A stretch of 64,000 nt of DNA from Gloeocapsa sp. PCC 7428 (GTDB taxonomy: Bacteria; Cyanobacteriota; Cyanobacteriia; Cyanobacteriales; Chroococcidiopsidaceae), in assembly GCF_000317555.1 (NCBI RefSeq), contig NC_019745.1, positions 2,542,001 to 2,606,000 of the forward strand. Direction: 5' to 3'. This document shows positions 1 through 64,000 of the stretch, in pieces. Position 1 is the first letter of the stretch; each line of letters opens with the position of its first letter. A program made the position numbers and the translations under genes. The notes under the pieces were generated by a model, which was given only the letters and a program-made list of their open reading frames with translations, was not told the DNA's origin and did not search any database.

Positions 1-82
1 ACAACCAGAGATTGACGGTGCTTTAGTCGGAGGGGCAAGCTTAGAACCAGGTAGTTTTGCCCGAATTGTCAATTATCAGTAG
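1..82 (+). CDS. tpiA: Triosephosphate isomerase, C-terminal end (partial)
   Basis: The reading frame starting at base 2 gives 26 residues ending in TAG at 80-82. It includes DGALVGGASL, the phosphate-binding loop that ends the TIM barrel in triosephosphate isomerase, followed by a typical short C-terminal helix. The enzyme interconverts dihydroxyacetone phosphate and glyceraldehyde 3-phosphate in the cytoplasm. The rest lies upstream of the window. The gene is followed after 21 bases by folP on the same strand, so the two are probably cotranscribed. Confidence 0.85.
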   Translation, partial: QPEIDGALVGGASLEPGSFARIVNYQ

Positions 83-103
83 CGGCGACTCAGAGTTAAC
101 TCA

Positions 104-928
104 ATGGCAGCCTTAAACTCGTTTGAGTGGGGTAAGCGTACCTATTTAATGGGAGTGTTGAATGTTACGCCAGACAGCTTTAGTGATGGTGGCGAGTTTA
201 ACACCCCACCTTCTGCGTTAGCTCAAGCACGGCACTTAGTCGCCGCTGGTGCAGATATTCTTGATATCGGCGGACAATCCACGCGCCCAGGTGCAGAAGA
301 AGTTTCACCTGAAGAAGAACGAGAGCGCGTATTGTCTGTATTACAAGTTTTGCGTCCAGAAATATCTATTCCCATTTCTGTTGATACGACACGAGCAACT
401 GTTGCTAAAGCTGCGATCGCGGCTGGTGCAGATATTATTAATGACATTTCTGGCGGAACTTTTGATGTGGATATGTTACCAACTGTAGCTGAGCTTGGTG
501 TACCAATTGTGTTAATGCATATTCGCGGTACACCACAAACGATGCAACAACATACTGAATACGAAGATTTAATCGGGGAGATTTATGCGTTTTTAGCAAG
601 TCGAATTAGTGCGGCGATCGCCGCCGGAATTCCGCAAAATCGCATCATTATCGATCCTGGTATTGGCTTTGCTAAAAAATACAATCAAAGTATTGAACTT
701 ATCCGCAAATTAGCAGAATTTCGCTCGCTCAATTGTCCCATTTTAGTGGGACCATCGCGAAAAAGTTTCATCGGACATATCTTAAATCAACCAGAACCTA
801 AAGCACGAGTTTGGGGAACCGCCGCCGCGTGTTGTGCAGCTATAGCTAATGGTGCAGATATTCTCCGAGTCCATGATGTGCGAGAAATGCATGATGTCTG
901 CCGCGTTGCTGATACTTTATTTAGATAG
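104..928 (+). CDS. folP: Dihydropteroate synthase
   Basis: This 274-residue protein has the usual size for dihydropteroate synthase, which joins 6-hydroxymethyl-dihydropterin pyrophosphate to p-aminobenzoate in folate synthesis. Family motifs are visible in order: NVTPDSFSDGG near residue 20, DIGGQSTRPG near 55, SVDT near 92, INDISGG near 112, a VLMH strand, DPGIGFAK near 184 and GPSRKSFIG near 218. The ATG at 104 sits 21 bases after tpiA and the motif spacing from it is normal. No frameshift is seen. The sulfonamide target loops look conventional. Confidence 0.96.
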   Translation: MAALNSFEWGKRTYLMGVLNVTPDSFSDGGEFNTPPSALAQARHLVAAGADILDIGGQSTRPGAEEVSPEEERERVLSVLQVLRPEISIPISVDTTRATVAKAAIAAGADIINDISGGTFDVDMLPTVAELGVPIVLMHIRGTPQTMQQHTEYEDLIGEIYAFLASRISAAIAAGIPQNRIIIDPGIGFAKKYNQSIELIRKLAEFRSLNCPILVGPSRKSFIGHILNQPEPKARVWGTAAACCAAIANGADILRVHDVREMHDVCRVADTLFR

Positions 929-1119
929 TTCTAGATAAATACTTATAATCTGTTTATAACAACTATTTAAGTTTGAGAGCTAATTTCTTGCCGGTTATCT
1001 TTCAGTATTCAGAATTAAAAATCTTAAAGTCTTACAGTATGGCAGATCAAAATTTAATGCTGAATAGGGTGCTTCTCAATTGAGAATCTATAAAATTGAA
1101 TTAGGTTTATCACAAGAAT

Positions 1120-1677
1120 GTGAGCAATTTTGCTATGAAGACACTAGCTAAATGGTCTGTAGATGACTATCACCGGATGGTCGAAGCGGGTATTCTGCGA
1201 GACCGCCGTGTAGAATTGCTAGTAGGTGAAATTGTTGAGATGAGTCCAGAAACCCCAATTCATTACACCACAGCAAAACGAGGAGCAAAATATTTAGAAC
1301 AATTGCTATCAGGGAAAGCAGATGTTCGCCTCAATGGTCCTATTACTCTATCCGATTCAGAGCCTGAGCCTGATATTGCAATTGTTCGACTTCCAGAGTC
1401 AGCGTAGAGCGATCGCCATCCTGCTCCTCAAGATATCTTCTGGATTGTAGAAGTTGCCAAGACAAGTGTAAAGAAAGAATTGGAGATTAAGAGTGCAATT
1501 TATGCAACTGCTGCGATTCAAGAATATTGGGTTTTAGACTTATCTGCTCAGCAGATGAGCGTGTTTAGAAATCCTCAACAGGGGAAGTATGTTGAAGAAT
1601 ATACGATTAAAGAAGGAATGATTAAACCATTAGCATTTGCAGATGTTTCAGTGTCTATTGAAAAGCTTTTATCTTGA
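1120..1677 (+). pseudogene. Uma2-family nuclease (DUF820), interrupted by one in-frame TAG
   Basis: The frame opens with GTG at 1120 (an ATG at 1135 is possible) and stops at TAG 1405-1407 after 95 residues. The same frame then continues without a gap to 1677 and supplies the rest of a Uma2/DUF820 PD-(D/E)XK-like fold. The N-terminal half shows WSVDDYHRMVEAGIL, RVELLVGEIVEMSP and PEPDIAIV. The second half shows DRHPAPQDIFWIVEVAKTS and EYWVLDLSAQQ. Family members normally have Tyr before xDRHP, so a Tyr codon probably mutated to TAG. The full length of 185 codons is typical of the family. Uma2 proteins are abundant in cyanobacteria and of uncertain function. No partner gene is adjacent. Confidence 0.85.
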
Positions 1678-1908
1678 GGTAGTAATGCAGTGGAGCCAAC
1701 AGCCTTGACTTAGTGCTGAGTTTAGTCTTATCTGCTGTTATCTACCTTTGCCGTTGACTAGTTTAAGTCTTTGGTGAAGGAAGCACCTAAAGTTTGTTAG
1801 CGATCTGTTTGTTGGGCTGCTTTGCCTCTAGACAAGGTAAATACTAGTTGTCTACTAGAGTTACAGTTAAATTAATAGTTTGTAGCCACTGCAAAGCTAA
1901 ACACCTCC

Positions 1909-2421
1909 ATGTCACTTCGTGTTTTTATTAGAAGACCAACCGCAGAGGATTATCAAGGATTGTTATCCCTTCACCAAAGAAGCCAAGATTTCCATTTTCC
2001 TTGGGTTTTTCCTCCATTAAATGAACAGGAGTGCAAAGACTACATTAATCGTTGCCAAAACGAAGACTTTGAAGGTTTACTGATTTGTCATTCTACTAAC
2101 AATAAAATTATTGGAGTAGCAAATTTAAGTCAAATTTTCTATCGAGCGTTTCAAAATGCTTACCTTGGTTATTACGTTGATGTCAATTTTGCGGGTCAAG
2201 GATTTATGTCAGAAGGTGTACGTTTAGCAATTGATTACGCTTTTTATACACTTGGCTTACATCGAGTTGAAGCCAATATCCAGCCTGAAAACACTGCTTC
2301 AATCAATTTAGTAAAGCGATTACGTTTCACAAAAGAGGGCTTTTCTCAACGATATCTAAAAATCAATGGAGAATGGCGTGACCATGAACGGTGGGCGTTG
2401 ACCTTTGAAGATTGGGTATGA
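1909..2421 (+). CDS. GNAT N-acetyltransferase, RimJ/RimL type
   Basis: This 170-residue protein has the ordinary length of the RimJ/RimL-like GNAT group. It starts with VFIRRPTAEDYQGLLSLHQRS, contains the acetyl-CoA-binding region near residues 100-115 (YVDVNFAGQGFMSEGV), and ends with the typical HRVEANIQPENTASINLVKRL strand-helix. Such enzymes acetylate ribosomal-protein N-termini or small-molecule amines; the substrate cannot be told here. It stands alone, converging on moeB, with 45 bases between the two stop codons. Confidence 0.88.
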   Translation: MSLRVFIRRPTAEDYQGLLSLHQRSQDFHFPWVFPPLNEQECKDYINRCQNEDFEGLLICHSTNNKIIGVANLSQIFYRAFQNAYLGYYVDVNFAGQGFMSEGVRLAIDYAFYTLGLHRVEANIQPENTASINLVKRLRFTKEGFSQRYLKINGEWRDHERWALTFEDWV

Positions 2422-2434
2422 TGCGATAACAAGT

Positions 2435-2460
2435 GTAAAAAAGGTGGGTTATACCCACCT
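2435..2460 (-). terminator. Rho-independent terminator of moeB
   Basis: The arms AGGTGGGT (2442-2449) and ACCCACCT (2453-2460) form a perfect 8-bp stem with a 3-base loop. On the minus strand the stem is followed by a run of T (complement of the A-run at about 2437-2442). It begins 7 bases past the moeB stop, so it terminates leftward transcription. The + strand side has no T-run, so the acetyltransferase gene probably does not use it. Confidence 0.8.
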
Positions 2461-2466
2461 GTTCGC

Positions 2467-3639
2467 TTAGTACTCAGGTACCGAAGCATCAACTTCGCGA
2501 CTCCAAGCGGTAATCCCACCTTTAACGTTGGTTCCCTCAATTCCTGCCTCTTTGAGAATCCCTAACGCTTTCGCGGATCGTCCGCCCATCTTACAATGCG
2601 CAATTAAACGATGACCGTTGAGTATTTCTTTCACTTTCTCGACGCCTGCACCGCTTTCAATATCGGGTAACGGAACTAGGACAGAACCTGGAATTTTGGC
2701 AATTTCGTATTCGTTGGGATTGCGCACGTCAAGTAGTACAAAATCATCTGCACCGCTATCGAGCAATTCCTTTAATTCCTGCACGGTCATTTCTTGCATT
2801 TCCATCTGTCGCTTCTCCTCTTCGGCTTTTGCTTGGGGAATACCACAGAAAAATTCGTAGTCGATGAGTTTATCGATGACGGGACGTTCAGGGTTTGGAC
2901 GCAACTTCAACTCGCGGAACTTCATATCGAGGGCATTGTAAAGCATCAGTCGCCCGCTGAGGGTATTGCCTTGACCCAAGATAATTTTAATCGTTTCTGT
3001 CGCTTGAATGGTGCCAATAATACCGCACAAAACCCCAAGTACGCCACCTTCAGCACACGAAGGAACCATCCCTGGCGGTGGGGGTTCGGGATATAAGTCG
3101 CGGTAGTTAGGACCGCCTTCGTAGTTAAATACGGTTGCTTGTCCTTCAAACCGGAAGATCGAACCGTAAACATTCGGCTTGTTTAACAGTACACACGCAT
3201 CGTTGACGAGATACCGCGTCGGAAAGTTGTCGGTACCATCCACAACAACATCATAAGGCTCCATAATGTCTAGCGCATTGTCTGCACTCAGACGCGTCTC
3301 ATACAAATCAACTTGGCAACTCGGATTGATTTCTAAGATGCGGTTTTTTGCTGATTCAATTTTAGGTTTACCTACCCAGGATGTGCTATGAATAACTTGA
3401 CGTTGCAGGTTAGAACTATCAACGACATCAAAATCAACGATACCGATGCGTCCAATACCCGCTGCGGCGAGATAAAGTAGTAGGGGTGAACCAAGCCCAC
3501 CAGTACCAATACACAAAACACTTGCACTTTTGAGGCGTTTTTGACCTTCTAACCCTACCTCTGGCAAAATGATATGGCGCGAATATCGTTCGTATTCTTC
3601 TTTTGTTAACTGGATTTCATCCAGATTGGGATTGAGCAT
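2467..3639 (-). CDS. moeB: Molybdopterin-synthase adenylyltransferase with C-terminal rhodanese domain (MoeB/MOCS3 type)
   Basis: This 390-residue E1-like enzyme activates the C-terminus of a ubiquitin-like sulfur carrier with ATP. The ThiF/MoeB domain spans about residues 10-265 with the nucleotide loop GTGGLGSP at 45-52, VDGTDNFPTRY near 133-143 and the conserved Cys195 in VPSCAEGG. A rhodanese domain covers about 285-390, with DVRNPNEYE and the persulfide-forming Cys349 in HCKMGGRS. This two-domain layout is that of eukaryotic MOCS3/Uba4 and is common in cyanobacteria. It is upstream of, and cotranscribed in the same direction as, nothing closer than the JAMM protease gene (72 bases behind its start), which suggests a joint role in sulfur-carrier metabolism. 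Confidence 0.92.
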   Translation of the reverse strand: MLNPNLDEIQLTKEEYERYSRHIILPEVGLEGQKRLKSASVLCIGTGGLGSPLLLYLAAAGIGRIGIVDFDVVDSSNLQRQVIHSTSWVGKPKIESAKNRILEINPSCQVDLYETRLSADNALDIMEPYDVVVDGTDNFPTRYLVNDACVLLNKPNVYGSIFRFEGQATVFNYEGGPNYRDLYPEPPPPGMVPSCAEGGVLGVLCGIIGTIQATETIKIILGQGNTLSGRLMLYNALDMKFRELKLRPNPERPVIDKLIDYEFFCGIPQAKAEEEKRQMEMQEMTVQELKELLDSGADDFVLLDVRNPNEYEIAKIPGSVLVPLPDIESGAGVEKVKEILNGHRLIAHCKMGGRSAKALGILKEAGIEGTNVKGGITAWSREVDASVPEY

Positions 3640-3711
3640 AGCAGTGTGTGAAGGAACGGACTTTTGATCCTATCTAAAGATAGCGTTTGGATGTTTGGAT
3701 TTTTGTAGTTT

Positions 3712-4188
3712 TTAAAGTAACGACTCGATGCGTTCTGTAACGATCAGATTTTCTGAGTGGAATTGATGACGATCGTCGAGGCTCCAGTTTTGGAGATCAT
3801 CGCATTCGCCATTGACTACCGAAACTATGATATATGAGTATTGTTGCCAAGCAAAGAGACGATCGCATTCGGAAGGAATTGCCGGATGATTCGGGTGTGA
3901 GTGGTAAATACCAATTATATCTAAATCGCGATCGCGTGCGGTTTTTTGGATTTTTAACATTTCTTGCGGAGCGATCGCATACCGGTCAATTTTGCCATGA
4001 TTGGTAGAATCATCTTCCCATTCAAGTGCTGCGGCGTGCCAAGCATTTTCGGTTGCGACAACTTCGGTGACGAATTTTTGGTCGTCAACCGCTTTACCCA
4101 AGAGTAAACCACAGCATTCTTCTGGGTACGTGTTTTCGGCGTGCGCGCGAATCGCTTGTAGCTGTGGTGGAGAGATATTTAATACCAT
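3712..4188 (-). CDS. JAMM/Mov34-family metallopeptidase (M67, Mec+ type)
   Basis: This 158-residue protein carries the JAMM zinc motif: HSHP at 96-99 followed by Ser106 and Asp109 (H-x-H-x7-S-x2-D), and the upstream glutamates of YPEECCG at 23-24. Short bacterial JAMM proteins such as Mec+ remove residues from the C-terminus of ubiquitin-like sulfur carriers, exposing Gly-Gly for activation or releasing sulfur as cysteine. The adjacent MoeB-rhodanese gene fits that role. No small carrier gene (ThiS/MoaD/CysO-like) is visible next door. It lies 9 bases downstream of the LivF-like gene, in the same direction. Confidence 0.88.
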   Translation of the reverse strand: MVLNISPPQLQAIRAHAENTYPEECCGLLLGKAVDDQKFVTEVVATENAWHAAALEWEDDSTNHGKIDRYAIAPQEMLKIQKTARDRDLDIIGIYHSHPNHPAIPSECDRLFAWQQYSYIIVSVVNGECDDLQNWSLDDRHQFHSENLIVTERIESLL

Positions 4189-4197
4189 ATTGCGTTG

Positions 4198-4929
4198 CTA
4201 GTGGTGTTTACCTGCGCCAAGATAAAGTTCGCCGACTTTGGGATCGTTAAGTAATTCACTACCTGAACCGGTAAAGCGATCGCGTCCTGTATCAAGTACA
4301 TAACCCCGATGCGCCATTGCTAATGCTTTGCGCGCATTTTGTTCTACAAGCACAATTGCTGTCCCCGTCTTGTTAATTTGCTGTATTTGCTCGAATACAC
4401 TATTGACTAACAACGGTGAAAGTGCTGCGCTAGGTTCATCTAATAACAGTAAACTCGGTTCTAGCATCAATGCTCTCCCCATTGCTAACATTTGGCGTTC
4501 TCCTCCTGAAAGTGTTCCTGCTTTTTGGCGGCGGCGATTCGCCAGAACAGGGAAAGTCGTGTATATTTTCTCTTTGAGTTCACTTAAGGGCGTATTCCGA
4601 ATAAAAGCCCCCATTTCTAAGTTTTCTTCTACACTCAAAGACGGAAACACATTTGCAATTTGCGGTACATAACACATCCCGCGCTGTACAATTTGATTTG
4701 ATTTAAGTCCAGCGATATTTTCGTTGTTAAAAGTGATTTTCCCGCGTTGCGGATTCAATAGCCCAAATATCGTTTTTGCTAATGTTGATTTTCCTGCACC
4801 ATTAGGACCAATAACTGCAACTAATTCTCCAGGGAAGATATGAAAATTGATTCCTTGCAGGATGTCTAAGTCTTTAACATAACCCGCCCAGACATCCTCA
4901 ACTTCTAACAAAGGAGTCGTTTGCATCAT
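4198..4929 (-). CDS. ABC transporter ATP-binding protein, LivF/NatE branched-chain amino acid type
   Basis: This 243-residue ATPase has Walker A GPNGAGKST at 41-49, the signature LSGGERQ at 140-146, Walker B LLLLDEPSAAL at 160-170 and the H-loop region after IVLVEQNA. VPQIANVFPSLSVEENLEMGA is diagnostic of the LivF subfamily of high-affinity neutral/branched-chain amino acid importers (NatE in cyanobacteria). The permeases, LivG and binding protein are not in this window, so the transporter genes are dispersed as is usual in cyanobacteria. It is the first gene of a probable livF-JAMM leftward unit. Confidence 0.88.
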   Translation of the reverse strand: MMQTTPLLEVEDVWAGYVKDLDILQGINFHIFPGELVAVIGPNGAGKSTLAKTIFGLLNPQRGKITFNNENIAGLKSNQIVQRGMCYVPQIANVFPSLSVEENLEMGAFIRNTPLSELKEKIYTTFPVLANRRRQKAGTLSGGERQMLAMGRALMLEPSLLLLDEPSAALSPLLVNSVFEQIQQINKTGTAIVLVEQNARKALAMAHRGYVLDTGRDRFTGSGSELLNDPKVGELYLGAGKHH

Positions 4930-5074
4930 ACGCGTACAGCCAAAAGAGGTGAAGTATGAATATTATCCTGCAACCTTCAGCTTTTAGCTGCATAACTAAT
5001 TGCGACGATTAAATTAAGTACAATTCGTTGGGTATTAAGGCTGTGTTTGAAAAATCTCCTAACTTAATATTTAC

Positions 5075-5299
5075 TTAAGGATTTTTTTGCAACTCAGGTC
5101 TTTCTTCTGGAACAATTGCGCCCTCAACAGGGCAAACCTGAATACAAATACCGCAGTCAATGCAGGTAGCAAAATCAATCCAGAACCATTCCGTACCCTT
5201 CATGTTTTTTCCTGGTCCAGGGTGAATACAAGCCACAGGACAAGCATCAACGCAGTCAGCAACTCCTTCACAAGTTTCTGTAACGATTGTATGCGGCAT
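5075..5299 (-). CDS. Bacterial-type ferredoxin (7Fe/8Fe class)
   Basis: This 74-residue protein has eight cysteines: C10, C16, C20 and C24, then C46, C49, C52 and C56 in CIDCGICIQVCP. The first half (C-x5-C-x3-C-x3-C) resembles the irregular motif of seven-iron ferredoxins, which carry one [3Fe-4S] and one [4Fe-4S] cluster. Which clusters form cannot be settled by eye. It is a soluble low-potential electron carrier. It stands alone on the minus strand with about 145 bases before livF and an AT-rich upstream region. Confidence 0.92.
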   Translation of the reverse strand: MPHTIVTETCEGVADCVDACPVACIHPGPGKNMKGTEWFWIDFATCIDCGICIQVCPVEGAIVPEERPELQKNP

Positions 5300-5329
5300 A
5301 ACCTTCTCTCTTCTGCTTCTTTAAACTAG

Positions 5330-5846
5330 ATAGATTAGAATATTTTTTGATTCTAACAAAAAAACTTTATTTTAAGTTTCCTTGTCCTTATCTCTTGCTG
5401 CCAAAAGTCAGCCGATGTATAAATCTTTTCCTTTTTATTTTTATTATATAAATAGCTAATCAAACTGAATTATTAATCTCTTCCTTAAGTATGTTGTAAG
5501 TGCTATTAATAACTATTTACTACCTTATTACTACTTAATAAAATTAACTTTAAGTATGATTTTTTTAAAGAATACAGTGTTTTTTAGTAGGATTAATTAG
5601 TTTTTTTTTAAACTATAAATTCAAATATTTAATATACAGTTAAAAATAAGCTGACTTGTATTTTAATTAACAATCTAGCTTGATAAAGTCTTATTGAAGG
5701 AGGATGCCTAAGAAGTGTTAAAGATGGTAGAATTGCGTTCACGCGCGGGAGGAAGCTCCGCACCGCAGTAGCTCCCCAAATTTGGGGGACTTCGACTTCA
5801 AAACCTTGTTGTAGGAACGAGTGAAGGTGGCAGTTTCAATTCCTGA
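5330..5846. other. AT-rich intergenic region with a short palindrome
   Basis: No gene is seen. Bases 5340-5700 are very AT-rich, with long T and A runs, and serve as the upstream region of the ferredoxin gene. Around 5774-5787 lies the perfect palindrome CCCCAAATTTGGGG, of a kind common in cyanobacterial dispersed repeats. A GC-richer stretch at 5735-5790 was considered as a small RNA but no family was recognised. Confidence 0.6.
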
Positions 5847-7076
5847 TTAGTGAGGCTTTTTTGTGAATGCGATCGCTTCTATTATAGGTAAACCTTCCGG
5901 TTTAATCCAAGCAATTTGTTGAATGCGGCGGTGACGGGCGTACTCGCGAATCGTATCAGGATCGCTATCGCTTAAATTCAATTCAACGCGTACAAGATGT
6001 TGCGAAGCGCGTAGTTTAGCAGCATAGGCAAAGGCTGCGGTATAAGCTTGGGGAGTTTTGGGAACAACTAACCAATGACTTGCAGGAGTTGCGTGAGGAA
6101 GTTGTTGTGAGGGAAGTAAAACTTGATGTAAATCTTCGATATTCAGCGAAAATCCAATTCCTGGAATTGTTTCGGCTTGTGGGTGATACAGTCCTAAGAG
6201 TTGATCGTAACGTCCGCCTTGCCCAATAATTCTTGCAGGATGAGTATTGCTGACGACTTTAAACACAATTCCGGTGTAGTAGTCGAAGGTTTGGATCAAA
6301 CTCAAGTCTAAGATAATTGCTTGTGATGATATCGGACACTCATCTAATAAAGCAAACAGTGACTTCAGGTAGTTGAGTGCTTCAGTTTGAGGTATTTGTA
6401 AATCGAGAGAGGCGAGTTTTTGTAAGATATCAGCAGGACGCCCGCGTAAGTCAAGCATCATCAGGGCGCGATCGCGTAATTCGCGGTTGAGGGGTAAGGT
6501 TTCTAGTGTAATTCGATCGAGGTTGGCGATCGCATACCGAACTTGTTCGCGCAAATTTGCGGGAAACGTTGATAATAGCGATCGCGCGATTCCGGCTTCG
6601 CCTAAGATCAGACACCAGTTATTTAAACTGAGTTCTTGCATACACTCAGCAAGCAACAGTAAAATTTCCGCATCTGCTAGCCAACCTTTAGCACCGAGTA
6701 ATTCAACGCCTGCTTGATAAAATTCTTGTTGCTGATTGTGGTTACTACTTGACGCGCGGCGAAAAACATTAGCATTGTAGTATAAGCGTTGCGGATACAT
6801 CGATCCTGCCATGCGCGTCACAGCAGCGCGGGCGATAGATGCGGTAAGTTCGGGGCGTAGTCCGATTTCGCCTTCGTCAGATTGCAGTTGAATGAGTTGC
6901 GATCGCTCGACTGCACCACCTGCCATTAAGGTATCGAGGTGTTCTAATGTTGAAGTAATAATGCGGTGATAGCCCCAACGGTGAAAGACTTGCTGCAATC
7001 GTTCTTCGATCCAACGTTTTTGTGCTACATCTAGGGGCAATAAGTCCCGCGCCCCTGCTGGCGACTGATATACCAT
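5847..7076 (-). CDS. hisZ: ATP phosphoribosyltransferase regulatory subunit
   Basis: This 409-residue protein is a catalytically inactive histidyl-tRNA synthetase paralogue that activates the short form of HisG in the first step of histidine synthesis. The class II aminoacyl-tRNA synthetase core is visible: GARDLLPLDVAQ at the N-terminus, motif-2-like LRPELTASIARA, and GGRYDQLLG near residue 285. Lengths near 400 with a shortened C-terminal region are typical of HisZ rather than HisS. Its start codon overlaps the stop of the upstream J-domain gene by one base (TAATG), implying translational coupling. Confidence 0.92.
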   Translation of the reverse strand: MVYQSPAGARDLLPLDVAQKRWIEERLQQVFHRWGYHRIITSTLEHLDTLMAGGAVERSQLIQLQSDEGEIGLRPELTASIARAAVTRMAGSMYPQRLYYNANVFRRASSSNHNQQQEFYQAGVELLGAKGWLADAEILLLLAECMQELSLNNWCLILGEAGIARSLLSTFPANLREQVRYAIANLDRITLETLPLNRELRDRALMMLDLRGRPADILQKLASLDLQIPQTEALNYLKSLFALLDECPISSQAIILDLSLIQTFDYYTGIVFKVVSNTHPARIIGQGGRYDQLLGLYHPQAETIPGIGFSLNIEDLHQVLLPSQQLPHATPASHWLVVPKTPQAYTAAFAYAAKLRASQHLVRVELNLSDSDPDTIREYARHRRIQQIAWIKPEGLPIIEAIAFTKKPH

Positions 7077-8020
7077 TACTTTTTCTTCCCGCCAAATAAA
7101 CCACCAAACAAACCACTACCCCCATTATTGGCTTTTCCTGGACTCGGCTGAGGTACCGACGCCGATTTTGTACTCGATGTTTGTGTTGCTTGATTGAGTA
7201 ATTTCTTTGCTTTAAGTGCCATTGGTTCTTGAGGATTCAACTGCAATGCTTTATTAATATGAACCTTCGCCATAGTGACTTGATTTTGCTTCAAATACAA
7301 GAATCCCATCAAGCTATGGCAGCTACTATTATTTGGTTCTAACTTGAGTGCATCTTGTAACTCAATCCGCGCTTGTACGAAGTTACTGTTTTCCATACAA
7401 GCTTGCGCGCGGCGATAATATTGCTCGACAGCGCTACTAGGTTGGGGGATGGGGGTTGGTTGTGATGTTGGGTGAGGATTGGGAGTAATAGGCGTTACTG
7501 GTTTCGGTTGCTGAATACTACTCGCACCTTTACGCATCAAGTAAACTAAATTGAGTTCGCTAAGAGTGCCAATAATATCGAAAACTTGCTCGAAATTCTC
7601 ATACTGTTTTGCGGCTAGCTGGTGAAGTGAAGTTTGATAAAAGTGTTCAATATTGCTTGCTTGAGCTAACTTTTGTGCTAGTTTAGATTTTAATTCAACG
7701 GTAGTTGGTTTTTGTGCCAGACGCTTGCTCATTTCTCTTAGCACAACAAGATGTTCAGCACGGTTACGCTCTTTAGAGAATTGTTCGTAGGCAGGATTGA
7801 CAATTTTTGAGAGTAGTTGATTGGCGAGTTGTTTTTCTTCTGGAGTGGTGGCTGCACAACTATCAGGGTGTAAACGACGGGCTATTTGCAGATAACGTTT
7901 GCGAATTTGCTCGAAATCTGCATCGACAGGAATGCCGAGAACTGCATGGTGGTCAGTGAGATCATACTGGAATAAGCCACGGTCGATTTTAAATGACATA
8001 GAACCTTGTGCCACCTGCAA
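7076..8020 (-). CDS. J-domain protein with C-terminal TPR repeats
   Basis: This 314-residue protein begins with a DnaJ J-domain (about residues 18-85) containing the essential HPD at 51-53, so it probably stimulates an Hsp70. A Pro-rich linker follows at about 170-200 (PKPVTPITPNPHP), then two TPR-like repeats at about 203-275 (FVQARIELQDALKLEPNN and MAKVHINKALQLNPQEP) and a Gly-rich tail ending LFGGKKK. An alternative start is Met8. It is coupled to hisZ by a one-base overlap. This J-TPR layout is common in cyanobacteria; the client is unknown. Confidence 0.88.
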   Translation of the reverse strand: MQVAQGSMSFKIDRGLFQYDLTDHHAVLGIPVDADFEQIRKRYLQIARRLHPDSCAATTPEEKQLANQLLSKIVNPAYEQFSKERNRAEHLVVLREMSKRLAQKPTTVELKSKLAQKLAQASNIEHFYQTSLHQLAAKQYENFEQVFDIIGTLSELNLVYLMRKGASSIQQPKPVTPITPNPHPTSQPTPIPQPSSAVEQYYRRAQACMENSNFVQARIELQDALKLEPNNSSCHSLMGFLYLKQNQVTMAKVHINKALQLNPQEPMALKAKKLLNQATQTSSTKSASVPQPSPGKANNGGSGLFGGLFGGKKK

Positions 8021-8058
8021 AGCCTATAAGTTGTTTCTAGTGTACTGCGCCATATTTC

Positions 8059-8925
8059 CTAAGTTGGGGATTCATAGCTAAAAGCGCGATCGCTGTTGTT
8101 AATATTATTCCCTACCGAGGTTAAAGAACGAACGTGTAGCAATTCATCACTCAAAGCTGCGTGGAGATAGCCGTTTGTTGCTAAAATTCGCCCCGATGCC
8201 ATATCAAACGGACTTTGATCGTAAGCAGTGACTTTTCCTTTAGCTTCTTCAAGTAAGACAATTCCCGCCGTGATATCCCACGGTGAAAGTCCGCGTTCCC
8301 AGTAACCATCTAAGCGCCCACACGCGACATAAGCTAAATCAAGCGCAGCGGAGCCACTGCGGCGCACGCCTTGCGTAAGATGTGTAAGATGACAGAATTC
8401 TGCATAGTTGTTGTCTGGTGTTTCGCGGCGATCGTAGGCAAAACCTGTAACTAAAAGGCTTTTACTCAGTTCCTGCGTTTGGGAAACAGAAATTGGGCGG
8501 CGATCGCGTGTCGCGCCTAAGCCTCTTGCCGCCCGAAATAATTCTTGATGGAAAGGGTCGAAAATCACGCCTACTTGGGGAATCCCCGCAACGAGTAACC
8601 CAATTGATACGGCAAAACTAGGGTACTGGTGCGCGAAATTCGTTGTACCATCTAGGGGATCGATCGCCCATAGATAATCGCTGGTCGAATTTCCGACGTT
8701 ACCTGATTCTTCTGCCAAAATTCCATGCTGCGGTACGTGACGCTGTAACACATCTAAAATGACGGCTTCGGAAGCTTTATCGGCTTGGGTGACTAAATCT
8801 CCAGGGCGTCCTTTTTCAACAACACCATCTAATGCGCCATAATAGCTTTGAACAACCGCGCCAGCAGCTAGCGCGGCTTCTGTCGCAATATCTAGATAAA
8901 TTTGCAGTTGGGAAGTTGAAGTCAT
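8059..8925 (-). CDS. Inositol monophosphatase family protein
   Basis: From the ATG at 8925 the product has 288 residues. It carries the metal-dependent phosphatase motifs EESG, WAIDPLDGTTNF and the C-terminal SPWDITAGIVLLEEA. These bind the Mg ions that hydrolyse inositol-1-phosphate or related sugar phosphates (some cyanobacterial members act as fructose-1,6-bisphosphatase or histidinol phosphatase). An upstream in-frame GTG at 8964 would add 13 residues, but it lies inside a perfect hairpin just after the preceding gene, so the ATG is preferred. It precedes the J-domain gene by 38 bases. Confidence 0.9.
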   Translation of the reverse strand: MTSTSQLQIYLDIATEAALAAGAVVQSYYGALDGVVEKGRPGDLVTQADKASEAVILDVLQRHVPQHGILAEESGNVGNSTSDYLWAIDPLDGTTNFAHQYPSFAVSIGLLVAGIPQVGVIFDPFHQELFRAARGLGATRDRRPISVSQTQELSKSLLVTGFAYDRRETPDNNYAEFCHLTHLTQGVRRSGSAALDLAYVACGRLDGYWERGLSPWDITAGIVLLEEAKGKVTAYDQSPFDMASGRILATNGYLHAALSDELLHVRSLTSVGNNINNSDRAFSYESPT

Positions 8926-8950
8926 AATTGACGAGATTGAAATGGCAGCG

Positions 8951-8973
8951 ATTGCGGAGGACACCTCCGCAAT
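8951..8973 (-). terminator. Perfect hairpin between nuclease and phosphatase genes
   Basis: ATTGCGGAGG and CCTCCGCAAT are 10-bp perfect arms with a 3-base loop, starting right after the nuclease stop codon at 8975. There is no T-run, so it may stabilise or pause RNA rather than terminate it. It overlaps the GTG that would extend the phosphatase gene and so argues against that start. Confidence 0.6.
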
Positions 8974-8974
8974 A

Positions 8975-9505
8975 TTAACTACGGCGAAATTCTGCTGGAG
9001 TCAAACGCATTGGTTGAGAGGGATTCCAAATCCCCCGCTCCATGAGTCTAGCTGATTCTTGCGCGCGAGTCAGTTGCTGAGTGTACTTGTCATTAGGGTT
9101 TCTAGCAACAGCTAGAACATATCCCTGTGCGACAAGCCATTCATTTAACAATACTTTGTCATGCCACACATACGCTTGGTAGCGACCAAAACGGTCTTTT
9201 TGTTGCACGTCAAACTCTAGCAGAACATTGCTACCTTGAACAATTTTTTCTAATTGTTGTTTCGCCGTTTGTCCCCACGGCTGTTGTTGCAAATCGGGTG
9301 CGTCTACTCCGATGAGGCGGACTCGTGCATTAAAATTACGTTGCGCCTCTAAGCCGATGACTTCAAGTGTATTACCACTCACTACCCGCGTTACCTTAAC
9401 AGTCTTACCTTGCGGTGTCGTTTTTGGCTGACACCCCAAAATCAAGAGTAGAAGCAGCACGCAAACAATTTTAAACGTAGCATAACTCTGACCTCTAATC
9501 TTCAT
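8975..9505 (-). CDS. Thermonuclease-family lipoprotein
   Basis: This 176-residue protein starts with a lipoprotein signal (hydrophobic run then LILGC, with Cys25 the likely lipidated residue). An SNase OB-fold follows, with VRLIGVDAPD, the region around GQTAKQQLE, and KDRFGRYQAYVW holding the second catalytic Arg. It should be a membrane-anchored, Ca-dependent DNA/RNA endonuclease facing the periplasm. Its start overlaps the end of the 2Fe-2S ferredoxin gene by 11 bases. Confidence 0.88.
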   Translation of the reverse strand: MKIRGQSYATFKIVCVLLLLLILGCQPKTTPQGKTVKVTRVVSGNTLEVIGLEAQRNFNARVRLIGVDAPDLQQQPWGQTAKQQLEKIVQGSNVLLEFDVQQKDRFGRYQAYVWHDKVLLNEWLVAQGYVLAVARNPNDKYTQQLTRAQESARLMERGIWNPSQPMRLTPAEFRRS

Positions 9506-9863
9506 CTAACGGTAAACCCGCCCGCACTTTTCCTTTACCAAAATAACGTCCGAATTGTAGTTCGTATACTTCATCTTCGTCTTGGGTTTCGACTTCCAAA
9601 TCAGAAAGTGGGTAGCTAACGCACAACAATGCATAGCCTTTGGCGCGTAATTCGGGAGATAAGCCCATCGCTTCGGGTTGATAAATTTCTCCTGATAGCA
9701 CTCGTACCGCACACGTTGTACAAGCACCATTACGGCAGGAAAATGGCAGTTCTACGCCCTGCTTTTCGGCATTTTGGAGGATATAGCCGTCTTCAGGAAC
9801 TTCGAGCGTGTAGTTCTGATCACGCGCGCGATCGCGAATTTGAATTTTGTAATAACGAGTCAT
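9495..9863 (-). CDS. Plant-type 2Fe-2S ferredoxin
   Basis: This 122-residue protein has the chloroplast-type motif C43-x4-C48-x2-C51 (SCRNGACTTCAVRVLSGE) and the distal C81 (LLCVSYPL). The C-terminal extension (DEDEVYELQFGRYFGKGKV) makes it longer than photosynthetic PetF (about 97 residues). It resembles the FdC-like ferredoxins of cyanobacteria and plants, which serve specialised rather than bulk electron transfer. It is the first gene of a leftward run with the nuclease, phosphatase, J-domain and hisZ genes. Confidence 0.9.
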   Translation of the reverse strand: MTRYYKIQIRDRARDQNYTLEVPEDGYILQNAEKQGVELPFSCRNGACTTCAVRVLSGEIYQPEAMGLSPELRAKGYALLCVSYPLSDLEVETQDEDEVYELQFGRYFGKGKVRAGLPLDED

Positions 9864-9933
9864 GAAGCTAATAAATTATCTATTCTTGCTGAATGTGCAT
9901 GACTTCATTGTATAATTAGAATTTGTGACACCT

Positions 9934-10020
9934 GGAGAGGTGGCCGAGTGGTTGAAGGCGCAGCACTGGAAATGCTGTTTGGGGGCAACTTCAACGAGGG
10001 TTCGAATCCCTCCCTCTCCG
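9934..10020 (+). tRNA. tRNA-Ser (anticodon GGA)
   Basis: The 87-base sequence folds as a class II tRNA. The acceptor arms GGAGAGG and CCTCTCC plus a G discriminator enclose a D-arm with GGCCGAGTGGTTGAAGGC, the anticodon stem-loop CAGCA-CTGGAAA-TGCTG, a long variable arm (GGGGGCAACTTC region) and the T-arm GGTTCGAATCC. The anticodon GGA reads UCC/UCU serine codons. The CCA end is not encoded. The tRNA ends one base before the stop codon of the convergent truB gene. Confidence 0.97.
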
Positions 10021-10021
10021 T

Positions 10022-10912
10022 TTAAAACACAATTTGTGGAACTAGCTTGGCTTCTGTATCTGTTATCGTTAAATATCCAATTCCTAAAAAATCCTCGCCT
10101 TCCTGATAAATCCGCAACGGCGAGTTTAACGGTAACTCATCAGTAGCATTGTAAGAAACTTTTTGACCTTGACACCATTTTTGGGCGATCGCAGCAGGTA
10201 AGGTGACAGCATGAAGATGCTGTAATGCGCGTGTCGGTGGAATGAGTTGAAAGCTTCCTTGTTGAATTTGAGATTCTAATTGTTCAAATGTTAAACTATC
10301 GGCGATTTCAAAGCCACTGCTTTGCGTGCGGATGAGTTTGGCTAAAGTTCCACCAGTTTGTAAAATTCTACCCAAGTCGCGAGCGATCGCGCGAATATAT
10401 GTTCCCGCACCACAGGCGATCGCCACCTCGATTTGCGGAAAATCTCCTGGGTACCAATTTAAAATCTCAATCTGAAATATTTCTACATTTCGTACAGGAA
10501 TTTCAACGTTTTCTCCCGCGCGGGCAAGATCGTATAAACGTTTTCCTTGAACTTGAATTGCACTATAACGCGGCGGTATTTGCTCAATTTTGCCTTGAAA
10601 TTGTTTGAGTGCGGTTGCAACTTGTTCTAGAGTTAAATTTGATACTGGCTGTGAGGTAATAACTTCCCCTTCCAGATCGTCGGTTATTGTCGTAATTCCT
10701 AGTTGAATCGTTGCTTGATAAGCTTTATTTCCTGGTAAAAATTGTAACAATCGGGTAGCTTTGCCTAAAGCGATCGGTAAAACTCCTGTCGCCGCAGGAT
10801 CTAGTGTTCCACCGTGTCCAACACGCTTCATTTGTAAAAGTCGTCGTACGCGCGCGACGCAATCGTGAGAAGTGAACTCAGCGGGTTTGTTTAAATTGAG
10901 AAAACCTAGCAC
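10022..10912 (-). CDS. truB: tRNA pseudouridine(55) synthase
   Basis: This 296-residue enzyme isomerises U55 in the T-loop of tRNAs. The catalytic motif GHGGTLDPAATGVL places the nucleophile at Asp38. KRLYDLARAGE, RYSAIQ and CGAGTYIRAIARDLG are also characteristic. Its start (MLGFLNLNKP) is the standard N-terminus. The gene ends one base from tRNA-Ser, pointing at it, so leftward transcription runs antisense across the tRNA unless it is stopped. Confidence 0.96.
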   Translation of the reverse strand: MLGFLNLNKPAEFTSHDCVARVRRLLQMKRVGHGGTLDPAATGVLPIALGKATRLLQFLPGNKAYQATIQLGITTITDDLEGEVITSQPVSNLTLEQVATALKQFQGKIEQIPPRYSAIQVQGKRLYDLARAGENVEIPVRNVEIFQIEILNWYPGDFPQIEVAIACGAGTYIRAIARDLGRILQTGGTLAKLIRTQSSGFEIADSLTFEQLESQIQQGSFQLIPPTRALQHLHAVTLPAAIAQKWCQGQKVSYNATDELPLNSPLRIYQEGEDFLGIGYLTITDTEAKLVPQIVF

Positions 10913-11030
10913 TAGTTGTTACGAAAAATAGTAAAACTTACGTATTGTATTTTGTACTACATAGCAATCGTTTGTTTTTACCATTTCCCTTTGCTGAAAA
11001 GACAGAAGATAAGTCATCAGTGAGACGGTT

Positions 11031-11549
11031 CTAATTTGCTTTTACAAAGTACAGCACTCCCTCACTCGTACCACCTTTATAAAATAACATTAAACGACCT
11101 GAAGCATCAGTCGCAATACAACGTACCGATTGGAGAGCAAAAAAGAATTGAGATTCCTGATTCATTACTTGTTCGTCACAGCGCATTCGAGTTGCACTTA
11201 ATGCGCCTACAGAAAGTTGATTATTCACCAAATTATAGGAGCCGTTGAAACTATTACATCCCCCAGAACCATTTACTTGATTGTTTTCAAAACGCAGAGA
11301 TATCTTGGTTTTGGGTACAAGAGTGACAACAGACCCTTGACGTTCCCAACGTTCAAGTTGCCAAGAAGAATTTTTCAAAGCTATATCAGACTGCGAAGAG
11401 GATTCGGAGGACATAGGAAGTAATTGGGTTAAAGAAGACGTTGTACCAGCCAATAAACTAAGACTGTAGCTTAAGACAACCCCCGTGGTAATTAAGATAG
11501 AACTCAATGGTACTAAAAAAAGTTTGAGTGCAACCATCTTTGTTCGCAT
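11031..11549 (-). CDS. Secreted META-domain protein (HslJ-like)
   Basis: This 172-residue protein has an N-terminal hydrophobic signal (about residues 5-33). A single META domain follows: WQLERWE near 65, LRFENNQVNGSGGCNSFNGSY near 86-105, LSATRMRCDE near 118 and a final LYF strand. META domains occur in envelope lipoproteins such as HslJ, linked to heat and novobiocin resistance. The function here is unknown and the location is probably periplasmic. It is monocistronic. Confidence 0.85.
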   Translation of the reverse strand: MRTKMVALKLFLVPLSSILITTGVVLSYSLSLLAGTTSSLTQLLPMSSESSSQSDIALKNSSWQLERWERQGSVVTLVPKTKISLRFENNQVNGSGGCNSFNGSYNLVNNQLSVGALSATRMRCDEQVMNQESQFFFALQSVRCIATDASGRLMLFYKGGTSEGVLYFVKAN

Positions 11550-12032
11550 GATGGATAACCTCTTATCTATAAATGAAGTAGAAATTGAATATCCCTATCC
11601 TCTTTTTTCAAAGCTAGGTAAAACTTAAAGACACTTTTTTCCTGTTTCCTGTTCCCTCTACAATCGCGTATAAAGAGAGTAAAATAGAACGCTGTCAGAA
11701 TGAGAATGCTGTGATTAGAAAAAAGTAGAAATCTCAGTCGATAAAAGTCTGTGCAATTATAAACTTACAAGCAATTGCTACTATAGCAGTCTCGTTGGGG
11801 TAGTTAGGACATTGAAGGTACGAATAACCATTACCCTAACTAATGTTCAACCCTGACCTCAGACCTCTATGGGCAAGGCAGTGCCTTGCCCCCCTGACCT
11901 CTGCTATGTATTTATTTTGGTTCAATCCAATAATTTTTTATATTATAATAAATGCCTTTAATAGGCGGCGAGATTGTAACCTCTAAAGGCATTAATTGCA
12001 AACAATTAATAACACCTAACTATTGGTAAATA
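11550..12032. other. Intergenic region holding a dispersed repeat
   Basis: No gene is seen. It contains the META gene's upstream region (11550-11780), the dispersed repeat described separately (11782-11912) and an AT-rich stretch behind the protease gene. Confidence 0.6.
11782..11912 (-). repeat. TATAGCAG-family dispersed repeat, composite copy
   Basis: Bases 11782-11860 match, in inverted orientation and with about 10 differences, the stretch at 43743-43821: both read TATAGCAGTCTCGTTGGGG, then GGTACGAATAACCATTACC and CCCTGACCTC. The following part (about 11870-11912, with hairpin GGGCAAGGCA-GTGCCTTGCCC) matches 28549-28603 in inverted orientation. It has no coding content. Confidence 0.75.
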
Positions 12033-13340
12033 TTAATTACAATATCCTAGTTGTTGAAAAGTCTGGGAGCTACCCGAAGGTCTTGAGGAGCATAATGTGT
12101 TCAGCAAAGAACCAATATTGCCGGCTCCAAAAGTACCATAACTACTAGAAGGGTATTGTGTATTTTGTGCAAATTGAGACGAGTAATTATCTTTTGGCGA
12201 ATTTGGATCAATAGAACCCCAAGAAGTGACACCGACAATTACGTTAGGTATAGATGCATTGCCTGCATTTGCTCCTCCAGAGAAAGCGGGCTCTTGATAT
12301 CCAAAATTAGCTAACCAAGCTCCTCCACTTGCGCCACCAGTAAAATTACTACCTTGATAGATTTGCTTAGCACCACTAACTGTGGTCAGATAACTAGGCC
12401 CATCAGATCTTTGCATAATCCGACCTGAATCTGATAATGCTGGATATCCAGTGGTGGTAAGTGCAGCAACTGATAAATTACCTGTACGACTAGAGCTAAC
12501 AAATGAATAATTATTCCAACCGTAAGTTAAATATCCAGTTATATCTCCAATAAACTGACCTTGGGAATTCTTGCGCAAAGCAATAACCGCTAAGTCATTG
12601 TTTCTAGCCGCTCCACTTCCTGTATCGGTTCCGTTTGCCCAAGAAGCAGGTCTCACAAGTGATTCCCAAGCCCAACTTCCATAGGGAGCAGAGCCATTAT
12701 AAGATGCTGGTGTAAATGTGAAACCTGAGAAAAGACTTGTACCAGTGCCAAAGTCCTGAATGCAGTGTGCAGCAGTGACAATTACACTTCTACGAATTAA
12801 AGTTGCAGAACAATGAGTAGTTCTAGAACCGATGTTGAATGTGAGCCTTCCCATAGTGCGATAAGGATAAGTAGCGCTGAGGTAGGCATTAGAACCAGCA
12901 CCTACGGCTGAAGTAGGCAGATGTGACACTCTTTTGGAAGTGTATGGTACTGAAAAAGAGCCAAAAGCTTGAGGAATAATAGAGTTATCTGCTGAATTTG
13001 TAGAAAACTCTCCATTCATGCGATTTCCTTGATTAGAAACCTTCCCTGGTGTCGCTACTCCTGGCGTTACTCCACTTTGGTTGATTTCTGCTTGGCTAGA
13101 TGGAGTGAGATTAGGAAGATATAGTGGTGCTAGAGAATTCCTGTGTGGCAAAGAGTTTTTGATCGCCGTTGGAGACAACGGTTGTTGTTGTCCTACTACG
13201 ACTACGGCAACATCACGGTTTTGGGCAAGTGCCTCAGATCCATAACTACTTAGCAAACTTAGTAGTAATCCAGTTGATGCAATAGTTAATGACTGTGTAA
13301 TTGATATGTGCATATTGTTCATGATTAATTTATTAAGCAC
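12033..13340 (-). CDS. Secreted trypsin-like serine protease
   Basis: This 435-residue protein has a long signal region ending near ALAQ at residue 40, then a low-complexity Asn/Ser/Pro-rich propeptide-like segment (about 45-130). The S1-family domain has its triad at His192 (VTAAHC), Asp249 (NNDLAVI) and Ser338 (GGASGGAW). GYP near 298 and the C-terminal Cys pair fit V8/glutamyl-endopeptidase-like exported proteases. An upstream ATG (residue 1) rather than Met7 is used here; either leaves a signal peptide. The gene stands alone. Confidence 0.88.
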   Translation of the reverse strand: MLNKLIMNNMHISITQSLTIASTGLLLSLLSSYGSEALAQNRDVAVVVVGQQQPLSPTAIKNSLPHRNSLAPLYLPNLTPSSQAEINQSGVTPGVATPGKVSNQGNRMNGEFSTNSADNSIIPQAFGSFSVPYTSKRVSHLPTSAVGAGSNAYLSATYPYRTMGRLTFNIGSRTTHCSATLIRRSVIVTAAHCIQDFGTGTSLFSGFTFTPASYNGSAPYGSWAWESLVRPASWANGTDTGSGAARNNDLAVIALRKNSQGQFIGDITGYLTYGWNNYSFVSSSRTGNLSVAALTTTGYPALSDSGRIMQRSDGPSYLTTVSGAKQIYQGSNFTGGASGGAWLANFGYQEPAFSGGANAGNASIPNVIVGVTSWGSIDPNSPKDNYSSQFAQNTQYPSSSYGTFGAGNIGSLLNTLCSSRPSGSSQTFQQLGYCN

Positions 13341-13779
13341 AGAAATTTATGGCAACAGTTAATTTTTTGGCTCAGCGCTTTGGTGAGCAATAATTCGTCA
13401 CTGTGGGATGCGATAGCCTATTAATCATTTACCATTCATAAACATTGAAACTCCTTCTCAAAACTTGGCTGCAAGGTGTCCCTCAACGTCAAATCTTGCC
13501 TTTCCGGAAGTATCCAAGATTTTGTAACATTTATTCATGTCAAGCTATGTAAAACTACATAGCTTGTAAAACCAGAGGCGAAAAACAGTGAAGTGATATG
13601 AATACAGGCTCGCTGTTGTCAGTTGAGCAAGTATTGAATGTTACTAAAATTTATTCAAGATTTCACTTGAAACCCGCGATCGCCAAGCATAGCCAGTTTG
13701 TGATGGCTACACTCAAGTGGTTCAAACCTAAGTTAAAGGCAGATGCTCAATCTATGACAAAAAGCAAGTAGTTTTAAGA
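13341..13779. other. Intergenic region with two hairpins
   Basis: No gene is seen. A perfect 11-bp hairpin, CAAGCTATGTA-AAAC-TACATAGCTTG, lies at 13541-13566 with no T-run. A second possible hairpin, TAGCCA/TGGCTA, lies near 13694-13713 inside a weaker CACTTGA/TCAAGTG inverted pair. Either could be a small repeat or an RNA structure ahead of the protease gene. Confidence 0.55.
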
Positions 13780-16128
13780 TTAATTTACTCGTTGCAACTG
13801 GGCGATTCTCGGATCAATAATTTTTTGACCTAATGTGGGAAATTTAATCGCGACAGATACTTTATTTCCAGAACCGAAAACATGAGTGATTTCACCAACT
13901 CCAAAGGTTTTGTGTAACACGCGATCGCCGACTTGCCAATTTTGCGGACTTGTATTTACAGGAGTTGCTGCTACTTCTCTGCTTCGCGAAGCAATACTTG
14001 GTGGTTTTGTGTAACTCCGACTCGCAGGCTGTTGATCTGCAAGTAATTCTTCGGGTAACTCTGTCAAAAATTGCGAACGAATCGCCGGTTCGCGCGAACC
14101 ATAAAGCCGACGTTCGCGCGCGTGTGAAAGATGTAATAGTTCTTGCGCGCGAGTAATGCCAACATAACACAAGCGCCGTTCTTCTTCTAAGGAATCTGGA
14201 TCGTCTAACGAACGGAAATTAGGTAATAAACCTTGTTCCATTCCTACTAGAAAAACCACAGGAAACTCTAACCCTTTAGCCGCGTGTAGTGTTAGTAAAG
14301 AAACGGTTTTTTGTCCTTCTTTTAAATTATCTAAATCAGAATTTAAGGCAGTGCTAGCTAAAAAAGCTTCTAAAGAAGTATCTTCGCTTTCTTCTTCAAA
14401 TTGGACGACAGCATTGTAGAGTTCTTGTAAGTTTTGCAATCGATCTAAACTTTCATCAGTGCCTTGATTTTTCAAGTCTTGAATATAACCTGATTCTTCC
14501 ATAATTGCTTGCACAATAACCGATGCCGGAGTAATATCTACTTGTTCTTGCCAACGACTAATTAATTGCGCAAAACTCGTTACACCTTTAACCGATCGCC
14601 CTGCTAAAGTACCCGCCGATGTCTCATCGCTGATAATTTCCCAGACTGGGATGCTTAACTCTTGCGCTGCACTTACTAAAGCATCAATCGTTGCTTTCCC
14701 AATACCACGGCGCGGTGTATTAATAACACGCAGCAAACTTACGGTATCTGAAGGATTAACAATGACCCGCAGATAGGCGAGTATATCTTTAATTTCTTTG
14801 CGATCGTAAAACTTCAACCCACCAACAATTGTATAAGGAATACCCCACCGTACTAAAGTATCTTCAAACGGTCGCGATTGCGCATTAGTGCGGTAGAGAA
14901 TAGCAAAACTACCCCAATCAAAATCAGAATAGCGGCGTTCTAAATTGCGAATTTGATTAATGACAAACTGCGCTTCCGCAATTTCATCATCAGCTTTGTA
15001 TAAATAAATTTGTTCGCCAGCCCCACGCGTAGGTTTGAGAATTTTATCGATGCGTTGAGTATTATTTTCTATTAGTTCATTGGCGGCTTGCAGAATGTTT
15101 TCTCTAGAGCGATAATTTTCTTCTAGTTTTACCATAGTGCGAGTATCAGCATCAGGCAAACCATCACCAAAATCAGATTGAAATTCTAGTAAAATTGTAA
15201 AATCCGCCATGCGGAAACTATAAATTGACTGATCGGCATCACCAACGACAAAGATCGAGCGATTTTGCCAATTCCAATTTTGTTTATTCGTTTCTCCGTT
15301 GGTAACAAGTAACCGAATTAAGTCATATTGCGTCCGGTTGGTATCTTGATACTCATCAACTAAAATATGTTGAAATTTGCGATGCCAATAGCCTAATACT
15401 TGTTCGTTTTGTTGAAAGAGTTGTACAGGAACGAGAATGAGGTCGTCAAAATCTAAAGCGTTGTTCTCGGCTAAAGCGCTTTGATATTGACTGTAAACTT
15501 CAGCGATAACGCGCCCGCGATAATTGGGTTGTTGACGCTCAAACTCTTGGGGAGTTAATCCTTGATTTTTCGCATTGCTAATTGCATAGCGTACCGAACG
15601 CGGTTCAAACTTTTTATCGTCTAAATTAAGTTGTTTAATAACTATTTGTTTGACAAGGCTTTGCGCATCGGATTCATCAAAAATTGAAAAATTGCGATTC
15701 CAACGCCGTCCTTTTTCATCTTGATATTTTTCAATATCAAATCGCAGCACGCGGGAAAATAAGCTGTGGAAAGTACCAATCCACAAATCTTTAATGATAG
15801 TTTTGTACACGCGCGATCGCAAACTTGTCTGTTCGTGGGGTGCTAACGCTTCTAAGGGCTTTCCATAGTCACGAATCGCAATTTGTTGGGCAAACAGCTT
15901 CTGGATGCGTTCTTTCATCTCCCGCGCGGCTTTATTAGTAAAGGTAACAGCCAGGATATTTTCAGGATCGACGCGGTGTTTCAGAATCAGATTGGCAATT
16001 CGGTAAGTCAGCGCTCGTGTTTTACCCGAACCTGCGCCAGCAACGACCAACATTGGACCGCAGAAATGTTCTACAGCTTGGCGTTGACTCGGATTGAGGC
16101 TATGGAGAAAGTCAATACTTGTCGTCAT
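13780..16128 (-). CDS. pcrA: UvrD/PcrA-type DNA helicase
   Basis: This 782-residue superfamily 1A 3'-5' helicase has the Q-motif LNPSQRQAVEH, Walker A GAGSGKTR at 31-38, NILAVTFTNKAAREMKER, motif II VDEYQDTN near residue 257, GDADQSIYSFRMAD, LEENYRS, and motifs V/VI (TLHAAKGLEFPVV, EEERRLCYVGITRA). It ends with a Tudor-like C-terminal fold (VGDRVLHKTFGVGEI). It acts in nucleotide-excision and recombination repair and in plasmid-type replication. The length is normal and it is intact. Confidence 0.95.
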   Translation of the reverse strand: MTTSIDFLHSLNPSQRQAVEHFCGPMLVVAGAGSGKTRALTYRIANLILKHRVDPENILAVTFTNKAAREMKERIQKLFAQQIAIRDYGKPLEALAPHEQTSLRSRVYKTIIKDLWIGTFHSLFSRVLRFDIEKYQDEKGRRWNRNFSIFDESDAQSLVKQIVIKQLNLDDKKFEPRSVRYAISNAKNQGLTPQEFERQQPNYRGRVIAEVYSQYQSALAENNALDFDDLILVPVQLFQQNEQVLGYWHRKFQHILVDEYQDTNRTQYDLIRLLVTNGETNKQNWNWQNRSIFVVGDADQSIYSFRMADFTILLEFQSDFGDGLPDADTRTMVKLEENYRSRENILQAANELIENNTQRIDKILKPTRGAGEQIYLYKADDEIAEAQFVINQIRNLERRYSDFDWGSFAILYRTNAQSRPFEDTLVRWGIPYTIVGGLKFYDRKEIKDILAYLRVIVNPSDTVSLLRVINTPRRGIGKATIDALVSAAQELSIPVWEIISDETSAGTLAGRSVKGVTSFAQLISRWQEQVDITPASVIVQAIMEESGYIQDLKNQGTDESLDRLQNLQELYNAVVQFEEESEDTSLEAFLASTALNSDLDNLKEGQKTVSLLTLHAAKGLEFPVVFLVGMEQGLLPNFRSLDDPDSLEEERRLCYVGITRAQELLHLSHARERRLYGSREPAIRSQFLTELPEELLADQQPASRSYTKPPSIASRSREVAATPVNTSPQNWQVGDRVLHKTFGVGEITHVFGSGNKVSVAIKFPTLGQKIIDPRIAQLQRVN

Positions 16129-16406
16129 GGGTGTAAGAAGTGCGATCGCGCTCAGGGCTGCAAAAGATATATCCTGTCTGACTTATATTACAAAACTTAT
16201 GCGATGTTTGTAGCTTCCTACTTATCGCAACCCAGATGTAAATCTTTAGCAAATATTAAGCTGACTGGAGTTCAGTAGTATCACTGTTATTATCTCCAAG
16301 AATAAATATTCAAGTGAGATTTTCAGTAAATTTCGCATTTATGCGCAATTTACAGTTTGGTAAACTCTATCAAATTAAATCCTCTCGAGTAGCAGAAACG
16401 ACAATT

Positions 16407-17078
16407 ATGGGCACATCAAATACACCTTTGTGGGTTCAAGACAGAGATACGGTGATTGCGCAAGGAAGTGATGCTGAGTGGCGTTACGGAGAACCACCAG
16501 ACTACTCGCGTAATAATGCAGCACTCAAAGAGCAAAGTCAATACAATCATATCGAAGGTTCTTTAGAGGCGATCGTCCAAAATTTAGTCAGAACTTTTGA
16601 AATGGAAGCCTCGTTTAAGACGAATCCTCAACAGTGGTTATCTGTTGTTGCTGATAAGTTTCGGATGCGGACAAATAATCAGCCAGAATACACAGCTAAC
16701 GATGTTGTTGCTGCGGGAACTTACAACTTATTTTTAGGAGAATCAGAGCATTATAGTGCTAAGTCTGAAGATTTTGAATCATCAGGAAAAATCTTTCATG
16801 ATACCTTTCCGAATGGTTTTTTATGGGAACTTATTGAAGTGTTAGCAGGACCACCTAATGTAACTTTCAAGTGGCGTCATTGGGGAACTTTTAGCGGTTC
16901 TTACAAAGGACATGAACCTACAGGAGAAGTTGTAGAAATCGTTGGTATTAGTGTAGCGCGGGTGACTGACGATCTCAAAATTGAATTACTAGAACATTAT
17001 TTTGATACTAATTCTTTTTTAGGAAAACTGACATCAGGTGAAAAAGCGATCGCGAATGGCTGTCCTTTTCATCAATAA
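16407..17078 (+). CDS. Homologue of plant pathogen-related protein (SnoaL/NTF2-like fold)
   Basis: From the ATG at 16407 the product has 223 residues (a GTG at 16314 or ATG at 16341 could extend it). It aligns by eye along its whole length with plant pathogen-related proteins of the barley PRP type. Shared blocks are DAEWRYGEPPDY, EGSLEAIVQNLVRTFEMEA, the FRM..N segment, FPNGFLWELIEVLAGPP, KWRHWGTFSGSYKGHEPTGE and a terminal FLGKL. The region near 120-200 looks like a SnoaL/NTF2-like cone fold. The biochemical role is unknown even in plants. It is monocistronic, with a clear terminator behind it. Confidence 0.75.
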   Translation: MGTSNTPLWVQDRDTVIAQGSDAEWRYGEPPDYSRNNAALKEQSQYNHIEGSLEAIVQNLVRTFEMEASFKTNPQQWLSVVADKFRMRTNNQPEYTANDVVAAGTYNLFLGESEHYSAKSEDFESSGKIFHDTFPNGFLWELIEVLAGPPNVTFKWRHWGTFSGSYKGHEPTGEVVEIVGISVARVTDDLKIELLEHYFDTNSFLGKLTSGEKAIANGCPFHQ

Positions 17079-17106
17079 CTATAAGGATTTACTGTAAAGT
17101 GACGTG

Positions 17107-17153
17107 CGATCGCCCTCTGTAGCAACAGATACGTTTTAAGGGCGATCGTTTTT
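17107..17153 (+). terminator. Terminator built from HIP1-like sequence
   Basis: CGATCGCCCT (17107-17116) pairs perfectly with AGGGCGATCG (17139-17148), followed by TTTTT. It lies 28 bases past the stop of the PRP-like gene, and its stem overlaps HIP1 octamer sequence. Confidence 0.8.
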
Positions 17154-17394
17154 CATCTATTATTTGGATGTAATTATATTACTATTAACTTCATAACACT
17201 CATCTGGAAAGCAATCTGATTATGTTGCAAAGTTCGAGTAATTGCGATTGCACTTAGCAGATAGTAAGCATTAGAATTTCATATTCCTCCTACTCATTTT
17301 TTAGTAGCTTTAATTGCGCGTTGTAATAATTAACTGTTTTCGACTTGTAGTAATATCTTTTTAGAATAGTTAGTGGAACTGCCATCAAGTTTTA
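17154..17394. other. Intergenic promoter region
   Basis: This AT-rich spacer lies upstream of the Rpn/DUF4351 gene. No gene, clear operator or repeat is recognised. Confidence 0.5.
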
Positions 17395-18243
17395 ATGTCG
17401 TTTGACAATCTCTGCAAACTCCTATCTGAAAAATATCCTGCTGTCTTTGCTAGTTGGGTGTTAGGTACACCACAAACTGAAGTTAAAGTCCTCAAAACCG
17501 AATTAAGCATTGAACCAATTCGCGCTGATTACGTGACATTTTTACAGCTACAAGGGCGCATTTTACATTTAGAATTTCAAACTGTAATTGCATCAACGCC
17601 ACCATTACCTTTACGAATGCTCGATTATTGGGTAAGGTTGTATCGGTTATATCGCCTCCCGATTACGCAAGTAGTAGTATTACTCCCAAGCGCACCAGAG
17701 ACAATCATTGAAAATTCCTTTAACGTAGAAACAACTCGTCATGAATATCGCGTGCTGAGACTGTGGGAGGAAGATGCTGCACAATTTCTAGACAATCCAG
17801 CTTTATTACCATTTGCACCATTAACGGCAACGACGCAACCGCAAACCTTATTACAGCAAGTTGTAGAAAAAGTTAATCAACTCGAAGAAGTCGAAAAACC
17901 TGAAATTGCTGCGTATACTCAAATATTAGCAGGGTTAAAATTCAACAAGGAGTTGATACAACGAATATTTCGGGAGGGGATGATGCGCGAATCCGTGATT
18001 TATCAAGAAATTTTGGCTGAGGGAGAACAAATTGGTGAACAACGCGGTGAACAACGCGGACGCTATTCAGAAGGACAATCGCTTGTGCTGCGTCAACTGA
18101 ATCGGCGTGTAGGAGAGTTACCGCAAGTTCTGCGAACTCAAATTGAATCGCTGTCGTTAGAACAAGTAGAAAATCTGGCTGAAGCACTCTTAGATTTTCA
18201 GCACATTGCAGATTTAGAAGCTTGGTTGAGTCAAAGCACTTAG
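17395..18243 (+). CDS. Rpn-family PD-(D/E)XK nuclease with C-terminal DUF4351
   Basis: This 282-residue protein has an N-terminal PD-(D/E)XK-like core (RADYVTFLQLQG, then LHLEFQT with the catalytic-type E-x-Q, and a PITQVVVLL strand). A helical middle follows, then a repeat-like stretch (GEQIGEQRGEQRG) and a C-terminal DUF4351 domain (about 225-280, VLRQLNRRVGELP ... AEALLDF). These are numerous in cyanobacteria and are related to RpnA recombination-promoting nucleases. It is intact, unlike the related DUF2887-type gene at 24322. Confidence 0.85.
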   Translation: MSFDNLCKLLSEKYPAVFASWVLGTPQTEVKVLKTELSIEPIRADYVTFLQLQGRILHLEFQTVIASTPPLPLRMLDYWVRLYRLYRLPITQVVVLLPSAPETIIENSFNVETTRHEYRVLRLWEEDAAQFLDNPALLPFAPLTATTQPQTLLQQVVEKVNQLEEVEKPEIAAYTQILAGLKFNKELIQRIFREGMMRESVIYQEILAEGEQIGEQRGEQRGRYSEGQSLVLRQLNRRVGELPQVLRTQIESLSLEQVENLAEALLDFQHIADLEAWLSQST

Positions 18244-18283
18244 ATTAAACTTAAATTTCAATTTCGTTGGGTGAAATTTCAAA

Positions 18284-18305
18284 TATATAGCAGTTCTAAA
18301 TCATT
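18284..18305 (+). repeat. TATAGCAG-family short repeat, copy 1
   Basis: The sequence ATATAGCAGTTCTAAATCATT recurs in inverted orientation at 23134-23154 with one difference. It starts with the same TATAGCAG end as the repeats at 11782 and 43743. A reduplicated CTCTGTG segment follows at about 18330-18355. Confidence 0.6.
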
Positions 18306-18413
18306 TGTGAAAAACCTCTCTTTACTCTTCCTCTGTGAACTCTGTGTCTCTGCGGTTCGTTAAAAAATATTTTTCACAAATTAAACAAGATGGCTATATA
18401 AGTAAAATAATTG

Positions 18414-18449
18414 CTTTGCAAAGGAGCGATCGCTCTTACTTTGCAAAAG
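18414..18449 (-). terminator. Compound palindrome downstream of the siderophore-binding protein gene
   Basis: CTTTGCAAAG (18414-18423), GAGCGATCGCTC (18424-18435) and CTTTGCAAAAG (18439-18449) give a HIP1-centred stem flanked by two pairing arms. It begins 7 bases beyond the stop codon of the fecB-like gene, so it is probably the 3' end of the receptor/binding-protein transcript. It has no long T-run. Confidence 0.55.
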
Positions 18450-18456
18450 AATAGAA

Positions 18457-19422
18457 TTAAGGTGTATTTACCAAGTATTTAAACAAGTCATCAACGATCA
18501 TATTAATGGCAAAATAAGCTGCATCATGCCAATGTGTACCTACGAAATAGACTTGATTGCGTTGAACTACTTCGAGTTGTCGCCATAAGGGTCTTTGTTT
18601 GAGCTTCTCTAGCGCTTTCTTGTCATTCTCTGGTTCCCAAGTCAAAAAGAAAAGAACATCTCCATCAATATCAGCGATCTTTTCTTCCGAAATATTTTCG
18701 ACATAAAAGAAATCTCCTTGCTGTGCTGGCGGACGTTGCAGCCCGACATCGTTGAGAACCGTTCCTGAAAAATGCTGTTGTCCGTATGCCCAAATTCCGT
18801 ATTGTGAACTTGTACTGGCAACGGAGACTACGAGGGAGTGACGGTTTCCTAACGCTTGTTTGAGTTTTTCAATTCTTTGCCAATAGTCATTTATCAATTT
18901 CTGGCTGACATCTTCTTTACCTAATACCTGAGCAAGTTCTTCTAATTGCTCTTTCCAAGAAGGAGGCGGATAAGGGATGTTCAAGATAACTGTAGGCGCG
19001 ATCTGAGATAGCTGATTGTAGATAGTCTTCGAGTAATAAAAGTTACCCAAAATCAAGTCGGGTTTAAGTTGTAACATTTTTTCGATACTGGGAGCTTCAT
19101 ATCCGCCAACCGATTCAATGCCATCGATTTTACCTTGAAGATAACTCGGTAGCGGCAGGTCTGATGCAAACACCGATGCGATCGGTTTGACACCTAATGC
19201 CAAACTGTTAGCTAAAGTATCTTCTCTCAGGACAATAATTCGTTGCGGGTTACGAGGAACGCAAGTTTCACCCATTGTATGTTTGACAATGCGGCAGTTT
19301 TCGGCTTGCGGTTGGTTATTTGTTACGCGGGTAGTGTTAACGCTATTGCAAGCTATAAGTATTGTTGCGGTTAAGATTCCCAAGACAAGCCAATAAACGA
19401 AGCGGCGAACAGAAATTCTCAT
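18457..19422 (-). CDS. Ferric-siderophore ABC transporter substrate-binding lipoprotein (FecB/FepB type)
   Basis: This 321-residue protein has a lipoprotein signal with Cys25 in ILIAC. A class III periplasmic binding fold follows: NPQRIIVLRED, IEKMLQLKPDLILGN near 115, a long central helix around 165-190, and VYFVGTHWHDAAYFAINMIVDDL at the end. It should hand ferric siderophore from the outer-membrane receptor to an inner-membrane FecCD-type permease. It follows the TonB receptor gene by 11 bases and is almost certainly in the same operon. Permease and ATPase genes are absent from the window. Confidence 0.9.
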   Translation of the reverse strand: MRISVRRFVYWLVLGILTATILIACNSVNTTRVTNNQPQAENCRIVKHTMGETCVPRNPQRIIVLREDTLANSLALGVKPIASVFASDLPLPSYLQGKIDGIESVGGYEAPSIEKMLQLKPDLILGNFYYSKTIYNQLSQIAPTVILNIPYPPPSWKEQLEELAQVLGKEDVSQKLINDYWQRIEKLKQALGNRHSLVVSVASTSSQYGIWAYGQQHFSGTVLNDVGLQRPPAQQGDFFYVENISEEKIADIDGDVLFFLTWEPENDKKALEKLKQRPLWRQLEVVQRNQVYFVGTHWHDAAYFAINMIVDDLFKYLVNTP

Positions 19423-19433
19423 GACTATCTAAC

Positions 19434-22082
19434 TCAAAACTGCCAAGAAACAGTTCCCAGCACAGTGAAAGGAGCACCCCGATTGACAAAAGTTCCAGAG
19501 CCGTAATCACTAGTATAATTTTCTACATCAAACAGGTTGCGGAAATTTACAGCAGCACGGAAGCGATCGCGCTCATAAAAAATTGCTGCGTCAGTGCGGA
19601 AGAAGCTAGGTAACTCCACTGTGTTGGCATTATCCGCCCATCGTTCGCCAAGATAGTACACACCTACACCAAACCCCAAACCTTGCAAATCACCATCTTG
19701 AATTCTATAAGTTGTCCATAGACTAAACGAGTGTTCTGGAGCAGAATACCGTCGATTTCCCTCTATTGTTGGATCGTTGTCTTCGGTAATTCTGGCATCG
19801 GTGTAGGCATAGCCTCCAATAATATTCCATCCTGGTGTCATCTCGCCACTAATATCCAACTCGACACCTCGGCTTCGTTGCCTTCCCGTTTGCACTGAAA
19901 AGACTGGATTGTTCGGATCAGGAGTTGTCACATTCGAGCGAGTTAAATCGTATAAGGCAAGGTTGGCTGAAAGTTGGTCAGTGATGTCGGCTCGGATGCC
20001 TACTTCATACTGTGTTCCTCGTTCTGGGCGGAATGTATCTCCACCCGCAGCAATACCGATCGTCGGTGCAAACGAGCGAGCATAACTAGCATAAAGAGAA
20101 ATCGGCGGTAGGGGTTGATAGACAATGCCCACTCGTGGACTAAATGCGGTATCTGATTGACTAGTTTCTTCATCTGCTAGTCGATCGTCCTGGGTTTCCT
20201 CAAAGAAATCAACTCGTCCACCCAACAACAGTTTAAGATTTTCTGCGATCGCAATTTGATCTTGGAGATAGACTCCAAATGTGCCTCTAGTCGTAAAGCT
20301 GTCTGTCGAAAGTTGTCCTGTAGGATTTACAGTTTGATCGAACACAGGGTTAAAGATGTCTACAGGTTGAGCATCTCCAAATTCATAGTTGAGGTCTGTT
20401 GTATTTTGATTTAGACTAAAGCCAATAAGAAGTTGATGTTCAATTGTACCTGTGTTAAATGTGCCAAGTAGATTGGTATCCAGATTAAAGTTATTGTAAA
20501 ATTGGCTGCCAATTAGAAAGCCTCGGTTGAGAGTACGGTTATCATCAGCCAGGCTATCGTAGAAGATAATCGGTTCTCCGTTATTATTATCATCAGCATA
20601 AAATGTGTAACGGAAGGCATTACGCAACCTCCAGTTATTATTAAAACGATGCTCTAAGCGATATCCAATTCTGCCATTAATCCTCTGTTCATTGTTTAAA
20701 GGACCTGCGGCGTTGAAACTGCGGCTGACTTCCCCATTGGGGTTTTCTAATACAGTGCCTAAAATCGGTTGAGCTTCTCGTCCATTTTGCTCCAAAATAT
20801 TGACATCGCCTTCGATAACAAGGTCGGTGTTTTGACTGAATCTCAGCGCCAGACTCGGAGCGATAAAAGTTTCAGTATTTTCATCAAAATCTAGAAAACT
20901 ATTGTAGTTGCGATAGCTAACAATCAAGCGATAGAGAAGCATTCCCGTATCATCCAAAGGTCCAGAGAGATCGATTACACCTTGATAGTCGTTATAGCTG
21001 CCAGCTGTCGCACTCACTTCGTAGAACGGGTAACTTAACGGTTGTCGAGTCACAACATTGATGGTGCCACTAATAGATCCAGTTTCGCCATATAAAGCAG
21101 CAGCAGGTCCTCTCAACACTTCCAAACGTTCCGCATTGACAAAACTACCATCACTAGAAATTTGTGGATCGGGAATGCCATTGATTAGAAAGCCGCCGTA
21201 AGTTTCAAAGCCTCGGATAGTAAAGTAGTCTCTGCCGCTAGCAGGGCTAACAATTGAGGTAATGCCAGCAGTATTTTCCAAGCCTTCTGTAATACTTCTT
21301 GCTTGGCGATCCTGTAACACTTGTTGTGGAATGACTTGAATCGACTGGGGGATATCGCGCAGAGGTGTATCGGTTCTTGTGCCTACACTGGCATTGGGTA
21401 CGCGATAGCCATCTTGTTCTCCTGTTACTAAAATTTCAATCGGCTCATCTTCAGCAGGTGGCTGTTGTGCAGAAGGTACAGGCGCGATTGCACCTATAAT
21501 TAAACCGCGATCGCTATCAAATAACTCAATGGTTGGTAGTGCGGTTTCACCGATAATCGATACTCGCACAGTATTAGCATCAAAATTTGTAACTGTGATT
21601 TCTGTAATTCCGGTAACTGGTTTTTCTGAGCGAAATGTAAAAGAATCACCAATAGGTAAACGCAGTTGAGCATTCGGAATATCTGCAATATAGTTGTTGC
21701 CACTGCTGCGGTTTGTTACTTGCAATTGTTCGCCGAAAGGAGTTTGTAAAATGACCTCGACACCTTGATCGGTAGGAACTGCTTCGACTTCGGTAATTTG
21801 TACTAAAGACGGAGTATTGGTTGGCGATTGCGAAAGTAATTCTTTAACACTTGTAGCTGGAAATGGGGTTTCACGGATTCTTCTAATTTTTGTTTCTGTG
21901 ACAACTGCGTTCTTTTCCGATTCAAGTGCTTGTACGGGTTGAATAAAGACACTATTGATACCTCCTAGCGCACTCACTACCAACCAAAAATAGATGTTGA
22001 GTGAATACGCTTTTCTTACGCTATGCGATCGCACGCAGCATTTACCACCAAAAACCAACCGCCAATTCATACCACTCCCCAT
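19434..22082 (-). CDS. TonB-dependent siderophore receptor with N-terminal AMIN domain
   Basis: This 882-residue outer-membrane receptor has a signal segment near residues 28-52. An AMIN-type domain spans about 93-200 (VQITEVEAVPTDQGVEVILQTP) and is typical of cyanobacterial receptors. The plug covers about 215-350 (IPQSIQVIPQQVLQDRQA, the classical siderophore-receptor plug motif, and LRGPAALYGETG). The beta-barrel extends to the terminal aromatic VLGTVSWQF. It imports ferric siderophores with TonB/ExbBD energy. It is the first gene of the operon with the binding lipoprotein. A perfect inverted repeat upstream is a candidate operator. Confidence 0.93.
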   Translation of the reverse strand: MGSGMNWRLVFGGKCCVRSHSVRKAYSLNIYFWLVVSALGGINSVFIQPVQALESEKNAVVTETKIRRIRETPFPATSVKELLSQSPTNTPSLVQITEVEAVPTDQGVEVILQTPFGEQLQVTNRSSGNNYIADIPNAQLRLPIGDSFTFRSEKPVTGITEITVTNFDANTVRVSIIGETALPTIELFDSDRGLIIGAIAPVPSAQQPPAEDEPIEILVTGEQDGYRVPNASVGTRTDTPLRDIPQSIQVIPQQVLQDRQARSITEGLENTAGITSIVSPASGRDYFTIRGFETYGGFLINGIPDPQISSDGSFVNAERLEVLRGPAAALYGETGSISGTINVVTRQPLSYPFYEVSATAGSYNDYQGVIDLSGPLDDTGMLLYRLIVSYRNYNSFLDFDENTETFIAPSLALRFSQNTDLVIEGDVNILEQNGREAQPILGTVLENPNGEVSRSFNAAGPLNNEQRINGRIGYRLEHRFNNNWRLRNAFRYTFYADDNNNGEPIIFYDSLADDNRTLNRGFLIGSQFYNNFNLDTNLLGTFNTGTIEHQLLIGFSLNQNTTDLNYEFGDAQPVDIFNPVFDQTVNPTGQLSTDSFTTRGTFGVYLQDQIAIAENLKLLLGGRVDFFEETQDDRLADEETSQSDTAFSPRVGIVYQPLPPISLYASYARSFAPTIGIAAGGDTFRPERGTQYEVGIRADITDQLSANLALYDLTRSNVTTPDPNNPVFSVQTGRQRSRGVELDISGEMTPGWNIIGGYAYTDARITEDNDPTIEGNRRYSAPEHSFSLWTTYRIQDGDLQGLGFGVGVYYLGERWADNANTVELPSFFRTDAAIFYERDRFRAAVNFRNLFDVENYTSDYGSGTFVNRGAPFTVLGTVSWQF

Positions 22083-22099
22083 ACAGCTAAAATTATGGC

Positions 22100-22128
22100 T
22101 TATTGCAGATTTTTCTTAGTTGCAATAA
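22100..22128 (-). promoter_or_regulatory. Candidate operator upstream of the TonB receptor
   Basis: TTATTGCA (22100-22107) and TGCAATAA (22121-22128) are perfect 8-bp inverted arms, 18-46 bases upstream of the receptor start. The half-site with flank, GTTGCAATAA, recurs at 24241-24250 just upstream of the AraC regulator gene. This suggests a site for that regulator or for Fur; the identity of the binding protein is inference. Confidence 0.5.
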
Positions 22129-22190
22129 CCCAAAGTGTAGAGAAGTTCAATAAGTTGAGTCTATCCTGAAACCGTCTTACGTCCCGATAC

Positions 22191-22241
22191 AAGCTTTTTG
22201 CTCAAAAAACATTCGCGCGGGGTGATGCCATGGCGATTCAT
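22191..22241 (-). pseudogene. Remnant of an AraC-family C-terminus
   Basis: The minus strand reads NRHGITPRECFLSKK, matching the end of the nearby AraC regulator (KFGITPREFSGKK). Only about 16 residues remain and a stop lies just upstream. It appears to be the tail of a former second PchR-type regulator that sat directly in front of the receptor gene. Confidence 0.65.
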
Positions 22242-22310
22242 TAGCTAACCTTGGCAAATATCAGAAGATTATTTTATTGATGCGATGTCTAGACGATCGT
22301 TGCATTCCGC

Positions 22311-22679
22311 TTAGGTGAAAACCGCATCAAATCCTAACTCAATGAAGATAGCCTTTCTAATAGCATTCCAACATTTATCTTTTATTTCGCCTTGTTTACG
22401 CTTAATTCGACTAGCATCCACAGCCCTCATCTGACTTAGGCAAACATCGCGATCTTTATCTAAACCATTGCGCTAAGTAGCCTTTATGTTAACTACAAAG
22501 GGGAAAGTCTTTGCCCCTGGTAGAATTGGCGCAATAATTGTAGTAGGACTATTTTGATTTCCGATGTCATTTTGCAGAATCAAGCAAGGTCGCCCTTTAT
22601 CTGTTTCACTACCTACCACAGGCTTCAGATCGACCCACCATATATCACCGCGCTTGTAGATTAACTGACCGTTAGGCAT
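22311..22679 (-). pseudogene. MazF/PemK-type toxin, interrupted by one in-frame TAG
   Basis: The N-terminal 68 residues (YKRGDIWWVDLKP, GSETDKGRPCLILQND, TTIIAPILP) are those of a MazF/PemK endoribonuclease. The frame then meets TAG at 22473-22475 and continues in the same frame with RNGLDKDRDVCLSQMRAVD and IKDKCWNAIRKA to TAA at 22311. Together they make 122 codons, the normal size. MazF toxins cleave mRNA; the truncated 68-residue product lacks the conserved second half and is probably inactive. The start overlaps the original stop of the antitoxin gene, the usual TA arrangement. Confidence 0.85.
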
Positions 22680-22896
22680 CTAATCCATCACCTACGGTAA
22701 CATCTCAAACAGTAATTTCTTCTAAGAATTCAGGATCTTTCAATTGCTCTTTGTATGCATCTTCTAATTCCTTTAGAAGACTTTTTTTCTTTTCTCTAAG
22801 AAGAATTTTATTAATATATTGACTGCGATTCTTAGAAGACCGATCCACAAACTCTAAAACTTCTTCATCCAGTGTAATATTAATTTTCTTACTCAT
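22672..22896 (-). pseudogene. Ribbon-helix-helix antitoxin (MazE-like), cut short by an in-frame TGA
   Basis: An N-terminal DNA-binding segment, INITLDEEVLEFVDR...SQYIN, is followed by a charged helix. The frame stops at TGA 22705-22707 after 63 residues, then continues DVTVGDGLDA to TAA at 22672-22674, overlapping the toxin ATG by 8 bases. Related antitoxins carry WD before xxVGDG, so TGG probably became TGA. The 63-residue product may still bind DNA and may still bind toxin in part. Decay of both genes by point mutation suggests the pair is dead. Confidence 0.75.
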
Positions 22897-23215
22897 AACT
22901 CTAAATTTTGTCGGATAAATATGTAGGATTATTTTATCATACTATCTGATTTCAATTGACGCTACTCAGTCACAAGCGTGTCACTAAACTCAACTTATTA
23001 GACTTCTTGCATGAATCACAAACGCCCTCTGACTGAAGTCAGGGGCTACTCAAGCAAAGTGTACTTTCGTACACTGAAGCAAGACTTTTATCAATAAGTT
23101 CACAAGAGAGAAAAGTGAACAGCGGTGTTCATGAATGATTTAGAACTACTATATTAACCAATTACCAATTACCAATTTTGATATTACATTTATTTTTAAC
23201 CATCTACTTATTAAC
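22897..23215. other. Intergenic region with repeat elements
   Basis: This region holds the upstream part of the antitoxin gene, the 102-bp repeat (22999-23100), an inverted copy of the 18284 repeat (23134-23154) and short CCAATTACCAATTACCAATT tandem motifs near 23160. No gene is seen. Confidence 0.6.
22999..23100 (+). repeat. 102-bp interspersed repeat, copy 1 (MITE-like)
   Basis: This stretch is identical to 48910-49011 except for one A/G difference. It begins TAGACTTCTTGCATG and ends GCAAGACTTTTATCAATAAGTT, so the ends are imperfectly inverted relative to each other (CTTATTAGACTTCTTGC outside and GCAAGACTTTTATCAATAAG inside). An internal hairpin GTGTAC-TTTC-GTACAC and the CTGACTGAAGTCAG palindrome are present. 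It has no coding capacity. Confidence 0.85.
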
Positions 23216-24214
23216 TCATAAAGGAACACGCTTTTTGCCCGAAAATTCGCGCGGTGTGATGCCAAACTTGCGCTTAAATGCAGCCGCAAAGTGTCCTAAA
23301 TGAGCGTATCCTACAATATTAGCGACTTCGGCAACAGTTAAATTATGCTCGCGTAACAGTTGCCGTGCGTGTTCCATGCGTTGATTTGTTAAATAACCAA
23401 ATACCGTTGTGCCAAAAAGTATCTGAAATCCTCTTTGCAGCGAACTCTCACTGATACCTACCCGTTGCGCTAATTCTGATAATAACGGTGGGTTTTCTAA
23501 ACGAGAAAGTAGAATTTCCTTGGCATAATGAATTTTGGCGATCGTTTCTTTCTTTAAGCGCGGTGACGATTGCCTTCCCGCAGCGTCTTGCCCACCTTCT
23601 AAAAAAGGCACCAACTGCAACGCGATCAATTCTATAACTTTACTCTGCAAATATATCCGCTTAGCAGTTCCTTGGTGAGGACAATTAATAATTTGCTGCG
23701 CGACTCTTTTTACTTCTACATTCGCTTTGGGAAAAAGTAATGTCTGCCAGTCGTTTTCTTTTGCCAAAAATTTCAACTGAGGTAGCATTCCACCATCTTC
23801 TCCTGGAAAGAAAGTCGCTAGCAACTTTGGCGGCATTTCTATTTCAATACCTACAGTTCTTTTAAACTGGCGAAATAACACCTCAAATTTACGTTGTACC
23901 CCACCACCAGAGATAAAACTATTATCTTCTCCAACTAACCCATAAGAATGCGTGTACTCCCCTAAAGTTATGACCCCAAACTGGAGAGGATGGTTATTAA
24001 CGGAAGTTTTAATGAATACGTCATGATGAAATTGTTGATCGTCAATATTCAGCCAAAGGTCAGGATATACCTCAATCTGTCGATAGTAGCCTTTACCAAG
24101 TTGTTTGGGTATTTGGTAAATATACTCAGATTCTATGGACACGTTGCACGTACTATTTTGTTCGTTTTCTAGTAGTTCAAAGTAGTCATCGTCTGTCAAG
24201 GTGATTGTCATCAC
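23216..24214 (-). CDS. AraC-family transcriptional regulator, PchR type
   Basis: This 332-residue protein has an N-terminal ligand-binding half (LGKGYYRQIEVYPDLWLNI and SGGGVQRKFEV) typical of PchR-like siderophore sensors. The C-terminal double helix-turn-helix spans about residues 230-330 (LLSELAQRVGISESSLQRGFQILFG, TVAEVANIVGYAHLGHFAAAFKRKFGITPREF). In pseudomonads PchR activates siderophore receptor and synthesis genes when bound to the ferric siderophore. The position behind the TonB receptor operon and a shared upstream motif suggest it controls that operon. Confidence 0.9.
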   Translation of the reverse strand: MMTITLTDDDYFELLENEQNSTCNVSIESEYIYQIPKQLGKGYYRQIEVYPDLWLNIDDQQFHHDVFIKTSVNNHPLQFGVITLGEYTHSYGLVGEDNSFISGGGVQRKFEVLFRQFKRTVGIEIEMPPKLLATFFPGEDGGMLPQLKFLAKENDWQTLLFPKANVEVKRVAQQIINCPHQGTAKRIYLQSKVIELIALQLVPFLEGGQDAAGRQSSPRLKKETIAKIHYAKEILLSRLENPPLLSELAQRVGISESSLQRGFQILFGTTVFGYLTNQRMEHARQLLREHNLTVAEVANIVGYAHLGHFAAAFKRKFGITPREFSGKKRVPL

Positions 24215-24240
24215 TAGCTCTTAAAAATTAATGATAACTA

Positions 24241-24250
24241 GTTGCAATAA
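24241..24250 (-). promoter_or_regulatory. GTTGCAATAA motif upstream of the AraC regulator
   Basis: The same 10-mer lies in the inverted repeat upstream of the TonB receptor (22120-22129), in the same orientation relative to its gene. Here it is 27-36 bases before the regulator's start and adjoins the palindromic AACTAGTT. It is a candidate auto-regulatory half-site. Confidence 0.4.
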
Positions 24251-24321
24251 TTTTAGCGGATGGGAATGCTTAGGACAATGCGCGATCGTAGGTTAAGTAG
24301 ACAAATAATCTAAAATGCTTC

Positions 24322-25057
24322 ATGCGCCGCGACTCAATCTTTTATCAACTGTTTCAACAATCTCCTACTTTACTGTTTGAGCTATTGACAAATCCACCAA
24401 TTAATGCAGTAGAGTACCGCTTTGATTCGGTAGCAGTTAAAGAACCCAAGTTTGAGATCGATGGGGTGTTTTTACCACCCGAAAACGACGGTGCAGGAGT
24501 CGTGTATTTCTGTGTTGGCGAAGCCTGCCGGAGGCACGGTACAATTCCAAAAAGATGAGATGCTCTACGAACGAGTCATTGCCGAATCATCGTTATCCTT
24601 CTACCGCAACCGTGCTCGATTTAGCGACTGGCAAGCGGTAATTATCTACCTCTCACAAAATGTCGAACAAAGCGATCTTTATCCGCATCGCTCATTTCTT
24701 AATGGTGGACAAGTTCATCGTGTGTATTTAGATGAGTTGGGTGATATTCGTACTTTACCGCTGAACGTAGCCTTGATGGTATTGACGACAGTAGAGGAAG
24801 CAATTGCACCACAAGAAGCAAGATATTTGTTAAACCGAACTCGTCAAGAACAACCGCAACCAACAACACAAGTGATAATAGAGATGATGACAACGATCAT
24901 CGCGTACAAGTTTGTTCGCGCAGTGTGTGCGTAGCACAAACAATTAAATCGACAAGAGGTAGAAGTGATGCTGGGAATCACGCTGAAACACCCAAGTTTA
25001 CAGGCTTGGTTAGAAGCGCGATCGCATGATGCAGATATTGCCCAAGCGGATGACTAA
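24322..25057 (+). pseudogene. DUF2887/Rpn-family nuclease broken by two small insertions
   Basis: The first frame reads RRDSIFYQLFQQSPTLLFELL ... FEIDGVFLPPEN ... GVVYFC. A net +22-base insertion at about 24515-24537 (TTGGCGAAGCCTGCCGGAGG core) then shifts the frame. The protein resumes as VQFQKDEMLYERVIAES ... DWQAVIIYLSQ ... VHRVYLDELG ... ARYLLNRTRQE. A second, 24-base insertion at about 24914-24937 keeps frame but brings in a TAG, after which KQLNRQEVEVMLGITLK and the C-terminus follow to 25057. Without the insertions it would be a normal member of this cyanobacterial family. Confidence 0.85.
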
Positions 25058-25091
25058 TTCTGCCAAAAAATGCGATCGCGCCGCATTTTAC

Positions 25092-25466
25092 CTATCGACT
25101 CATTGTTGGAATCTTGGCAATACTCACTTCTTGTAACACTTGCGGAAACTGCTGCCAAGGTATATTTCCTGTTTTGCTCTTTAAATACAGTTCGCCAAAC
25201 TGAAGTAACGCAGCGGCAGTGTCATCCGCAGGTACGTTGGTGAATAGATAAGTCGGTTTACCAGGCGCGGAAAAAGCAACGGCGCAGGGAGAACTGCACG
25301 TCCACAAGCATCCCACTGGCTGAATTCTCAGATACTTACACTGCGTTTGTTCAGCACTTAAGGCGTTGAGTTGTTCGATTAAACGAGTACCGTCAGCAAC
25401 TTGATTTTCTGGCAATTCTTCAGAAGAACGGTTACAAGATTTACAGACAAGTAGGCAAGTAGGCAT
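25092..25466 (-). CDS. DUF1636 metal-binding (ferredoxin-like) protein
   Basis: This 124-residue protein has CKSCNRSSEE at the N-terminus and VGCLWTCSSPCAVAFSAPGKPTYLF in the middle, giving a cysteine set like thioredoxin-like 2Fe-2S ferredoxins. DUF1636 proteins often sit beside siderophore or cobalt uptake genes in cyanobacteria. Here it is about 880 bases downstream of the PchR-type regulator, with the broken Rpn gene in between, so it probably belongs to the same iron-response block. The catalytic role is unknown. Confidence 0.8.
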   Translation of the reverse strand: MPTCLLVCKSCNRSSEELPENQVADGTRLIEQLNALSAEQTQCKYLRIQPVGCLWTCSSPCAVAFSAPGKPTYLFTNVPADDTAAALLQFGELYLKSKTGNIPWQQFPQVLQEVSIAKIPTMSR

Positions 25467-25576
25467 AATTGTGTATCACAAGTGTCTAATGTGGAAAAAT
25501 AGGTAATAGGTAAATGGTAATCGAGTTAGCGTAAGCTTGCGTTGATAATCAATAGCTTATGGCTTAGCTTCGAGCG

Positions 25577-25915
25577 CTACATATAAATTTTCCTACAGTT
25601 AGTCATTATATTTATTCGACTCCAACTTGTTCTATCGATAACTAAATAGAGATTTGGCTGCTCCGAAAAAGTTAGAGATAACCAAGTTTGAACAATGGGA
25701 AACCACAGTGTCTCAATCTTCAATAAGGGAAATGATAAATATATTTGTAATTGTTTCCGTCTACTTTCAAATAAAATTGGGAAAGGCAAAGCAGTAGCTA
25801 TTTTTTCTAGGCTGACTTCTTTCACAGCTTGCACTACGTTAATCAGAAGATTTAACAACAACTGGGTAGGCTTCAGTTGATTTTCTAGGTGTGTTTGGTA
25901 CAATGAAGGTAGCAT
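25577..25915 (-). mobile_element. IS4-family transposase, N-terminal fragment
   Basis: The 112 residues match the start of a cyanobacterial IS4-type transposase: MLPSLYQTHLENQ, VVQAVKEVSLEKIATALPFPI, SRRKQLQIYLS, and the first catalytic Asp strand in YLVIDRTSW. After INIM the family sequence is lost and the frame ends at 25577. At least two thirds of the gene, including the other DDE residues, is missing, so this is a dead fragment. Confidence 0.8.
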
Positions 25916-25924
25916 TTTATTAAT

Positions 25925-25963
25925 AGATAGGTCTTGTTGAGAATAACTGACCTATCTTTTTTT
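25925..25963 (+). terminator. Hairpin with T-run at the edge of the IS4 fragment
   Basis: AGATAGGTC (25925-25933) and GACCTATCT (25949-25957) form a perfect 9-bp stem followed on the + strand by a T-run. No + strand gene feeds it. It lies just upstream of the transposase start, so it probably protects the insertion element from outside transcription. Confidence 0.6.
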
Positions 25964-25993
25964 ACCATAATTCGGTCAAAACATTGCGCTGTC

Positions 25994-26591
25994 TCAATTG
26001 TGGGTTGCTTGTCGCCCCGTCAGGTAAAGCACAACTCCTACTGCGTATAAATTAGAAGTAGGTAAAAAGTGACCATAAAATTGTTCAGGTGCCATATATG
26101 CTGGCGCTCTTAAATTAATTTCTGTGTATTTTTCTTGGCTTAGTCGTGTAATTCCAAAATCAGCAAGACACGCCATCCAACCTGTTTCATTCTGATGTAG
26201 TAGTATGTTCTCTGGCTTAATATCACAGTGTCTAATACCGCTGTTGTGCGCGTGTTCTAAACCAGAGAGAACATCTGCAATTATTTTTAAGCTTTGAAGT
26301 AAGCTGAGTGAGCTATTTGATTGCATGAAATGGCGTAAATTACCACCATTCCAATAATCCAATACTAAGTAGCGTCCTTTCTCTGTGTGTTCAATACCCT
26401 GACGACTAATAATATTAGGATGTTGTAATCTTGCTAAAATTTTTATTCTCGAAGAAATTTATAAGTAGATAAGCTTTTTTTGTCGAACTCTTTAATGGTC
26501 ACTAAGCTTTCTGTTGGTATATGAACTGCCTTAAAAACACGTCCAAACTGTCCTTTTCCTAACAAATCTAAGTTTAATATTGAGAATTCAT
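25994..26591 (-). pseudogene. Serine/threonine protein kinase, frameshifted and truncated
   Basis: Across frames the minus strand gives a kinase N-lobe: LLGKGQFGRVFKAVH, TIKEFDKKSLSTYKFLRE, HPNII, GRYLVLDYWNGGNLRHF. The C-lobe follows: HCDIKPENIL (Cys in place of Arg in HRD), LADFGITR, APAYMAPEQF. One base is missing near the start (around 26580) and another in the A-run near 26446. The gene ends at RQATHN instead of completing the C-lobe. Its ATG (26589-26591) overlaps the stop of the preceding coiled-coil gene, so they were one operon. Confidence 0.8.
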
Positions 26592-27499
26592 AGAGCTAGT
26601 TCTACATTAGGATTGAGTTGAATATTTTGATGATAACGCTTAATGTCTCGCAGATAATTTATTGTTTCAGCAAGTTTTGTGTGTTCAGTCAATAATCTTT
26701 GGATATCCTCAGATGATGCTTGATGTCTTTTTTCTGAATGGCTAGTAGTTTGCAATGCTGCGATTTGCCGAATTAATTGTTCAACCTCGTTTTCAAGATT
26801 ATTGTTTTCTTGCTTGAGTTGGTCTAACGCTGTATTATTCTCAGTTATGCTGCGATTAAAGTTAACATCTGCTTGCTATAGTTGCGCCACTTGGGTGGAA
26901 ATAGAAGCAAATCTTTCTTGAGGAGTGGTACTTTGTTCTAATACTTGCGTTATTGCTTGCTGATTCTGTTGGATTGACACGATCAAAAGTTTGCAGTTTG
27001 CCCAATTGAGTACGACAGCCGCTGATAAGGGAAGCGAAGCAAAGATCGCTTGCTGCGAAATGACCGAGGCGATCGCCCCAGCAACTGAACCAATAACCGC
27101 AAAGCCTTCAATAGTTTCTAACCAATGAGAGTTTTTATTCAGCGATGTTACTTGTTGCATAATACCTGTTTGATTAATCACTAAAAGCGTTTGTGTTGCG
27201 ATGATTAAACTTTCTATCCTAGTACGAAAAGTAGCCGTAGCATACGTGAGGAGTTGAATAATATCTTTTCTCCAAGTTGACGTAAAATCTCCAGAAGTAT
27301 TTTGAAACAAACTCGGCTCAATATCGCGCATTTTTGCCTCGACGCAATCGCGAATTTCTGATTCCGCTTTAGTCATTTTTTCGTAAGCACTTAGCCGTAC
27401 ATCAAAAGACTGAAAATAGTTTTTGATAAATTGTAATTCTTCGGCAGTAGCATATCGACCATCTGCCGCTACACTCAAGCAAGATAGTTGTGTCAACAT
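26588..27499 (-). pseudogene. Coiled-coil protein with TerB-like start, interrupted by TAG
   Basis: The first part (207 residues) starts MLTQLSCLSVAADGRYATAEELQFIKNYFQSF, which resembles a tellurite-resistance-type (TerB) helical segment. A hydrophobic stretch (GFAVIGSVAGAIASVIS) is flanked by helices. TAG at 26876-26878 interrupts it, then the same frame gives a coiled coil (ALDQLKQENNNLENEVEQLIRQIAAL) to TGA at 26588-26590. The sequence VAQL-stop-QADV suggests CAG became TAG. Upstream it meets an IS630 remnant, so the true N-terminus may be lost. No function is assigned; the former downstream kinase suggests signalling. Confidence 0.65.
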
Positions 27500-27509
27500 T
27501 TTTCAGTAT

Positions 27510-27800
27510 GCGTTGAAATTGGCTAGTCTCAATCAAGCATCTTATTTAAAAATGATGCATTGGCAAGCGAACATCGCGGCAGAATGTTTCGCACAAACCG
27601 GACAAATTACTGTAATTGTCCAAGATAATCATCCTATTCATACCAGCAAACAAGTGAAAGAATATTGGTGTGATTGGCAAGACAAAGGGTTGTATCTGTT
27701 TCAATTGCCCAATTATTCCTCGCCGATGAACCTGATTGAGACGCTCGTGACCTCAACTCAAGACCCATGAATTAGTTGGTCGTATATTTCTGCCTAGCTA
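27510..27800 (+). mobile_element. IS630-family transposase, C-terminal fragment
   Basis: The + strand encodes ECFAQTGQITVIVQDN.PIHTSKQV, YLFQLPNYSSPMNLIET and, after a small frame disturbance near 27740, QLKTHELVGRIF. These are the second and third catalytic blocks of IS630/Tc1-like DDE transposases (VQDN and the final Glu region). The N-terminal half is missing. It abuts the truncated end of the coiled-coil gene. Confidence 0.78.
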
Positions 27801-27986
27801 CTTATAACTTTGATTCTTTTTTGCATAGCTACTGATTTTGAAAATCATAAAAATAGGGTAAGTAATAACTTACCCTCATCAAGAAGCAGTATTATTTCAT
27901 TGAACCTTCCGTATAAATCGTAGATACCCTTGTTTATCTAGCGGCAAATCGATTTGTAATCGCAATCTATACAGGGTTCTATTGTA

Positions 27987-28529
27987 TTAAGGTTGTATCC
28001 GGCTTCCTGGACCTACTACACCGATTTTGTGACGGTAGGACAATTCAGCACCAAACCAGCCAGAAACACTTGTGAGCGTACCGACAATCAGCGAGATAAC
28101 TAATCCCCAAGGTAGTATAGCGGCTTCGTAGTTACCCCAGCGTAAATACAAGTTGATAGCCGTTAATACAAGTATAGAAACATTAAGAACCATATGCGCC
28201 CAACCAGCGCTGCGCTTGCGGACGCGCTCGATCTGTAAGAAGTCACTCATGCCAATAATTGCAGCAACTAGCCCAGTGACTAAACCCGCAATGATCAACC
28301 AAAACGAAGCCCTCGCCCAGAAAGGATCGCTAGTGAACCAATAAACAACATCAGTCACTAAAGCGCCTGCTAAAGATCCTATGGGAAAAATGACGCTGAG
28401 CGGATGTAATGGGTGTCCGGCGATCGCAACAGTACTAGGTACACCAGGGTCACGATATTCGCGATCGTCGCTTTCTATAACTGGTGGAATATTGGGATAC
28501 GGTGTTCCCCGTGTTTGCTGTGTTTCCAT
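27987..28529 (-). CDS. DUF2231 membrane protein
   Basis: This 180-residue protein has the DUF2231 hallmark GHPLHPLSVIFPIGSLAGALVTDVVYW near residues 38-64. Four predicted membrane helices follow (about 45-68, 75-97, 110-130, 137-158), with ISVSGWFGAEL-like residues in the last. The family may bind heme through its conserved histidines, but its function is not established. It precedes no same-strand gene closely. An ATG context at 28529 is followed by a Pro-rich, acidic N-terminus. Confidence 0.85.
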   Translation of the reverse strand: METQQTRGTPYPNIPPVIESDDREYRDPGVPSTVAIAGHPLHPLSVIFPIGSLAGALVTDVVYWFTSDPFWARASFWLIIAGLVTGLVAAIIGMSDFLQIERVRKRSAGWAHMVLNVSILVLTAINLYLRWGNYEAAILPWGLVISLIVGTLTSVSGWFGAELSYRHKIGVVGPGSRIQP

Positions 28530-28548
28530 GCGTTCTCCTGCTCAAGGA

Positions 28549-28603
28549 ATATATAGTAGAGGTCACAGGGGTAAAAGGCACTGCCTTACCCGTAGGGGTC
28601 AGA
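28549..28603 (+). repeat. TATAGCAG-family repeat, partial copy
   Basis: It reads TATAGTAGAGGTCAC, then AAGGCACTGCCTTACCCGTAGGGGTCAG, and matches the inverted right part of the 11782-11912 repeat, including the GCACTGCC hairpin centre. Confidence 0.6.
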
Positions 28604-28685
28604 TGAGAGAAATGATTCTGAGGCTCTACAATGTCCTAATTATATTGACTATTGCTATAAGTGTTATTTATTCTCTCCGACAATT

Positions 28686-29426
28686 TCAACCTGAAGGAAT
28701 TTGCTCAACGTGTGCTTCAGCTTGCAAAATTATTTTGCCCGCTTCTATTTGTAAATTGTTAATTTTTAACGTCATTCCTTCCAAGTCAAAGTTGCTTAAA
28801 TTTAAGATTTCGCTTGTTTCTTCGATTAAGGCTTGCGTCAATTCGGGCGAAAGTTCCTCGTTGTCTCCATATTCGACATTTTCTAACGTCACGGTTTGTC
28901 CGCTAGCACTAACACGCGGTACAGCCGAGAAAGCAACTTGATGTGTTTGTCCCTCTCGCAACATTACACTTGCGTTTAGCGCTACTTTCCCTTCTCCTGG
29001 TAAGCGAAAATCGACTTGTTGAGCATCAACTGTTACAGGTTGACCATGGACGTGGATTTGTTGCTGTTGTAATTGCTGACGTACATAATCTGAGTTAAAC
29101 GCACGGTTGATATCTGCTTCGGTTAAAACAGCGCGAACACTTGCTTCGGTTGGTTTTGTAAGTTCAATTTTACCCAACGCAACACTCAGCGGATTGATCG
29201 CAACGCTGCTCATGTGCATATCTAGTTCTTCTACGCGCAGATCGCCTTGCATAACTAAGCCATCGCCATCAATCGTTACCGAGTCAACTTCTCCTTGAAT
29301 CAGCTTGAATGGATCAGTTTTGATATCTACATCCAAGTTTTCCACTTCATCAAGCTGGCTAGCTATTCCAATTTCTGCCACTTTGTTGAGTGCTTCCTCA
29401 CCTAGTCCAGGCTGTTGGTCGAACAT
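28686..29426 (-). CDS. DUF2993 (LmeA-like) protein
   Basis: This 246-residue protein shows the DUF2993 pattern: LGEEALNKVAEIGIASQLDEVENLDVDIKTDPFKL, SVTIDGDGLVMQGDLRVEELDM, a TKPTEASVRAVLTEADINRAFNSDYVRQQL central block, and a C-terminal strand set ending LQIEAGKIILQAEAHV. The family includes LmeA, a phospholipid-binding envelope protein of actinobacteria. No signal peptide is visible here, so the location is uncertain. It is separated from DUF2231 by a repeat and is divergent from the hemerythrin cluster. Confidence 0.85.
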   Translation of the reverse strand: MFDQQPGLGEEALNKVAEIGIASQLDEVENLDVDIKTDPFKLIQGEVDSVTIDGDGLVMQGDLRVEELDMHMSSVAINPLSVALGKIELTKPTEASVRAVLTEADINRAFNSDYVRQQLQQQQIHVHGQPVTVDAQQVDFRLPGEGKVALNASVMLREGQTHQVAFSAVPRVSASGQTVTLENVEYGDNEELSPELTQALIEETSEILNLSNFDLEGMTLKINNLQIEAGKIILQAEAHVEQIPSG

Positions 29427-29593
29427 TATCTAATATTTCCCTTTGAATAAGAGCTTATTTCTTTCGTAAATCTAACGATTTGCTCTTAGCCTTGTATCTG
29501 TCAACTGGTGGAGGAAACGTTCATACACATTGTATTCGTCGATGCAGCCATGCTTATACAGTTAATTTATGATTTAAAGTTTTGCTTGTGCTG

Positions 29594-29606
29594 AATCAGT
29601 CATAAG
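29594..29606 (+). promoter_or_regulatory. Shared 13-mer upstream of the helical-domain gene
   Basis: AATCAGTCATAAG occurs 91 bases before the gene at 29697 and again at 30519-30531, 80 bases before its paralogue at 30611. Two exact 13-mers at matching positions suggest a common control element or a duplicated promoter. Confidence 0.45.
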
Positions 29607-29696
29607 GAGGATGAATCGCCAAAATAGGTTATGCGAAGCTCTAGTTTATTGCAACTTATTCTCGTTTAACCTAGAGCAATCGGAGAAATATAGAGT

Positions 29697-30269
29697 ATGG
29701 CAACTACGCTTAATGAAACACAGCTTCAGGCGATCGCGAGCAGACTCGCAACATTAAAAGCTATCCAAAATTTATTGATTAGCAATGAGCAAACCTTAAG
29801 CTCTGCCATTAGCGATACAGACATTCGCGATCGCCTACAAGATATGCTCAAGGACGATCAGAAGAATCTTCAAGTTATCGAAAATAGTATTGCCAAACTC
29901 GGTGCTTCGGCTGACGCCCCCGAAAAAGTTCACAAACTCGTTGAGACTGTGCAAAACCTGATGGCGGGTAATGAACTATCGCCCTACGAAAAAGTGTTTG
30001 AACATGAAAAATTAAAACACCAGCAAGCGATGACTGGTCTTTTAGTTCATAAAGCCGCGCAAGTTGTTGGCGAAGACTTAATGGAAGCGATCGGGCCGCT
30101 GAATCAAGTCAATTTTGAGAATAGAGCGCATCAAGAGCAACTCAAAGGTGTTTTAGAAATATTAAGTACTCGCGAACTCGTAGGACGCGATCCTGACCAA
30201 GGCGTTTGGGGAAGAGTTCAAGATGCAGTATCGGCGTTGAGTGGTGTCTTTGGTAGCGTAGCCAGCTAG
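29697..30269 (+). CDS. Helical protein, paralogue of the N-terminal domain of the next gene
   Basis: This 190-residue, all-helical protein with no signal aligns along its length with residues 1-190 of the protein at 30611: LATLKAIQNLLISNEQ, KDDQKNLQVIENSIAKLG, ELSPYEKVFEHEKLKHQQAMTGLLVHKAAQVVG, VNFENRAHQEQLKGVLE, GRDPDQGVWGRVQDA. Recurrent E-x3-H and H-x-E pairs (HEKLKH, HQEQ) suggest a ferritin-like four-helix metal site, but this is inference. The gene is probably a duplication of the fused domain. It lies in a block of stress/envelope genes. Confidence 0.8.
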   Translation: MATTLNETQLQAIASRLATLKAIQNLLISNEQTLSSAISDTDIRDRLQDMLKDDQKNLQVIENSIAKLGASADAPEKVHKLVETVQNLMAGNELSPYEKVFEHEKLKHQQAMTGLLVHKAAQVVGEDLMEAIGPLNQVNFENRAHQEQLKGVLEILSTRELVGRDPDQGVWGRVQDAVSALSGVFGSVAS

Positions 30270-30610
30270 AACAATATGACGTTTTCTGTTTTGTTATTTT
30301 AGTATTGTTGGTGTAGAAAGGCGACAACCGCTCAACTGTTCATTTTCAGCATTGACCTAAAGATAGGTTTTAAATAGTGCTCATTTAACTTAATAACTCT
30401 CAAACTTTAGCCTTTATCTTTGATAATTGCATGTTTTTCAAACGTGAAAGTCAAGGATAAGGGCTTGCTTCTTTTGGATTATTCTTAACAAATATTACGG
30501 CTATAAGACATAGCAGTTAATCAGTCATAAGAAAGAGGAACTTGCTAGAGAAGCATAGATATATTCAAAGTTAAGAACACTGGTACGAATAAAAGAGAGG
30601 AAATCGTAGA
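30270..30610. other. Intergenic region between the paralogues
   Basis: About 340 bases of leader for the hemerythrin-fusion gene, carrying the shared 13-mer (30519-30531) and a GAGAGGAA ribosome-binding site before 30611. No gene is seen. Confidence 0.5.
30519..30531 (+). promoter_or_regulatory. Shared 13-mer upstream of the hemerythrin-fusion gene
   Basis: Second exact copy of AATCAGTCATAAG (first at 29594-29606), 80 bases before the start codon. Confidence 0.45.
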
Positions 30611-31648
30611 ATGCCGGTAACGCTAGATGATACAAAGCGCGCTGCGCTTGGTAGCAAAATGGCAGATTTTAAAGCCGTTCAAGAGCTATTAATTTTTAGT
30701 GAACAACAATTATTATCTGAAGTAGATGACGAGGAGGGCAAAAAAGACCTCCAGAGTATGATTGAGTCTGACCAAAAAAATCTTGGTGTCATTGAAACTG
30801 CATATGTGCAATATGGCGTTAAGGGAGAACCAAAGCAAACAGAACAACAGTTTGTCGAAACTGTTAAGAAATTAATGCAAGGTTCTGAACTTAGTACCTA
30901 TGAAAAGGTTGCTCAGCTTGAACTGCTTAAGCATAAGCAATTCATGACAGGAGACTTAATTCACAAAGCAGCGCAAGTTATTGGTGCAGACGTACAAGCT
31001 GCGATCGCACCAATTAACACCGTCAACTTCGAGAATCGCGGTCATCAAGAGCAACTTAAGCCACTGCTTGAGCGACTCGGTGTTCGTGAAATCACCGGAC
31101 AAACCCCAGATCAAGGACTCTTCGCGCGCATTCAAGATGCAGCAGCGGCGGCTACCGGTGTCATTGGTAGCGTCATCACTCAAGGATCTGACAAAAAAGA
31201 CATGAACATTCAGGATATTATCCGGATGGATCATGCTAAAGTCAACACCTTATATACAGAAATGGGAGCGACTGACGATCCTCAGAAGATTCAAGAATAC
31301 TTCGGTCAGATGTATAAGGATCTGTTAGTCCACGCTCAAGCCGAAGAAGAAGTTGTTTATCCAGCAGTTCGTCCCTACTATGGTGACAATGACACCCAAG
31401 AATTGTATGATGAACAAGCTGAAATGAAGCGAATGTTGGATCAAATTAAAGCTTTAGATCCTTCATCTTCTCAATTCAAAGATCAAGTTAACCAATTGAT
31501 GAATGTAGTAGGCGATCATATTCGTCAAGAAGAAAGCACAATGTTCACCGCAATTCGCAATAACTTCAGCGATGAACAAAGTGAGCAACTGGCTACAAAA
31601 TTCAAAGAAGCTAAGAGCAAGTTGCAAGACCAAATGGCTGCTAGTTAA
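30611..31648 (+). CDS. Two-domain protein: helical domain plus hemerythrin (HHE) domain
   Basis: This 345-residue protein has an N-terminal helical domain (1-190) homologous to the preceding gene. The C-terminal HHE domain starts at about 198 (MNIQDIIRMDHAKV). Di-iron ligands are visible at His208, His241 with Glu245 (HAQAEEE), and His303 with Glu307 (HIRQEE). Bacterial hemerythrins bind O2 or NO, or store iron. The fused domain is unrecognised. A GAGAGG ribosome-binding site precedes the ATG. A strong terminator follows, separating it from the third cluster gene. Confidence 0.85.
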   Translation: MPVTLDDTKRAALGSKMADFKAVQELLIFSEQQLLSEVDDEEGKKDLQSMIESDQKNLGVIETAYVQYGVKGEPKQTEQQFVETVKKLMQGSELSTYEKVAQLELLKHKQFMTGDLIHKAAQVIGADVQAAIAPINTVNFENRGHQEQLKPLLERLGVREITGQTPDQGLFARIQDAAAAATGVIGSVITQGSDKKDMNIQDIIRMDHAKVNTLYTEMGATDDPQKIQEYFGQMYKDLLVHAQAEEEVVYPAVRPYYGDNDTQELYDEQAEMKRMLDQIKALDPSSSQFKDQVNQLMNVVGDHIRQEESTMFTAIRNNFSDEQSEQLATKFKEAKSKLQDQMAAS

Positions 31649-31684
31649 TTTAGTCATTAGTTGACAGTTTAGTTAGGGTAAACC

Positions 31685-31712
31685 CCCACCACTATTTGTG
31701 GTGGGTTTCTTT
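31685..31712 (+). terminator. Rho-independent terminator after the hemerythrin-fusion gene
   Basis: CCCACCAC (31685-31692) and GTGGTGGG (31698-31705) form a perfect 8-bp stem with a 5-base loop, followed by TTTCTTTAT. It lies only 36 bases past the stop and just ahead of the next gene, so read-through would be limited. Confidence 0.8.
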
Positions 31713-31730
31713 ATCAAGGTCTAAATTTTT

Positions 31731-32138
31731 ATGGATATTATTGATTTAATTAAACAAGAACATCAAAAACTAACGAATTTATTAGCAGAAATGTGTAATG
31801 CAGATGTTCAAAAAAGATATACTCTCTTCAATGAACTTAGCCAAGCTATTGAATTACTCACAGAAGTAAAGCAACACTTCTATCCTCTGCTACGGCAACG
31901 ATGCACAGATATTATTGAGCAAATTACTATAGCTGAAGATCAATACGATCGCCTTAAGTTCTTGATTGCGGAACTTGAGTTATTGAGTCCTGCGACAAAA
32001 GAATTTGAGCAAAAAGTTTATGACTTGCAAAAATTAGTAAGACTTTATATCCAAGAAGAAGATAAGGTTTTAGGAGAAGCTAGCAAGCGCTTAACAGACG
32101 CACAACGACAGCAGTTATCGTATGATGGTAAAAGATAG
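31731..32138 (+). CDS. Hemerythrin-like protein lacking most iron ligands
   Basis: This 135-residue protein aligns with the HHE domain of the preceding gene. It starts MDIIDLIKQEHQKLTNLL (His11 kept). The HAxAEE block is replaced by LTEVKQHFYP, and the HIRQEE block by YIQEED, so the His/Glu ligands of the second and third helices are lost. It may be a structural or regulatory paralogue without a di-iron centre. Its ATG lies 19 bases after the terminator T-run, so it probably needs read-through or its own promoter. Confidence 0.75.
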   Translation: MDIIDLIKQEHQKLTNLLAEMCNADVQKRYTLFNELSQAIELLTEVKQHFYPLLRQRCTDIIEQITIAEDQYDRLKFLIAELELLSPATKEFEQKVYDLQKLVRLYIQEEDKVLGEASKRLTDAQRQQLSYDGKR

Positions 32139-32199
32139 TTTTATAAAAACAAAAAAGCCCGCTACTGCGGACTAATATTAGATAAATCTCTCTAGTTTC

Positions 32200-33060
32200 T
32201 TAACCATTAACGATCGTGCCACCGTTGGGGTGTAAAACTTGCCCTGCAATGTAAGACGAATCATTAGCCGCAAGAAATACATAACATGAAGCGACTTCTT
32301 CCGGTTGACCTGCACGACCCATAGGGACTTGCTTGCCAAAGTCTGCGACTTTTTCTTCGGGAAAGGTTGCAGGAATCAGCGGAGTCCAAATTGGACCTGG
32401 TGCGACAGCATTAACCCGAATTCCTTTTTTCACTAAGCTTTGGGAAAGCGATCGCGTAAACGCAACGATCGCGCCTTTTGTTGAAGAGTAATCAATTAAC
32501 TGCTGATTACCTTGATATGCAGTGACAGATGTTGTATTAATGATCGTGCTACCTTCTTGAAGATGCTTTAGCGCCGCTTTGGTTAGGTAGAACATCGAAA
32601 AAATATTCGTGCGGAATGTGCGTTCCAATTGTTCCGCGCTAATATCCTCAAGACTTTCTTGGGGATGCTGTTCTGCCGCATTGTTCACTAAAATATCAAG
32701 TTTACCGAACTCTTGTACAACTTGTTCGATCGCTTGCTTGCAAAAACTTTCGTCCCCAATATCTCCCGCGATCGTTGTCGCTTTACGTCCTTTTTCTTCT
32801 ACTAAACGCTTTGTTTCTTTCGCATCATCGTGTTCATTAAGGTACATAATCGCGACATCAGCACCCTCTTTCGCAAAGGCGATCGCCACCGCACGACCAA
32901 TACCACTATCACCACCAGTAATCACGGCAACTTTACCCAATAGTTTACCGCTACCCTGATGCTGGGGGTCATCTGCCTTGGGCTTTGGCGTCATTTCTGA
33001 TTCCAGTCCTGGTTGTTGATCTTGCTCTTGTGGCGGTTGCAACGATTGTTCTTCTGGCAT
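32200..33060 (-). CDS. Short-chain dehydrogenase, general-stress type
   Basis: This 286-residue classical SDR has a Pro/Gln-rich N-terminal tail (1-35) and then the cofactor site TGGDSGIGRA near 48-57, NNAAEQHPQ, and the catalytic YSSTKGA (Tyr-x3-Lys). The C-terminal ANDSSYIAGQVLHPNGG is typical. The tail and the NN-AE-QHP motif resemble Bacillus general-stress oxidoreductases (YhxC/YdaD-like). The substrate is unknown. It sits leftward, converging on the hemerythrin cluster. Confidence 0.9.
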   Translation of the reverse strand: MPEEQSLQPPQEQDQQPGLESEMTPKPKADDPQHQGSGKLLGKVAVITGGDSGIGRAVAIAFAKEGADVAIMYLNEHDDAKETKRLVEEKGRKATTIAGDIGDESFCKQAIEQVVQEFGKLDILVNNAAEQHPQESLEDISAEQLERTFRTNIFSMFYLTKAALKHLQEGSTIINTTSVTAYQGNQQLIDYSSTKGAIVAFTRSLSQSLVKKGIRVNAVAPGPIWTPLIPATFPEEKVADFGKQVPMGRAGQPEEVASCYVFLAANDSSYIAGQVLHPNGGTIVNG

Positions 33061-33582
33061 AGCTAATTATCTCCTGTAATGAATTACATAAAACAGGCTT
33101 AGTCTTGTTTTTCTCAGCAGTAATACATTTTTTAGATGATGCTGCGTTGATTCCTGTCATATGAATTCTTAAACAATTTTCTGAGCAACGCGACTATCAT
33201 CTCTAGCACTAACTTATCTATCACCTCCTTTGACTTTATCGATCTAGAGATGGAAAGCAGAATTTATGCGTGTCAGCCTTAGGAGGTAGAGTCAACTAAC
33301 ATTTACTTTTATTTCGGGTAGATGGCATGAGCTATTAGCTATTTTTCATTGCGAAGAATTCAACAATAACAGCTTTCCTAATACATCAAAACGCGTAATC
33401 CATAATTGCGATCGCGTATTTATACCCGTAAAATTTAACTAATTTGCCAAAAAAATGGCTTTATAAGTAAATAGAATCATTTTGATTAGAGTGTGCCTAA
33501 TCTTACTGTTTCTTAAGAAGTATTTCGTACACAATACTAACCAGAGTAAGATCGCTGTAGTTAAGGTCTGTAGGCTGGGGCG
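33061..33582. other. Intergenic region between divergent genes
   Basis: Promoters of the SDR (minus) and ATP-grasp (plus) genes must lie here. The minus strand carries a near-perfect ribosome-binding sequence AAGGAGGTGAT at 33220-33230, followed by a short ORF of 22 codons (33132-33200, starting MIVALLRKLF). No other gene is seen. Confidence 0.5.
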
Positions 33583-35202
33583 ATGCAAACGTTAGATCCT
33601 TCATTAATAGAAACGCAACATATCGAAGTATTCAAACAGCTACAATCTCAGTTACGCGATCGCTGGGCAACAATCGAATTGTTTGACCAAAGTGATGCTG
33701 ATATCTTGGTCATTCCTTCGTTGAGTGTAGACCAGCGCGAACTCCTCAAAATACCAGGCTGTCATCACTACGAAGAACGTTTGCTGTTCTCTTTGATTCG
33801 CCTGCAAAACCCGCGTACCCGCCTGATTTATGTCACTTCGCAGCCGATACATCCAAGCGTCATAGACTACTATTTGCAGCTTTTACCAGGAATTCCCTTT
33901 TCCCACGCCCGCGATCGCCTGCTACTCCTTTCGACTTACGATTCCTCACTCAAACCCCTGACGCAAAAAATTCTCGAACGCCCGCGCCTCATTCAACGAA
34001 TACGTCAAGCGATCGACCTCAAAAACGCCTACATGATTTGCTACAACTCATCTTTTCTAGAAAGCGAGTTGTCTGTACGCATCGGAGTTCCCTTGTATGC
34101 GTGCGATCCCCAACTATCGATTTGGGGGACAAAAAGTGGAAGTCGGCAAATCTTTGCCGAAAGTGGCGTACCGCATCCTGATGGAAGTGGTAGCGTATGG
34201 AATGCACAAGACTTAGCCGCAGAAGCCGCCAACTTATGGGAACGTAAACCCGAAATTAAACGGTTAGTCGTTAAACTCAACGAAGGAATTTCCGGTGAAG
34301 CGAATGCTTTACTTGACTTAAGACCAATTCATCACTTAGCACCTGGAAGTGCAACACGCGAACAACGTATCGAGGCAATGACGCAGCGCTTTGCTACGAT
34401 GAGTTTTCAAGCCACATCCGAAAATTGGGCAAATTTTTCGACTCGGATTCCTGAATTAGGCGCAATTGTTGAAGAATTTATCGAAGGAGATATTAAGCGA
34501 TCGCCCAGTGTACAAGGTCGAATTACCCCCAGTGGTGAGGTAGAAATTCTCTCAACCCACGATCAAATTCTTGGTGGTCCTGACGGTCAAATTTATCTTG
34601 GTTGTCGCTTTCCCGCCGATGAAGCCTATCGAATGCGGCTACAAGAATTAGGGATAAAAGTTGGTAGAAAATTAGCTGAAAAAGGTGCTTTAGAACGCTT
34701 TGGTGTTGATTTTATTGCTGTACAACAACCCGATCGTAACGGCATACAACACTGGGATTTACAAGCAATTGAAATTAATTTACGCAAGGGTGGAACAACA
34801 CATCCATTCATGACACTGAAACTATTAACTAATGGACGTTATCACCCAGCAACGGGAATGTTTTATAGTCCTCATGGTCGTCCAAAATACTACATTGCTA
34901 CTGATAATTTACAAAAAGAGCGCTATCGCGGCTTACTTCCTAGCGACTTAATGGATATCATTGCTTATCATCGGCTACATTTTGACACTGGAACCGAAAC
35001 AGGTACAGTCTTTCATCTAATGGGTTGCCTTTCAGAGTTTGGCAAACTTGGATTAACAAGTATTGGTGATTCTCCGCAACAAGCTGAGGAAATTTATAAC
35101 AAAGTCGTGAAAATTTTAGATGAAGAAACGCGCCACAATGCTCATAATCCTACTTGGGAATTAGACGCTTGCGGTCCTATTATTTGGAACGGTGCAACTT
35201 GA
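33583..35202 (+). CDS. ATP-grasp ligase, PGM1-related peptide ligase family
   Basis: This 539-residue protein has a PGM1-like N-terminal region (residues 1-200, including HHYEERLLFSLIRLQNPRTRLIYVTSQPI and IWGTKSGSRQIFAESGVPHP). The ATP-grasp core follows: VVKLNEGISGEANALLDL near 228, VEEFIEGDIKRSPS, GAL.RFGVDFIAV and LQAIEINLRKGGTTHP, the metal-binding Glu-x-Asn. PGM1 makes the peptide bond in pheganomycin-type natural products, but cyanobacterial members are uncharacterised. It lies among stress-type genes; no obvious precursor peptide is adjacent. Confidence 0.85.
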   Translation: MQTLDPSLIETQHIEVFKQLQSQLRDRWATIELFDQSDADILVIPSLSVDQRELLKIPGCHHYEERLLFSLIRLQNPRTRLIYVTSQPIHPSVIDYYLQLLPGIPFSHARDRLLLLSTYDSSLKPLTQKILERPRLIQRIRQAIDLKNAYMICYNSSFLESELSVRIGVPLYACDPQLSIWGTKSGSRQIFAESGVPHPDGSGSVWNAQDLAAEAANLWERKPEIKRLVVKLNEGISGEANALLDLRPIHHLAPGSATREQRIEAMTQRFATMSFQATSENWANFSTRIPELGAIVEEFIEGDIKRSPSVQGRITPSGEVEILSTHDQILGGPDGQIYLGCRFPADEAYRMRLQELGIKVGRKLAEKGALERFGVDFIAVQQPDRNGIQHWDLQAIEINLRKGGTTHPFMTLKLLTNGRYHPATGMFYSPHGRPKYYIATDNLQKERYRGLLPSDLMDIIAYHRLHFDTGTETGTVFHLMGCLSEFGKLGLTSIGDSPQQAEEIYNKVVKILDEETRHNAHNPTWELDACGPIIWNGAT

Positions 35203-35353
35203 GTAACGATTTGCATGGGTTTATATCTAAAGGAAGTACCTACTCAAGAACACTGTAAGTCATTATAAAGACAGTGCCAAGGTCAAGTTAAAACTGATTA
35301 TTCATCAGATGCAAACCTGGTCTAGACAAACATGATTCTACCAGGAGTTAGTA

Positions 35354-36130
35354 ATGACAAATATCAAAGAACAAATTACAAACGACCTCAAACAAGCAAA
35401 AGAAACAGGTCAATTAAAGGCATCTCGAATTCGTGAAATTGTCCAAAATGCGGTTTCACAAGTAACCGACGAATTCAAATCAGGCTCAAACGAAATTCGT
35501 TCGCTTGTTAAAGATGCTGTTTCAGCCGTCGCCGAAAATGTTCAGCAACAAGGAGACGATCTCAAAGAAAATATCACCGCTTCAATTGAAGGCGCGATCG
35601 ATGGTGTGACTAGCTTAAGACGCAAAGAAAACGCCAAAACTCATGCTGAAGTAAGGGAACTACAAGCAAAGCTTGATTCCGAAGAAGAAGAATTGCAACA
35701 GGAAATAGAAAGACTCTTAGGAGATATTGAAGATACTGGAAAAGACACTTCGCCCAACATCAAAGCAGCAATCGAATCGGCGATCAACACGCTAAAAAAT
35801 AGCGAGGAAGCTGCAATACTGCAAAAGCGATATGCACAACTCCAAGCCCAAGCAGCTATTCTACGCGCTAATATAGCGGCGCGTTACGGTGGAAGATACG
35901 AAGATGTCAAAGAGTATCTTGACGAGGCTAAAACTTGGTATAGTAAAACACGCACCCAGGCTGAACCTGTCGCTGAACAAGTAGAACAAAAGCGATCGCA
36001 GCTAGAAGAAAAAATGGGAGATGCAGGAGTTGCGATCGCTAAAAAAGAAAGACAAATCAAACGTATTCTTAGCGATTTACTGCAAACAGCAACTGACTAT
36101 TTGCGAGATAAAAAGCCACCGACAACATAA
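35354..36130 (+). CDS. Amphipathic helical protein (DUF6781-like)
   Basis: This 258-residue, highly charged protein is predicted to be almost wholly helical. Three 11-ish-residue-periodic segments occur at the start (KEQITNDLKQAKETGQLKASRI, VSQVTDEFKSGSNEIRSLV, VAENVQQQGDDLKENITASI). A coiled coil covers about 95-125, and AILRANIAARYGGRYEDVKEYLDEAKTWY lies near 170-198. There is no signal or membrane segment. LEA- or apolipoprotein-like behaviour is an inference; the name DUF6781 is a recollection and uncertain. It has its own terminator. Confidence 0.7.
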   Translation: MTNIKEQITNDLKQAKETGQLKASRIREIVQNAVSQVTDEFKSGSNEIRSLVKDAVSAVAENVQQQGDDLKENITASIEGAIDGVTSLRRKENAKTHAEVRELQAKLDSEEEELQQEIERLLGDIEDTGKDTSPNIKAAIESAINTLKNSEEAAILQKRYAQLQAQAAILRANIAARYGGRYEDVKEYLDEAKTWYSKTRTQAEPVAEQVEQKRSQLEEKMGDAGVAIAKKERQIKRILSDLLQTATDYLRDKKPPTT

Positions 36131-36160
36131 CAAATGTGATTTATTTATAACAGCAAGTTT

Positions 36161-36200
36161 CTGAGTCTCTTTAAATAACAAATAGAGGCTCAGTATTTTA
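36161..36200 (+). terminator. Terminator after the helical protein gene
   Basis: CTGAGTCTCT (36161-36170) pairs with AGAGGCTCAG (36184-36193) with one G-T pair, followed by TATTTTATATTTG. Confidence 0.7.
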
Positions 36201-36216
36201 TATTTGTATGTAAATC

Positions 36217-36253
36217 TAAAAAAAATAACCGTACTGCCTATTTGAGTACGGTT
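36217..36253 (-). terminator. Terminator of the Pmp3 gene
   Basis: AACCGTACT (36227-36235) and AGTACGGTT (36245-36253) form a perfect 9-bp stem. On the minus strand it is followed by a T-run (complement of the A-run at 36218-36225). It lies 40 bases past the Pmp3 stop. Confidence 0.8.
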
Positions 36254-36292
36254 TCCTGTGTTTACAGTATCAGATGTTTGAGCTATCTGACA

Positions 36293-36478
36293 TTAATATA
36301 CCGCCTTGTTCGTGCGTTCTTCGTGCTTGACAATTATCCAAACTGCATGAATACTTCCAGGAAGCCAGCCTAAGAGGGTAAGCACAATATTAATTAAAAA
36401 AGCTGTGCTAATTCCTTCTGTTAAAAAGACTCCCAATGGAGGTAAAAGAATACCTGTAGCTATTCGTAGTAGTTTCAT
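36293..36478 (-). CDS. YqaE/Pmp3-family membrane protein
   Basis: This 61-residue protein has two transmembrane helices and the Pmp3 core ILLPPLGVFLTEG followed by FLINIVLTLLGWLPGSIHAVWII. Pmp3 proteins stabilise membrane potential under salt and cold stress in plants and yeast; bacterial members are stress-induced. The gene is monocistronic, bounded by its own terminator. Confidence 0.9.
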   Translation of the reverse strand: MKLLRIATGILLPPLGVFLTEGISTAFLINIVLTLLGWLPGSIHAVWIIVKHEERTNKAVY

Positions 36479-36777
36479 ATTGTTGCTCTTAACTTTGTAC
36501 TGAACTACCTTTAAATCTATACTCTTGTATTTCGAGTTTTAGTGCCTCCACCTAAGGAATTATTACTTCTAAAATTGTTTCTCAACGTATCAGAAATAGT
36601 GTTCCTTGGAGTAAAAACCGTATAATTTTACTGTATCTTCAGTAACTCAGAAGGTTTAAATGTAAATCCGGCTTTGCTTCACCTTTGTTTATTGACTTGA
36701 GCATATCTAAGTCAACAACATATTGAGCCGGATTTAATCTGTTTCTTTCAGAAGAACTGAAATATCGAGGTGAGAAG
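36479..36777. other. Intergenic region with a nested hairpin
   Basis: No gene. It contains the Pmp3 upstream region and the two-tier inverted repeat at 36663-36736 described separately. Confidence 0.5.
36663..36736 (-). repeat. Two-tier inverted repeat behind the 4-TM gene
   Basis: TAAATCCGGCT (36663-36673) pairs perfectly with AGCCGGATTTA (36726-36736). Within the loop, TTGACTT (36692-36698) pairs with AAGTCAA (36709-36715). It lies 42 bases downstream of the 4-TM gene stop. It could be a 3' RNA structure, a small RNA or a short mobile repeat. Confidence 0.6.
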
Positions 36778-37167
36778 CTATGACTTAACTTCTGTATTAG
36801 TCGTAGTTGCTGTAATACCTAAATTTCTTTCAGCAAAGTACTTACTCAAAAAGGTGTTGACAAAAGATAGAATCACTGGACCTAGAAGCGCGCCCACGAT
36901 ACTATATACAGCAAATCCTGGAACAAATAGCGCTGCTAGCCAAAAACATAAGCCATTGACGGCTAGTGAGGATAGTCCTAGAGTAGCATAGTTGAGTGGT
37001 AGAGCCAGTTTAGTGAGTGCTGGTTTCACCGATGAATTAGTTACACCGATAACAAAAGCAGCGATCAAAGCAGCTGGAAAAGTTGCAATATCAACACCTG
37101 GAACAACAATGTCAACAATTAGTAGGCTTAGAGCAGTAGCTAGTAGTGTAAAAAAAGCTGCGGTCAT
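36778..37167 (-). CDS. Phage holin family 4-TM protein (DUF360 type)
   Basis: This 129-residue protein has four membrane helices (about 3-24, 29-48, 58-80, 85-108). The family motif region is IVDIVVPGVDIATFPAALIAAFVIGVTNSSVKPALTKLALPLNYATLGL. The mycobacterial/cyanobacterial 4-TMS holin-family members are not phage genes but small envelope proteins of unknown role. It has a charged C-terminal tail. It is leftward and monocistronic. Confidence 0.85.
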   Translation of the reverse strand: MTAAFFTLLATALSLLIVDIVVPGVDIATFPAALIAAFVIGVTNSSVKPALTKLALPLNYATLGLSSLAVNGLCFWLAALFVPGFAVYSIVGALLGPVILSFVNTFLSKYFAERNLGITATTTNTEVKS

Positions 37168-37286
37168 AGAGTATGTTCTCCTGAATTTATGACTGGAAAT
37201 TTCAGAGAGAGTTTAATAATTACGATCTTCTATGGTTATCCGCGATCGCACCTCTCCAAGAAGATAGATCTCTCGGAAAACAAGCT

Positions 37287-38044
37287 TTATTTACTCTTAC
37301 GTATCTGCGCTTTGAAAACGCGATAGAAGAATAATGGATTACCCATGATGTAGCGTTTCCACAAGCGATGCGGTTCAGTAACTAAACGCGTTAGCCATTC
37401 TAAACCACAGTTAGTCATCCATGCTGGACCGCGATACACTGTACCAGTATAAAAATCAAGACAAGCACCTAATGGTACAAAAACACGGGCATTTATGCGT
37501 TCTAGATTATTTAATATCCATTGTTCCTGTAATGGCATACCAAAGCCAACAAAAAGAACTCCTGGTTTAAATTCATTGATAAGTTGAATAACACGTTCAT
37601 TTTCAGCACCAGTTTTTTCAAAATACCCGTGATGTCCTTGTACTTGTAAATTAGGTGCAGCCGAGGTTAGCTGAGTTATGGCTTTTTCAACTACACCAGG
37701 TTTACCAGCAAGTAAAAATAATGATATATTATGTTGCTCGCACGCCAGTCCTAAATTTTCGATATAGTCAGGACAAGTCATACGATGCGTAGAGTCTACA
37801 TCATAACCAAGCATTTTTGCTCCCAGCAAAACACCAAAGCCATCACAAAATATCAAATCTGAATTGTTAATAAAACTTCTATACCAATCAAGCTCATACG
37901 CCAGATTCATTGCTTTAATATTGACGTTGCTGATTATCGTTTTTCGCTTGTTTTTGCGGCTTTAATTGCATAATTTATGAGTTGACAAACATTAATTTTA
38001 TGAAATTTTGTTTCAAGGATATTGACTTCATCAAACTTATTCAT
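37287..38044 (-). pseudogene. WecG/TagA-family glycosyltransferase, frameshifted near the start
   Basis: The open frame from 37910 (207 residues) holds most of the family: SDLIFCDGFGVLLGAKMLG, PDYIENL, LFLLAGKPGVVEKA, GFGMPLQEQWI, LGACLDFYTGTVYRGPAW and LEWLTRLVTEPHR. The missing N-terminus lies upstream in another frame from ATG 38044 (MNKFDEVNILETKFHKINV ... AAKTSEK) and joins if one A is restored to the A-run near 37930. WecG-type enzymes add ManNAcA-like sugars to lipid carriers for polysaccharide synthesis. The shorter protein starting at 37910 lacks the first strand-helix and may be inactive. An assembly error is possible. Confidence 0.8.
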
Positions 38045-38365
38045 GTTCAATCCCAATCTTGAAATAAGACTTGGCAATCATCCAAAGTTATAAATACAAA
38101 TACTAAATAAATTTTAGAAATCTATCTCAGATATAAGAAATAGAAAAGGCTTGCTGGTAGCATTACTCGTTGCTCTTATCTACCAAACTTTTTTGAATTG
38201 AGGGATGTAGAATACTGTAATTGGTTATTGCATCACAAGCTTCTCATTAACAATTCCCGAAATTATTCAGCAAATAGTCGCTAATCCATGTTTTGATTAT
38301 GCGGTAGCGTGATGTATCAACTCATAGTTGTGTAAAATCGAGAAAGCCTGCATATTCTGGTAGTC
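38045..38365. other. Intergenic region between divergent genes
   Basis: AT-rich promoter region for wecG (minus) and the kinase gene (plus). No repeat, RNA or ORF was recognised. Confidence 0.5.
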
Positions 38366-40030
38366 GTGTCGCAGTTGGTTCAGCGTGCAATTCACTGCAT
38401 TAACCCAAATTGCCCGCATCCTTATCCTAAGACTTGGGGAAGCAAGTTTTGCGATCGCTGTGGTACATCGCTACAGTTAAAAGGTCGCTATGTGCCTTTA
38501 CAACAGTTAGGCGCAGGTGGATTTGCCACGATATACACCGTTTGGGACTTGCAGTTTCAGACGCAACAAGTGTTGAAGGTCTTAATCGATCCTTCACCTA
38601 AAGCATTAGAATTATTTGAACAAGAAGCCGCAGTACTTCAGCACTTACACCATCCAGGTGTCCCCAGAGTAGAACCTAATGGCTATTTTCAAGTCACTAT
38701 CAAGGGGTTTCAGCCGCTTTCCTTGCCATGTTTGGTAATGGAAAAAATCGACGGTCAGACTTTGCAAGAGGTGTTAGAGAAGTATCCGCAAGGCTGCCCA
38801 GAAGAGTGGGTCATAGCTTGGCTAAAGCAAGCTATAGAGATTTTACACGAGTTACACACCCGCCAGATCGTTCATCGCGACATTAAACCATCAAATCTCA
38901 TGTTGCGAGAAGCAACAGGACAACTCGTTTTAATTGATTTTGGGGGAGCCAAGCAGATTGCAGCAACATCACGCTTAGCAGACCACTCAACACGATTATT
39001 CACTTCAGGTTATAGCCCACCTGAACAGATAGCGGGAGGCGTTGTTGGACCATCCGCCGATTTTTATGCACTGGGGCGGACGATGATTGAAATGCTTACG
39101 GGTAAGTACATCTCGGACTTACAAGATCCGATGACAGGACAATTACAGTGGCGTCGCTTTGCGCAAGTTAGCCCTGCGATCGCTGATTTGCTCGATGATA
39201 TGGTGCAAGATGATGTCCGCCGTAGACCAGCAAACGCGAGAATTATTCAAGAACGTCTAGCGAAAGCGCAAAAGCCTTTTCGATGGCTATTTTTATTCAA
39301 ACTCCTGCTCAATAGCTGGAACAGTTCGCGGATTGTATTTCGTTCCTTGACGGTGGGGTTATCGAAATCAACGGTTGTTCTACTGAGAGCGATCGCACAG
39401 GTACTACGCGCTACCTGGGATACCTTTTGGGAAATGCTATTAGGTGCAAGCGGAGCGTGTGTCGCAACACTTATAGGCTTTGTTTTAGCATATTGGTCGC
39501 CCCTCGGAAATGCGATCGCTCGTTTTTTGTCGCAACAGCTTTTTTTAACCGTAGAAGCAGATATTCTATTATTTGCCGTTGTGGGCATGGGAACCGCATG
39601 GGGACTCACAGCCGCTGGTGGATTTGGTCAGCGACGGCGATATTTAATTGCTGCACTCATGGGGTTGTGCGGCTATAGCTTAAGTTGGTTGGTTTGGCAG
39701 CTGATCCTTGGAAATACTGGAGATGCTGGAATTGCAGCGTCAATTGCGATCGCCGTTGCTTTTCTCACCTTAGGTTTAGGTTTACCCAGCCATTATTTAG
39801 TTCATTCAGGAATTACGGCGGGTGGTTGTGCTGCGGTGTTTTTGCTCCTCACCAGCTTGAATATTTATCCACCTGGTTTTTGGCACTTTCCTATTATCAC
39901 TTCACCAAGTTGGTTAGATTTAGCTGCTGCGATCGCTTTCTTTGCTACTTTAGGTCTGATTCTTGGCTTTTGGTTGGGTATTAGCTACTACATTGTTGTT
40001 CCTATACTACGCTTTTTAGGCTGGCGCTAA
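38366..40030 (+). CDS. Membrane-anchored serine/threonine kinase with N-terminal zinc-ribbon
   Basis: This 554-residue protein starts at GTG 38366. An N-terminal four-cysteine module (Cys11, 16, 29, 32) precedes the kinase domain (about 42-315). The kinase has GAGGFATIY, Lys71 (VLKVL), HRDIKPSN with Asp172, DFGGAK at 191-196 and a GYSPPEQ activation loop, so it is catalytically complete. A linker leads to five or six hydrophobic helices (about 355-550) with no extracellular sensor domain. This four-Cys kinase class is typical of cyanobacteria. The target is unknown and the gene is monocistronic. Confidence 0.9.
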   Translation: MSQLVQRAIHCINPNCPHPYPKTWGSKFCDRCGTSLQLKGRYVPLQQLGAGGFATIYTVWDLQFQTQQVLKVLIDPSPKALELFEQEAAVLQHLHHPGVPRVEPNGYFQVTIKGFQPLSLPCLVMEKIDGQTLQEVLEKYPQGCPEEWVIAWLKQAIEILHELHTRQIVHRDIKPSNLMLREATGQLVLIDFGGAKQIAATSRLADHSTRLFTSGYSPPEQIAGGVVGPSADFYALGRTMIEMLTGKYISDLQDPMTGQLQWRRFAQVSPAIADLLDDMVQDDVRRRPANARIIQERLAKAQKPFRWLFLFKLLLNSWNSSRIVFRSLTVGLSKSTVVLLRAIAQVLRATWDTFWEMLLGASGACVATLIGFVLAYWSPLGNAIARFLSQQLFLTVEADILLFAVVGMGTAWGLTAAGGFGQRRRYLIAALMGLCGYSLSWLVWQLILGNTGDAGIAASIAIAVAFLTLGLGLPSHYLVHSGITAGGCAAVFLLLTSLNIYPPGFWHFPIITSPSWLDLAAAIAFFATLGLILGFWLGISYYIVVPILRFLGWR

Positions 40031-40114
40031 TACTTATACCGTTCAATTTCAGTTGATACAAACAGGCAGCTTCAGGAGCAGAGGAGAAATGATTTGTCGT
40101 TTTAATTTAGTGAA

Positions 40115-40851
40115 ATGGTATAATCCAGTTTCGGGGATTTCAACTTGTACTCCGGTAATTTGCACCAGCGACGCTTCAATTTGCGCCATTCAGTCTGTAA
40201 CCAGCGATGCTGTTGGAGAAGCAAGATTGCCTTCCATAATGCCATTCAACTGGAGCGCCATCAACTCAAACACCTTACTTTGCAAGTAAAGTTGCTTCGC
40301 CGCACCAAAAAACGGACAATCGATCATCTGTCTAACTACTGCTCGCATTGCTGCTGTGGTTTTGGGTGAAAACACCCGTTGCAGTTGTTCTTCTGTACCA
40401 AGGGTTGCAGTTCGGCTAGCAGTTCTCCTGTCGGTGTAGCAAAAAATTGCCTCAGCAGGTGTGGCAGCATATGAATATCCACGCCAACCTGAGGTTGAGA
40501 TTGAGGCGAAAACACCGTCAGGCTACGCTGAATCCTACTCCCACCTACATAGCTTTGCGCTGCATTAATCAACACATGGTCGCCACTATCTTCTACCCCC
40601 GACAACTGCACCTTGAATTGCACAAGATGATCCTTCTCCAATCCGCATACTGTCAGATCGCGATAGGTTTTGTTGAAAATAAACAGTTCTAAACCTGGAT
40701 ATAACTCGATTATGTGATAGTAGGCAGGACCTAATAATGGTGGCACTGTGTAGATAGTTTCTAGGCGATCGCTCGAATTCGCAGGTGGACAGTGCTGTTC
40801 GGCTTCCGCCCAAATTTCCGCTTCTGCTTGTTCAGTTAGCTCAAGGCTCAT
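40115..40851 (-). pseudogene. Deletion fusion of a PchR-type AraC regulator and a TonB-receptor AMIN segment
   Basis: The first frame (from 40851) matches the sensor half of the intact regulator at 23216 (LGPAYYHIIELYPGLELFI, GGSRIQRSLTVF, ELQPLVQKNN). After a frameshift near 40370 it continues FSPKTTAAMRAVVRQMIDCP ... LYLQSKVFELMALQL. The helix-turn-helix half is missing. Instead the frame runs through ASLVTD, a TGA (40188-40190), and MAQIEASLVQITGVQVE, which is the start of a receptor AMIN domain (usually DWMAQ, so TGG to TGA). It is the remnant of a second siderophore locus. Confidence 0.75.
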
Positions 40852-41376
40852 GGAAAACCAGGATATCTCAGTTTAATAGGAATTAATTTTAATAATCCCT
40901 GGCTAGTGTTGAGTAGTCAAGGCATTTCACTTCCGTGCGCAAATACTTAACAATAGCAATGTTTCGGAGCGAGGAGTTAGGGACGAGGGGCGAGAGAAGA
41001 CTATACGTAAACGCAGCTTTATTGAATAGTGATTTTGATCAAACAAACAGAGAAGTCGTCATTTTATCAAGTTCACATAGTGGACTTCGCGATCTAGCCG
41101 CGAATTCGTTCGCCAGGCTATATGTAATGAATAAAACATCGGGCAATTAACTCATAAAAAGTTCAGCAAATTAAACCTGAACTTTGCCTTATTTTTCTTA
41201 CATTTAAGATTAATTACCCTGTACTGGTAATCGTTAACGCTATAAAATCATTACCTTATTTAAAGATTTAGTGTAGTGGAACCGATGATTTTACTTTGCG
41301 TCAAACAGTTTGAGCTATAAATTTAACACAGCACCCTTCCAAATTACACTTAATTAGTAAGTAAGTTAGTTACGCA
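40852..41376. other. Intergenic region with a terminator-like hairpin
   Basis: No convincing gene. A 71-codon ORF at 40935-41150 has no recognisable features. The hairpin at 41158-41197 and the pairing ATTACC/GGTAAT near 41213-41231 are the only structures noted. The last part is the promoter region of the pentapeptide gene. Confidence 0.5.
41158..41197 (+). terminator. Terminator-like hairpin in intergenic DNA
   Basis: AAAGTTCAG (41158-41166) pairs with CTGAACTTT (41177-41185), followed by GCCTTATTTTTC. It ends whatever rightward transcript enters from about 40.9 kb. It lies 8 bases past the stop of the doubtful 40935-41150 ORF. Confidence 0.6.
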
Positions 41377-41859
41377 ATGAAACTCACTCTTTTCTCTGTC
41401 GCTATTTTGTTAACTCCCATGTGGTTCGTAGCTTCAGCACAAGCGTATAGTCCTCAGGATTTGGAGCAACTCAAGCAAACTAGAGCGTGTCCTCGATGCG
41501 ACCTCAGCGATGCACCGCTAAATCAATTAAATTTGAGTGGCGCTAACCTTCGAGGCGCTAATCTAATTCGTGCTAATTTATCGCAAAGTAATCTCACAGG
41601 TGCTGACCTAAGTGGGGCGAACTTGGATGTTGCCGATCTACGTGGGGCGAACTTAACCAATGCTACTTTAACTGGAGTTAATCTCCGAACGGCAAATTTA
41701 GAGAATGCTGACTTGACTTTTGCCGGTTTCATTGCTGCTAATTTAGAGGGAGCAAGCCTCCGAGGTGCAAGAATGTTAGTGACTAACTTCCGAGGTGCAA
41801 AGTTTCGACTAACAACAATGCCCAATGGTGTCGTTACACCCGATCGCCGCTATTGGTAA
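41377..41859 (+). CDS. Secreted pentapeptide-repeat protein
   Basis: This 160-residue protein has a signal peptide (residues 1-23, ending SAQA). [12 protein letters not shown] segment precedes about 18 tandem A(D/N)LxX repeats ([18 protein letters not shown] and onward) that form a right-handed quadrilateral beta-helix. Such proteins are common in cyanobacterial periplasm and thylakoid lumen; function is usually unknown. A strong terminator follows. Confidence 0.9.
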
Positions 41860-41866
41860 TCGCTGA

Positions 41867-41892
41867 ACCTCAGTATATATACTGAGGTTTTT
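41867..41892 (+). terminator. Terminator of the pentapeptide gene
   Basis: AACCTCAGTATA and TATACTGAGGTT form a perfect palindrome (41866-41889), followed by a T-run ending at 41892. Confidence 0.85.
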
Positions 41893-41979
41893 GTATACAA
41901 AAATGTAAAAAACATAAATTTGGTGTTATTGCGTTTCTAAGTTTGGGATTAATGAGCGAGGAACAGACTTGGTGACGCA

Positions 41980-42444
41980 ATGAAAATTTTACAATTCGCT
42001 ACAATTTCGACGGCTGCTATTTCTTTTTTAGCAGGGTTTGCTCCCGCAATAGCTCAAGACGTTGACTATGTTTGTTACATGACGACTAAATCAGGTCAGG
42101 TATTAGATTTGTCTGCATCAGTGTGTCAGGTCAACGCATCTACCCGATTGGCAAAAGCAACAAGTGGCGTGGGAGGCGATCGCGCTTTTATCGCTGACTA
42201 CAAGCGCACAGTCATGAGCTATCCTCAAATTGGAGATAAATTACTAGCAAGCATCGAGCGATCGCCCGAATCGAGTATTATGCAAGCAAAAAGCATATGC
42301 AACGAGCTAGAAATCGGGCTGACGTTAGAGGATATCGTCTACCACCGCACCGAAGGCGTTACAAGTACAGTCGATAATGTTAATTCATCGGTGATTGCAA
42401 GTTTAGCGACAAAACACTACTGTCCTCAGTTTAGTAAGCCATAA
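41980..42444 (+). CDS. Secreted protein of unknown function
   Basis: This 154-residue protein has a signal peptide ending AIAQ (residue 26), followed by DVDYVCYMTTKSGQVLDLSASVCQV, an alpha-helical middle (IGDKLLASIERSPESSIMQAKSICNELEIG) and a C-terminal helix ending LATKHYCPQF. Four Cys residues could form two disulfides. The second half loosely resembles DUF732 (a Cys-x-x-Leu then a C-terminal YCP). It is exported. The family is not firmly identified. Confidence 0.65.
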   Translation: MKILQFATISTAAISFLAGFAPAIAQDVDYVCYMTTKSGQVLDLSASVCQVNASTRLAKATSGVGGDRAFIADYKRTVMSYPQIGDKLLASIERSPESSIMQAKSICNELEIGLTLEDIVYHRTEGVTSTVDNVNSSVIASLATKHYCPQFSKP

Positions 42445-42464
42445 TCAGCCATCCAAAATAGCTT

Positions 42465-42482
42465 GTTCATGTATACATGAAC
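42465..42482. promoter_or_regulatory. Perfect 18-bp palindrome upstream of the amidohydrolase
   Basis: GTTCATGTATACATGAAC is a perfect palindrome with no T-run, 74 bases before the start of the M20 gene. It looks like an operator for a dimeric repressor; no regulator is identified. Confidence 0.45.
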
Positions 42483-42555
42483 ATACTTACATATAAATTC
42501 TTGCTTGAACGATTCTTTATCATGGGGGAATAGGTAATTACGAATTACTGCATCG

Positions 42556-43740
42556 ATGCTCAGCCGTATAAAAGAGTTAGCAACTGAACTAGCACCCCGC
42601 CTGATTGAAATTCGCCGCCATATTCACATTCATCCAGAATTGAGTGGTCAAGAGTATCAAACAGCTGCTTTCGTCGCAGGAGTGTTATCATCCTGTGGAA
42701 TTCACGTACAAGAAGGCGTAGGAAAAACTGGCGTTGTGGGAGAGGTGCAGGGAGGTGGTCGCGATCCGCGCTTACTCGCAATTCGTACGGATATGGACGC
42801 GTTGCCGATACAAGAGCGTACTGGTTTAGAATATGCTTCGCGGACACCAGGAATTATGCACGCTTGCGGTCATGACGTCCACACGACAGTCGGACTAGGT
42901 ACAGCGATGGTTTTATCGCGCCTTGCGGAAGAATTACCAGGTAATATTCGATTTTTGTTTCAACCAGCCGAAGAAATTGCCCAAGGTGCCAACTGGATGG
43001 TAGCGGATGGCGTTATGGAAAACGTTTCGGCAATTTTCTCACTTCATGTTTTTCCTTCGATTCCTGCGGGTTCAGTGGGGATACGCTACGGAGCCTTGAC
43101 CGCCGCAGCGGATGAGTTAGAAATTATGATTATCGGCGAATCAGGACACGGCGCGCGACCGCATGAAGCGATCGATGCGATTTGGATCGCGGCGCAAGTT
43201 ATTACAACGCTACAACAAGCAATCAGCCGCACGCAAAACCCATTACATCCAATCGTATTAACGGTTGGTCAAATTCAGGGCGGTCGAGCGCCGAATGTAA
43301 TTGCGGATCAAGTTAAGTTGCTCGGAACCGTGCGATCGCTGCATCCTGAAACTCGCGCCAAACTTCCGAATTGGATTTCGCAAATGGTTGCGAATGTTTG
43401 CCAAAGCTACGGCGCAAGGTGTGAAGTAAAATACAGTCTTGGAGTTCCAGGCGTGAATAACGACTTGTCACTCGCACAACTCATGCAAACTGCGGCGGAA
43501 GAAGCTTGGGGAAGCGATCGCGTACAAATTTTACCCGAACCATCGTTAGGGGCAGAAGATTTTTCGGTTTACCTTGAAAAAGCGCCTGGTGTGATGTTTC
43601 GTTTAGGTGTAGGCTATCCCGACCGCAGTGTAAATCACCCGCTGCACCATCCACAATTTGAAGTAGACGAGACAGCGATTGTTACCGGAGTTGTCACGCT
43701 AGCATATAGCGCTTGGAAGTATTGGCAGCAAAATATATAG
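42556..43740 (+). CDS. M20-family amidohydrolase (hippurate/IAA-amino acid hydrolase type)
   Basis: This 394-residue dinuclear metallo-amidohydrolase has DMDALPIQE near 80, the metal motif HACGHDVHTT near 107-116, FQPAEEIAQGA near 135, LHVFP near 162, a lid-domain segment GESGHGARPHEAIDAI near 196, and the C-terminal LGAEDFSVY...HHPQFEVDE. It hydrolyses N-acyl amino acids (hippurate, N-acetyl or IAA conjugates). The substrate is unknown. It is monocistronic. Confidence 0.93.
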   Translation: MLSRIKELATELAPRLIEIRRHIHIHPELSGQEYQTAAFVAGVLSSCGIHVQEGVGKTGVVGEVQGGGRDPRLLAIRTDMDALPIQERTGLEYASRTPGIMHACGHDVHTTVGLGTAMVLSRLAEELPGNIRFLFQPAEEIAQGANWMVADGVMENVSAIFSLHVFPSIPAGSVGIRYGALTAAADELEIMIIGESGHGARPHEAIDAIWIAAQVITTLQQAISRTQNPLHPIVLTVGQIQGGRAPNVIADQVKLLGTVRSLHPETRAKLPNWISQMVANVCQSYGARCEVKYSLGVPGVNNDLSLAQLMQTAAEEAWGSDRVQILPEPSLGAEDFSVYLEKAPGVMFRLGVGYPDRSVNHPLHHPQFEVDETAIVTGVVTLAYSAWKYWQQNI

Positions 43741-43742
43741 CA

Positions 43743-43821
43743 GAGGTCAGGGGTGAAAATCAGTTATGGTAATGGTTATTCGTACCTTTAATGTCCCAAC
43801 TACCCCAACGAGACTGCTATA
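43743..43821 (+). repeat. TATAGCAG-family dispersed repeat, copy 2
   Basis: This is the inverted match to 11782-11860. It begins just after the amidohydrolase stop and ends with CTGCTATA (the complement of TATAGCAG) next to the 153-bp element. It is non-coding. Confidence 0.75.
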
Positions 43822-43839
43822 TGTACTTAATTATCTTAT

Positions 43840-43992
43840 GATTTACGCAATCTTAGCGTTTTGAGCGGAACCAAGACTTGGGGGCTTTCCCCATTCCCCG
43901 CATCGGAGGACGCAACCGTCCCCCAAACCTCCTCCAAAAAAGCGGCTACTCATGCACAGCCGTGATTGTTCGGGGTAGCTGTTGCGTAAATC
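43840..43992. repeat. 153-bp MITE-like element with 11-bp terminal inverted repeats
   Basis: GATTTACGCAA (43840-43850) and TTGCGTAAATC (43982-43992) are perfect inverted ends. The flanks TTAT on both sides could be a target duplication. The interior contains GGGGGCTTTCCCC and paired GGAGG/CCTCC stretches but no ORF. A non-autonomous transposon is likely. Confidence 0.65.
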
Positions 43993-44125
43993 TTATACCT
44001 AATGCCGCTTTCTACCTTTACAACACTCATTTCTGACGATAAACGCCGTCTTCCACAAGAAGGATGCTGCTTTTACGATCAATTGGTAATCTATCAATCA
44101 TTGAGTACATAACGACGAATCAGCT

Positions 44126-44380
44126 ATGCCATCAAATACACCATTGCAAGGCACCGATTTAGTAGATTGTGCCAGAGCTAATGCTAAGCAAGGAATTGAA
44201 ACTGCGGCTTACCAATGCGGCTATGGTGAAGATGTGAATGCATTTGCGAAAGAACTCAAAGCCGCTTGCGAACAAATGAATCTGCAAGTTAAAGAATTGA
44301 GTGAACTCATTGACGAGCAAGAAATGCCTTTACAGCTGGGAGGTGAAATTGTTGCTCCTGATACACCATCTGAGCTATAA
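44126..44380 (+). CDS. Small conserved-looking helical protein
   Basis: This 84-residue protein has no signal (ATG at 44126). TDLVDCARANAKQGIETAAYQCGYGEDVNAFAKELKAACEQMNL is followed by an acidic helix and a TPSEL tail. Similar small cyanobacterial proteins with a DLVDCA start exist, but no function is known. It converges on mgtE with 7 bases between the stop codons. Confidence 0.7.
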   Translation: MPSNTPLQGTDLVDCARANAKQGIETAAYQCGYGEDVNAFAKELKAACEQMNLQVKELSELIDEQEMPLQLGGEIVAPDTPSEL

Positions 44381-44387
44381 ACAGCTT

Positions 44388-45788
44388 CTACAGTCGCAAA
44401 ATTGCGCGGGCTAAGTTGAAGTAAATCAAGACACCTAGCACATCCACAGCCGTTGTAATAAAGGGTGCAGACATTAAGGCTGGGTCTAAGCCTATTAAGC
44501 GAAACAAAAAAGGTAATGCAGAACCTGATACAGACGCAAGAATCGAAATTGCGACTAGACTCATCCCAACCGCGATCGCGACTAACCAACTTCCCTGCAA
44601 AAAGTAACTCCAGACAGTGGCGATGCTTCCTAGCATTGTCCCTAATAAAGCTCCGGCGATCGCTTCGCGCACTATGACTTGCAGCGGTCCTAGGGCTTTA
44701 ATTTCATCGGTATTCATCCCTCGGATCACAACAGTAGAAGACTGCGCGCCAACATTACCACCAGTACCAGTTAGCAAGGGAATAAAAGCTGCGAGCGTTA
44801 CTACTTTTTGTAAAATTTCTTCTTCAGACCTAATAATCGTTCCAGTAACAGTGTTAGTTAAAAGAAGCACAAATAACCAAACAACGCGCTTGCGTGCAAC
44901 TGTAATTAAATCAGTTTGGAAATAGTTATCTCCTCCTGATTGCACACCACCACCCAACGCATAAATATCTTCGGTGGTTTCTTGTTCTAAGATATCAATC
45001 ACGTCATCAACCGTGATAATTCCCACTAGACGCTGTTCGCGATCGACGACAGGCACCGCTAAAAAGTCATAGCGTTGAATTAATCTCGCCACTTCTTCCT
45101 GGTCAGTATCAGTATAAACAAATACAACTTCACGCGTCATGATTTCGCCGATCGTTTGCTGCGGCTGTGCGGTGACGAGTTCTCGTAGCGACAAAATCCC
45201 AGTTAATCGTCTTGCCGCGTCGGTGACATAAAGATAGTAAATTGTCTCAGTCGCATTTGCTAAACGGCGAATTCGCTCTAATGCTTGCGCGGCGGTAAAG
45301 TTTTCTTTTAATGAAATAAGTTCGGGTGTCATGATCCGCCCAGCCGTACCCGCTTCGTAACCTAATAGTTGAGCGGTTGCTTGGCGTTCCGCAGGACTCA
45401 GTTGTTCTAAAAGGCGAGTTACAAATTTTGCTGGTAATTCATCAAACAACCTGGCGCGATCGTCGGGTGACATTTTATCGACAATATCGAGAACATCTTG
45501 ACTTTTAAATTCGACGATGAGTGCTTCTTGAACACTTGAGTCAAGATATTCGTAAACCTCGATCGCTTCACTTTTCGATAGTAAACGAAAGGCGATCGCT
45601 TGCATTGCTTCTGGTAAGCCTTCGATTGCTTCCGCGATATCTGCGGGCTGTACAGGTTCTAAAATAGCCTTGGCTCCCTGCAAATCACCTTGTTCGAGGA
45701 GTGATTGCAGTTGATTCCGTACTAACTCTCGCAGTTCCCTGCGCGAGACATCCTGAAATTGTGAGGATACATTGTTAGTTTCAGTCAA
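44388..45788 (-). CDS. mgtE: Magnesium transporter MgtE
   Basis: This 466-residue protein has the full MgtE plan. The N-domain of MgtE repeats spans about 30-140 (LEPVQPADIAEAIEGLP, SPDDRARLFDELPAKFVTRLL). A CBS pair covers about 150-270 (GRIMTPELISL and GEIMTREVVFVYTDTD). Five membrane helices extend to the C-terminus, with TGTGGNVGAQSSTVVIRG and GSALPFLFRLIGLDPA as pore-region motifs. It mediates Mg2+ uptake gated by cytosolic Mg2+. An M-box riboswitch was not evident in the upstream 270 bases. Confidence 0.95.
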   Translation of the reverse strand: MTETNNVSSQFQDVSRRELRELVRNQLQSLLEQGDLQGAKAILEPVQPADIAEAIEGLPEAMQAIAFRLLSKSEAIEVYEYLDSSVQEALIVEFKSQDVLDIVDKMSPDDRARLFDELPAKFVTRLLEQLSPAERQATAQLLGYEAGTAGRIMTPELISLKENFTAAQALERIRRLANATETIYYLYVTDAARRLTGILSLRELVTAQPQQTIGEIMTREVVFVYTDTDQEEVARLIQRYDFLAVPVVDREQRLVGIITVDDVIDILEQETTEDIYALGGGVQSGGDNYFQTDLITVARKRVVWLFVLLLTNTVTGTIIRSEEEILQKVVTLAAFIPLLTGTGGNVGAQSSTVVIRGMNTDEIKALGPLQVIVREAIAGALLGTMLGSIATVWSYFLQGSWLVAIAVGMSLVAISILASVSGSALPFLFRLIGLDPALMSAPFITTAVDVLGVLIYFNLARAILRL

Positions 45789-46058
45789 AGCTTACCGTCC
45801 TGAACCCAAAAGTGCAAAATTCGCTGCTTTTAGTCTATGTGATATGGGCGAATTTCCGAAATATTGATTAGTCTATAATTTTTTACAGCGAGCAAGATAG
45901 AAAGTCCGTAAGTTCGCACATTCTCACCCGTCACCCCTCTCTTAAGCCAAGTGCGGCATCACTCAAAATTCATCACTCCGCGAAGCAGTAAGGTGCGGCT
46001 TTTGCGGTGGAATGTTAAGTAAACACCGAACTGTTACTCGCGATCGCTTACTTTTACA

Positions 46059-46772
46059 ATGACTGTAGAGCGGTTAAGTTCAAGCTCTCACATTGGTAAG
46101 TCAATGTTTTACCTGCCGGTATCGCTGTTACTATTTCTCGTCTTATTGCTGTTTCTACCCTTTTTGTGGTTTACGCTAGCAGTTGACGTTATTAGGCTAG
46201 CGGTAGCCAAGTTGGGGTTTGCACCCGATGTAGCGGTGTTATTACTAGCTGCGGTAATCGTTGGCAGCACAATCAATATTCCACTTTACAAAGTTGAAGC
46301 GCCGCAACCAACAGCAGATAATTTAACTGAATTATGGTTGCGCGAGTATTGGGGTATTCCGCTCAAACGGATGAAACGCTCTACTGTCGTTGCGATTAAT
46401 GTAGGAGGCGGTGTCATTCCTGTAGGATTAGCATTGTATCAATTTACGCAAGGTAATACCTTGGCAATTGTGTTAGTGACGGCGATCGTGACGGTTGTTA
46501 GTTACTATGCAGCTAGAGTTGTGCCAGGAATTGGCATTCAAATGAATCCCTTAATCGCACCGTTGACTGCGGCATTATCAGCAATGGTCTTGGCAACAGC
46601 CCATGCAGCACCAGTGGCTTTTGCTGGTGGAATTTTAGGAACTTTGATTGGTGCTGACTTATTTCACCTCAAAGATATTCAATCGATGAGTTCGGGGGTT
46701 TTAAGTATTGGTGGTGCAGGAGTATTTGATGGTATTACTTTGTGCGGTTTGTTCGCCTTACTCTTGACCTAA
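46059..46772 (+). CDS. DUF1614 membrane protein
   Basis: This 237-residue protein has about seven hydrophobic segments. The family blocks are GSTINIPLYKVE near residues 69-80, VGGGVIPVGLALYQF near 120, PGIGIQMNPLIAPLTAALSAMVLA near 155, APVAFAGGILGTLIGADLFHL near 188 and GGAGVFDGITLCGL at the end. DUF1614 proteins are integral membrane proteins of unknown function. The gene stands upstream of ftsH with 140 bases between. Confidence 0.85.
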   Translation: MTVERLSSSSHIGKSMFYLPVSLLLFLVLLLFLPFLWFTLAVDVIRLAVAKLGFAPDVAVLLLAAVIVGSTINIPLYKVEAPQPTADNLTELWLREYWGIPLKRMKRSTVVAINVGGGVIPVGLALYQFTQGNTLAIVLVTAIVTVVSYYAARVVPGIGIQMNPLIAPLTAALSAMVLATAHAAPVAFAGGILGTLIGADLFHLKDIQSMSSGVLSIGGAGVFDGITLCGLFALLLT

Positions 46773-46912
46773 ATTAGAGGTCAGGGGTCAGAGGTCAGAG
46801 ATCGGGGCTAGCTGATCAATACCATAGGTACAAACACAAGGCGTCTTCTTCATAGAATTTCTATCTGACCTTTGATCTCCAACTTCTTTTCATATTAGGA
46901 GAAGCTATTCAA

Positions 46913-48844
46913 ATGCCTGTTGAAACAAACAATAACAAGCGCTCGAAAAAGCCGCCACAAGCACGGCAATTCGGAGGCAGCTTGCTGATTTTATTTACGA
47001 TACTTTTGCTACTAAACTTTATTGTGCCAAGCTTTGGTCCGCGTTTACCGCAAGTTTCTTACAGCGATTTTATTGCGCAAGTCGAAGCGGATAAAGTCGA
47101 TCGGGCAATTGTTGGTAGCGACCGCATCGAGTTTGCACTCAAATCCGAAACACCAGAAGAAACGGGTCAAGCTTTTACCACAACACCAATTGCGATTGAC
47201 TTAGATCTTCCCAAAATTCTTCGCGACCATAATGTTAAATTTGCGGCTCCAGCACCGAATAATAATGGTTGGATTGGCACAATTTTAAGTTGGGTGATAC
47301 CGCCATTAATTTTCTTTGGAATTTGGGGATTTTTAATTAACCGTCAAGGTGGCGGTCCTGCTGCGTTAACGGTTGGTAAAAGTAAAGCGCGTATCTACTC
47401 CGAAGGAACTACCGGAGTTAAATTCGGTGATGTCGCCGGAGTTGAAGAAGCTAAACAAGAAGTCCAAGAAATTGTTGATTTCCTCAAAAATGCGGGTAAA
47501 TATACTCGACTTGGAGCGAAAATTCCTAAGGGAGTTCTACTTGTCGGACCTCCAGGAACAGGAAAAACCTTACTCGCAAAAGCGATCGCCGGTGAAGCGG
47601 GTGTTCCTTTCTTTAGCATTTCCGGTTCAGAATTTATCGAGTTATTTGTCGGTGTCGGTGCAGCGCGCGTCCGCGATCTATTTGAACAAGCGAAGCAACA
47701 AGCGCCTTGTATCGTCTTTATTGACGAGTTAGATGCTTTGGGTAAATCGCGAGGCGGTGCTAACGGCTTTGTTGGCGGTAACGACGAACGCGAACAAACG
47801 CTAAACCAGTTGCTTACCGAAATGGATGGTTTTGATGCGAATACTGGCGTAATCATCATCGCCGCGACAAACCGTCCTGAAGTGCTAGATCCTGCGCTAC
47901 GCCGTCCAGGAAGATTTGACCGTCAAGTTGTTGTCGATCGCCCTGATAAAGTCGGTCGCGAAGCGATTCTCAAAGTTCATGCACGGAATGTGAAGTTAGC
48001 GGATGATGTCGATTTGCTAACCGTTGCCGGACGTACCCCAGGCTTTGCGGGAGCCGATTTGGCAAACTTAGTGAACGAAGCCGCACTTCTCGCCGCCCGC
48101 CAAAATCGCGAAGCTGTGTCGATGAGTGACTTTAATGAAGCAATCGAGCGTGTCGTGGCTGGTTTAGAGAGGCGATCGCGCGTTCTCAATGAAAATGAGA
48201 AAAAGACCGTTGCTTACCATGAAGTTGGTCATGCGATTATCGGTGCTTTGATGCCTGGTGCGGGTAAAGTCGAGAAAATCTCAGTGGTTCCTCGCGGTGT
48301 AGGTGCATTAGGTTATACCGTACAAATGCCCGAAGAAGACCGCTTTTTAATGATTGAAGATGAGTTACGCGGGCGGATTGCAACGCTACTTGGCGGACGC
48401 TCTGCTGAAGAATTGATTTTCGGGAAAGTATCTACAGGGGCGAGTGATGACATTCAAAAAGCTACTGATTTAGCAGAACGCGCTGTGACACTTTACGGTA
48501 TGAGTGATGAGTTAGGTCCAGTTGCTTTTGAGAAAATCCAACAAGAGTTTCTCGGCGGTTTTAGCAACCCGCGTCGTTCAGTTAGCCCCAAAGTTGCAGA
48601 AGAAATCGACCGCGAAGTCAAAGAAATCGTTGATGGAGCGCATCACATTGCTTTAAGCATTTTGGCTCAAAATCGCGACTTGTTAGAGGAAACGGCACAG
48701 ATCTTATTGCAGCAAGAAATCCTCGAAGGCGAAAAACTACGCGAACAACTGAAAAAAGTGCAAGCACCATCCGAGTTAGATGAGTGGCTGCGTAGTGGCA
48801 AGTTATCTCCTGACAAGCCTTTGATGCAATCAGTTTTGGTGTAA
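46913..48844 (+). CDS. ftsH: ATP-dependent zinc metalloprotease FtsH
   Basis: This 643-residue membrane AAA+ protease has two membrane helices (about 22-40 and 122-143) flanking a periplasmic/lumenal domain. Walker A GPPGTGKT lies at 212-219, Walker [11 protein letters not shown] near 267-276, the [23 protein letters not shown] starts near 318, and the zinc site HEVGH is at 436-440. It degrades photodamaged D1 and misassembled membrane proteins; cyanobacteria have several paralogues. A good ribosome-binding site (AGGAGAAG) precedes the ATG. A HIP1-based terminator follows. Confidence 0.95.
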
Positions 48845-48863
48845 GTGAGACTAAAGAATTAAG

Positions 48864-48897
48864 GCGATCGCTTCTCATGCAAGGGCGATCGCTTTTT
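48864..48897 (+). terminator. ftsH terminator made of two HIP1 octamers
   Basis: GCGATCGC at 48864-48871 pairs with GCGATCGC at 48885-48892, followed by TTTTT. It begins 19 bases after the ftsH stop. Confidence 0.78.
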
Positions 48898-48909
48898 CTT
48901 GTCAATAAA

Positions 48910-49011
48910 TAGACTTCTTGCATGAATCACAAACGCCCTCTGACTGAAGTCAGGGGCTACTCAAGCAAAGTGTACTTTCGTACACTGAGGCAAGACTTTT
49001 ATCAATAAGTT
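48910..49011 (+). repeat. 102-bp interspersed repeat, copy 2 (MITE-like)
   Basis: It matches 22999-23100 at 101 of 102 positions in the same orientation, about 26 kb away. Confidence 0.85.
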
Positions 49012-49160
49012 GACAGTGGTAGATTGTCTTTTGTTTGGCTGTGAATTTATTCATCAAGCATTCATGCAGGAGGTTTAATCAATGCGTGTGAGTCTCGCCC
49101 TCACCCTAAATCCCTCTCCCAAACTTGGTAGAAGGACTTTGACAGAACGCTTTTTGGCAC

Positions 49161-49475
49161 TCAATCTTCTGTATCTAACCGCCGAATTCTTCGCTGTAAT
49201 TCAATTTCTTGCGAACTACAAATTGTTTCCAAATCAGCGACTCGCTGTTCTAAGTTCTTGATACTATTTGCCAAATTGTTACTTGCGTCATTATCTGAGC
49301 TACGCCAAACGGCAACTGTACCAATAGCGGCACCTGTCACTACCGCTAATGGCAGAATAGGACCACTTCTAGTAACAGGGACTAACGGAATGCAGATCGC
49401 AAGCATACCTGTCGCAAAGCCCCAGATTTTGCCGGTAGCTGAAACGCGGATATCTGTCTCGGAGTTACTTGCCAT
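49161..49475 (-). CDS. Small membrane protein with C-terminal coiled coil
   Basis: This 104-residue protein has a short polar N-terminus, two hydrophobic helices (about 16-33 and 38-57) and a charged, heptad-patterned C-terminus (NNLANSIKNLEQRVADLETICSSQEIELQRRIRRLDTED). This pattern of two helices then a coiled coil recurs in small cyanobacterial proteins of unknown function. It is monocistronic. Confidence 0.65.
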   Translation of the reverse strand: MASNSETDIRVSATGKIWGFATGMLAICIPLVPVTRSGPILPLAVVTGAAIGTVAVWRSSDNDASNNLANSIKNLEQRVADLETICSSQEIELQRRIRRLDTED

Positions 49476-49960
49476 AAAATAGTAGATTCTACATTAAATA
49501 AACAAAAGTTTTAATAAACTAAGATTCGCTCTATTCCTGCTTAGTCAGGTTAATACACGGCGTTAGGTCTAATGCTGCAAGTATTATTCTTGAGCTAGCA
49601 AGACCTGATAAAAATTCACTCTATCTTTAGATTAATCTCTCTAGGTAGATGACCGAGGTAAATAAAGTTTTAACAATATTATTTATAAGTGAAATTAATT
49701 AGTGAGCAGAGTGATTCTGCATTTGGGTACAGCGTAACGGGCTTTCAGCCTAGTGGTACTAAACTTTAGCTCAGGTAGAAACAACAAGCGATCGCTTTCA
49801 AGTTGTTGGTCACGGTTACAACCAATTTTGGGTTGCTTGAGTATCAAAGCTTTAGTGAATAATAATCATTTTCATAAAGAAAATTGACCCCACTATTTAG
49901 CTGTATTGCAACATTGTTGCGCATAAAAAAAGAGTTGAGGGGGGCTTTTAAGCTGCAATT
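49476..49960. other. Intergenic region upstream of gntP
   Basis: AT-rich and without ORFs. At 49857-49873, GAATAATAATCATTTTC resembles a degenerate Fur box (consensus GATAATGATAATCATTATC) but the context is not iron-related. A HIP1 site lies near 49790. Confidence 0.45.
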
Positions 49961-51307
49961 ATGTCACCTGGTGTATTAATTCTAATCGCGATGCTCGGCA
50001 TCGGCTTACTGCTGTTTCTGGTAATGGGTTTAAGGCTACAAGCATTCGTAGCTTTGCTCTTGAGTAGTTTATTCGTTGCGGTTGCAGCAGGAATACCTTT
50101 AAATGAGATTGCCAGCACAATTCAACAAGGTATGGGGAACACCCTTGGCTTTATTGCGATTGTGGTTGGTTTGGGTACGATGTTTGGCGAGATGTTACGC
50201 GTGTCTGGCGGCGCGGAACAATTAGCAAATACTTTAGTAAGACGCTTTGGACAAGATCGCGCGCAGTGGGCGTTAGGCTTGACAGGATTTTTAGTCGCAA
50301 TTCCTGTCTTCTTTGATGTTGGTTTAATTATTCTGATTCCGCTGGTGTACAGTTTAGCGCAACGGACTGGAAAATCGTTGCTGTATTATGCCATTCCCTT
50401 AACCGCAGGGTTAGCAATCACTCACAGCTACATTCCACCAACGCCAGGTCCGGTTGCGGTTGCGTCATTAATTAATGCGGATCTGGGTTGGGTGATTTTG
50501 TTTGGTGCGATCGCGGGTTTACCGGCAATGATCGTCGGTGGTGTCTTCTTTGGTAAGTACATCGGCGGGAAAATCCACGTGAAAGTGCCAGAATACATGA
50601 TCATTGACGCACCAGAAAAGGAAGTGGCAAAAGACCCACCGCCGTTTGGTATAATCGTTGCCATTATTGCAATTCCACTTTTACTGATTTTGCTCAATAC
50701 TGTTTCTGGAATTTTGTTACCAGAAGGTAATTTTGTCCGTAATTTACTCGGATTTTTAGGACATCCATTTACCGCGTTACTTCTTGCGGCGCTTGCTTCG
50801 TTTTATTTATTAGGAACTCGACGCGGTTACACGCCAGATGAAATTCAAACTATCGCAACAAAATCGCTCGAACCAGTAGGATTGATTATTTTAGTTACAG
50901 GTGCGGGTGGTGTTTTTGGCAGAGTTTTGGTAACAAGTGGCGTCGGTGATGCGTTAGCCGGTGTCATGGCGGCATCAAACTTACCGATTATTCTTCTTGC
51001 GTTTCTTATTGCGACTGCGGTACGAGTTTCGCAAGGTTCGGCAACAGTATCAATGGTAACAGCCGCAGGAATTATGGCACCCGCAATCGAAGCAGGGAAT
51101 TATTCTGCACCAATGGGTGGGTTAATTACAATTGCGATCGCATCCGGTGCAACCGTACTTTCCCACGTTAACGATTCAGGTTTCTGGTTAGTCAGTCGTT
51201 ATCTCGGATTATCTGAGAAAAATACACTACGTTCGTGGACAGTCATGGAGACGATCATTGGTTTGGTGGGCTTTTTGATCGTGTTTTTGATCAGCTTTTT
51301 TGTGTAA
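49961..51307 (+). CDS. gntP: Gluconate:H+ symporter, GntP family
   Basis: This 448-residue membrane protein has about 12 hydrophobic segments. GntP hallmarks are IAIVVGLGTMFGEMLRVSGGAEQLANTLVRRFG, PVFFDVGLIILIPL near residue 107, THSYIPPTPGPVAVASLINADLG near 145, the cytoplasmic KVPEYMIIDAPEKEVAKDPP, and RVSQGSATVSMVTAAGIMAP near 352. It imports gluconate or related sugar acids with protons. The gluconokinase gene follows 105 bases downstream in the same direction, forming an uptake-and-phosphorylation unit. Confidence 0.93.
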   Translation: MSPGVLILIAMLGIGLLLFLVMGLRLQAFVALLLSSLFVAVAAGIPLNEIASTIQQGMGNTLGFIAIVVGLGTMFGEMLRVSGGAEQLANTLVRRFGQDRAQWALGLTGFLVAIPVFFDVGLIILIPLVYSLAQRTGKSLLYYAIPLTAGLAITHSYIPPTPGPVAVASLINADLGWVILFGAIAGLPAMIVGGVFFGKYIGGKIHVKVPEYMIIDAPEKEVAKDPPPFGIIVAIIAIPLLLILLNTVSGILLPEGNFVRNLLGFLGHPFTALLLAALASFYLLGTRRGYTPDEIQTIATKSLEPVGLIILVTGAGGVFGRVLVTSGVGDALAGVMAASNLPIILLAFLIATAVRVSQGSATVSMVTAAGIMAPAIEAGNYSAPMGGLITIAIASGATVLSHVNDSGFWLVSRYLGLSEKNTLRSWTVMETIIGLVGFLIVFLISFFV

Positions 51308-51412
51308 CTAAGTAGCGAATGGGTAATGGGTAATTCTAGATGAATATTATTTCCAATTACCAGTTACCAATTTACTTACGTTTATTTTCACCCACTGACT
51401 AATCCTAAATCT

Positions 51413-52960
51413 ATGAGTCAAACTTACTTTCTCGGTGTTGATATTGGCACCACGAGTACAAAAGCGATTGTTTTTTCGGCTTCAGGTGCAATTAAAGGTA
51501 TGGGGAATCGGGGATATAAAATTATTGTCCCCAAACCCACTTGGGCAGAACAAGACCCTGAAGCAATTTTTTCCGCGGTGATTGCAGCAGTGCGCGATGC
51601 AGTAGATGCAGCAGAAATTTCAAAATCGGCGATCGCCGCCTTGGGCTTTAGCGCAGCAACACACAGTTTAATCGCCGTTGATGCCAAAAACTATCCTTTA
51701 ACAAATGCCATTATTTGGGCAGACAATCGCAGTATTCATCAGACAGAATTCCTCAAGCAACAAGATCTGAAACACGATCTTTACTTGCGTACCGGAAGCC
51801 CGATTCATCCAGTTTCCGTTGTCACAAAGTTGATGTGGATGCGCGAATCGAACCCAGATGTTTTTGAGAAAGCTGCTAAGTTTATCTCGATCAAAGAGTA
51901 TATTTTCTATCAATTATTCGAGCGCTACGTGATTGATTACTCGATCGCATCAGCGACAGGGTTACTCAATTTAAAACAGCTTGATTGGGATACCGAGGCG
52001 CTGCAACTTGCCGGAATACGTGCAGAACAATTGAGTGAACTCGTTTCGCCAACGCACGTTTTGCGGGGGATGAAAACACGTTATGCAGAAGTTATGTGCA
52101 TTGCACCTGATACACCCGTTGTGATTGGGGCAAATGATGGTGTTTTAGCCAACTTGGGAGTTGGAGCGATCGCTAAAGGCGAAGTCGCGATTACGATTGG
52201 TACGAGTGGTGCAGTGCGCACGGTTGTAGATACACCACTAACGGATGAGAAAGAAAGAACGTTTTGTTACGCTTTAACTGAAAAACACTGGGTTATCGGT
52301 GGACCCACAAATAATGGTGGAATTGTTTTACGGTGGTTTCGCGATAACTTTTGCGCGCCAGAAGTCGCAAAAGCGAAGCACTTGGGGGTAGATCCGTACG
52401 ACTTGATGATTGCGTCGGCGATGGAAGTTTCTCCAGGCGCTGAAGGTTTGTTGTGTTTACCTTATTTATCAGGCGAACGCGCCCCGCATTGGAATGCGAA
52501 AACACGTGGTTTATTTTTTGGTGTGGGATTACATCACGGGCGATCGCATTTTGTCCGCGCAATTATAGAAGGCATCTTATTTAACGTTTACAGCGTTAAC
52601 GTCGCTTTACAAGAACTTACCGGAGATATTAAAGAAATTCGTGCTTCGGGTGGTTTTGCGCGTTCGACTCCTTGGCGACAACTAATGGCAGATTTGTTTG
52701 GAATTGAAGTACTTATGCCAGAAGTTTATGAAGGAAGCGGGTTTGGTGCAGCAGTCTTAGCAATGTATAGTGTCGGTGCGATCGCCGCTTTCGCTGACGT
52801 GCAAAAATTAATTCGCATTACCTATCGTCATAAACCTAATGCACATTTAGTCAGCACATATCACGATCTGTTCTCGTTGTACGAACGCTTGTATCAAAAC
52901 TTAGAAAATGAATTTAGTGCGATCGCCGATTATCAAAGCCAAGCAGTTAAGAGGAATTGA
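51413..52960 (+). CDS. gntK: Gluconokinase, FGGY family
   Basis: This 515-residue carbohydrate kinase has the ATPase-fold phosphate-1 loop GVDIGTTSTKAIVF at 8-21, ALGFSAATHSLIAVD, WADNRS near 101, the phosphate-2 region VAITIGTSGAVRTV near 260, the FGGY signature region (IRASGGFARSTPW near 404), and GSGFGAAVLAMY. It makes 6-phosphogluconate, which enters the oxidative pentose phosphate or Entner-Doudoroff route. Pairing with gntP supports gluconate over xylulose or glycerol, though FGGY enzymes are easily misassigned. Confidence 0.9.
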   Translation: MSQTYFLGVDIGTTSTKAIVFSASGAIKGMGNRGYKIIVPKPTWAEQDPEAIFSAVIAAVRDAVDAAEISKSAIAALGFSAATHSLIAVDAKNYPLTNAIIWADNRSIHQTEFLKQQDLKHDLYLRTGSPIHPVSVVTKLMWMRESNPDVFEKAAKFISIKEYIFYQLFERYVIDYSIASATGLLNLKQLDWDTEALQLAGIRAEQLSELVSPTHVLRGMKTRYAEVMCIAPDTPVVIGANDGVLANLGVGAIAKGEVAITIGTSGAVRTVVDTPLTDEKERTFCYALTEKHWVIGGPTNNGGIVLRWFRDNFCAPEVAKAKHLGVDPYDLMIASAMEVSPGAEGLLCLPYLSGERAPHWNAKTRGLFFGVGLHHGRSHFVRAIIEGILFNVYSVNVALQELTGDIKEIRASGGFARSTPWRQLMADLFGIEVLMPEVYEGSGFGAAVLAMYSVGAIAAFADVQKLIRITYRHKPNAHLVSTYHDLFSLYERLYQNLENEFSAIADYQSQAVKRN

Positions 52961-53076
52961 ATCTGAAACATTTTAAGCCTTAGGTTCAATCCTCAACTTA
53001 CATGGCGATCAGAGTGGGATGACAAGGTTCTTGCTAAGAGTTTATCGTAACTGGATAAAACTACGAATGAACACTT

Positions 53077-53991
53077 ATGGTTCCCCAGTTAAGTAGACGT
53101 ACATTTTTATCGTTGAGTTTAGGAACGACTGCTTTCTTTTTTGGTAGTAAATTGCAACCCGCCTCAGCAAAGTCTACAGCATCTGTAATGAAGTCAAATC
53201 AGGTGCAGTTGAGTCATGGTGTGACTCTAAATTACGTTGAGAACCAACCGTCTTTTAAAGATTCAGATGCGATTATTTTCCTACATGGATACACAGACTC
53301 TTGGCGATCATTTGAACGTAATTTACCTTTGTTATCAAACAAGTTTCGCATATTAGCAATTGACCAACGTGGTCATGGTAACTCTTCACGTCCCTCCTGC
53401 TGTTATACGCAAGCTGACTTTGCTGCGGATATTGAGGCGTTTATGACTGCTTTGAAAATCGACAAAGCTACTCTTGTTGGTCATTCAATGGGAGGGTTTA
53501 TTGCGCACAAAGTTGCAGTAGACTATCCGCAACGCGTCCAGCGATTAGTGCTGATCGGTGCTGCACCTACCGCAGTGAGAAACCCAGTAATTAAAGAGCT
53601 TAATAATACTATTCAAGCGCTAGTCGAGCCGATTGATCCTGGCTTTGTCCGCGAATTTCAAGCGAGTACCTTTTATAAACCGATTCCACCTGCGTTTTTA
53701 GATACTGCGATTTCTGAAAGTTTGAAAGTGCCACTGATAGTATGGAAACAAGCTTTAGCAGGGCTGATTGTCGAAGATTATGCTACGCAGTTAAACCAGA
53801 TCGAAGCACCGACATTAATTTTATGGGGCGATCGCGATGGTATTGTAACGTTGCAAAACCAACAAGCCCTCCAAGCTCAAATTCCCAATTCCACTTTAAA
53901 AATCTACCGCGAAACTGGACATGGTTTACACGTCGAATCTCCCCAGCGATTTGTCCGCGATTTGTATCGTTTTATGTGGAGATCGCGCTAA
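53077..53991 (+). CDS. Exported alpha/beta hydrolase (Tat-type signal)
   Basis: This 304-residue protein has the N-terminus QLSRRTFLSLSLG...SA, with a twin-arginine motif and Ala cleavage near residue 31. The alpha/beta hydrolase fold includes LHGYTDSWRSFE, DQRGHGNSS, the nucleophile elbow GHSMGG with Ser137, WGDRDGIV and GHGLHVESP for the catalytic Asp and His. It could be an esterase, haloperoxidase-like or lactonase-type enzyme; the substrate cannot be told. It stands alone. Confidence 0.88.
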   Translation: MVPQLSRRTFLSLSLGTTAFFFGSKLQPASAKSTASVMKSNQVQLSHGVTLNYVENQPSFKDSDAIIFLHGYTDSWRSFERNLPLLSNKFRILAIDQRGHGNSSRPSCCYTQADFAADIEAFMTALKIDKATLVGHSMGGFIAHKVAVDYPQRVQRLVLIGAAPTAVRNPVIKELNNTIQALVEPIDPGFVREFQASTFYKPIPPAFLDTAISESLKVPLIVWKQALAGLIVEDYATQLNQIEAPTLILWGDRDGIVTLQNQQALQAQIPNSTLKIYRETGHGLHVESPQRFVRDLYRFMWRSR

Positions 53992-54291
53992 GCTGTTAAA
54001 TATTTCAGTTGCTAGTTTAGATTGCAGACGAGGAAGAGAGCACAGGAGTGCAGAAGAAGGTTTCCAAATTTGCTCAAAATTTTAAATTATGCAAGTTAAA
54101 TACGCTTTAGCTTAACAAAATAGCCAGTTACCTGCGGATTACAGGTGTGTGATTTGCTGAACCAGTACGGAGTTTATTGCACCACAGTACCTCGATCGCC
54201 ATCGATAGGATTTCGCCTGCTGATATCTGAACGCGTTTAGAAACCACTATTGTGTGAGGTAAAAATATCGTCATGAGTTGACACCTCTGAA
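53992..54291. other. Intergenic region
   Basis: About 300 bases between the hydrolase and the convergent HlyD-like pseudogene. No gene, repeat or hairpin with a T-run is recognised. Confidence 0.5.
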
Positions 54292-55642
54292 CTACTGAGG
54301 AGGAGGACCACCGCCAGGAAGACCGTCCTTTGGAGAGCTACCTGCTAAACTTGGCAATGAAATACTAGACTGAGATTGAGTTTTGGAAGGAAGCTGAATC
54401 AATATTTTTTCTGTTCCGTTTAGTCCAGTCTTTACCTCGGTAAGATTGTTAACGGTTGCTCTGGTTGTGATGGGAGTAAATACAGGTTGTTGATTTGCAC
54501 TCGCAACAAAAACACCTGTGGTATTTTGCTGATGCACAACCGCAACTGTAGGTACGGCGATCGCATTCTGCAACTGACCAACTTGGAACTTTACAGATAC
54601 ATTCATTCCGGATCGCAACAGCTTCTCGGAATCGGAAAGGAGCGCAATTTTTACCTCAAAGCTAGTGACATTTTGCGCCACGGTAGCCTCAGTCGCGATT
54701 TGCGTAACTCGTCCCTGAAACGTTTTGCCAGGATAGGCATCTGCCGCGATCGCGACTTGTTGACCAACGCGAATTTGGGAAATGTTGTTCTCCGCAACGT
54801 TGGCTACAACCTGATTCGTGGCAGCCAATGACAGAATCGATGATGAAGTTGCCGAGGAAACCGCACTACCTGCCGTCGTTGGCGTGACAAAGGCACCTGG
54901 ATCGGCATACTTGCGACTCACAACTCCACTAAATGGCGCTCGAATTACCGTATCAGCGATCTGCGTCTGGATCGTTTGTAGCGCACCTTGCGCCGACTGT
55001 ACCTGATGCACGCGCCGCCGCAATATCTTCTTGGCGCGATCCAGCTTGAGACAGCGCGAGAGCTTGCTGTGCTTCGATTACTTGGGCTTGAGCCGTAGCG
55101 CGAGCGGTGCTAGCTTGGTTGTAAGCTTGGCGAGAAATTGCCCCTGCTGTAAAAAGTTCTTGATTGCGGCGCAAATCATCTTGGGCTTGGGCAATATCTT
55201 CTTTGCGATTTCCTGCTAGCAGTTTCGCTAAATTAGCTTGAGCAACCGCGAGTTGTCCCTGTAAATCAGAGTCATCCATGTAGGCGATCGCTTGTCCCTT
55301 GCTGACAAAATCACCTTCCTTCACCAACAGGCTTTTCAGAATTCCTGCCGTTTTAGGACTGACATTGATCGTCTGCTCCGGTTCGACAGTGCCATTGGCT
55401 GAAACTGCGATCGTTAAATTCGTCTGTTCGACTGGCACCGCTGCCATGGGTTGTGCTTGCTGTTGGGGCATAAATTGGCGATAGACAAGATAGCTACCAC
55501 CTGCAATCAGAAATAGAGTTAATCCAAATAGCCATTTTGTAATTCTCAGTTTTTTGACAGTTTGAAGCGAGGGCGTGGAGTCAGTTGAACCGAGTAGATT
55601 CGGGTAATTGCTGGGATCGAGAGAATCAAAAGCCATATCCAC
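54292..55642 (-). pseudogene. HlyD/MacA-type efflux adaptor, frameshifted
   Basis: The upstream frame (from 55642) has a membrane anchor (about 36-54), the lipoyl-like half GTVEPEQTINVSPKTAGILKSLLVKEGDFVSKGQAIA, and coiled-coil helices (AQANLAKLLAGNRKEDIAQAQDDLRRN). After EDIAAARA one extra T near 55010 shifts the frame. The product continues as QVQSAQGALQTIQTQIADTVIRAPFSGVVSRK, a beta-barrel and membrane-proximal domain, and a PGGGPPPQ tail. One base restores an adaptor of about 449 residues. The expected MacB-type ATPase/permease is not adjacent. A sequencing error cannot be excluded. Confidence 0.82.
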
Positions 55643-55699
55643 TATTCATCAATTCAATGATGCGAGCTTTTATCTATAAAAATTACGTAATAGAACCGC

Positions 55700-55897
55700 T
55701 TAAGCATACTTACTCTTAAAACGCTCTAGAATTTGCTTAGTACCTTTAATTGCTTTTTCAACTTGTTCGCGTTTCTCCAATTGAATTTTGCTACCCGCTT
55801 GTTCAAAGATTTTTGTTATGACTTTTTCCAAACCTGCTTGCACCTGAGTCATTTGCTCGCAAATTTTCTGATTAATTGTCTGTTCACTCGCGTTCAT
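55700..55897 (-). CDS. Small helical protein
   Basis: This 65-residue, highly charged, all-helical protein (SEQTINQKICEQMTQVQAGLEKVITKIFEQ then EKREQVEKAIKGTKQILERFKSK) has no signal or membrane segment. It lies 97 bases downstream of the ABC exporter gene in the same direction, so it may be the last gene of that operon. Family unknown. Confidence 0.6.
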   Translation of the reverse strand: MNASEQTINQKICEQMTQVQAGLEKVITKIFEQAGSKIQLEKREQVEKAIKGTKQILERFKSKYA

Positions 55898-55994
55898 ATT
55901 TTTACTTCAACTAAGTTTTATACTGATTCTGCACAGTTACTCAATTTTGCTCTGCATTACGGCTGCTTCGCTCAAATTTCTTCACTGACGTTGG

Positions 55995-57755
55995 TTAACC
56001 CAGGGGCTTATTTTTGGTAAGAGATAGTGGAATATAATTTGATTCAACCTTGCCATAGTCGAGTTTAACTATGCGATCTGCAAGGTGAAAATAACGGTCG
56101 TCGTGAGTAATAACCAAAACTGTTTTACCGCGTTCTTTTAGCTTGATAAGAATCTCTTTGTAAAAGAGGTCGCGGAAGAATGGGTCTTGGTCAGAAGCCC
56201 ATTCATCGAATAAATAAATCGGACGATCTTCAAGATAAGCTGTTAATAAAGCAAGGCGCTTTCGTTGTCCTTGAGAAAGGCGAGTTGTCGATAAAATACC
56301 ATTTTTTACTTGTACCTTGTGGTCTAACTGCAATTGCTTGAGATAACTTTCAACTTCGCGATCTAAATTCACATGATTGAATCCTAGATAGCGATCGAAA
56401 AGATAGAAGTCAGAAAAGATTACAGAAAAATGCTGGCGATACCACTCGCGGTTTTGCTCTGAGATCGGTACTCGATCGAGATATACTGAGCCACTTTGAG
56501 GTACATACAACCCTGCAATAAGTTTGGCAAGCGTTGATTTACCACTTCCATTGCCACCCACAATATATGTAATTTCTCCCGCTCGCAAGGACAAACTGAT
56601 AGGACCTAGAAGAAATCCTCTTTCTGCAACATCTGCATGATGCATTAACCTACCACTACCTTGATGACGATGAGGAGGACGCATCTCATTTGGTTCGTTC
56701 TCTGGTTGATACATATAAGTCACTGCATCGAGTTCGAGTAGACAATGATGATTGATGTTGTCGGAATCAACAGAATCAAATTCGGCTTGATTAGCTAAGG
56801 ACAGCTTCATTCTTTCAATTTTCTGTAAAGCAATATTGCCTTGCACGAGATCGGGTAATCGCTTCAAGAGGTTTTGCATTGGTATAGCGATAAAGGTACT
56901 AGTCAAGACATAGGTGGATAGCATCGGCATGGGAATGTAAATAAACCAAGGCAAGATGAAAACAATAAATGCCAAACTTGTGAACTGCGAAAACTGCCCT
57001 AACCCGTTGGCGATCGCAAAACTTTTCATTGCAGTACTGTTTTTCTGACGCAGTTTTGCGGCACTTCCCTGCAAGTTCTTCGCGAAAAAATCTTCTCGTC
57101 TTGACTTGTGCAGTTTTAGTTCTTTAATTCCCGTAGTAATAGCTTGAAAATGTTTGAATAAATTATCGTCTTCTTCACGGGCTGCCGCGAACAGATGCCG
57201 CGCCTTGCCGAGTTTCGCTTGAGTACACCAAATGGCAATCGACGTGAAGGCGATCGTCAACACAAATATCGTATTTGATAACCAAGCTAAGTAAACTAAG
57301 CAGCCAAAAATTGTAGCAAGGTCGATACAGAGGTTAGGAATAGCAGAAACGGCGTGCGACAGGACGCGAACATCATCTGTCAATGTGGCGAGTAGACGAT
57401 TTTCTCCAAGTTTTTCTAGATGCTGTAAAGGAGAAGATAAGATATTTTGACCTAATCGCAATCGCAACTGATAAATTGCATTTTGCGAAAGATTAATGAG
57501 CATGAATTGCGAGATAATACTCGTGACAAGAACAAAAAGAGCCAATGCCGCAAAATAAAGCAATGCGTTAGGAAGTGATGCTTGATTGACCGCTCGATTA
57601 ATCAGTGAAATGAGCATCGCATTGCCACTACCACTAATTAAACCTGCAATCGTTGCAATCAAGATATTCCGCCACGATATATCCCAAAGAAATCGAATAA
57701 ATCTCATGCCTGTGTCCTTCCTATAGCGTGATATTTGCCTGGATAAACGAGCCAA
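55995..57755 (-). CDS. Cyclic-peptide-type ABC exporter (fused membrane and ATPase domains)
   Basis: This 586-residue protein has six membrane helices in about 20-320 (ATIAGLISGSGNAMLISLINRAVN and onward). A short linker carries a His-rich insertion (PPHRHQGSGRLMHHADVAER, about 365-385). The ATPase domain has GGNGSGKST near 402, the signature LSQGQRKR near 500, and Walker B YLFDEWASDQDP, the variant typical of cyclic-peptide/siderophore exporters of the SyrD/PvdE type. It lies 133 bases downstream of the type III PKS gene and probably exports that product. Substrate assignment is inference. Confidence 0.88.
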   Translation of the reverse strand: MARLSRQISRYRKDTGMRFIRFLWDISWRNILIATIAGLISGSGNAMLISLINRAVNQASLPNALLYFAALALFVLVTSIISQFMLINLSQNAIYQLRLRLGQNILSSPLQHLEKLGENRLLATLTDDVRVLSHAVSAIPNLCIDLATIFGCLVYLAWLSNTIFVLTIAFTSIAIWCTQAKLGKARHLFAAAREEDDNLFKHFQAITTGIKELKLHKSRREDFFAKNLQGSAAKLRQKNSTAMKSFAIANGLGQFSQFTSLAFIVFILPWFIYIPMPMLSTYVLTSTFIAIPMQNLLKRLPDLVQGNIALQKIERMKLSLANQAEFDSVDSDNINHHCLLELDAVTYMYQPENEPNEMRPPHRHQGSGRLMHHADVAERGFLLGPISLSLRAGEITYIVGGNGSGKSTLAKLIAGLYVPQSGSVYLDRVPISEQNREWYRQHFSVIFSDFYLFDRYLGFNHVNLDREVESYLKQLQLDHKVQVKNGILSTTRLSQGQRKRLALLTAYLEDRPIYLFDEWASDQDPFFRDLFYKEILIKLKERGKTVLVITHDDRYFHLADRIVKLDYGKVESNYIPLSLTKNKPLG

Positions 57756-57888
57756 GAACTTTTGTCAGTCGCAGAGGTGCCGTTCATGCCTGCTCAAGAT
57801 ATGACTTTTGCCGGTCATACCAATTCACTCAAGACAAACTACAAATAATTTCTCCCCTGCACCCCTGCACCGCAAGGTAACTTGCTCA

Positions 57889-59139
57889 CTAAACCTTCTG
57901 AAACAAAATCCCCTCCACCCCAACTCCTGGTGAAAATGAAAAGGCAATTCCAGTCAATGGCTTCATTTCGGTTGAATCTTGCTCGCATCGCTGCAACATC
58001 CGTTCTAAAACGAACAGTACTGAGGGGCTAAGCATATTGCCATACTGACGAAGTATCTCCCAACTATCAGCAACTTGGCGATCGCTCAGTCCAAGAGAAC
58101 GCTGTGCCTTTTCAATAATGCGCGTACCACCAGGATGAACCGCCCAAAGATCGATACTCTCTTTCGTTAGCGCATGGCTGGCTAGAAAACGTTCGATAAT
58201 TGGACCTACACCAGTTTCGATATATTCCGGTAGCTGGCGCGAAAGTTGACAAGTAATGCCATTATCGTGGATGCCAAGAACGATACCATCTTGAGTATCT
58301 TCAACTAGATAACTGAGGTGATCTCGAATCACGACTTTACCTTGAGCGATCGCGCGATCTTCTTCACACGCTCCGATCACCACTGCCGCACACCCATCGC
58401 TAAAAATACTATGAATAACAACATCATTGACTTCATCGGCAAACACTGCGTTGACTGAACTGAGTTCCAAGCAGACGACAAGCGCTTTGTGCGTAGGATT
58501 AGCCCGTACATGATCGCAGGCAACACGCAGTCCATTCATTGCCGCTGCACAACCCATAAAATTCACGGTAACGCGAGCGATATCGCGCCTTAGTCCAAGC
58601 TTTTCGATTAATGCGGTATCTACTCCTGGTGCAACGAAGCCTGTACTCGATACAAAAACGATCAGGCGGATCGAATCTTCAATCTTCAACTCTGATTGCC
58701 AAGGATCGTCAGGATCGATACTTGCAGTGGCAGATAAGAGTGCTTGTTTTGCAACTCGCTCAGCTAAGGGAACTGCATACTCCTGAAACATCTGCATCCG
58801 CGACTGAATCGGTATGTTGTGTCCGCTTAGCGCGATCGCTTCATCGGATAGCAAGTTGACTGCTAAGTGTCTTGTGTCAATGCGAGTATTGCTATAAAGC
58901 TTCTCGATCCGGAATTGATTTTGCTCTAAGGTAGGGAAGTTAGCCACAAATTTAGCCGCATCAGATTGGCGAATGACATTATTAGGAGTGCCAGTTGCAA
59001 TGCTCTCAATCGTGGGTAGTAGCCGCTTTGACCTAATCACACAAAGTTCATCAAGAATCTGGTTTGCTTTCATCTGCGTTGGTGCAACAAAAGGTCGGCT
59101 ATGTGCTGCTTTGTTCATTTCGATAACTTTAGTATTCAT
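57889..59139 (-). CDS. Type III polyketide synthase (chalcone/alkylresorcinol-synthase type)
   Basis: This 416-residue thiolase-fold enzyme has the complete triad: Cys197 in VNFMGCAAAMNGLR, His335 in WAVHPGGTRI and Asn368 in YGNMLSPSVLFV. SSTGFVAPGVDTALIEKLGL and the C-terminal GIAFSFSPGVGVEGILF are standard. The enzyme extends an acyl-CoA (or acyl-ACP) starter with malonyl units to make a resorcinol, pyrone or phloroglucinol. The neighbouring desaturase suggests a long fatty-acyl starter. It lies 72 bases downstream of the desaturase gene. Confidence 0.92.
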   Translation of the reverse strand: MNTKVIEMNKAAHSRPFVAPTQMKANQILDELCVIRSKRLLPTIESIATGTPNNVIRQSDAAKFVANFPTLEQNQFRIEKLYSNTRIDTRHLAVNLLSDEAIALSGHNIPIQSRMQMFQEYAVPLAERVAKQALLSATASIDPDDPWQSELKIEDSIRLIVFVSSTGFVAPGVDTALIEKLGLRRDIARVTVNFMGCAAAMNGLRVACDHVRANPTHKALVVCLELSSVNAVFADEVNDVVIHSIFSDGCAAVVIGACEEDRAIAQGKVVIRDHLSYLVEDTQDGIVLGIHDNGITCQLSRQLPEYIETGVGPIIERFLASHALTKESIDLWAVHPGGTRIIEKAQRSLGLSDRQVADSWEILRQYGNMLSPSVLFVLERMLQRCEQDSTEMKPLTGIAFSFSPGVGVEGILFQKV

Positions 59140-59211
59140 ACAAGCTTTCTCCTTTTTTTACTTACTGCTATAAATTTCAATTTCAGAAGTCCTGTAACAT
59201 CTTGCTTCTCG

Positions 59212-60804
59212 TTAAATTGAACCGATACCAACAATGCCTTTGTAGAGATATTCCGCTGATGTTCGTAATGCTTGTAGGTGAAGATGTTCTTTCAATAGTC
59301 CAATGTTCTTTTCTTTTGCCCACCGTGATGGACCAAACAAGTAATGTTTCACTAAGATTGGCAGGCGATCGATAAAGAAGTTCTTAGGCTGCGACCAAAC
59401 AATATCAAATTTTTCTGCTTCTTCGCGGACAAGGTCTTCGCTAATAACATTGGCAAAACCACTTCTTTGATAAGGAAGAACATGGTGGACGCGATGTGGA
59501 CTCAGACCTGCTGACAGAAAGCAATCAATGTATTTGTTACCAACCATCGTGAGATCGTAGGAGTTTTTAATTTGCGATACTGCCCAGTCTTGTTCCTCAC
59601 TCACATCAGTTGTTTCCTCTTCAAAATCGTGACTAGCAACAATCATGAAGGTACTGATCCACACAGTGAGAATAAATTGTGCAAACCAAGCTGTGAGATC
59701 GCCGTGCAGCCAAAACAGTAACAACTCAGCAAACAGCAGGATTCGCATACTTATCATGCCTACATAATGCGGTAAACCTCGTTGCCAAGAGCCATAGAAG
59801 TCTTTTACGCCATACTTGATGGCATATGTACACATCTCGATTGTGCGAACGAACATACCCGTGAGAACGTGCCCTAACTTGTGTACAGTATGAAGTGGAA
59901 TTCGATAGTAACGAGGCAGTTCCATCATTGCTGTGAAGACATTTTGCTTGACATCAACGTCGCTCTGAGTATATGGATGATGCATCAAACTATGACCGTC
60001 AATAACGACGAAGGACATGGGAACGTAGTTAATATCAAAGATGTGCGCAAATAGTTTATTCCAGCGGACTTGTGCTCGATGGTTGAAGTAGTGACCAGCC
60101 CCTGAAAGCGAGATTCTGAGAGCCGCCATGAGTGGAACAAAGAGATAAATTGGCATATACTGCGTGTTCAATTGCAGCGCTTGCACAAGGATATAGACAA
60201 TGAATAAAATGACGGTGACTGCATCAAAAAGAAAGTCCATTTCAGCAAGCTTTTTTTTCATTTCTGGCTGATTAAGCCTTGCTTTAACCTTATTTAGAAG
60301 TTGCTCTTTGTTTTGAAAATCAAACTTTGGCGTATCTCTCCAACCATCAAAATCATCACGAAATAAGAAGGGTGGAGCGTTGTATTTGGGATGAAAGTCT
60401 TCGCGAGTGGCTTTTCTTCCTAAAGCATATTTCTTAAGAAGTTTTTTAACCTTTTCGGGATTAGGATGAAAGATATTAACGAGTGCCGTAATGTCTCTAT
60501 TTTTCATACGTCCAATGAAGAATTCACCGCCTGGATGCTTCTTAATGAAGTCAGATAAATCGTATGCCTCTCCGTCGTAAATCCATACGCTGGGCATCTC
60601 TTTACTCGTGAACTCAGGTGAACCACTCAAATTCTTTGGAGGCGAATTAGGAATGCGATCGCCCGTAGTATTCTGCTCGTCTATTACCCGATCGCTAGTA
60701 TCTTTGATGCCTGGATCTTGAACAACAGACGCGGGAGATTCTTGTTCATTTTTTCTAAGCTTAAAGATTTGTGTGGTCTTAAAAACCTGTGATATTGCAT
60801 TCAT
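59212..60804 (-). CDS. Cytochrome b5-fatty acid desaturase fusion
   Basis: This 530-residue protein has a disordered N-terminal tail (1-70) and a cytochrome b5 domain (about 70-135) with HPGG at 90-93 and a second heme His113. The membrane desaturase follows, with three His boxes: GHYFNHR (His238, His242), GHSLMHH (His271, 275, 276) and HRVHH (His437, 440, 441). The last box begins with His, not the Gln of classical front-end desaturases. It desaturates or hydroxylates a fatty acyl or lipid chain using electrons from its own b5 domain. It probably feeds the type III PKS. Confidence 0.9.
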   Translation of the reverse strand: MNAISQVFKTTQIFKLRKNEQESPASVVQDPGIKDTSDRVIDEQNTTGDRIPNSPPKNLSGSPEFTSKEMPSVWIYDGEAYDLSDFIKKHPGGEFFIGRMKNRDITALVNIFHPNPEKVKKLLKKYALGRKATREDFHPKYNAPPFLFRDDFDGWRDTPKFDFQNKEQLLNKVKARLNQPEMKKKLAEMDFLFDAVTVILFIVYILVQALQLNTQYMPIYLFVPLMAALRISLSGAGHYFNHRAQVRWNKLFAHIFDINYVPMSFVVIDGHSLMHHPYTQSDVDVKQNVFTAMMELPRYYRIPLHTVHKLGHVLTGMFVRTIEMCTYAIKYGVKDFYGSWQRGLPHYVGMISMRILLFAELLLFWLHGDLTAWFAQFILTVWISTFMIVASHDFEEETTDVSEEQDWAVSQIKNSYDLTMVGNKYIDCFLSAGLSPHRVHHVLPYQRSGFANVISEDLVREEAEKFDIVWSQPKNFFIDRLPILVKHYLFGPSRWAKEKNIGLLKEHLHLQALRTSAEYLYKGIVGIGSI

Positions 60805-60849
60805 ATTTTTCTAATGCTCCTTAATGTTGTAAGCTGTCCTCATAAACTC

Positions 60850-60981
60850 TCAGTAAGCTTCTTTGTGTAATTGCGACTTCTTTTTATTGGTTCTTAGCGC
60901 TAATGCGATAATTACTAAGCTGGGAATCGATTCAATCAATAAACTAACAGTTAGAAAAATTGACCAGAAATTAGCGTACAT
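60850..60981 (-). CDS. Small membrane peptide, first gene of the PKS cluster
   Basis: A 43-codon ORF from ATG 60981 to TGA 60850 is preceded by a perfect AGGAGG (60986-60991), 4 bases from the ATG. It encodes MYANFWSIFLTVSLLIESI..., one hydrophobic helix (about 5-29) followed by a basic tail (RTNKKKSQLHKEAY). The stop lies 45 bases before the desaturase start in the same direction. It is too short for routine gene calls. It may anchor or partner the desaturase; the function is unknown. Confidence 0.7.
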   Translation of the reverse strand: MYANFWSIFLTVSLLIESIPSLVIIALALRTNKKKSQLHKEAY

Positions 60982-60991
60982 AAAGCCTCCT

Positions 60992-61755
60992 AACTTTTAA
61001 GTGAACTAGTAAAAATTTAGCGATCGCTTGTTGCTTATATGCGTTTACTCATGGTTATTTATACAGAGTAGCTAGCGAAAGTAACTGAGGATTTATCTAA
61101 TAGAAAATAGATGAATCTTTTTAGATGGAATAACTTTGAATATGATTTACACAATAAGGTGTGCGCTGAGATAATGCATTCATCTTTTATGTCAACTTGA
61201 TTGCAAAGCTTGGATCTCTCATGGCAAAATTACGCCACTACGATTGCACAAAAGTGCATAATCAACTTGATATCAGCACAGGAGTTGTTAGTGGAGGCGA
61301 TCGCTGTGATTACTAGTAGCTGCATTCTTCGCCAAAACTAGGCTATGAAGTACTAATAACTCCTATTCGGAGCGCAGTTGAGTATAGACAAAAGAAATTA
61401 CCTAGGCTTTGCAGTACATGCCTTTTACCTTGTCAAGTCTTTAAAAGCTTCTGGCTCAAACTAGCCACTTCCGTCCTCAATTCTGAGGAAAACTAATGCT
61501 CTATTCCTTTGCCCCCTCTCGGTTTCCTCCAATTCTGGGGCAGAAGATATGGAAAACGTTTATTTGCGGGGATTAGTCTGATTCATGCGCGAAGTCTAAT
61601 GTAGTTTTAGGCAATCGCGATGTCGTAATTGAGCTATCAGTCAGCCCTAACTTGGTACTCAAATGTGCACATATAGTAAGTGTATTACCACGATGTATCT
61701 TCTATTGTTTGAATTGAGCAGAAAGCTTTAGTTCATTTCCAACAAATAGAAACCC
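60992..61755. other. Long intergenic region upstream of the PKS cluster
   Basis: About 760 bases without a recognisable gene on either strand. It must hold the promoter of the leftward cluster. Paired CTCAATTCTGAGG/CCTCCAATTCTGGGG motifs near 61475-61545 were noted but no clear RNA or repeat family was found. Confidence 0.5.
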
Positions 61756-61935
61756 ATGAATATTTTGTGGAAAAACTTACTAATTAAAACAGTAATTTGG
61801 CTCATTGTAGAAATCATTTTGAGCGTACTCGGACTTGATAACATTGCTGACTACAGCGAGTTTGTCTTCGGACGAGATTACACAGCAGCAGGCTACATTC
61901 AGCCAACTACTCATCAGATTTCCTTTGTACTATAA
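61756..61935 (+). CDS. Small conserved-looking membrane protein
   Basis: A 59-codon ORF, ATG 61756 to TAA 61933-61935, encodes NILWKNLLIKTVIWLIVEIILSVLG (one hydrophobic helix), then LDNIADYSEFVFGRDY and a polar tail. Short cyanobacterial proteins with the NLL.K...WL..EI.L..LGLD..ADYSEF pattern are familiar to me, which supports the ORF. No function is known. No strong ribosome-binding site is seen. Confidence 0.65.
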   Translation: MNILWKNLLIKTVIWLIVEIILSVLGLDNIADYSEFVFGRDYTAAGYIQPTTHQISFVL

Positions 61936-62167
61936 AGCTTTAAATCAAATCGATATATCCAGAAATAGATGACAAGGTAATTCGTTTTGTGGAAAAAAAG
62001 TAGTTAGTATTTTTATAAAAAATCTTAAGAAATCAAGTAATTAATAGTGCTCATCCTTACTTTGTTGTAGGTTTTACGTAGCATGGTTTGATTAAATTTT
62101 ATACATAATCATCAGTTTAATTTTTGTTCGCTATAAAAAATAATTTGTTAAGGAAACCAAGTCGGTG

Positions 62168-64000
62168 ATGACGAGAAACTGGTTCGGTTGGCGTTGGCAG
62201 TTGACGTTATTGGGTTGGATAGCTTTTGTTGGGGTGGTAGGAGGAGGCGATCGCACCGTAGCTCAAGTCACTGCCGATCCTTCAGTAGGAACAACAGTTA
62301 CAGTCAACGGCGATACCTTTGAAATTACGAATGGTACAACCGTTGGTGGCAAAAATCTCTTTCACAGTTTCAGTAATTTCAGTATTCCCAATGGTGGAAC
62401 TGCACACTTTGTCAATGCGCCTACAGTTGCCAATATTTTGGCACGAGTCACGGGTGGTAATCCTTCAGATATTCAAGGACTAATTCGGGCAGAGGGTAAT
62501 GCGAATCTATTTTTAATGAATCCCAATGGCATTTTATATGGATCAAATGCACAGCTAGACCTTGGCGGTTCCTTTGTGGCAACAACTGCGAATGCGATTC
62601 AGTTTCCTGGTGATGCAGAGTTTTCGCAAAATTCACCTGTGGCTGCGGATAATTCGTTGCTGAGTGTCAACCCCTCTGCTTTTCTGTTCAATCAAATTGC
62701 TGCCCAACCGATTATTAACCAATCTCGATTAGGTTTGCTAGTTCCTGTTGGTAAAAGCTTGTTATTATTGGGCGGCAATATTGGGCTAGCTACCGGAAAG
62801 CTATTTGCTCCAGGTGGTCGCATCGAGTTAAGTAGTGTAGCAGGAGTGGGAGCAGTAGGACTAAATGTAGATGAAGGTATACTCCGCTTGGGTTTTTCTG
62901 ACGATATTGTTAGAGGAGATATATCGCTTACTGAACAGTCTGAAGTTGATGTTCGCGCTGGCAGTGGTGGTGACATTGCCATTAACTCTCGTAATCTAAA
63001 AGTGTTAGCAGCTAGCCGAGTACGAGCAGGAATATTACCAGGATTGGGTTCACTTGACAATCAAGCAGGAGATATTAATATCAATGCGACAGGTGAAATA
63101 ACTCTTGCAGACGAATTAACTTCAATTTCAAATGTAGTACAGCAGGGCGCTATCGGTAATGGTGGCAATATCAACATTGTTACTCGGTCACTTTCTCTCT
63201 TTGATGGCGCTCAATTAGTGACAACTACTTTTGGAAGAGGGAATGCAGGTAATTTGCAGATCGAAGCTAGTGATGATGTGGCGATCGCTGGGGTGAGTAA
63301 AAGTGACAATAGCCGCTCTAGTAGTCTCTTTAGTAGCGTACAAGCTGAAGCTGTAGGAAGAGGAGGTGATATTGAGATTAACGCTGGAACGCTAGCTGTC
63401 ACCGATGGCGCTCAAATTATTACGCTTACCGCTGGAGCAGGAGACGCAGGTGATATACAGATCAAAGCTAGAGACAACATTACGTTTGCAAGGGTGAGAG
63501 GAAACGGTCTTGCTAGTGGTGCGCTCACTAGGGTGGATATCAACGCAAAAGGGAGAGGTGGCAACATAAATATTGAAGCCGAAACCCTATCAATTACTGA
63601 TGGCGCGCGATTGAGTGCTAGTACATTTGGAACAGGAAAGGCTGGCAATGTGTATATTAATACTCGTGATGCTGTTATTCTTACTGGAGTCTATCTTTTT
63701 CCGTTTAGAGGTTTAAATATTCCTTATTTAAGTGCTATTGATAGCCTTGTAGGTATAAAAGCAGTAGGGCAGGGTGGTGACATTAGTATTCAAACTAACT
63801 CATTTTATTTAAGTGATGGTGCTGCGCTTTCAACAGAAACACTTGGTCAAGGAAATGCTGGAAACATATCTTTGCAAGCTAAAGACTCTGTTTCTCTCTC
63901 CAACCTTGGTGCTATTTTCGCTAATGTTCAATCAGGAGCAGAGGGTAACGGCGGCAATATTGATATTCAAACACAAACTCTCTCTTTAACAAGCGGTTCT
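62168..64000 (+). CDS. Filamentous-haemagglutinin-type exoprotein (two-partner secretion), N-terminal part
   Basis: The frame from ATG 62168 (or GTG 62165) stays open to the window end, 611 codons, with no stop. A signal peptide (about 1-37, ending VAQ) precedes the TPS domain: NLFHSFSNFSIPNGGTAHF, NIQGLIRAEGNANLFLMNPNGI (the NPNGI motif) and GSFVATTANAIQF. Long repeats follow with the pattern GNGGNI.I.T..LSL.DGAQ...T and GNAGNI.I.A, a beta-helix passenger. It should be exported by a TpsB pore; the partner and C-terminus lie beyond the window. Confidence 0.9.
   Translation, partial: MTRNWFGWRWQLTLLGWIAFVGVVGGGDRTVAQVTADPSVGTTVTVNGDTFEITNGTTVGGKNLFHSFSNFSIPNGGTAHFVNAPTVANILARVTGGNPSDIQGLIRAEGNANLFLMNPNGILYGSNAQLDLGGSFVATTANAIQFPGDAEFSQNSPVAADNSLLSVNPSAFLFNQIAAQPIINQSRLGLLVPVGKSLLLLGGNIGLATGKLFAPGGRIELSSVAGVGAVGLNVDEGILRLGFSDDIVRGDISLTEQSEVDVRAGSGGDIAINSRNLKVLAASRVRAGILPGLGSLDNQAGDININATGEITLADELTSISNVVQQGAIGNGGNINIVTRSLSLFDGAQLVTTTFGRGNAGNLQIEASDDVAIAGVSKSDNSRSSSLFSSVQAEAVGRGGDIEINAGTLAVTDGAQIITLTAGAGDAGDIQIKARDNITFARVRGNGLASGALTRVDINAKGRGGNINIEAETLSITDGARLSASTFGTGKAGNVYINTRDAVILTGVYLFPFRGLNIPYLSAIDSLVGIKAVGQGGDISIQTNSFYLSDGAALSTETLGQGNAGNISLQAKDSVSLSNLGAIFANVQSGAEGNGGNIDIQTQTLSLTSGS

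What the first reader, a model, noticed from the sequence alone, without database searches (positions are those of the whole stretch)
55995..60981. Candidate new lipid-polyketide locus: small membrane peptide, b5-desaturase, type III PKS, cyclic-peptide-type exporter
Four leftward genes (60981-60850, 60804-59212, 59139-57889, 57755-55995) are spaced 45, 72 and 133 bases apart. The PKS has its full Cys197-His335-Asn368 triad, the desaturase all three His boxes and its own heme domain, the exporter an intact ATPase. Known type III PKS loci in bacteria pair with methyltransferases, oxygenases or acyl-ligases. Pairing with a b5-fused desaturase recalls the plant route to sorgoleone, where desaturases supply the starter of an alkylresorcinol synthase. 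The use of a SyrD/PvdE-type exporter for such a product would be unusual. The product class is inference.
Basis: partly seen in the sequence, partly recalled or inferred. Interest (0 to 1): 0.75.

Follow-up and report, generated by a model that had tools for sequence, protein, structure and literature searches.

The report
Desaturase, type III polyketide synthase, exporter cassette
A cyanobacterium carries a small gene set that probably makes a fatty-acid-based polyketide and pumps it out of the cell; the same set, in the same order, occurs in soil actinobacteria, and a tuberculosis-family enzyme whose natural product is unknown turns out to be a derived member of it.

Summary
In detail: all four ORFs are at the stated coordinates with intact active sites. 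The exporter most likely starts at ATG 57707, not TTG 57755. The neighbourhood is conserved. Of 80 fetched loci (14 cyanobacterial, 66 actinobacterial), 80 have the PKS beside the b5-desaturase and 64 also have the same exporter, nearly always in the same order. Larsen et al. 2021 already described cyanobacterial 'type III PKS + cytochrome b5' clusters related to Pks18, so the pairing is not new. What I did not find described: the b5 protein is a desaturase-type fusion; the exporter belongs to a cassette shared by two phyla; an LppX/LprAFG lipid-carrier lipoprotein lies upstream in 65 of 68 actinobacterial loci, while 7 of 16 cyanobacterial loci carry an HlyD adaptor; and Pks18-type mycobacterial operons form one clade among exporter-bearing actinobacteria, with a sulfotransferase instead of the exporter. 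In the window the HlyD gene is frameshifted and the MacB permease is a stub; a same-genus relative keeps only a fragment of the PKS. Product and exporter cargo are inferred.

The parts
60850..60981 (-). 43-aa hydrophobic peptide gene (first gene of the unit)
   Evidence: Homologue only in G014 among the 84 cassette loci searched (60-66% identity); dN/dS about 0.30 over 38 codons; no Pfam or NCBIfam hit
59212..60804 (-). 530-aa cytochrome b5-fused membrane desaturase-superfamily enzyme
   Evidence: Cyt-b5 Pfam hit at residues 72-130; three His boxes invariant in 84 of 84 relatives; FA_desaturase Pfam in 21 of 36 family members, not in the window copy itself; dN/dS 0.12 on the C-terminal part
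57889..59139 (-). 416-aa type III polyketide synthase of the Pks18 clade (catalytic Cys197, His335, Asn368)
   Evidence: Pfam Chal_sti_synt N and C; best solved relatives 7CB3 and Pks18 1TED; tree; dN/dS 0.14
55995..57707 (-). 570-aa TIGR01194-type ABC exporter (fused permease and ATPase); start corrected from TTG 57755 to ATG 57707
   Evidence: TIGR01194 437 bits, cut-off 286; G014 homologue 80% identical starting at this ATG; dN/dS 0.12
55700..55897 (-).
   Evidence: Homologues at E 1e-3 in 6 of 16 cyanobacterial cassette loci (L031, L044, L045, L046, L049, L104): after the exporter or its remnant in five, upstream of the desaturase in L044; dN/dS 0.24
54292..55642 (-). HlyD/RND-type adaptor gene broken into two overlapping frames (54953-55642 and 54292-55023)
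   Evidence: Collinear with the HlyD of L043, L046 and L049 in two frames; an open HlyD gene lies after the exporter in L043, L045, L046, L047, L049, L052, L053
54161..54274 (-). stub of a MacB-type permease gene (first 37 codons matched)
   Evidence: tblastn of L049 MacB residues 1-37, 62% identity, E 6e-7, the only match in the window

Best explanation
This is a biosynthesis-and-export cassette for a fatty-acid-derived polyketide. The b5-fused histidine-box enzyme oxidises (most likely desaturates) a long acyl chain, with its b5 domain feeding electrons. The Pks18-type type III PKS takes a long-chain acyl starter, adds two or three malonyl units and releases an alkylpyrone-type product. The TIGR01194-type ABC exporter moves the product across the inner membrane. 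Beyond it, some cyanobacteria have an HlyD/MacB adaptor system and actinobacteria have an LppX/LprAFG lipid-carrier lipoprotein. Shown: gene content, conserved order, intact catalytic residues, purifying selection, parallel divergence of the three proteins. Inferred: substrate, order of steps, product class, cargo of the exporter. In this genome the second, HlyD/MacB exporter is broken, while the core genes look intact.
For: PKS beside the desaturase in 80 of 80 genome-contig loci, exporter in 64 of 80. Order desaturase-PKS-exporter on one strand in 67 of the 68 exporter-bearing loci, which include 4 loci from other searches. Desaturase, PKS and exporter tree distances correlate within each phylum (Mantel r 0.71-0.90, p 0.001 or less). 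Pks18 (1TED) falls inside the cassette PKS clade; positions matching Pks18 Thr144 and Ala148 are identical in 84 of 84, and Cys205 is Ser in 69 and Cys in 15 (that these line the acyl tunnel is recalled). Larsen 2021 and PMC13141999 report Pks18 as using C6-C20 starters. An LppX_LprAFG-like gene lies 202-799 bases upstream of the desaturase match in 65 of 68 actinobacterial loci, confirmed by Pfam in the three scanned; LprG of that family binds and transfers triacylglyceride and acts with a putative efflux pump (PMC4709180, abstract seen).
Against: No product is reported for any exporter-bearing locus in what I read. The predicted structure of the desaturase is poor (pLDDT 67.6); its fold search had no match at E 0.001, the best being b5 domains, with AlkB monooxygenase at E 1.5, so hydroxylase or desaturase is open. 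The exporter family is named for cyclic peptides, and this genome has two other members over the cut-off elsewhere. The Mantel tests do not correct for species history. The tree is of the quick kind, with long Ectocarpus and outgroup branches flagged by the program. Larsen 2021 argues from cavity size that one clade member (Rivularia) may make resorcinols.
Confidence: 0.62

Rival explanations
1. The product is an alkylresorcinol (aldol cyclisation).
For: Larsen 2021 states that all characterised cyanobacterial type III PKSs make alkylresorcinols, and takes a modelled small cavity in one clade member to favour resorcinols.
Against: Nearest solved relatives are Pks18 and 7CB3 at 369-380 bits; CylI scores 104 bits. 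Pks18 lies inside the cassette clade.
Confidence: 0.2
2. The b5 protein acts after the PKS, hydroxylating or oxidising the polyketide, rather than preparing the acyl starter.
For: Histidine-box enzymes include hydroxylases (recalled); Larsen 2021 suggested oxidation of the PKS product. The profile's b5 region matches, among 45 listed b5-type chains, that of the ceramide fatty-acid hydroxylase SCS7 (E 5e-4).
Against: 21 of 36 family members match Pfam FA_desaturase, but that does not tell substrate or timing.
Confidence: 0.35
3. The PKS makes a small product such as phloroglucinol, as recalled for its nearest non-cassette solved relative, Ectocarpus PKS1.
For: Ectocarpus PKS1 4B0N scores 322 bits against the window PKS and branches next to the cassette clade.
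Against: Pks18 is nearer; partners (desaturase-type enzyme, lipid-carrier lipoprotein in actinobacteria) point to a lipid.
Confidence: 0.1
4. The locus is decaying and no longer works in this strain.
For: HlyD is frameshifted and MacB is a stub; the same-genus G001 keeps only part of the PKS; G014 has a split desaturase.
Against: The window's desaturase, PKS and exporter are open; dN/dS 0.12-0.14 against G014. Cassettes with the exporter but without HlyD or MacB at E 1e-10 exist where 2 kb or more of sequence follows the exporter (L031, L044, L048, L050, L051), so the second exporter may be dispensable.
Confidence: 0.12
5. The exporter carries a separate peptide or lipopeptide and is only a neighbour.
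For: TIGR01194 members are named cyclic peptide exporters.
Against: 64 of 80 loci in two phyla keep it next to the PKS. The window genes from 46059 to 55897 that I scanned gave no peptide-synthetase domain, though flanks of the other loci were not scanned for them. The 43-aa peptide is found in 1 of 16 other cyanobacterial loci.
Confidence: 0.1

Closest known systems
Cyanobacterial type III PKS + cytochrome b5 clusters, clade 3.1 (Larsen, Pearson and Neilan 2021, PMC8086630)
   Same: PKS next to a cytochrome b5 gene, PKS related to Pks18, transporter genes nearby
   Different: That paper names the partner only as cytochrome b5 (no 'desaturase' and no 'HlyD' in the main text), calls the clusters poorly conserved in organisation, and in the passages I read describes no shared exporter, no 65-aa gene and no actinobacterial exporter cassettes
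Mycobacterial rv1371/rv1372(pks18)/rv1373 operon (PMC13141999)
   Same: Desaturase-annotated gene followed by Pks18; related Mycobacterium loci here have the same pair and an LppX_LprAFG-like gene upstream
   Different: No ABC exporter; a sulfotransferase gene follows
Tsukamurella tyrosinosolvens NCTC13231 desaturase-PKS-ABC genes (NZ_LR134450, L041)
   Same: Same three genes, same order, gaps of 10 and 7 bases
   Different: Upstream LppX_LprAFG lipoprotein; no HlyD, 43-aa or 65-aa homologue in the stretch
LprG-Rv1410 lipid export system (PMC4709180, abstract seen)
   Same: An LprAFG-family lipid carrier paired with an inner-membrane transporter
   Different: Rv1410 is called a putative efflux pump, not this ABC type; cargo is triacylglyceride; the comparison applies to the actinobacterial cassettes only

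Membership tests
Type III polyketide synthase (chalcone synthase superfamily) | Chal_sti_synt N and C domains over Pfam cut-off | tested here: met
   80.8 and 80.3 bits, cut-off 27
Type III polyketide synthase (chalcone synthase superfamily) | Cys-His-Asn catalytic triad | tested here: met
   C197, H335, N368
Pks18-type alkylpyrone synthase | Phylogenetic placement with Pks18 | tested here: met
   Cassette rows plus Pks18 form one group, 97*, quick tree, SH-aLRT only, long outgroup rows flagged
Pks18-type alkylpyrone synthase | Long-acyl starter and lactonised pyrone product | not testable with these tools
   Needs enzyme assay; residues matching Thr144 and Ala148 conserved
DpgA (3,5-dihydroxyphenylacetyl-CoA synthase) | NCBIfam equivalog cut-off 425 bits | tested here: not met
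   154.9 bits
Membrane fatty-acid desaturase superfamily | Three histidine boxes | tested here: met
   All eight His invariant in 84 of 84 relatives and present in the window
Membrane fatty-acid desaturase superfamily | Pfam FA_desaturase match | tested here: inconclusive
   Window copy not matched at E 0.01; 21 of 36 members matched
Membrane fatty-acid desaturase superfamily | Fold of the membrane domain | tested here: inconclusive
   Model pLDDT 67.6; no PDB fold match at E 0.001
TIGR01194 cyclic peptide export ABC transporter | Score over cut-off | tested here: met
   437.1 bits, cut-off 286.2
TIGR01194 cyclic peptide export ABC transporter | Cyclic peptide cargo | not testable with these tools
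   No assay; genomic context points to a polyketide
Cyanobacterial b5-associated type III PKS clusters (Larsen clade 3.1) | Cytochrome b5 gene just upstream of a Pks18-related PKS | tested here: met
DevBCA exporter (for the HlyD/permease/ATPase trio of relatives) | NCBIfam DevB and DevA cut-offs | tested here: not met
   L045: DevB 99 of 129 bits, DevA 207 of 296

The most novel reading that the evidence does not exclude
The cassette is an old lipid-polyketide make-and-export module shared by cyanobacteria and mycolic-acid bacteria, with the part that bridges the outer envelope fitted to the host: HlyD/MacB in some cyanobacteria, an LppX/LprAFG lipid carrier in actinobacteria. The Pks18 operons of mycobacteria are a derived form in which the exporter was lost and a sulfotransferase took its place, so Pks18's unknown natural product should be a modified, possibly sulfated and retained, version of a lipid that its relatives secrete.
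Probability: 0.45. Interest if true: 0.75.

Novelty: new variant of a known kind. Interest (0 to 1): 0.57.

Why it matters
Pks18 has a solved structure and reported pyrone activity, yet the molecule made by its operon is still unidentified (PMC13141999, abstract and first part of the discussion). The finding places it in an export cassette found in cyanobacteria and environmental actinobacteria, where the product should be secreted and easier to isolate. It predicts what the exporter carries, what kind of enzyme the b5 protein is, and that an exporter-to-sulfotransferase exchange marks the mycobacterial lineage. It could also give the first alkylpyrone from cyanobacteria; Larsen 2021 wrote that none had been isolated.

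Tried and rejected
Scan of genome contigs with the PKS alone gave no relative; the desaturase alignment worked. The HlyD gene was first thought unrelated because G014 lacks it; L043 and others showed that it belongs. DpgA identity rejected. A DevBCA (heterocyst glycolipid) identity for the cyanobacterial HlyD/permease/ATPase trio was considered and not supported; the permease and ATPase are nearest to MacB, whose cut-off of 966 bits is set for the fused protein and is not reached by the separate pieces. The structure model did not settle desaturase or hydroxylase. Seven literature searches for an earlier description listed only Larsen 2021 and the rv1371/2/3 paper as directly relevant; three of the listings were cut (20 of 24, 15 of 173, 15 of 38 papers shown), and most subscription papers are not held, so an earlier description may exist. 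The species was not established; it is a cyanobacterium by its relatives and by 84 GCGATCGC sites in the window (that these mark cyanobacteria is recalled). The genome-contig scan found 112 relatives and kept 80; the other 32 were not seen. Counts per genus in actinobacteria could not be made.
Full report
Observation. Pfam and NCBIfam give Cyt-b5 for the 530-aa protein, Chal_sti_synt N and C for the 416-aa protein, and TIGR01194 over its cut-off for the exporter. The 43-aa peptide has no family. The exporter probably starts at ATG 57707: the 80% identical G014 copy begins there and several cyanobacterial copies begin MRFIRF.

Conservation near home. The window lies at G000:C1:2542001-2606000. 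Among 100 genomes, the own one included, 28 have a match to the PKS at E 1e-3. It is whole in G014 (80% identity) and a fragment in the same-genus G001 (84%); the others are 22-38% identical, and those with E above about 1e-8 are probably other thiolase-fold synthases (inference). G014 has the unit in the same order and between the same neighbours, with a conserved 65-aa gene after the exporter, but its desaturase is split by a frameshift. G001 keeps PKS codons 32-162 and pieces of a neighbouring hydrolase gene; no desaturase or exporter match was found in the 19.9 kb fetched. Window versus G014 dN/dS: peptide 0.30, desaturase C-terminal part 0.12, PKS 0.14, exporter 0.12, 65-aa gene 0.24. The desaturase is rare in a phylum sample: 2 of 386 genomes at E 1e-5, the own genome included.

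Conservation far away. Searches of the plasmid collection found PKS and desaturase together in Tsukamurella tyrosinosolvens and Nocardia farcinica; in Tsukamurella they are followed by the exporter with gaps of 10 and 7 bases. A scan of genome contigs with a four-row desaturase alignment gave 112 relatives, of which the best 80 were kept: 14 cyanobacteria and 66 actinobacteria by record title. The PKS is beside the desaturase in 80 of 80. The exporter is in 64 of 80. The 16 without it are 14 Mycobacterium loci, L054 (short contig) and L104, which keeps an exporter remnant; in two of the Mycobacterium loci (L101, L111) the contig ends within 80 bases of the PKS, so absence cannot be judged there. 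Adding G014, G176, Tsukamurella and N. farcinica gives 84 loci, 68 with the exporter, 67 of these in the order desaturase, PKS, exporter on one strand; L056 has the PKS first.

Envelope parts. In 65 of 68 actinobacterial loci an LppX_LprAFG-like gene (tblastn with the Tsukamurella protein, E 1e-3) lies 202-799 bases upstream of the desaturase match, tandem in 47 and divergent in 18; Pfam confirmed the family in the three scanned (L041, L066, L108). The three without are L098, L121 and L103, whose contig begins 47 bases before the desaturase ORF. None of 16 cyanobacterial loci has a match. Instead 7 of 16 have an HlyD gene after the exporter. In 5 of these (L045, L046, L047, L049, L052) a MacB-type permease follows it directly, and in 4 (not L046, where about 870 bases of contig remain) an ABC ATPase gene follows that; the ATPase was scanned in L045, L047 and L049 and seen as an ORF in L052. 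L043 has a MacB-type permease match on the other side of the cassette. In the window the HlyD is in two overlapping frames and only the first 37 codons of the MacB permease are matched.

The mycobacterial form. A sulfotransferase match (E 1e-5) lies after the PKS in 12 of the 14 Mycobacterium loci without exporter: within about 30 bases in 9, and about 0.9-1.0 kb downstream in 3 (L109, L114, L122), where I did not identify what lies between. The other two (L101, L111) are cut. None of the 68 exporter-bearing loci has a match in the stretch held, though some stretches end soon after the exporter. Pfam confirmed the family in L112. On the PKS tree (46 rows: 17 cyanobacterial with the window, 22 actinobacterial chosen from 68, Pks18, Ectocarpus PKS1, 5 outgroup; quick method; three long end branches and one row of odd composition flagged) the 6 chosen rows without exporter plus Pks18 form one clade (98*) nested among exporter-bearing actinobacteria, next to a second, exporter-bearing copy from M. 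gordonae. The simplest reading is loss of the exporter; parsimony on the tree does not by itself prove direction. Two cyanobacterial rows (L048, L050) joined the actinobacterial side in that tree without a star; in trees without outgroup the cyanobacteria were one side of a branch (100*) for all three genes. Tree distances of the three proteins correlate within each phylum (r 0.71-0.90, p 0.001 or less; 15-22 rows).

Catalysis. The PKS Cys, His and the positions of Pks18 Thr144 and Ala148 are conserved in 84 of 84 and Asn in 83 (one gap); the Cys205 position is Ser in 69 and Cys in 15. All eight box histidines of the desaturase are in 84 of 84, and the two b5 ligands in 82, with gaps in 2 (L031 and L055 were entered as the C-terminal piece of split genes). 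The window copy misses Pfam FA_desaturase, while 21 of 36 members of the scanned set match it. A simple motif pattern was not fully matched in 5 of 68 exporters (L070, cut by the contig end, and L088, L096, L100, L103, Walker B pattern only); the window's is complete.

Prior knowledge. Larsen et al. 2021 (PMC8086630; abstract, section 13 and search passages seen) reported 16 cyanobacterial type III PKS + cytochrome b5 clusters, a clade shared with Pks18, mixed RND/MFS/ABC transporters, no known product, and noted that the M. tuberculosis cluster has no transporter. The rv1371/2/3 paper (PMC13141999; abstract, introduction and first part of the discussion seen) reports an operon linked to lipid changes, with the molecule unidentified, rv1371 annotated as a possible desaturase and rv1373 a glycolipid sulfotransferase. 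In seven searches of the open library I saw no description of the cross-phylum exporter cassette, the lipoprotein link or the exporter/sulfotransferase exchange; I read listings, not every paper.

Judgement. A functional unit is close to certain; a fatty-acyl polyketide is likely; an alkylpyrone is the best guess; export by the ABC protein is likely. The window locus is a further member of a described group, but the conserved architecture makes that group look different from how it was described.

Noticed in passing
L104:11511-12245 and upstream 4817-7415: In Nostoc flagelliforme the desaturase-PKS pair sits beside a strong VioE match (violacein enzyme, E 5e-93) and two ORFs that look like flavoproteins by their N-terminal motif (not scanned); the exporter there is a remnant and an MFS gene follows.
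   Followed up: partly
L043:12900-13100 and L043/L054 desaturase N-termini: The linker between permease and ATPase of the L043 exporter holds Pro/His/Gly-rich repeats, and the desaturase N-termini of L043 and L054 are Pro/His-rich too.
   Followed up: no
L043:8215-8544, L053:7302-7577: Small Pro/His-rich proteins with similar C-termini lie upstream of the cassette in G176 and Chamaesiphon.
   Followed up: no
window 62165-64000 and L044:12583-15849: The protein divergent from the window locus looks like a filamentous-haemagglutinin type by eye (not scanned); a TPS secretion-domain protein flanks the L044 cassette on its other side. May be coincidence.
   Followed up: no
L051:12476-14938: An FHA-domain ABC-2 transporter lies next to the cassette in L051; sequence clustering put it with proteins at 5 actinobacterial cassette loci, which were not scanned.
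   Followed up: partly
L048:7642-7821: A 59-aa ORF upstream of the desaturase resembles the 65-aa gene by eye.
   Followed up: no
window 9934-10020: A tRNA gene, the only Rfam match in the window at gathering scores.
   Followed up: no
G000:C1:1686617 and G000:C1:4252095: Two more TIGR01194-type exporters over the cut-off elsewhere in the same genome.
   Followed up: no
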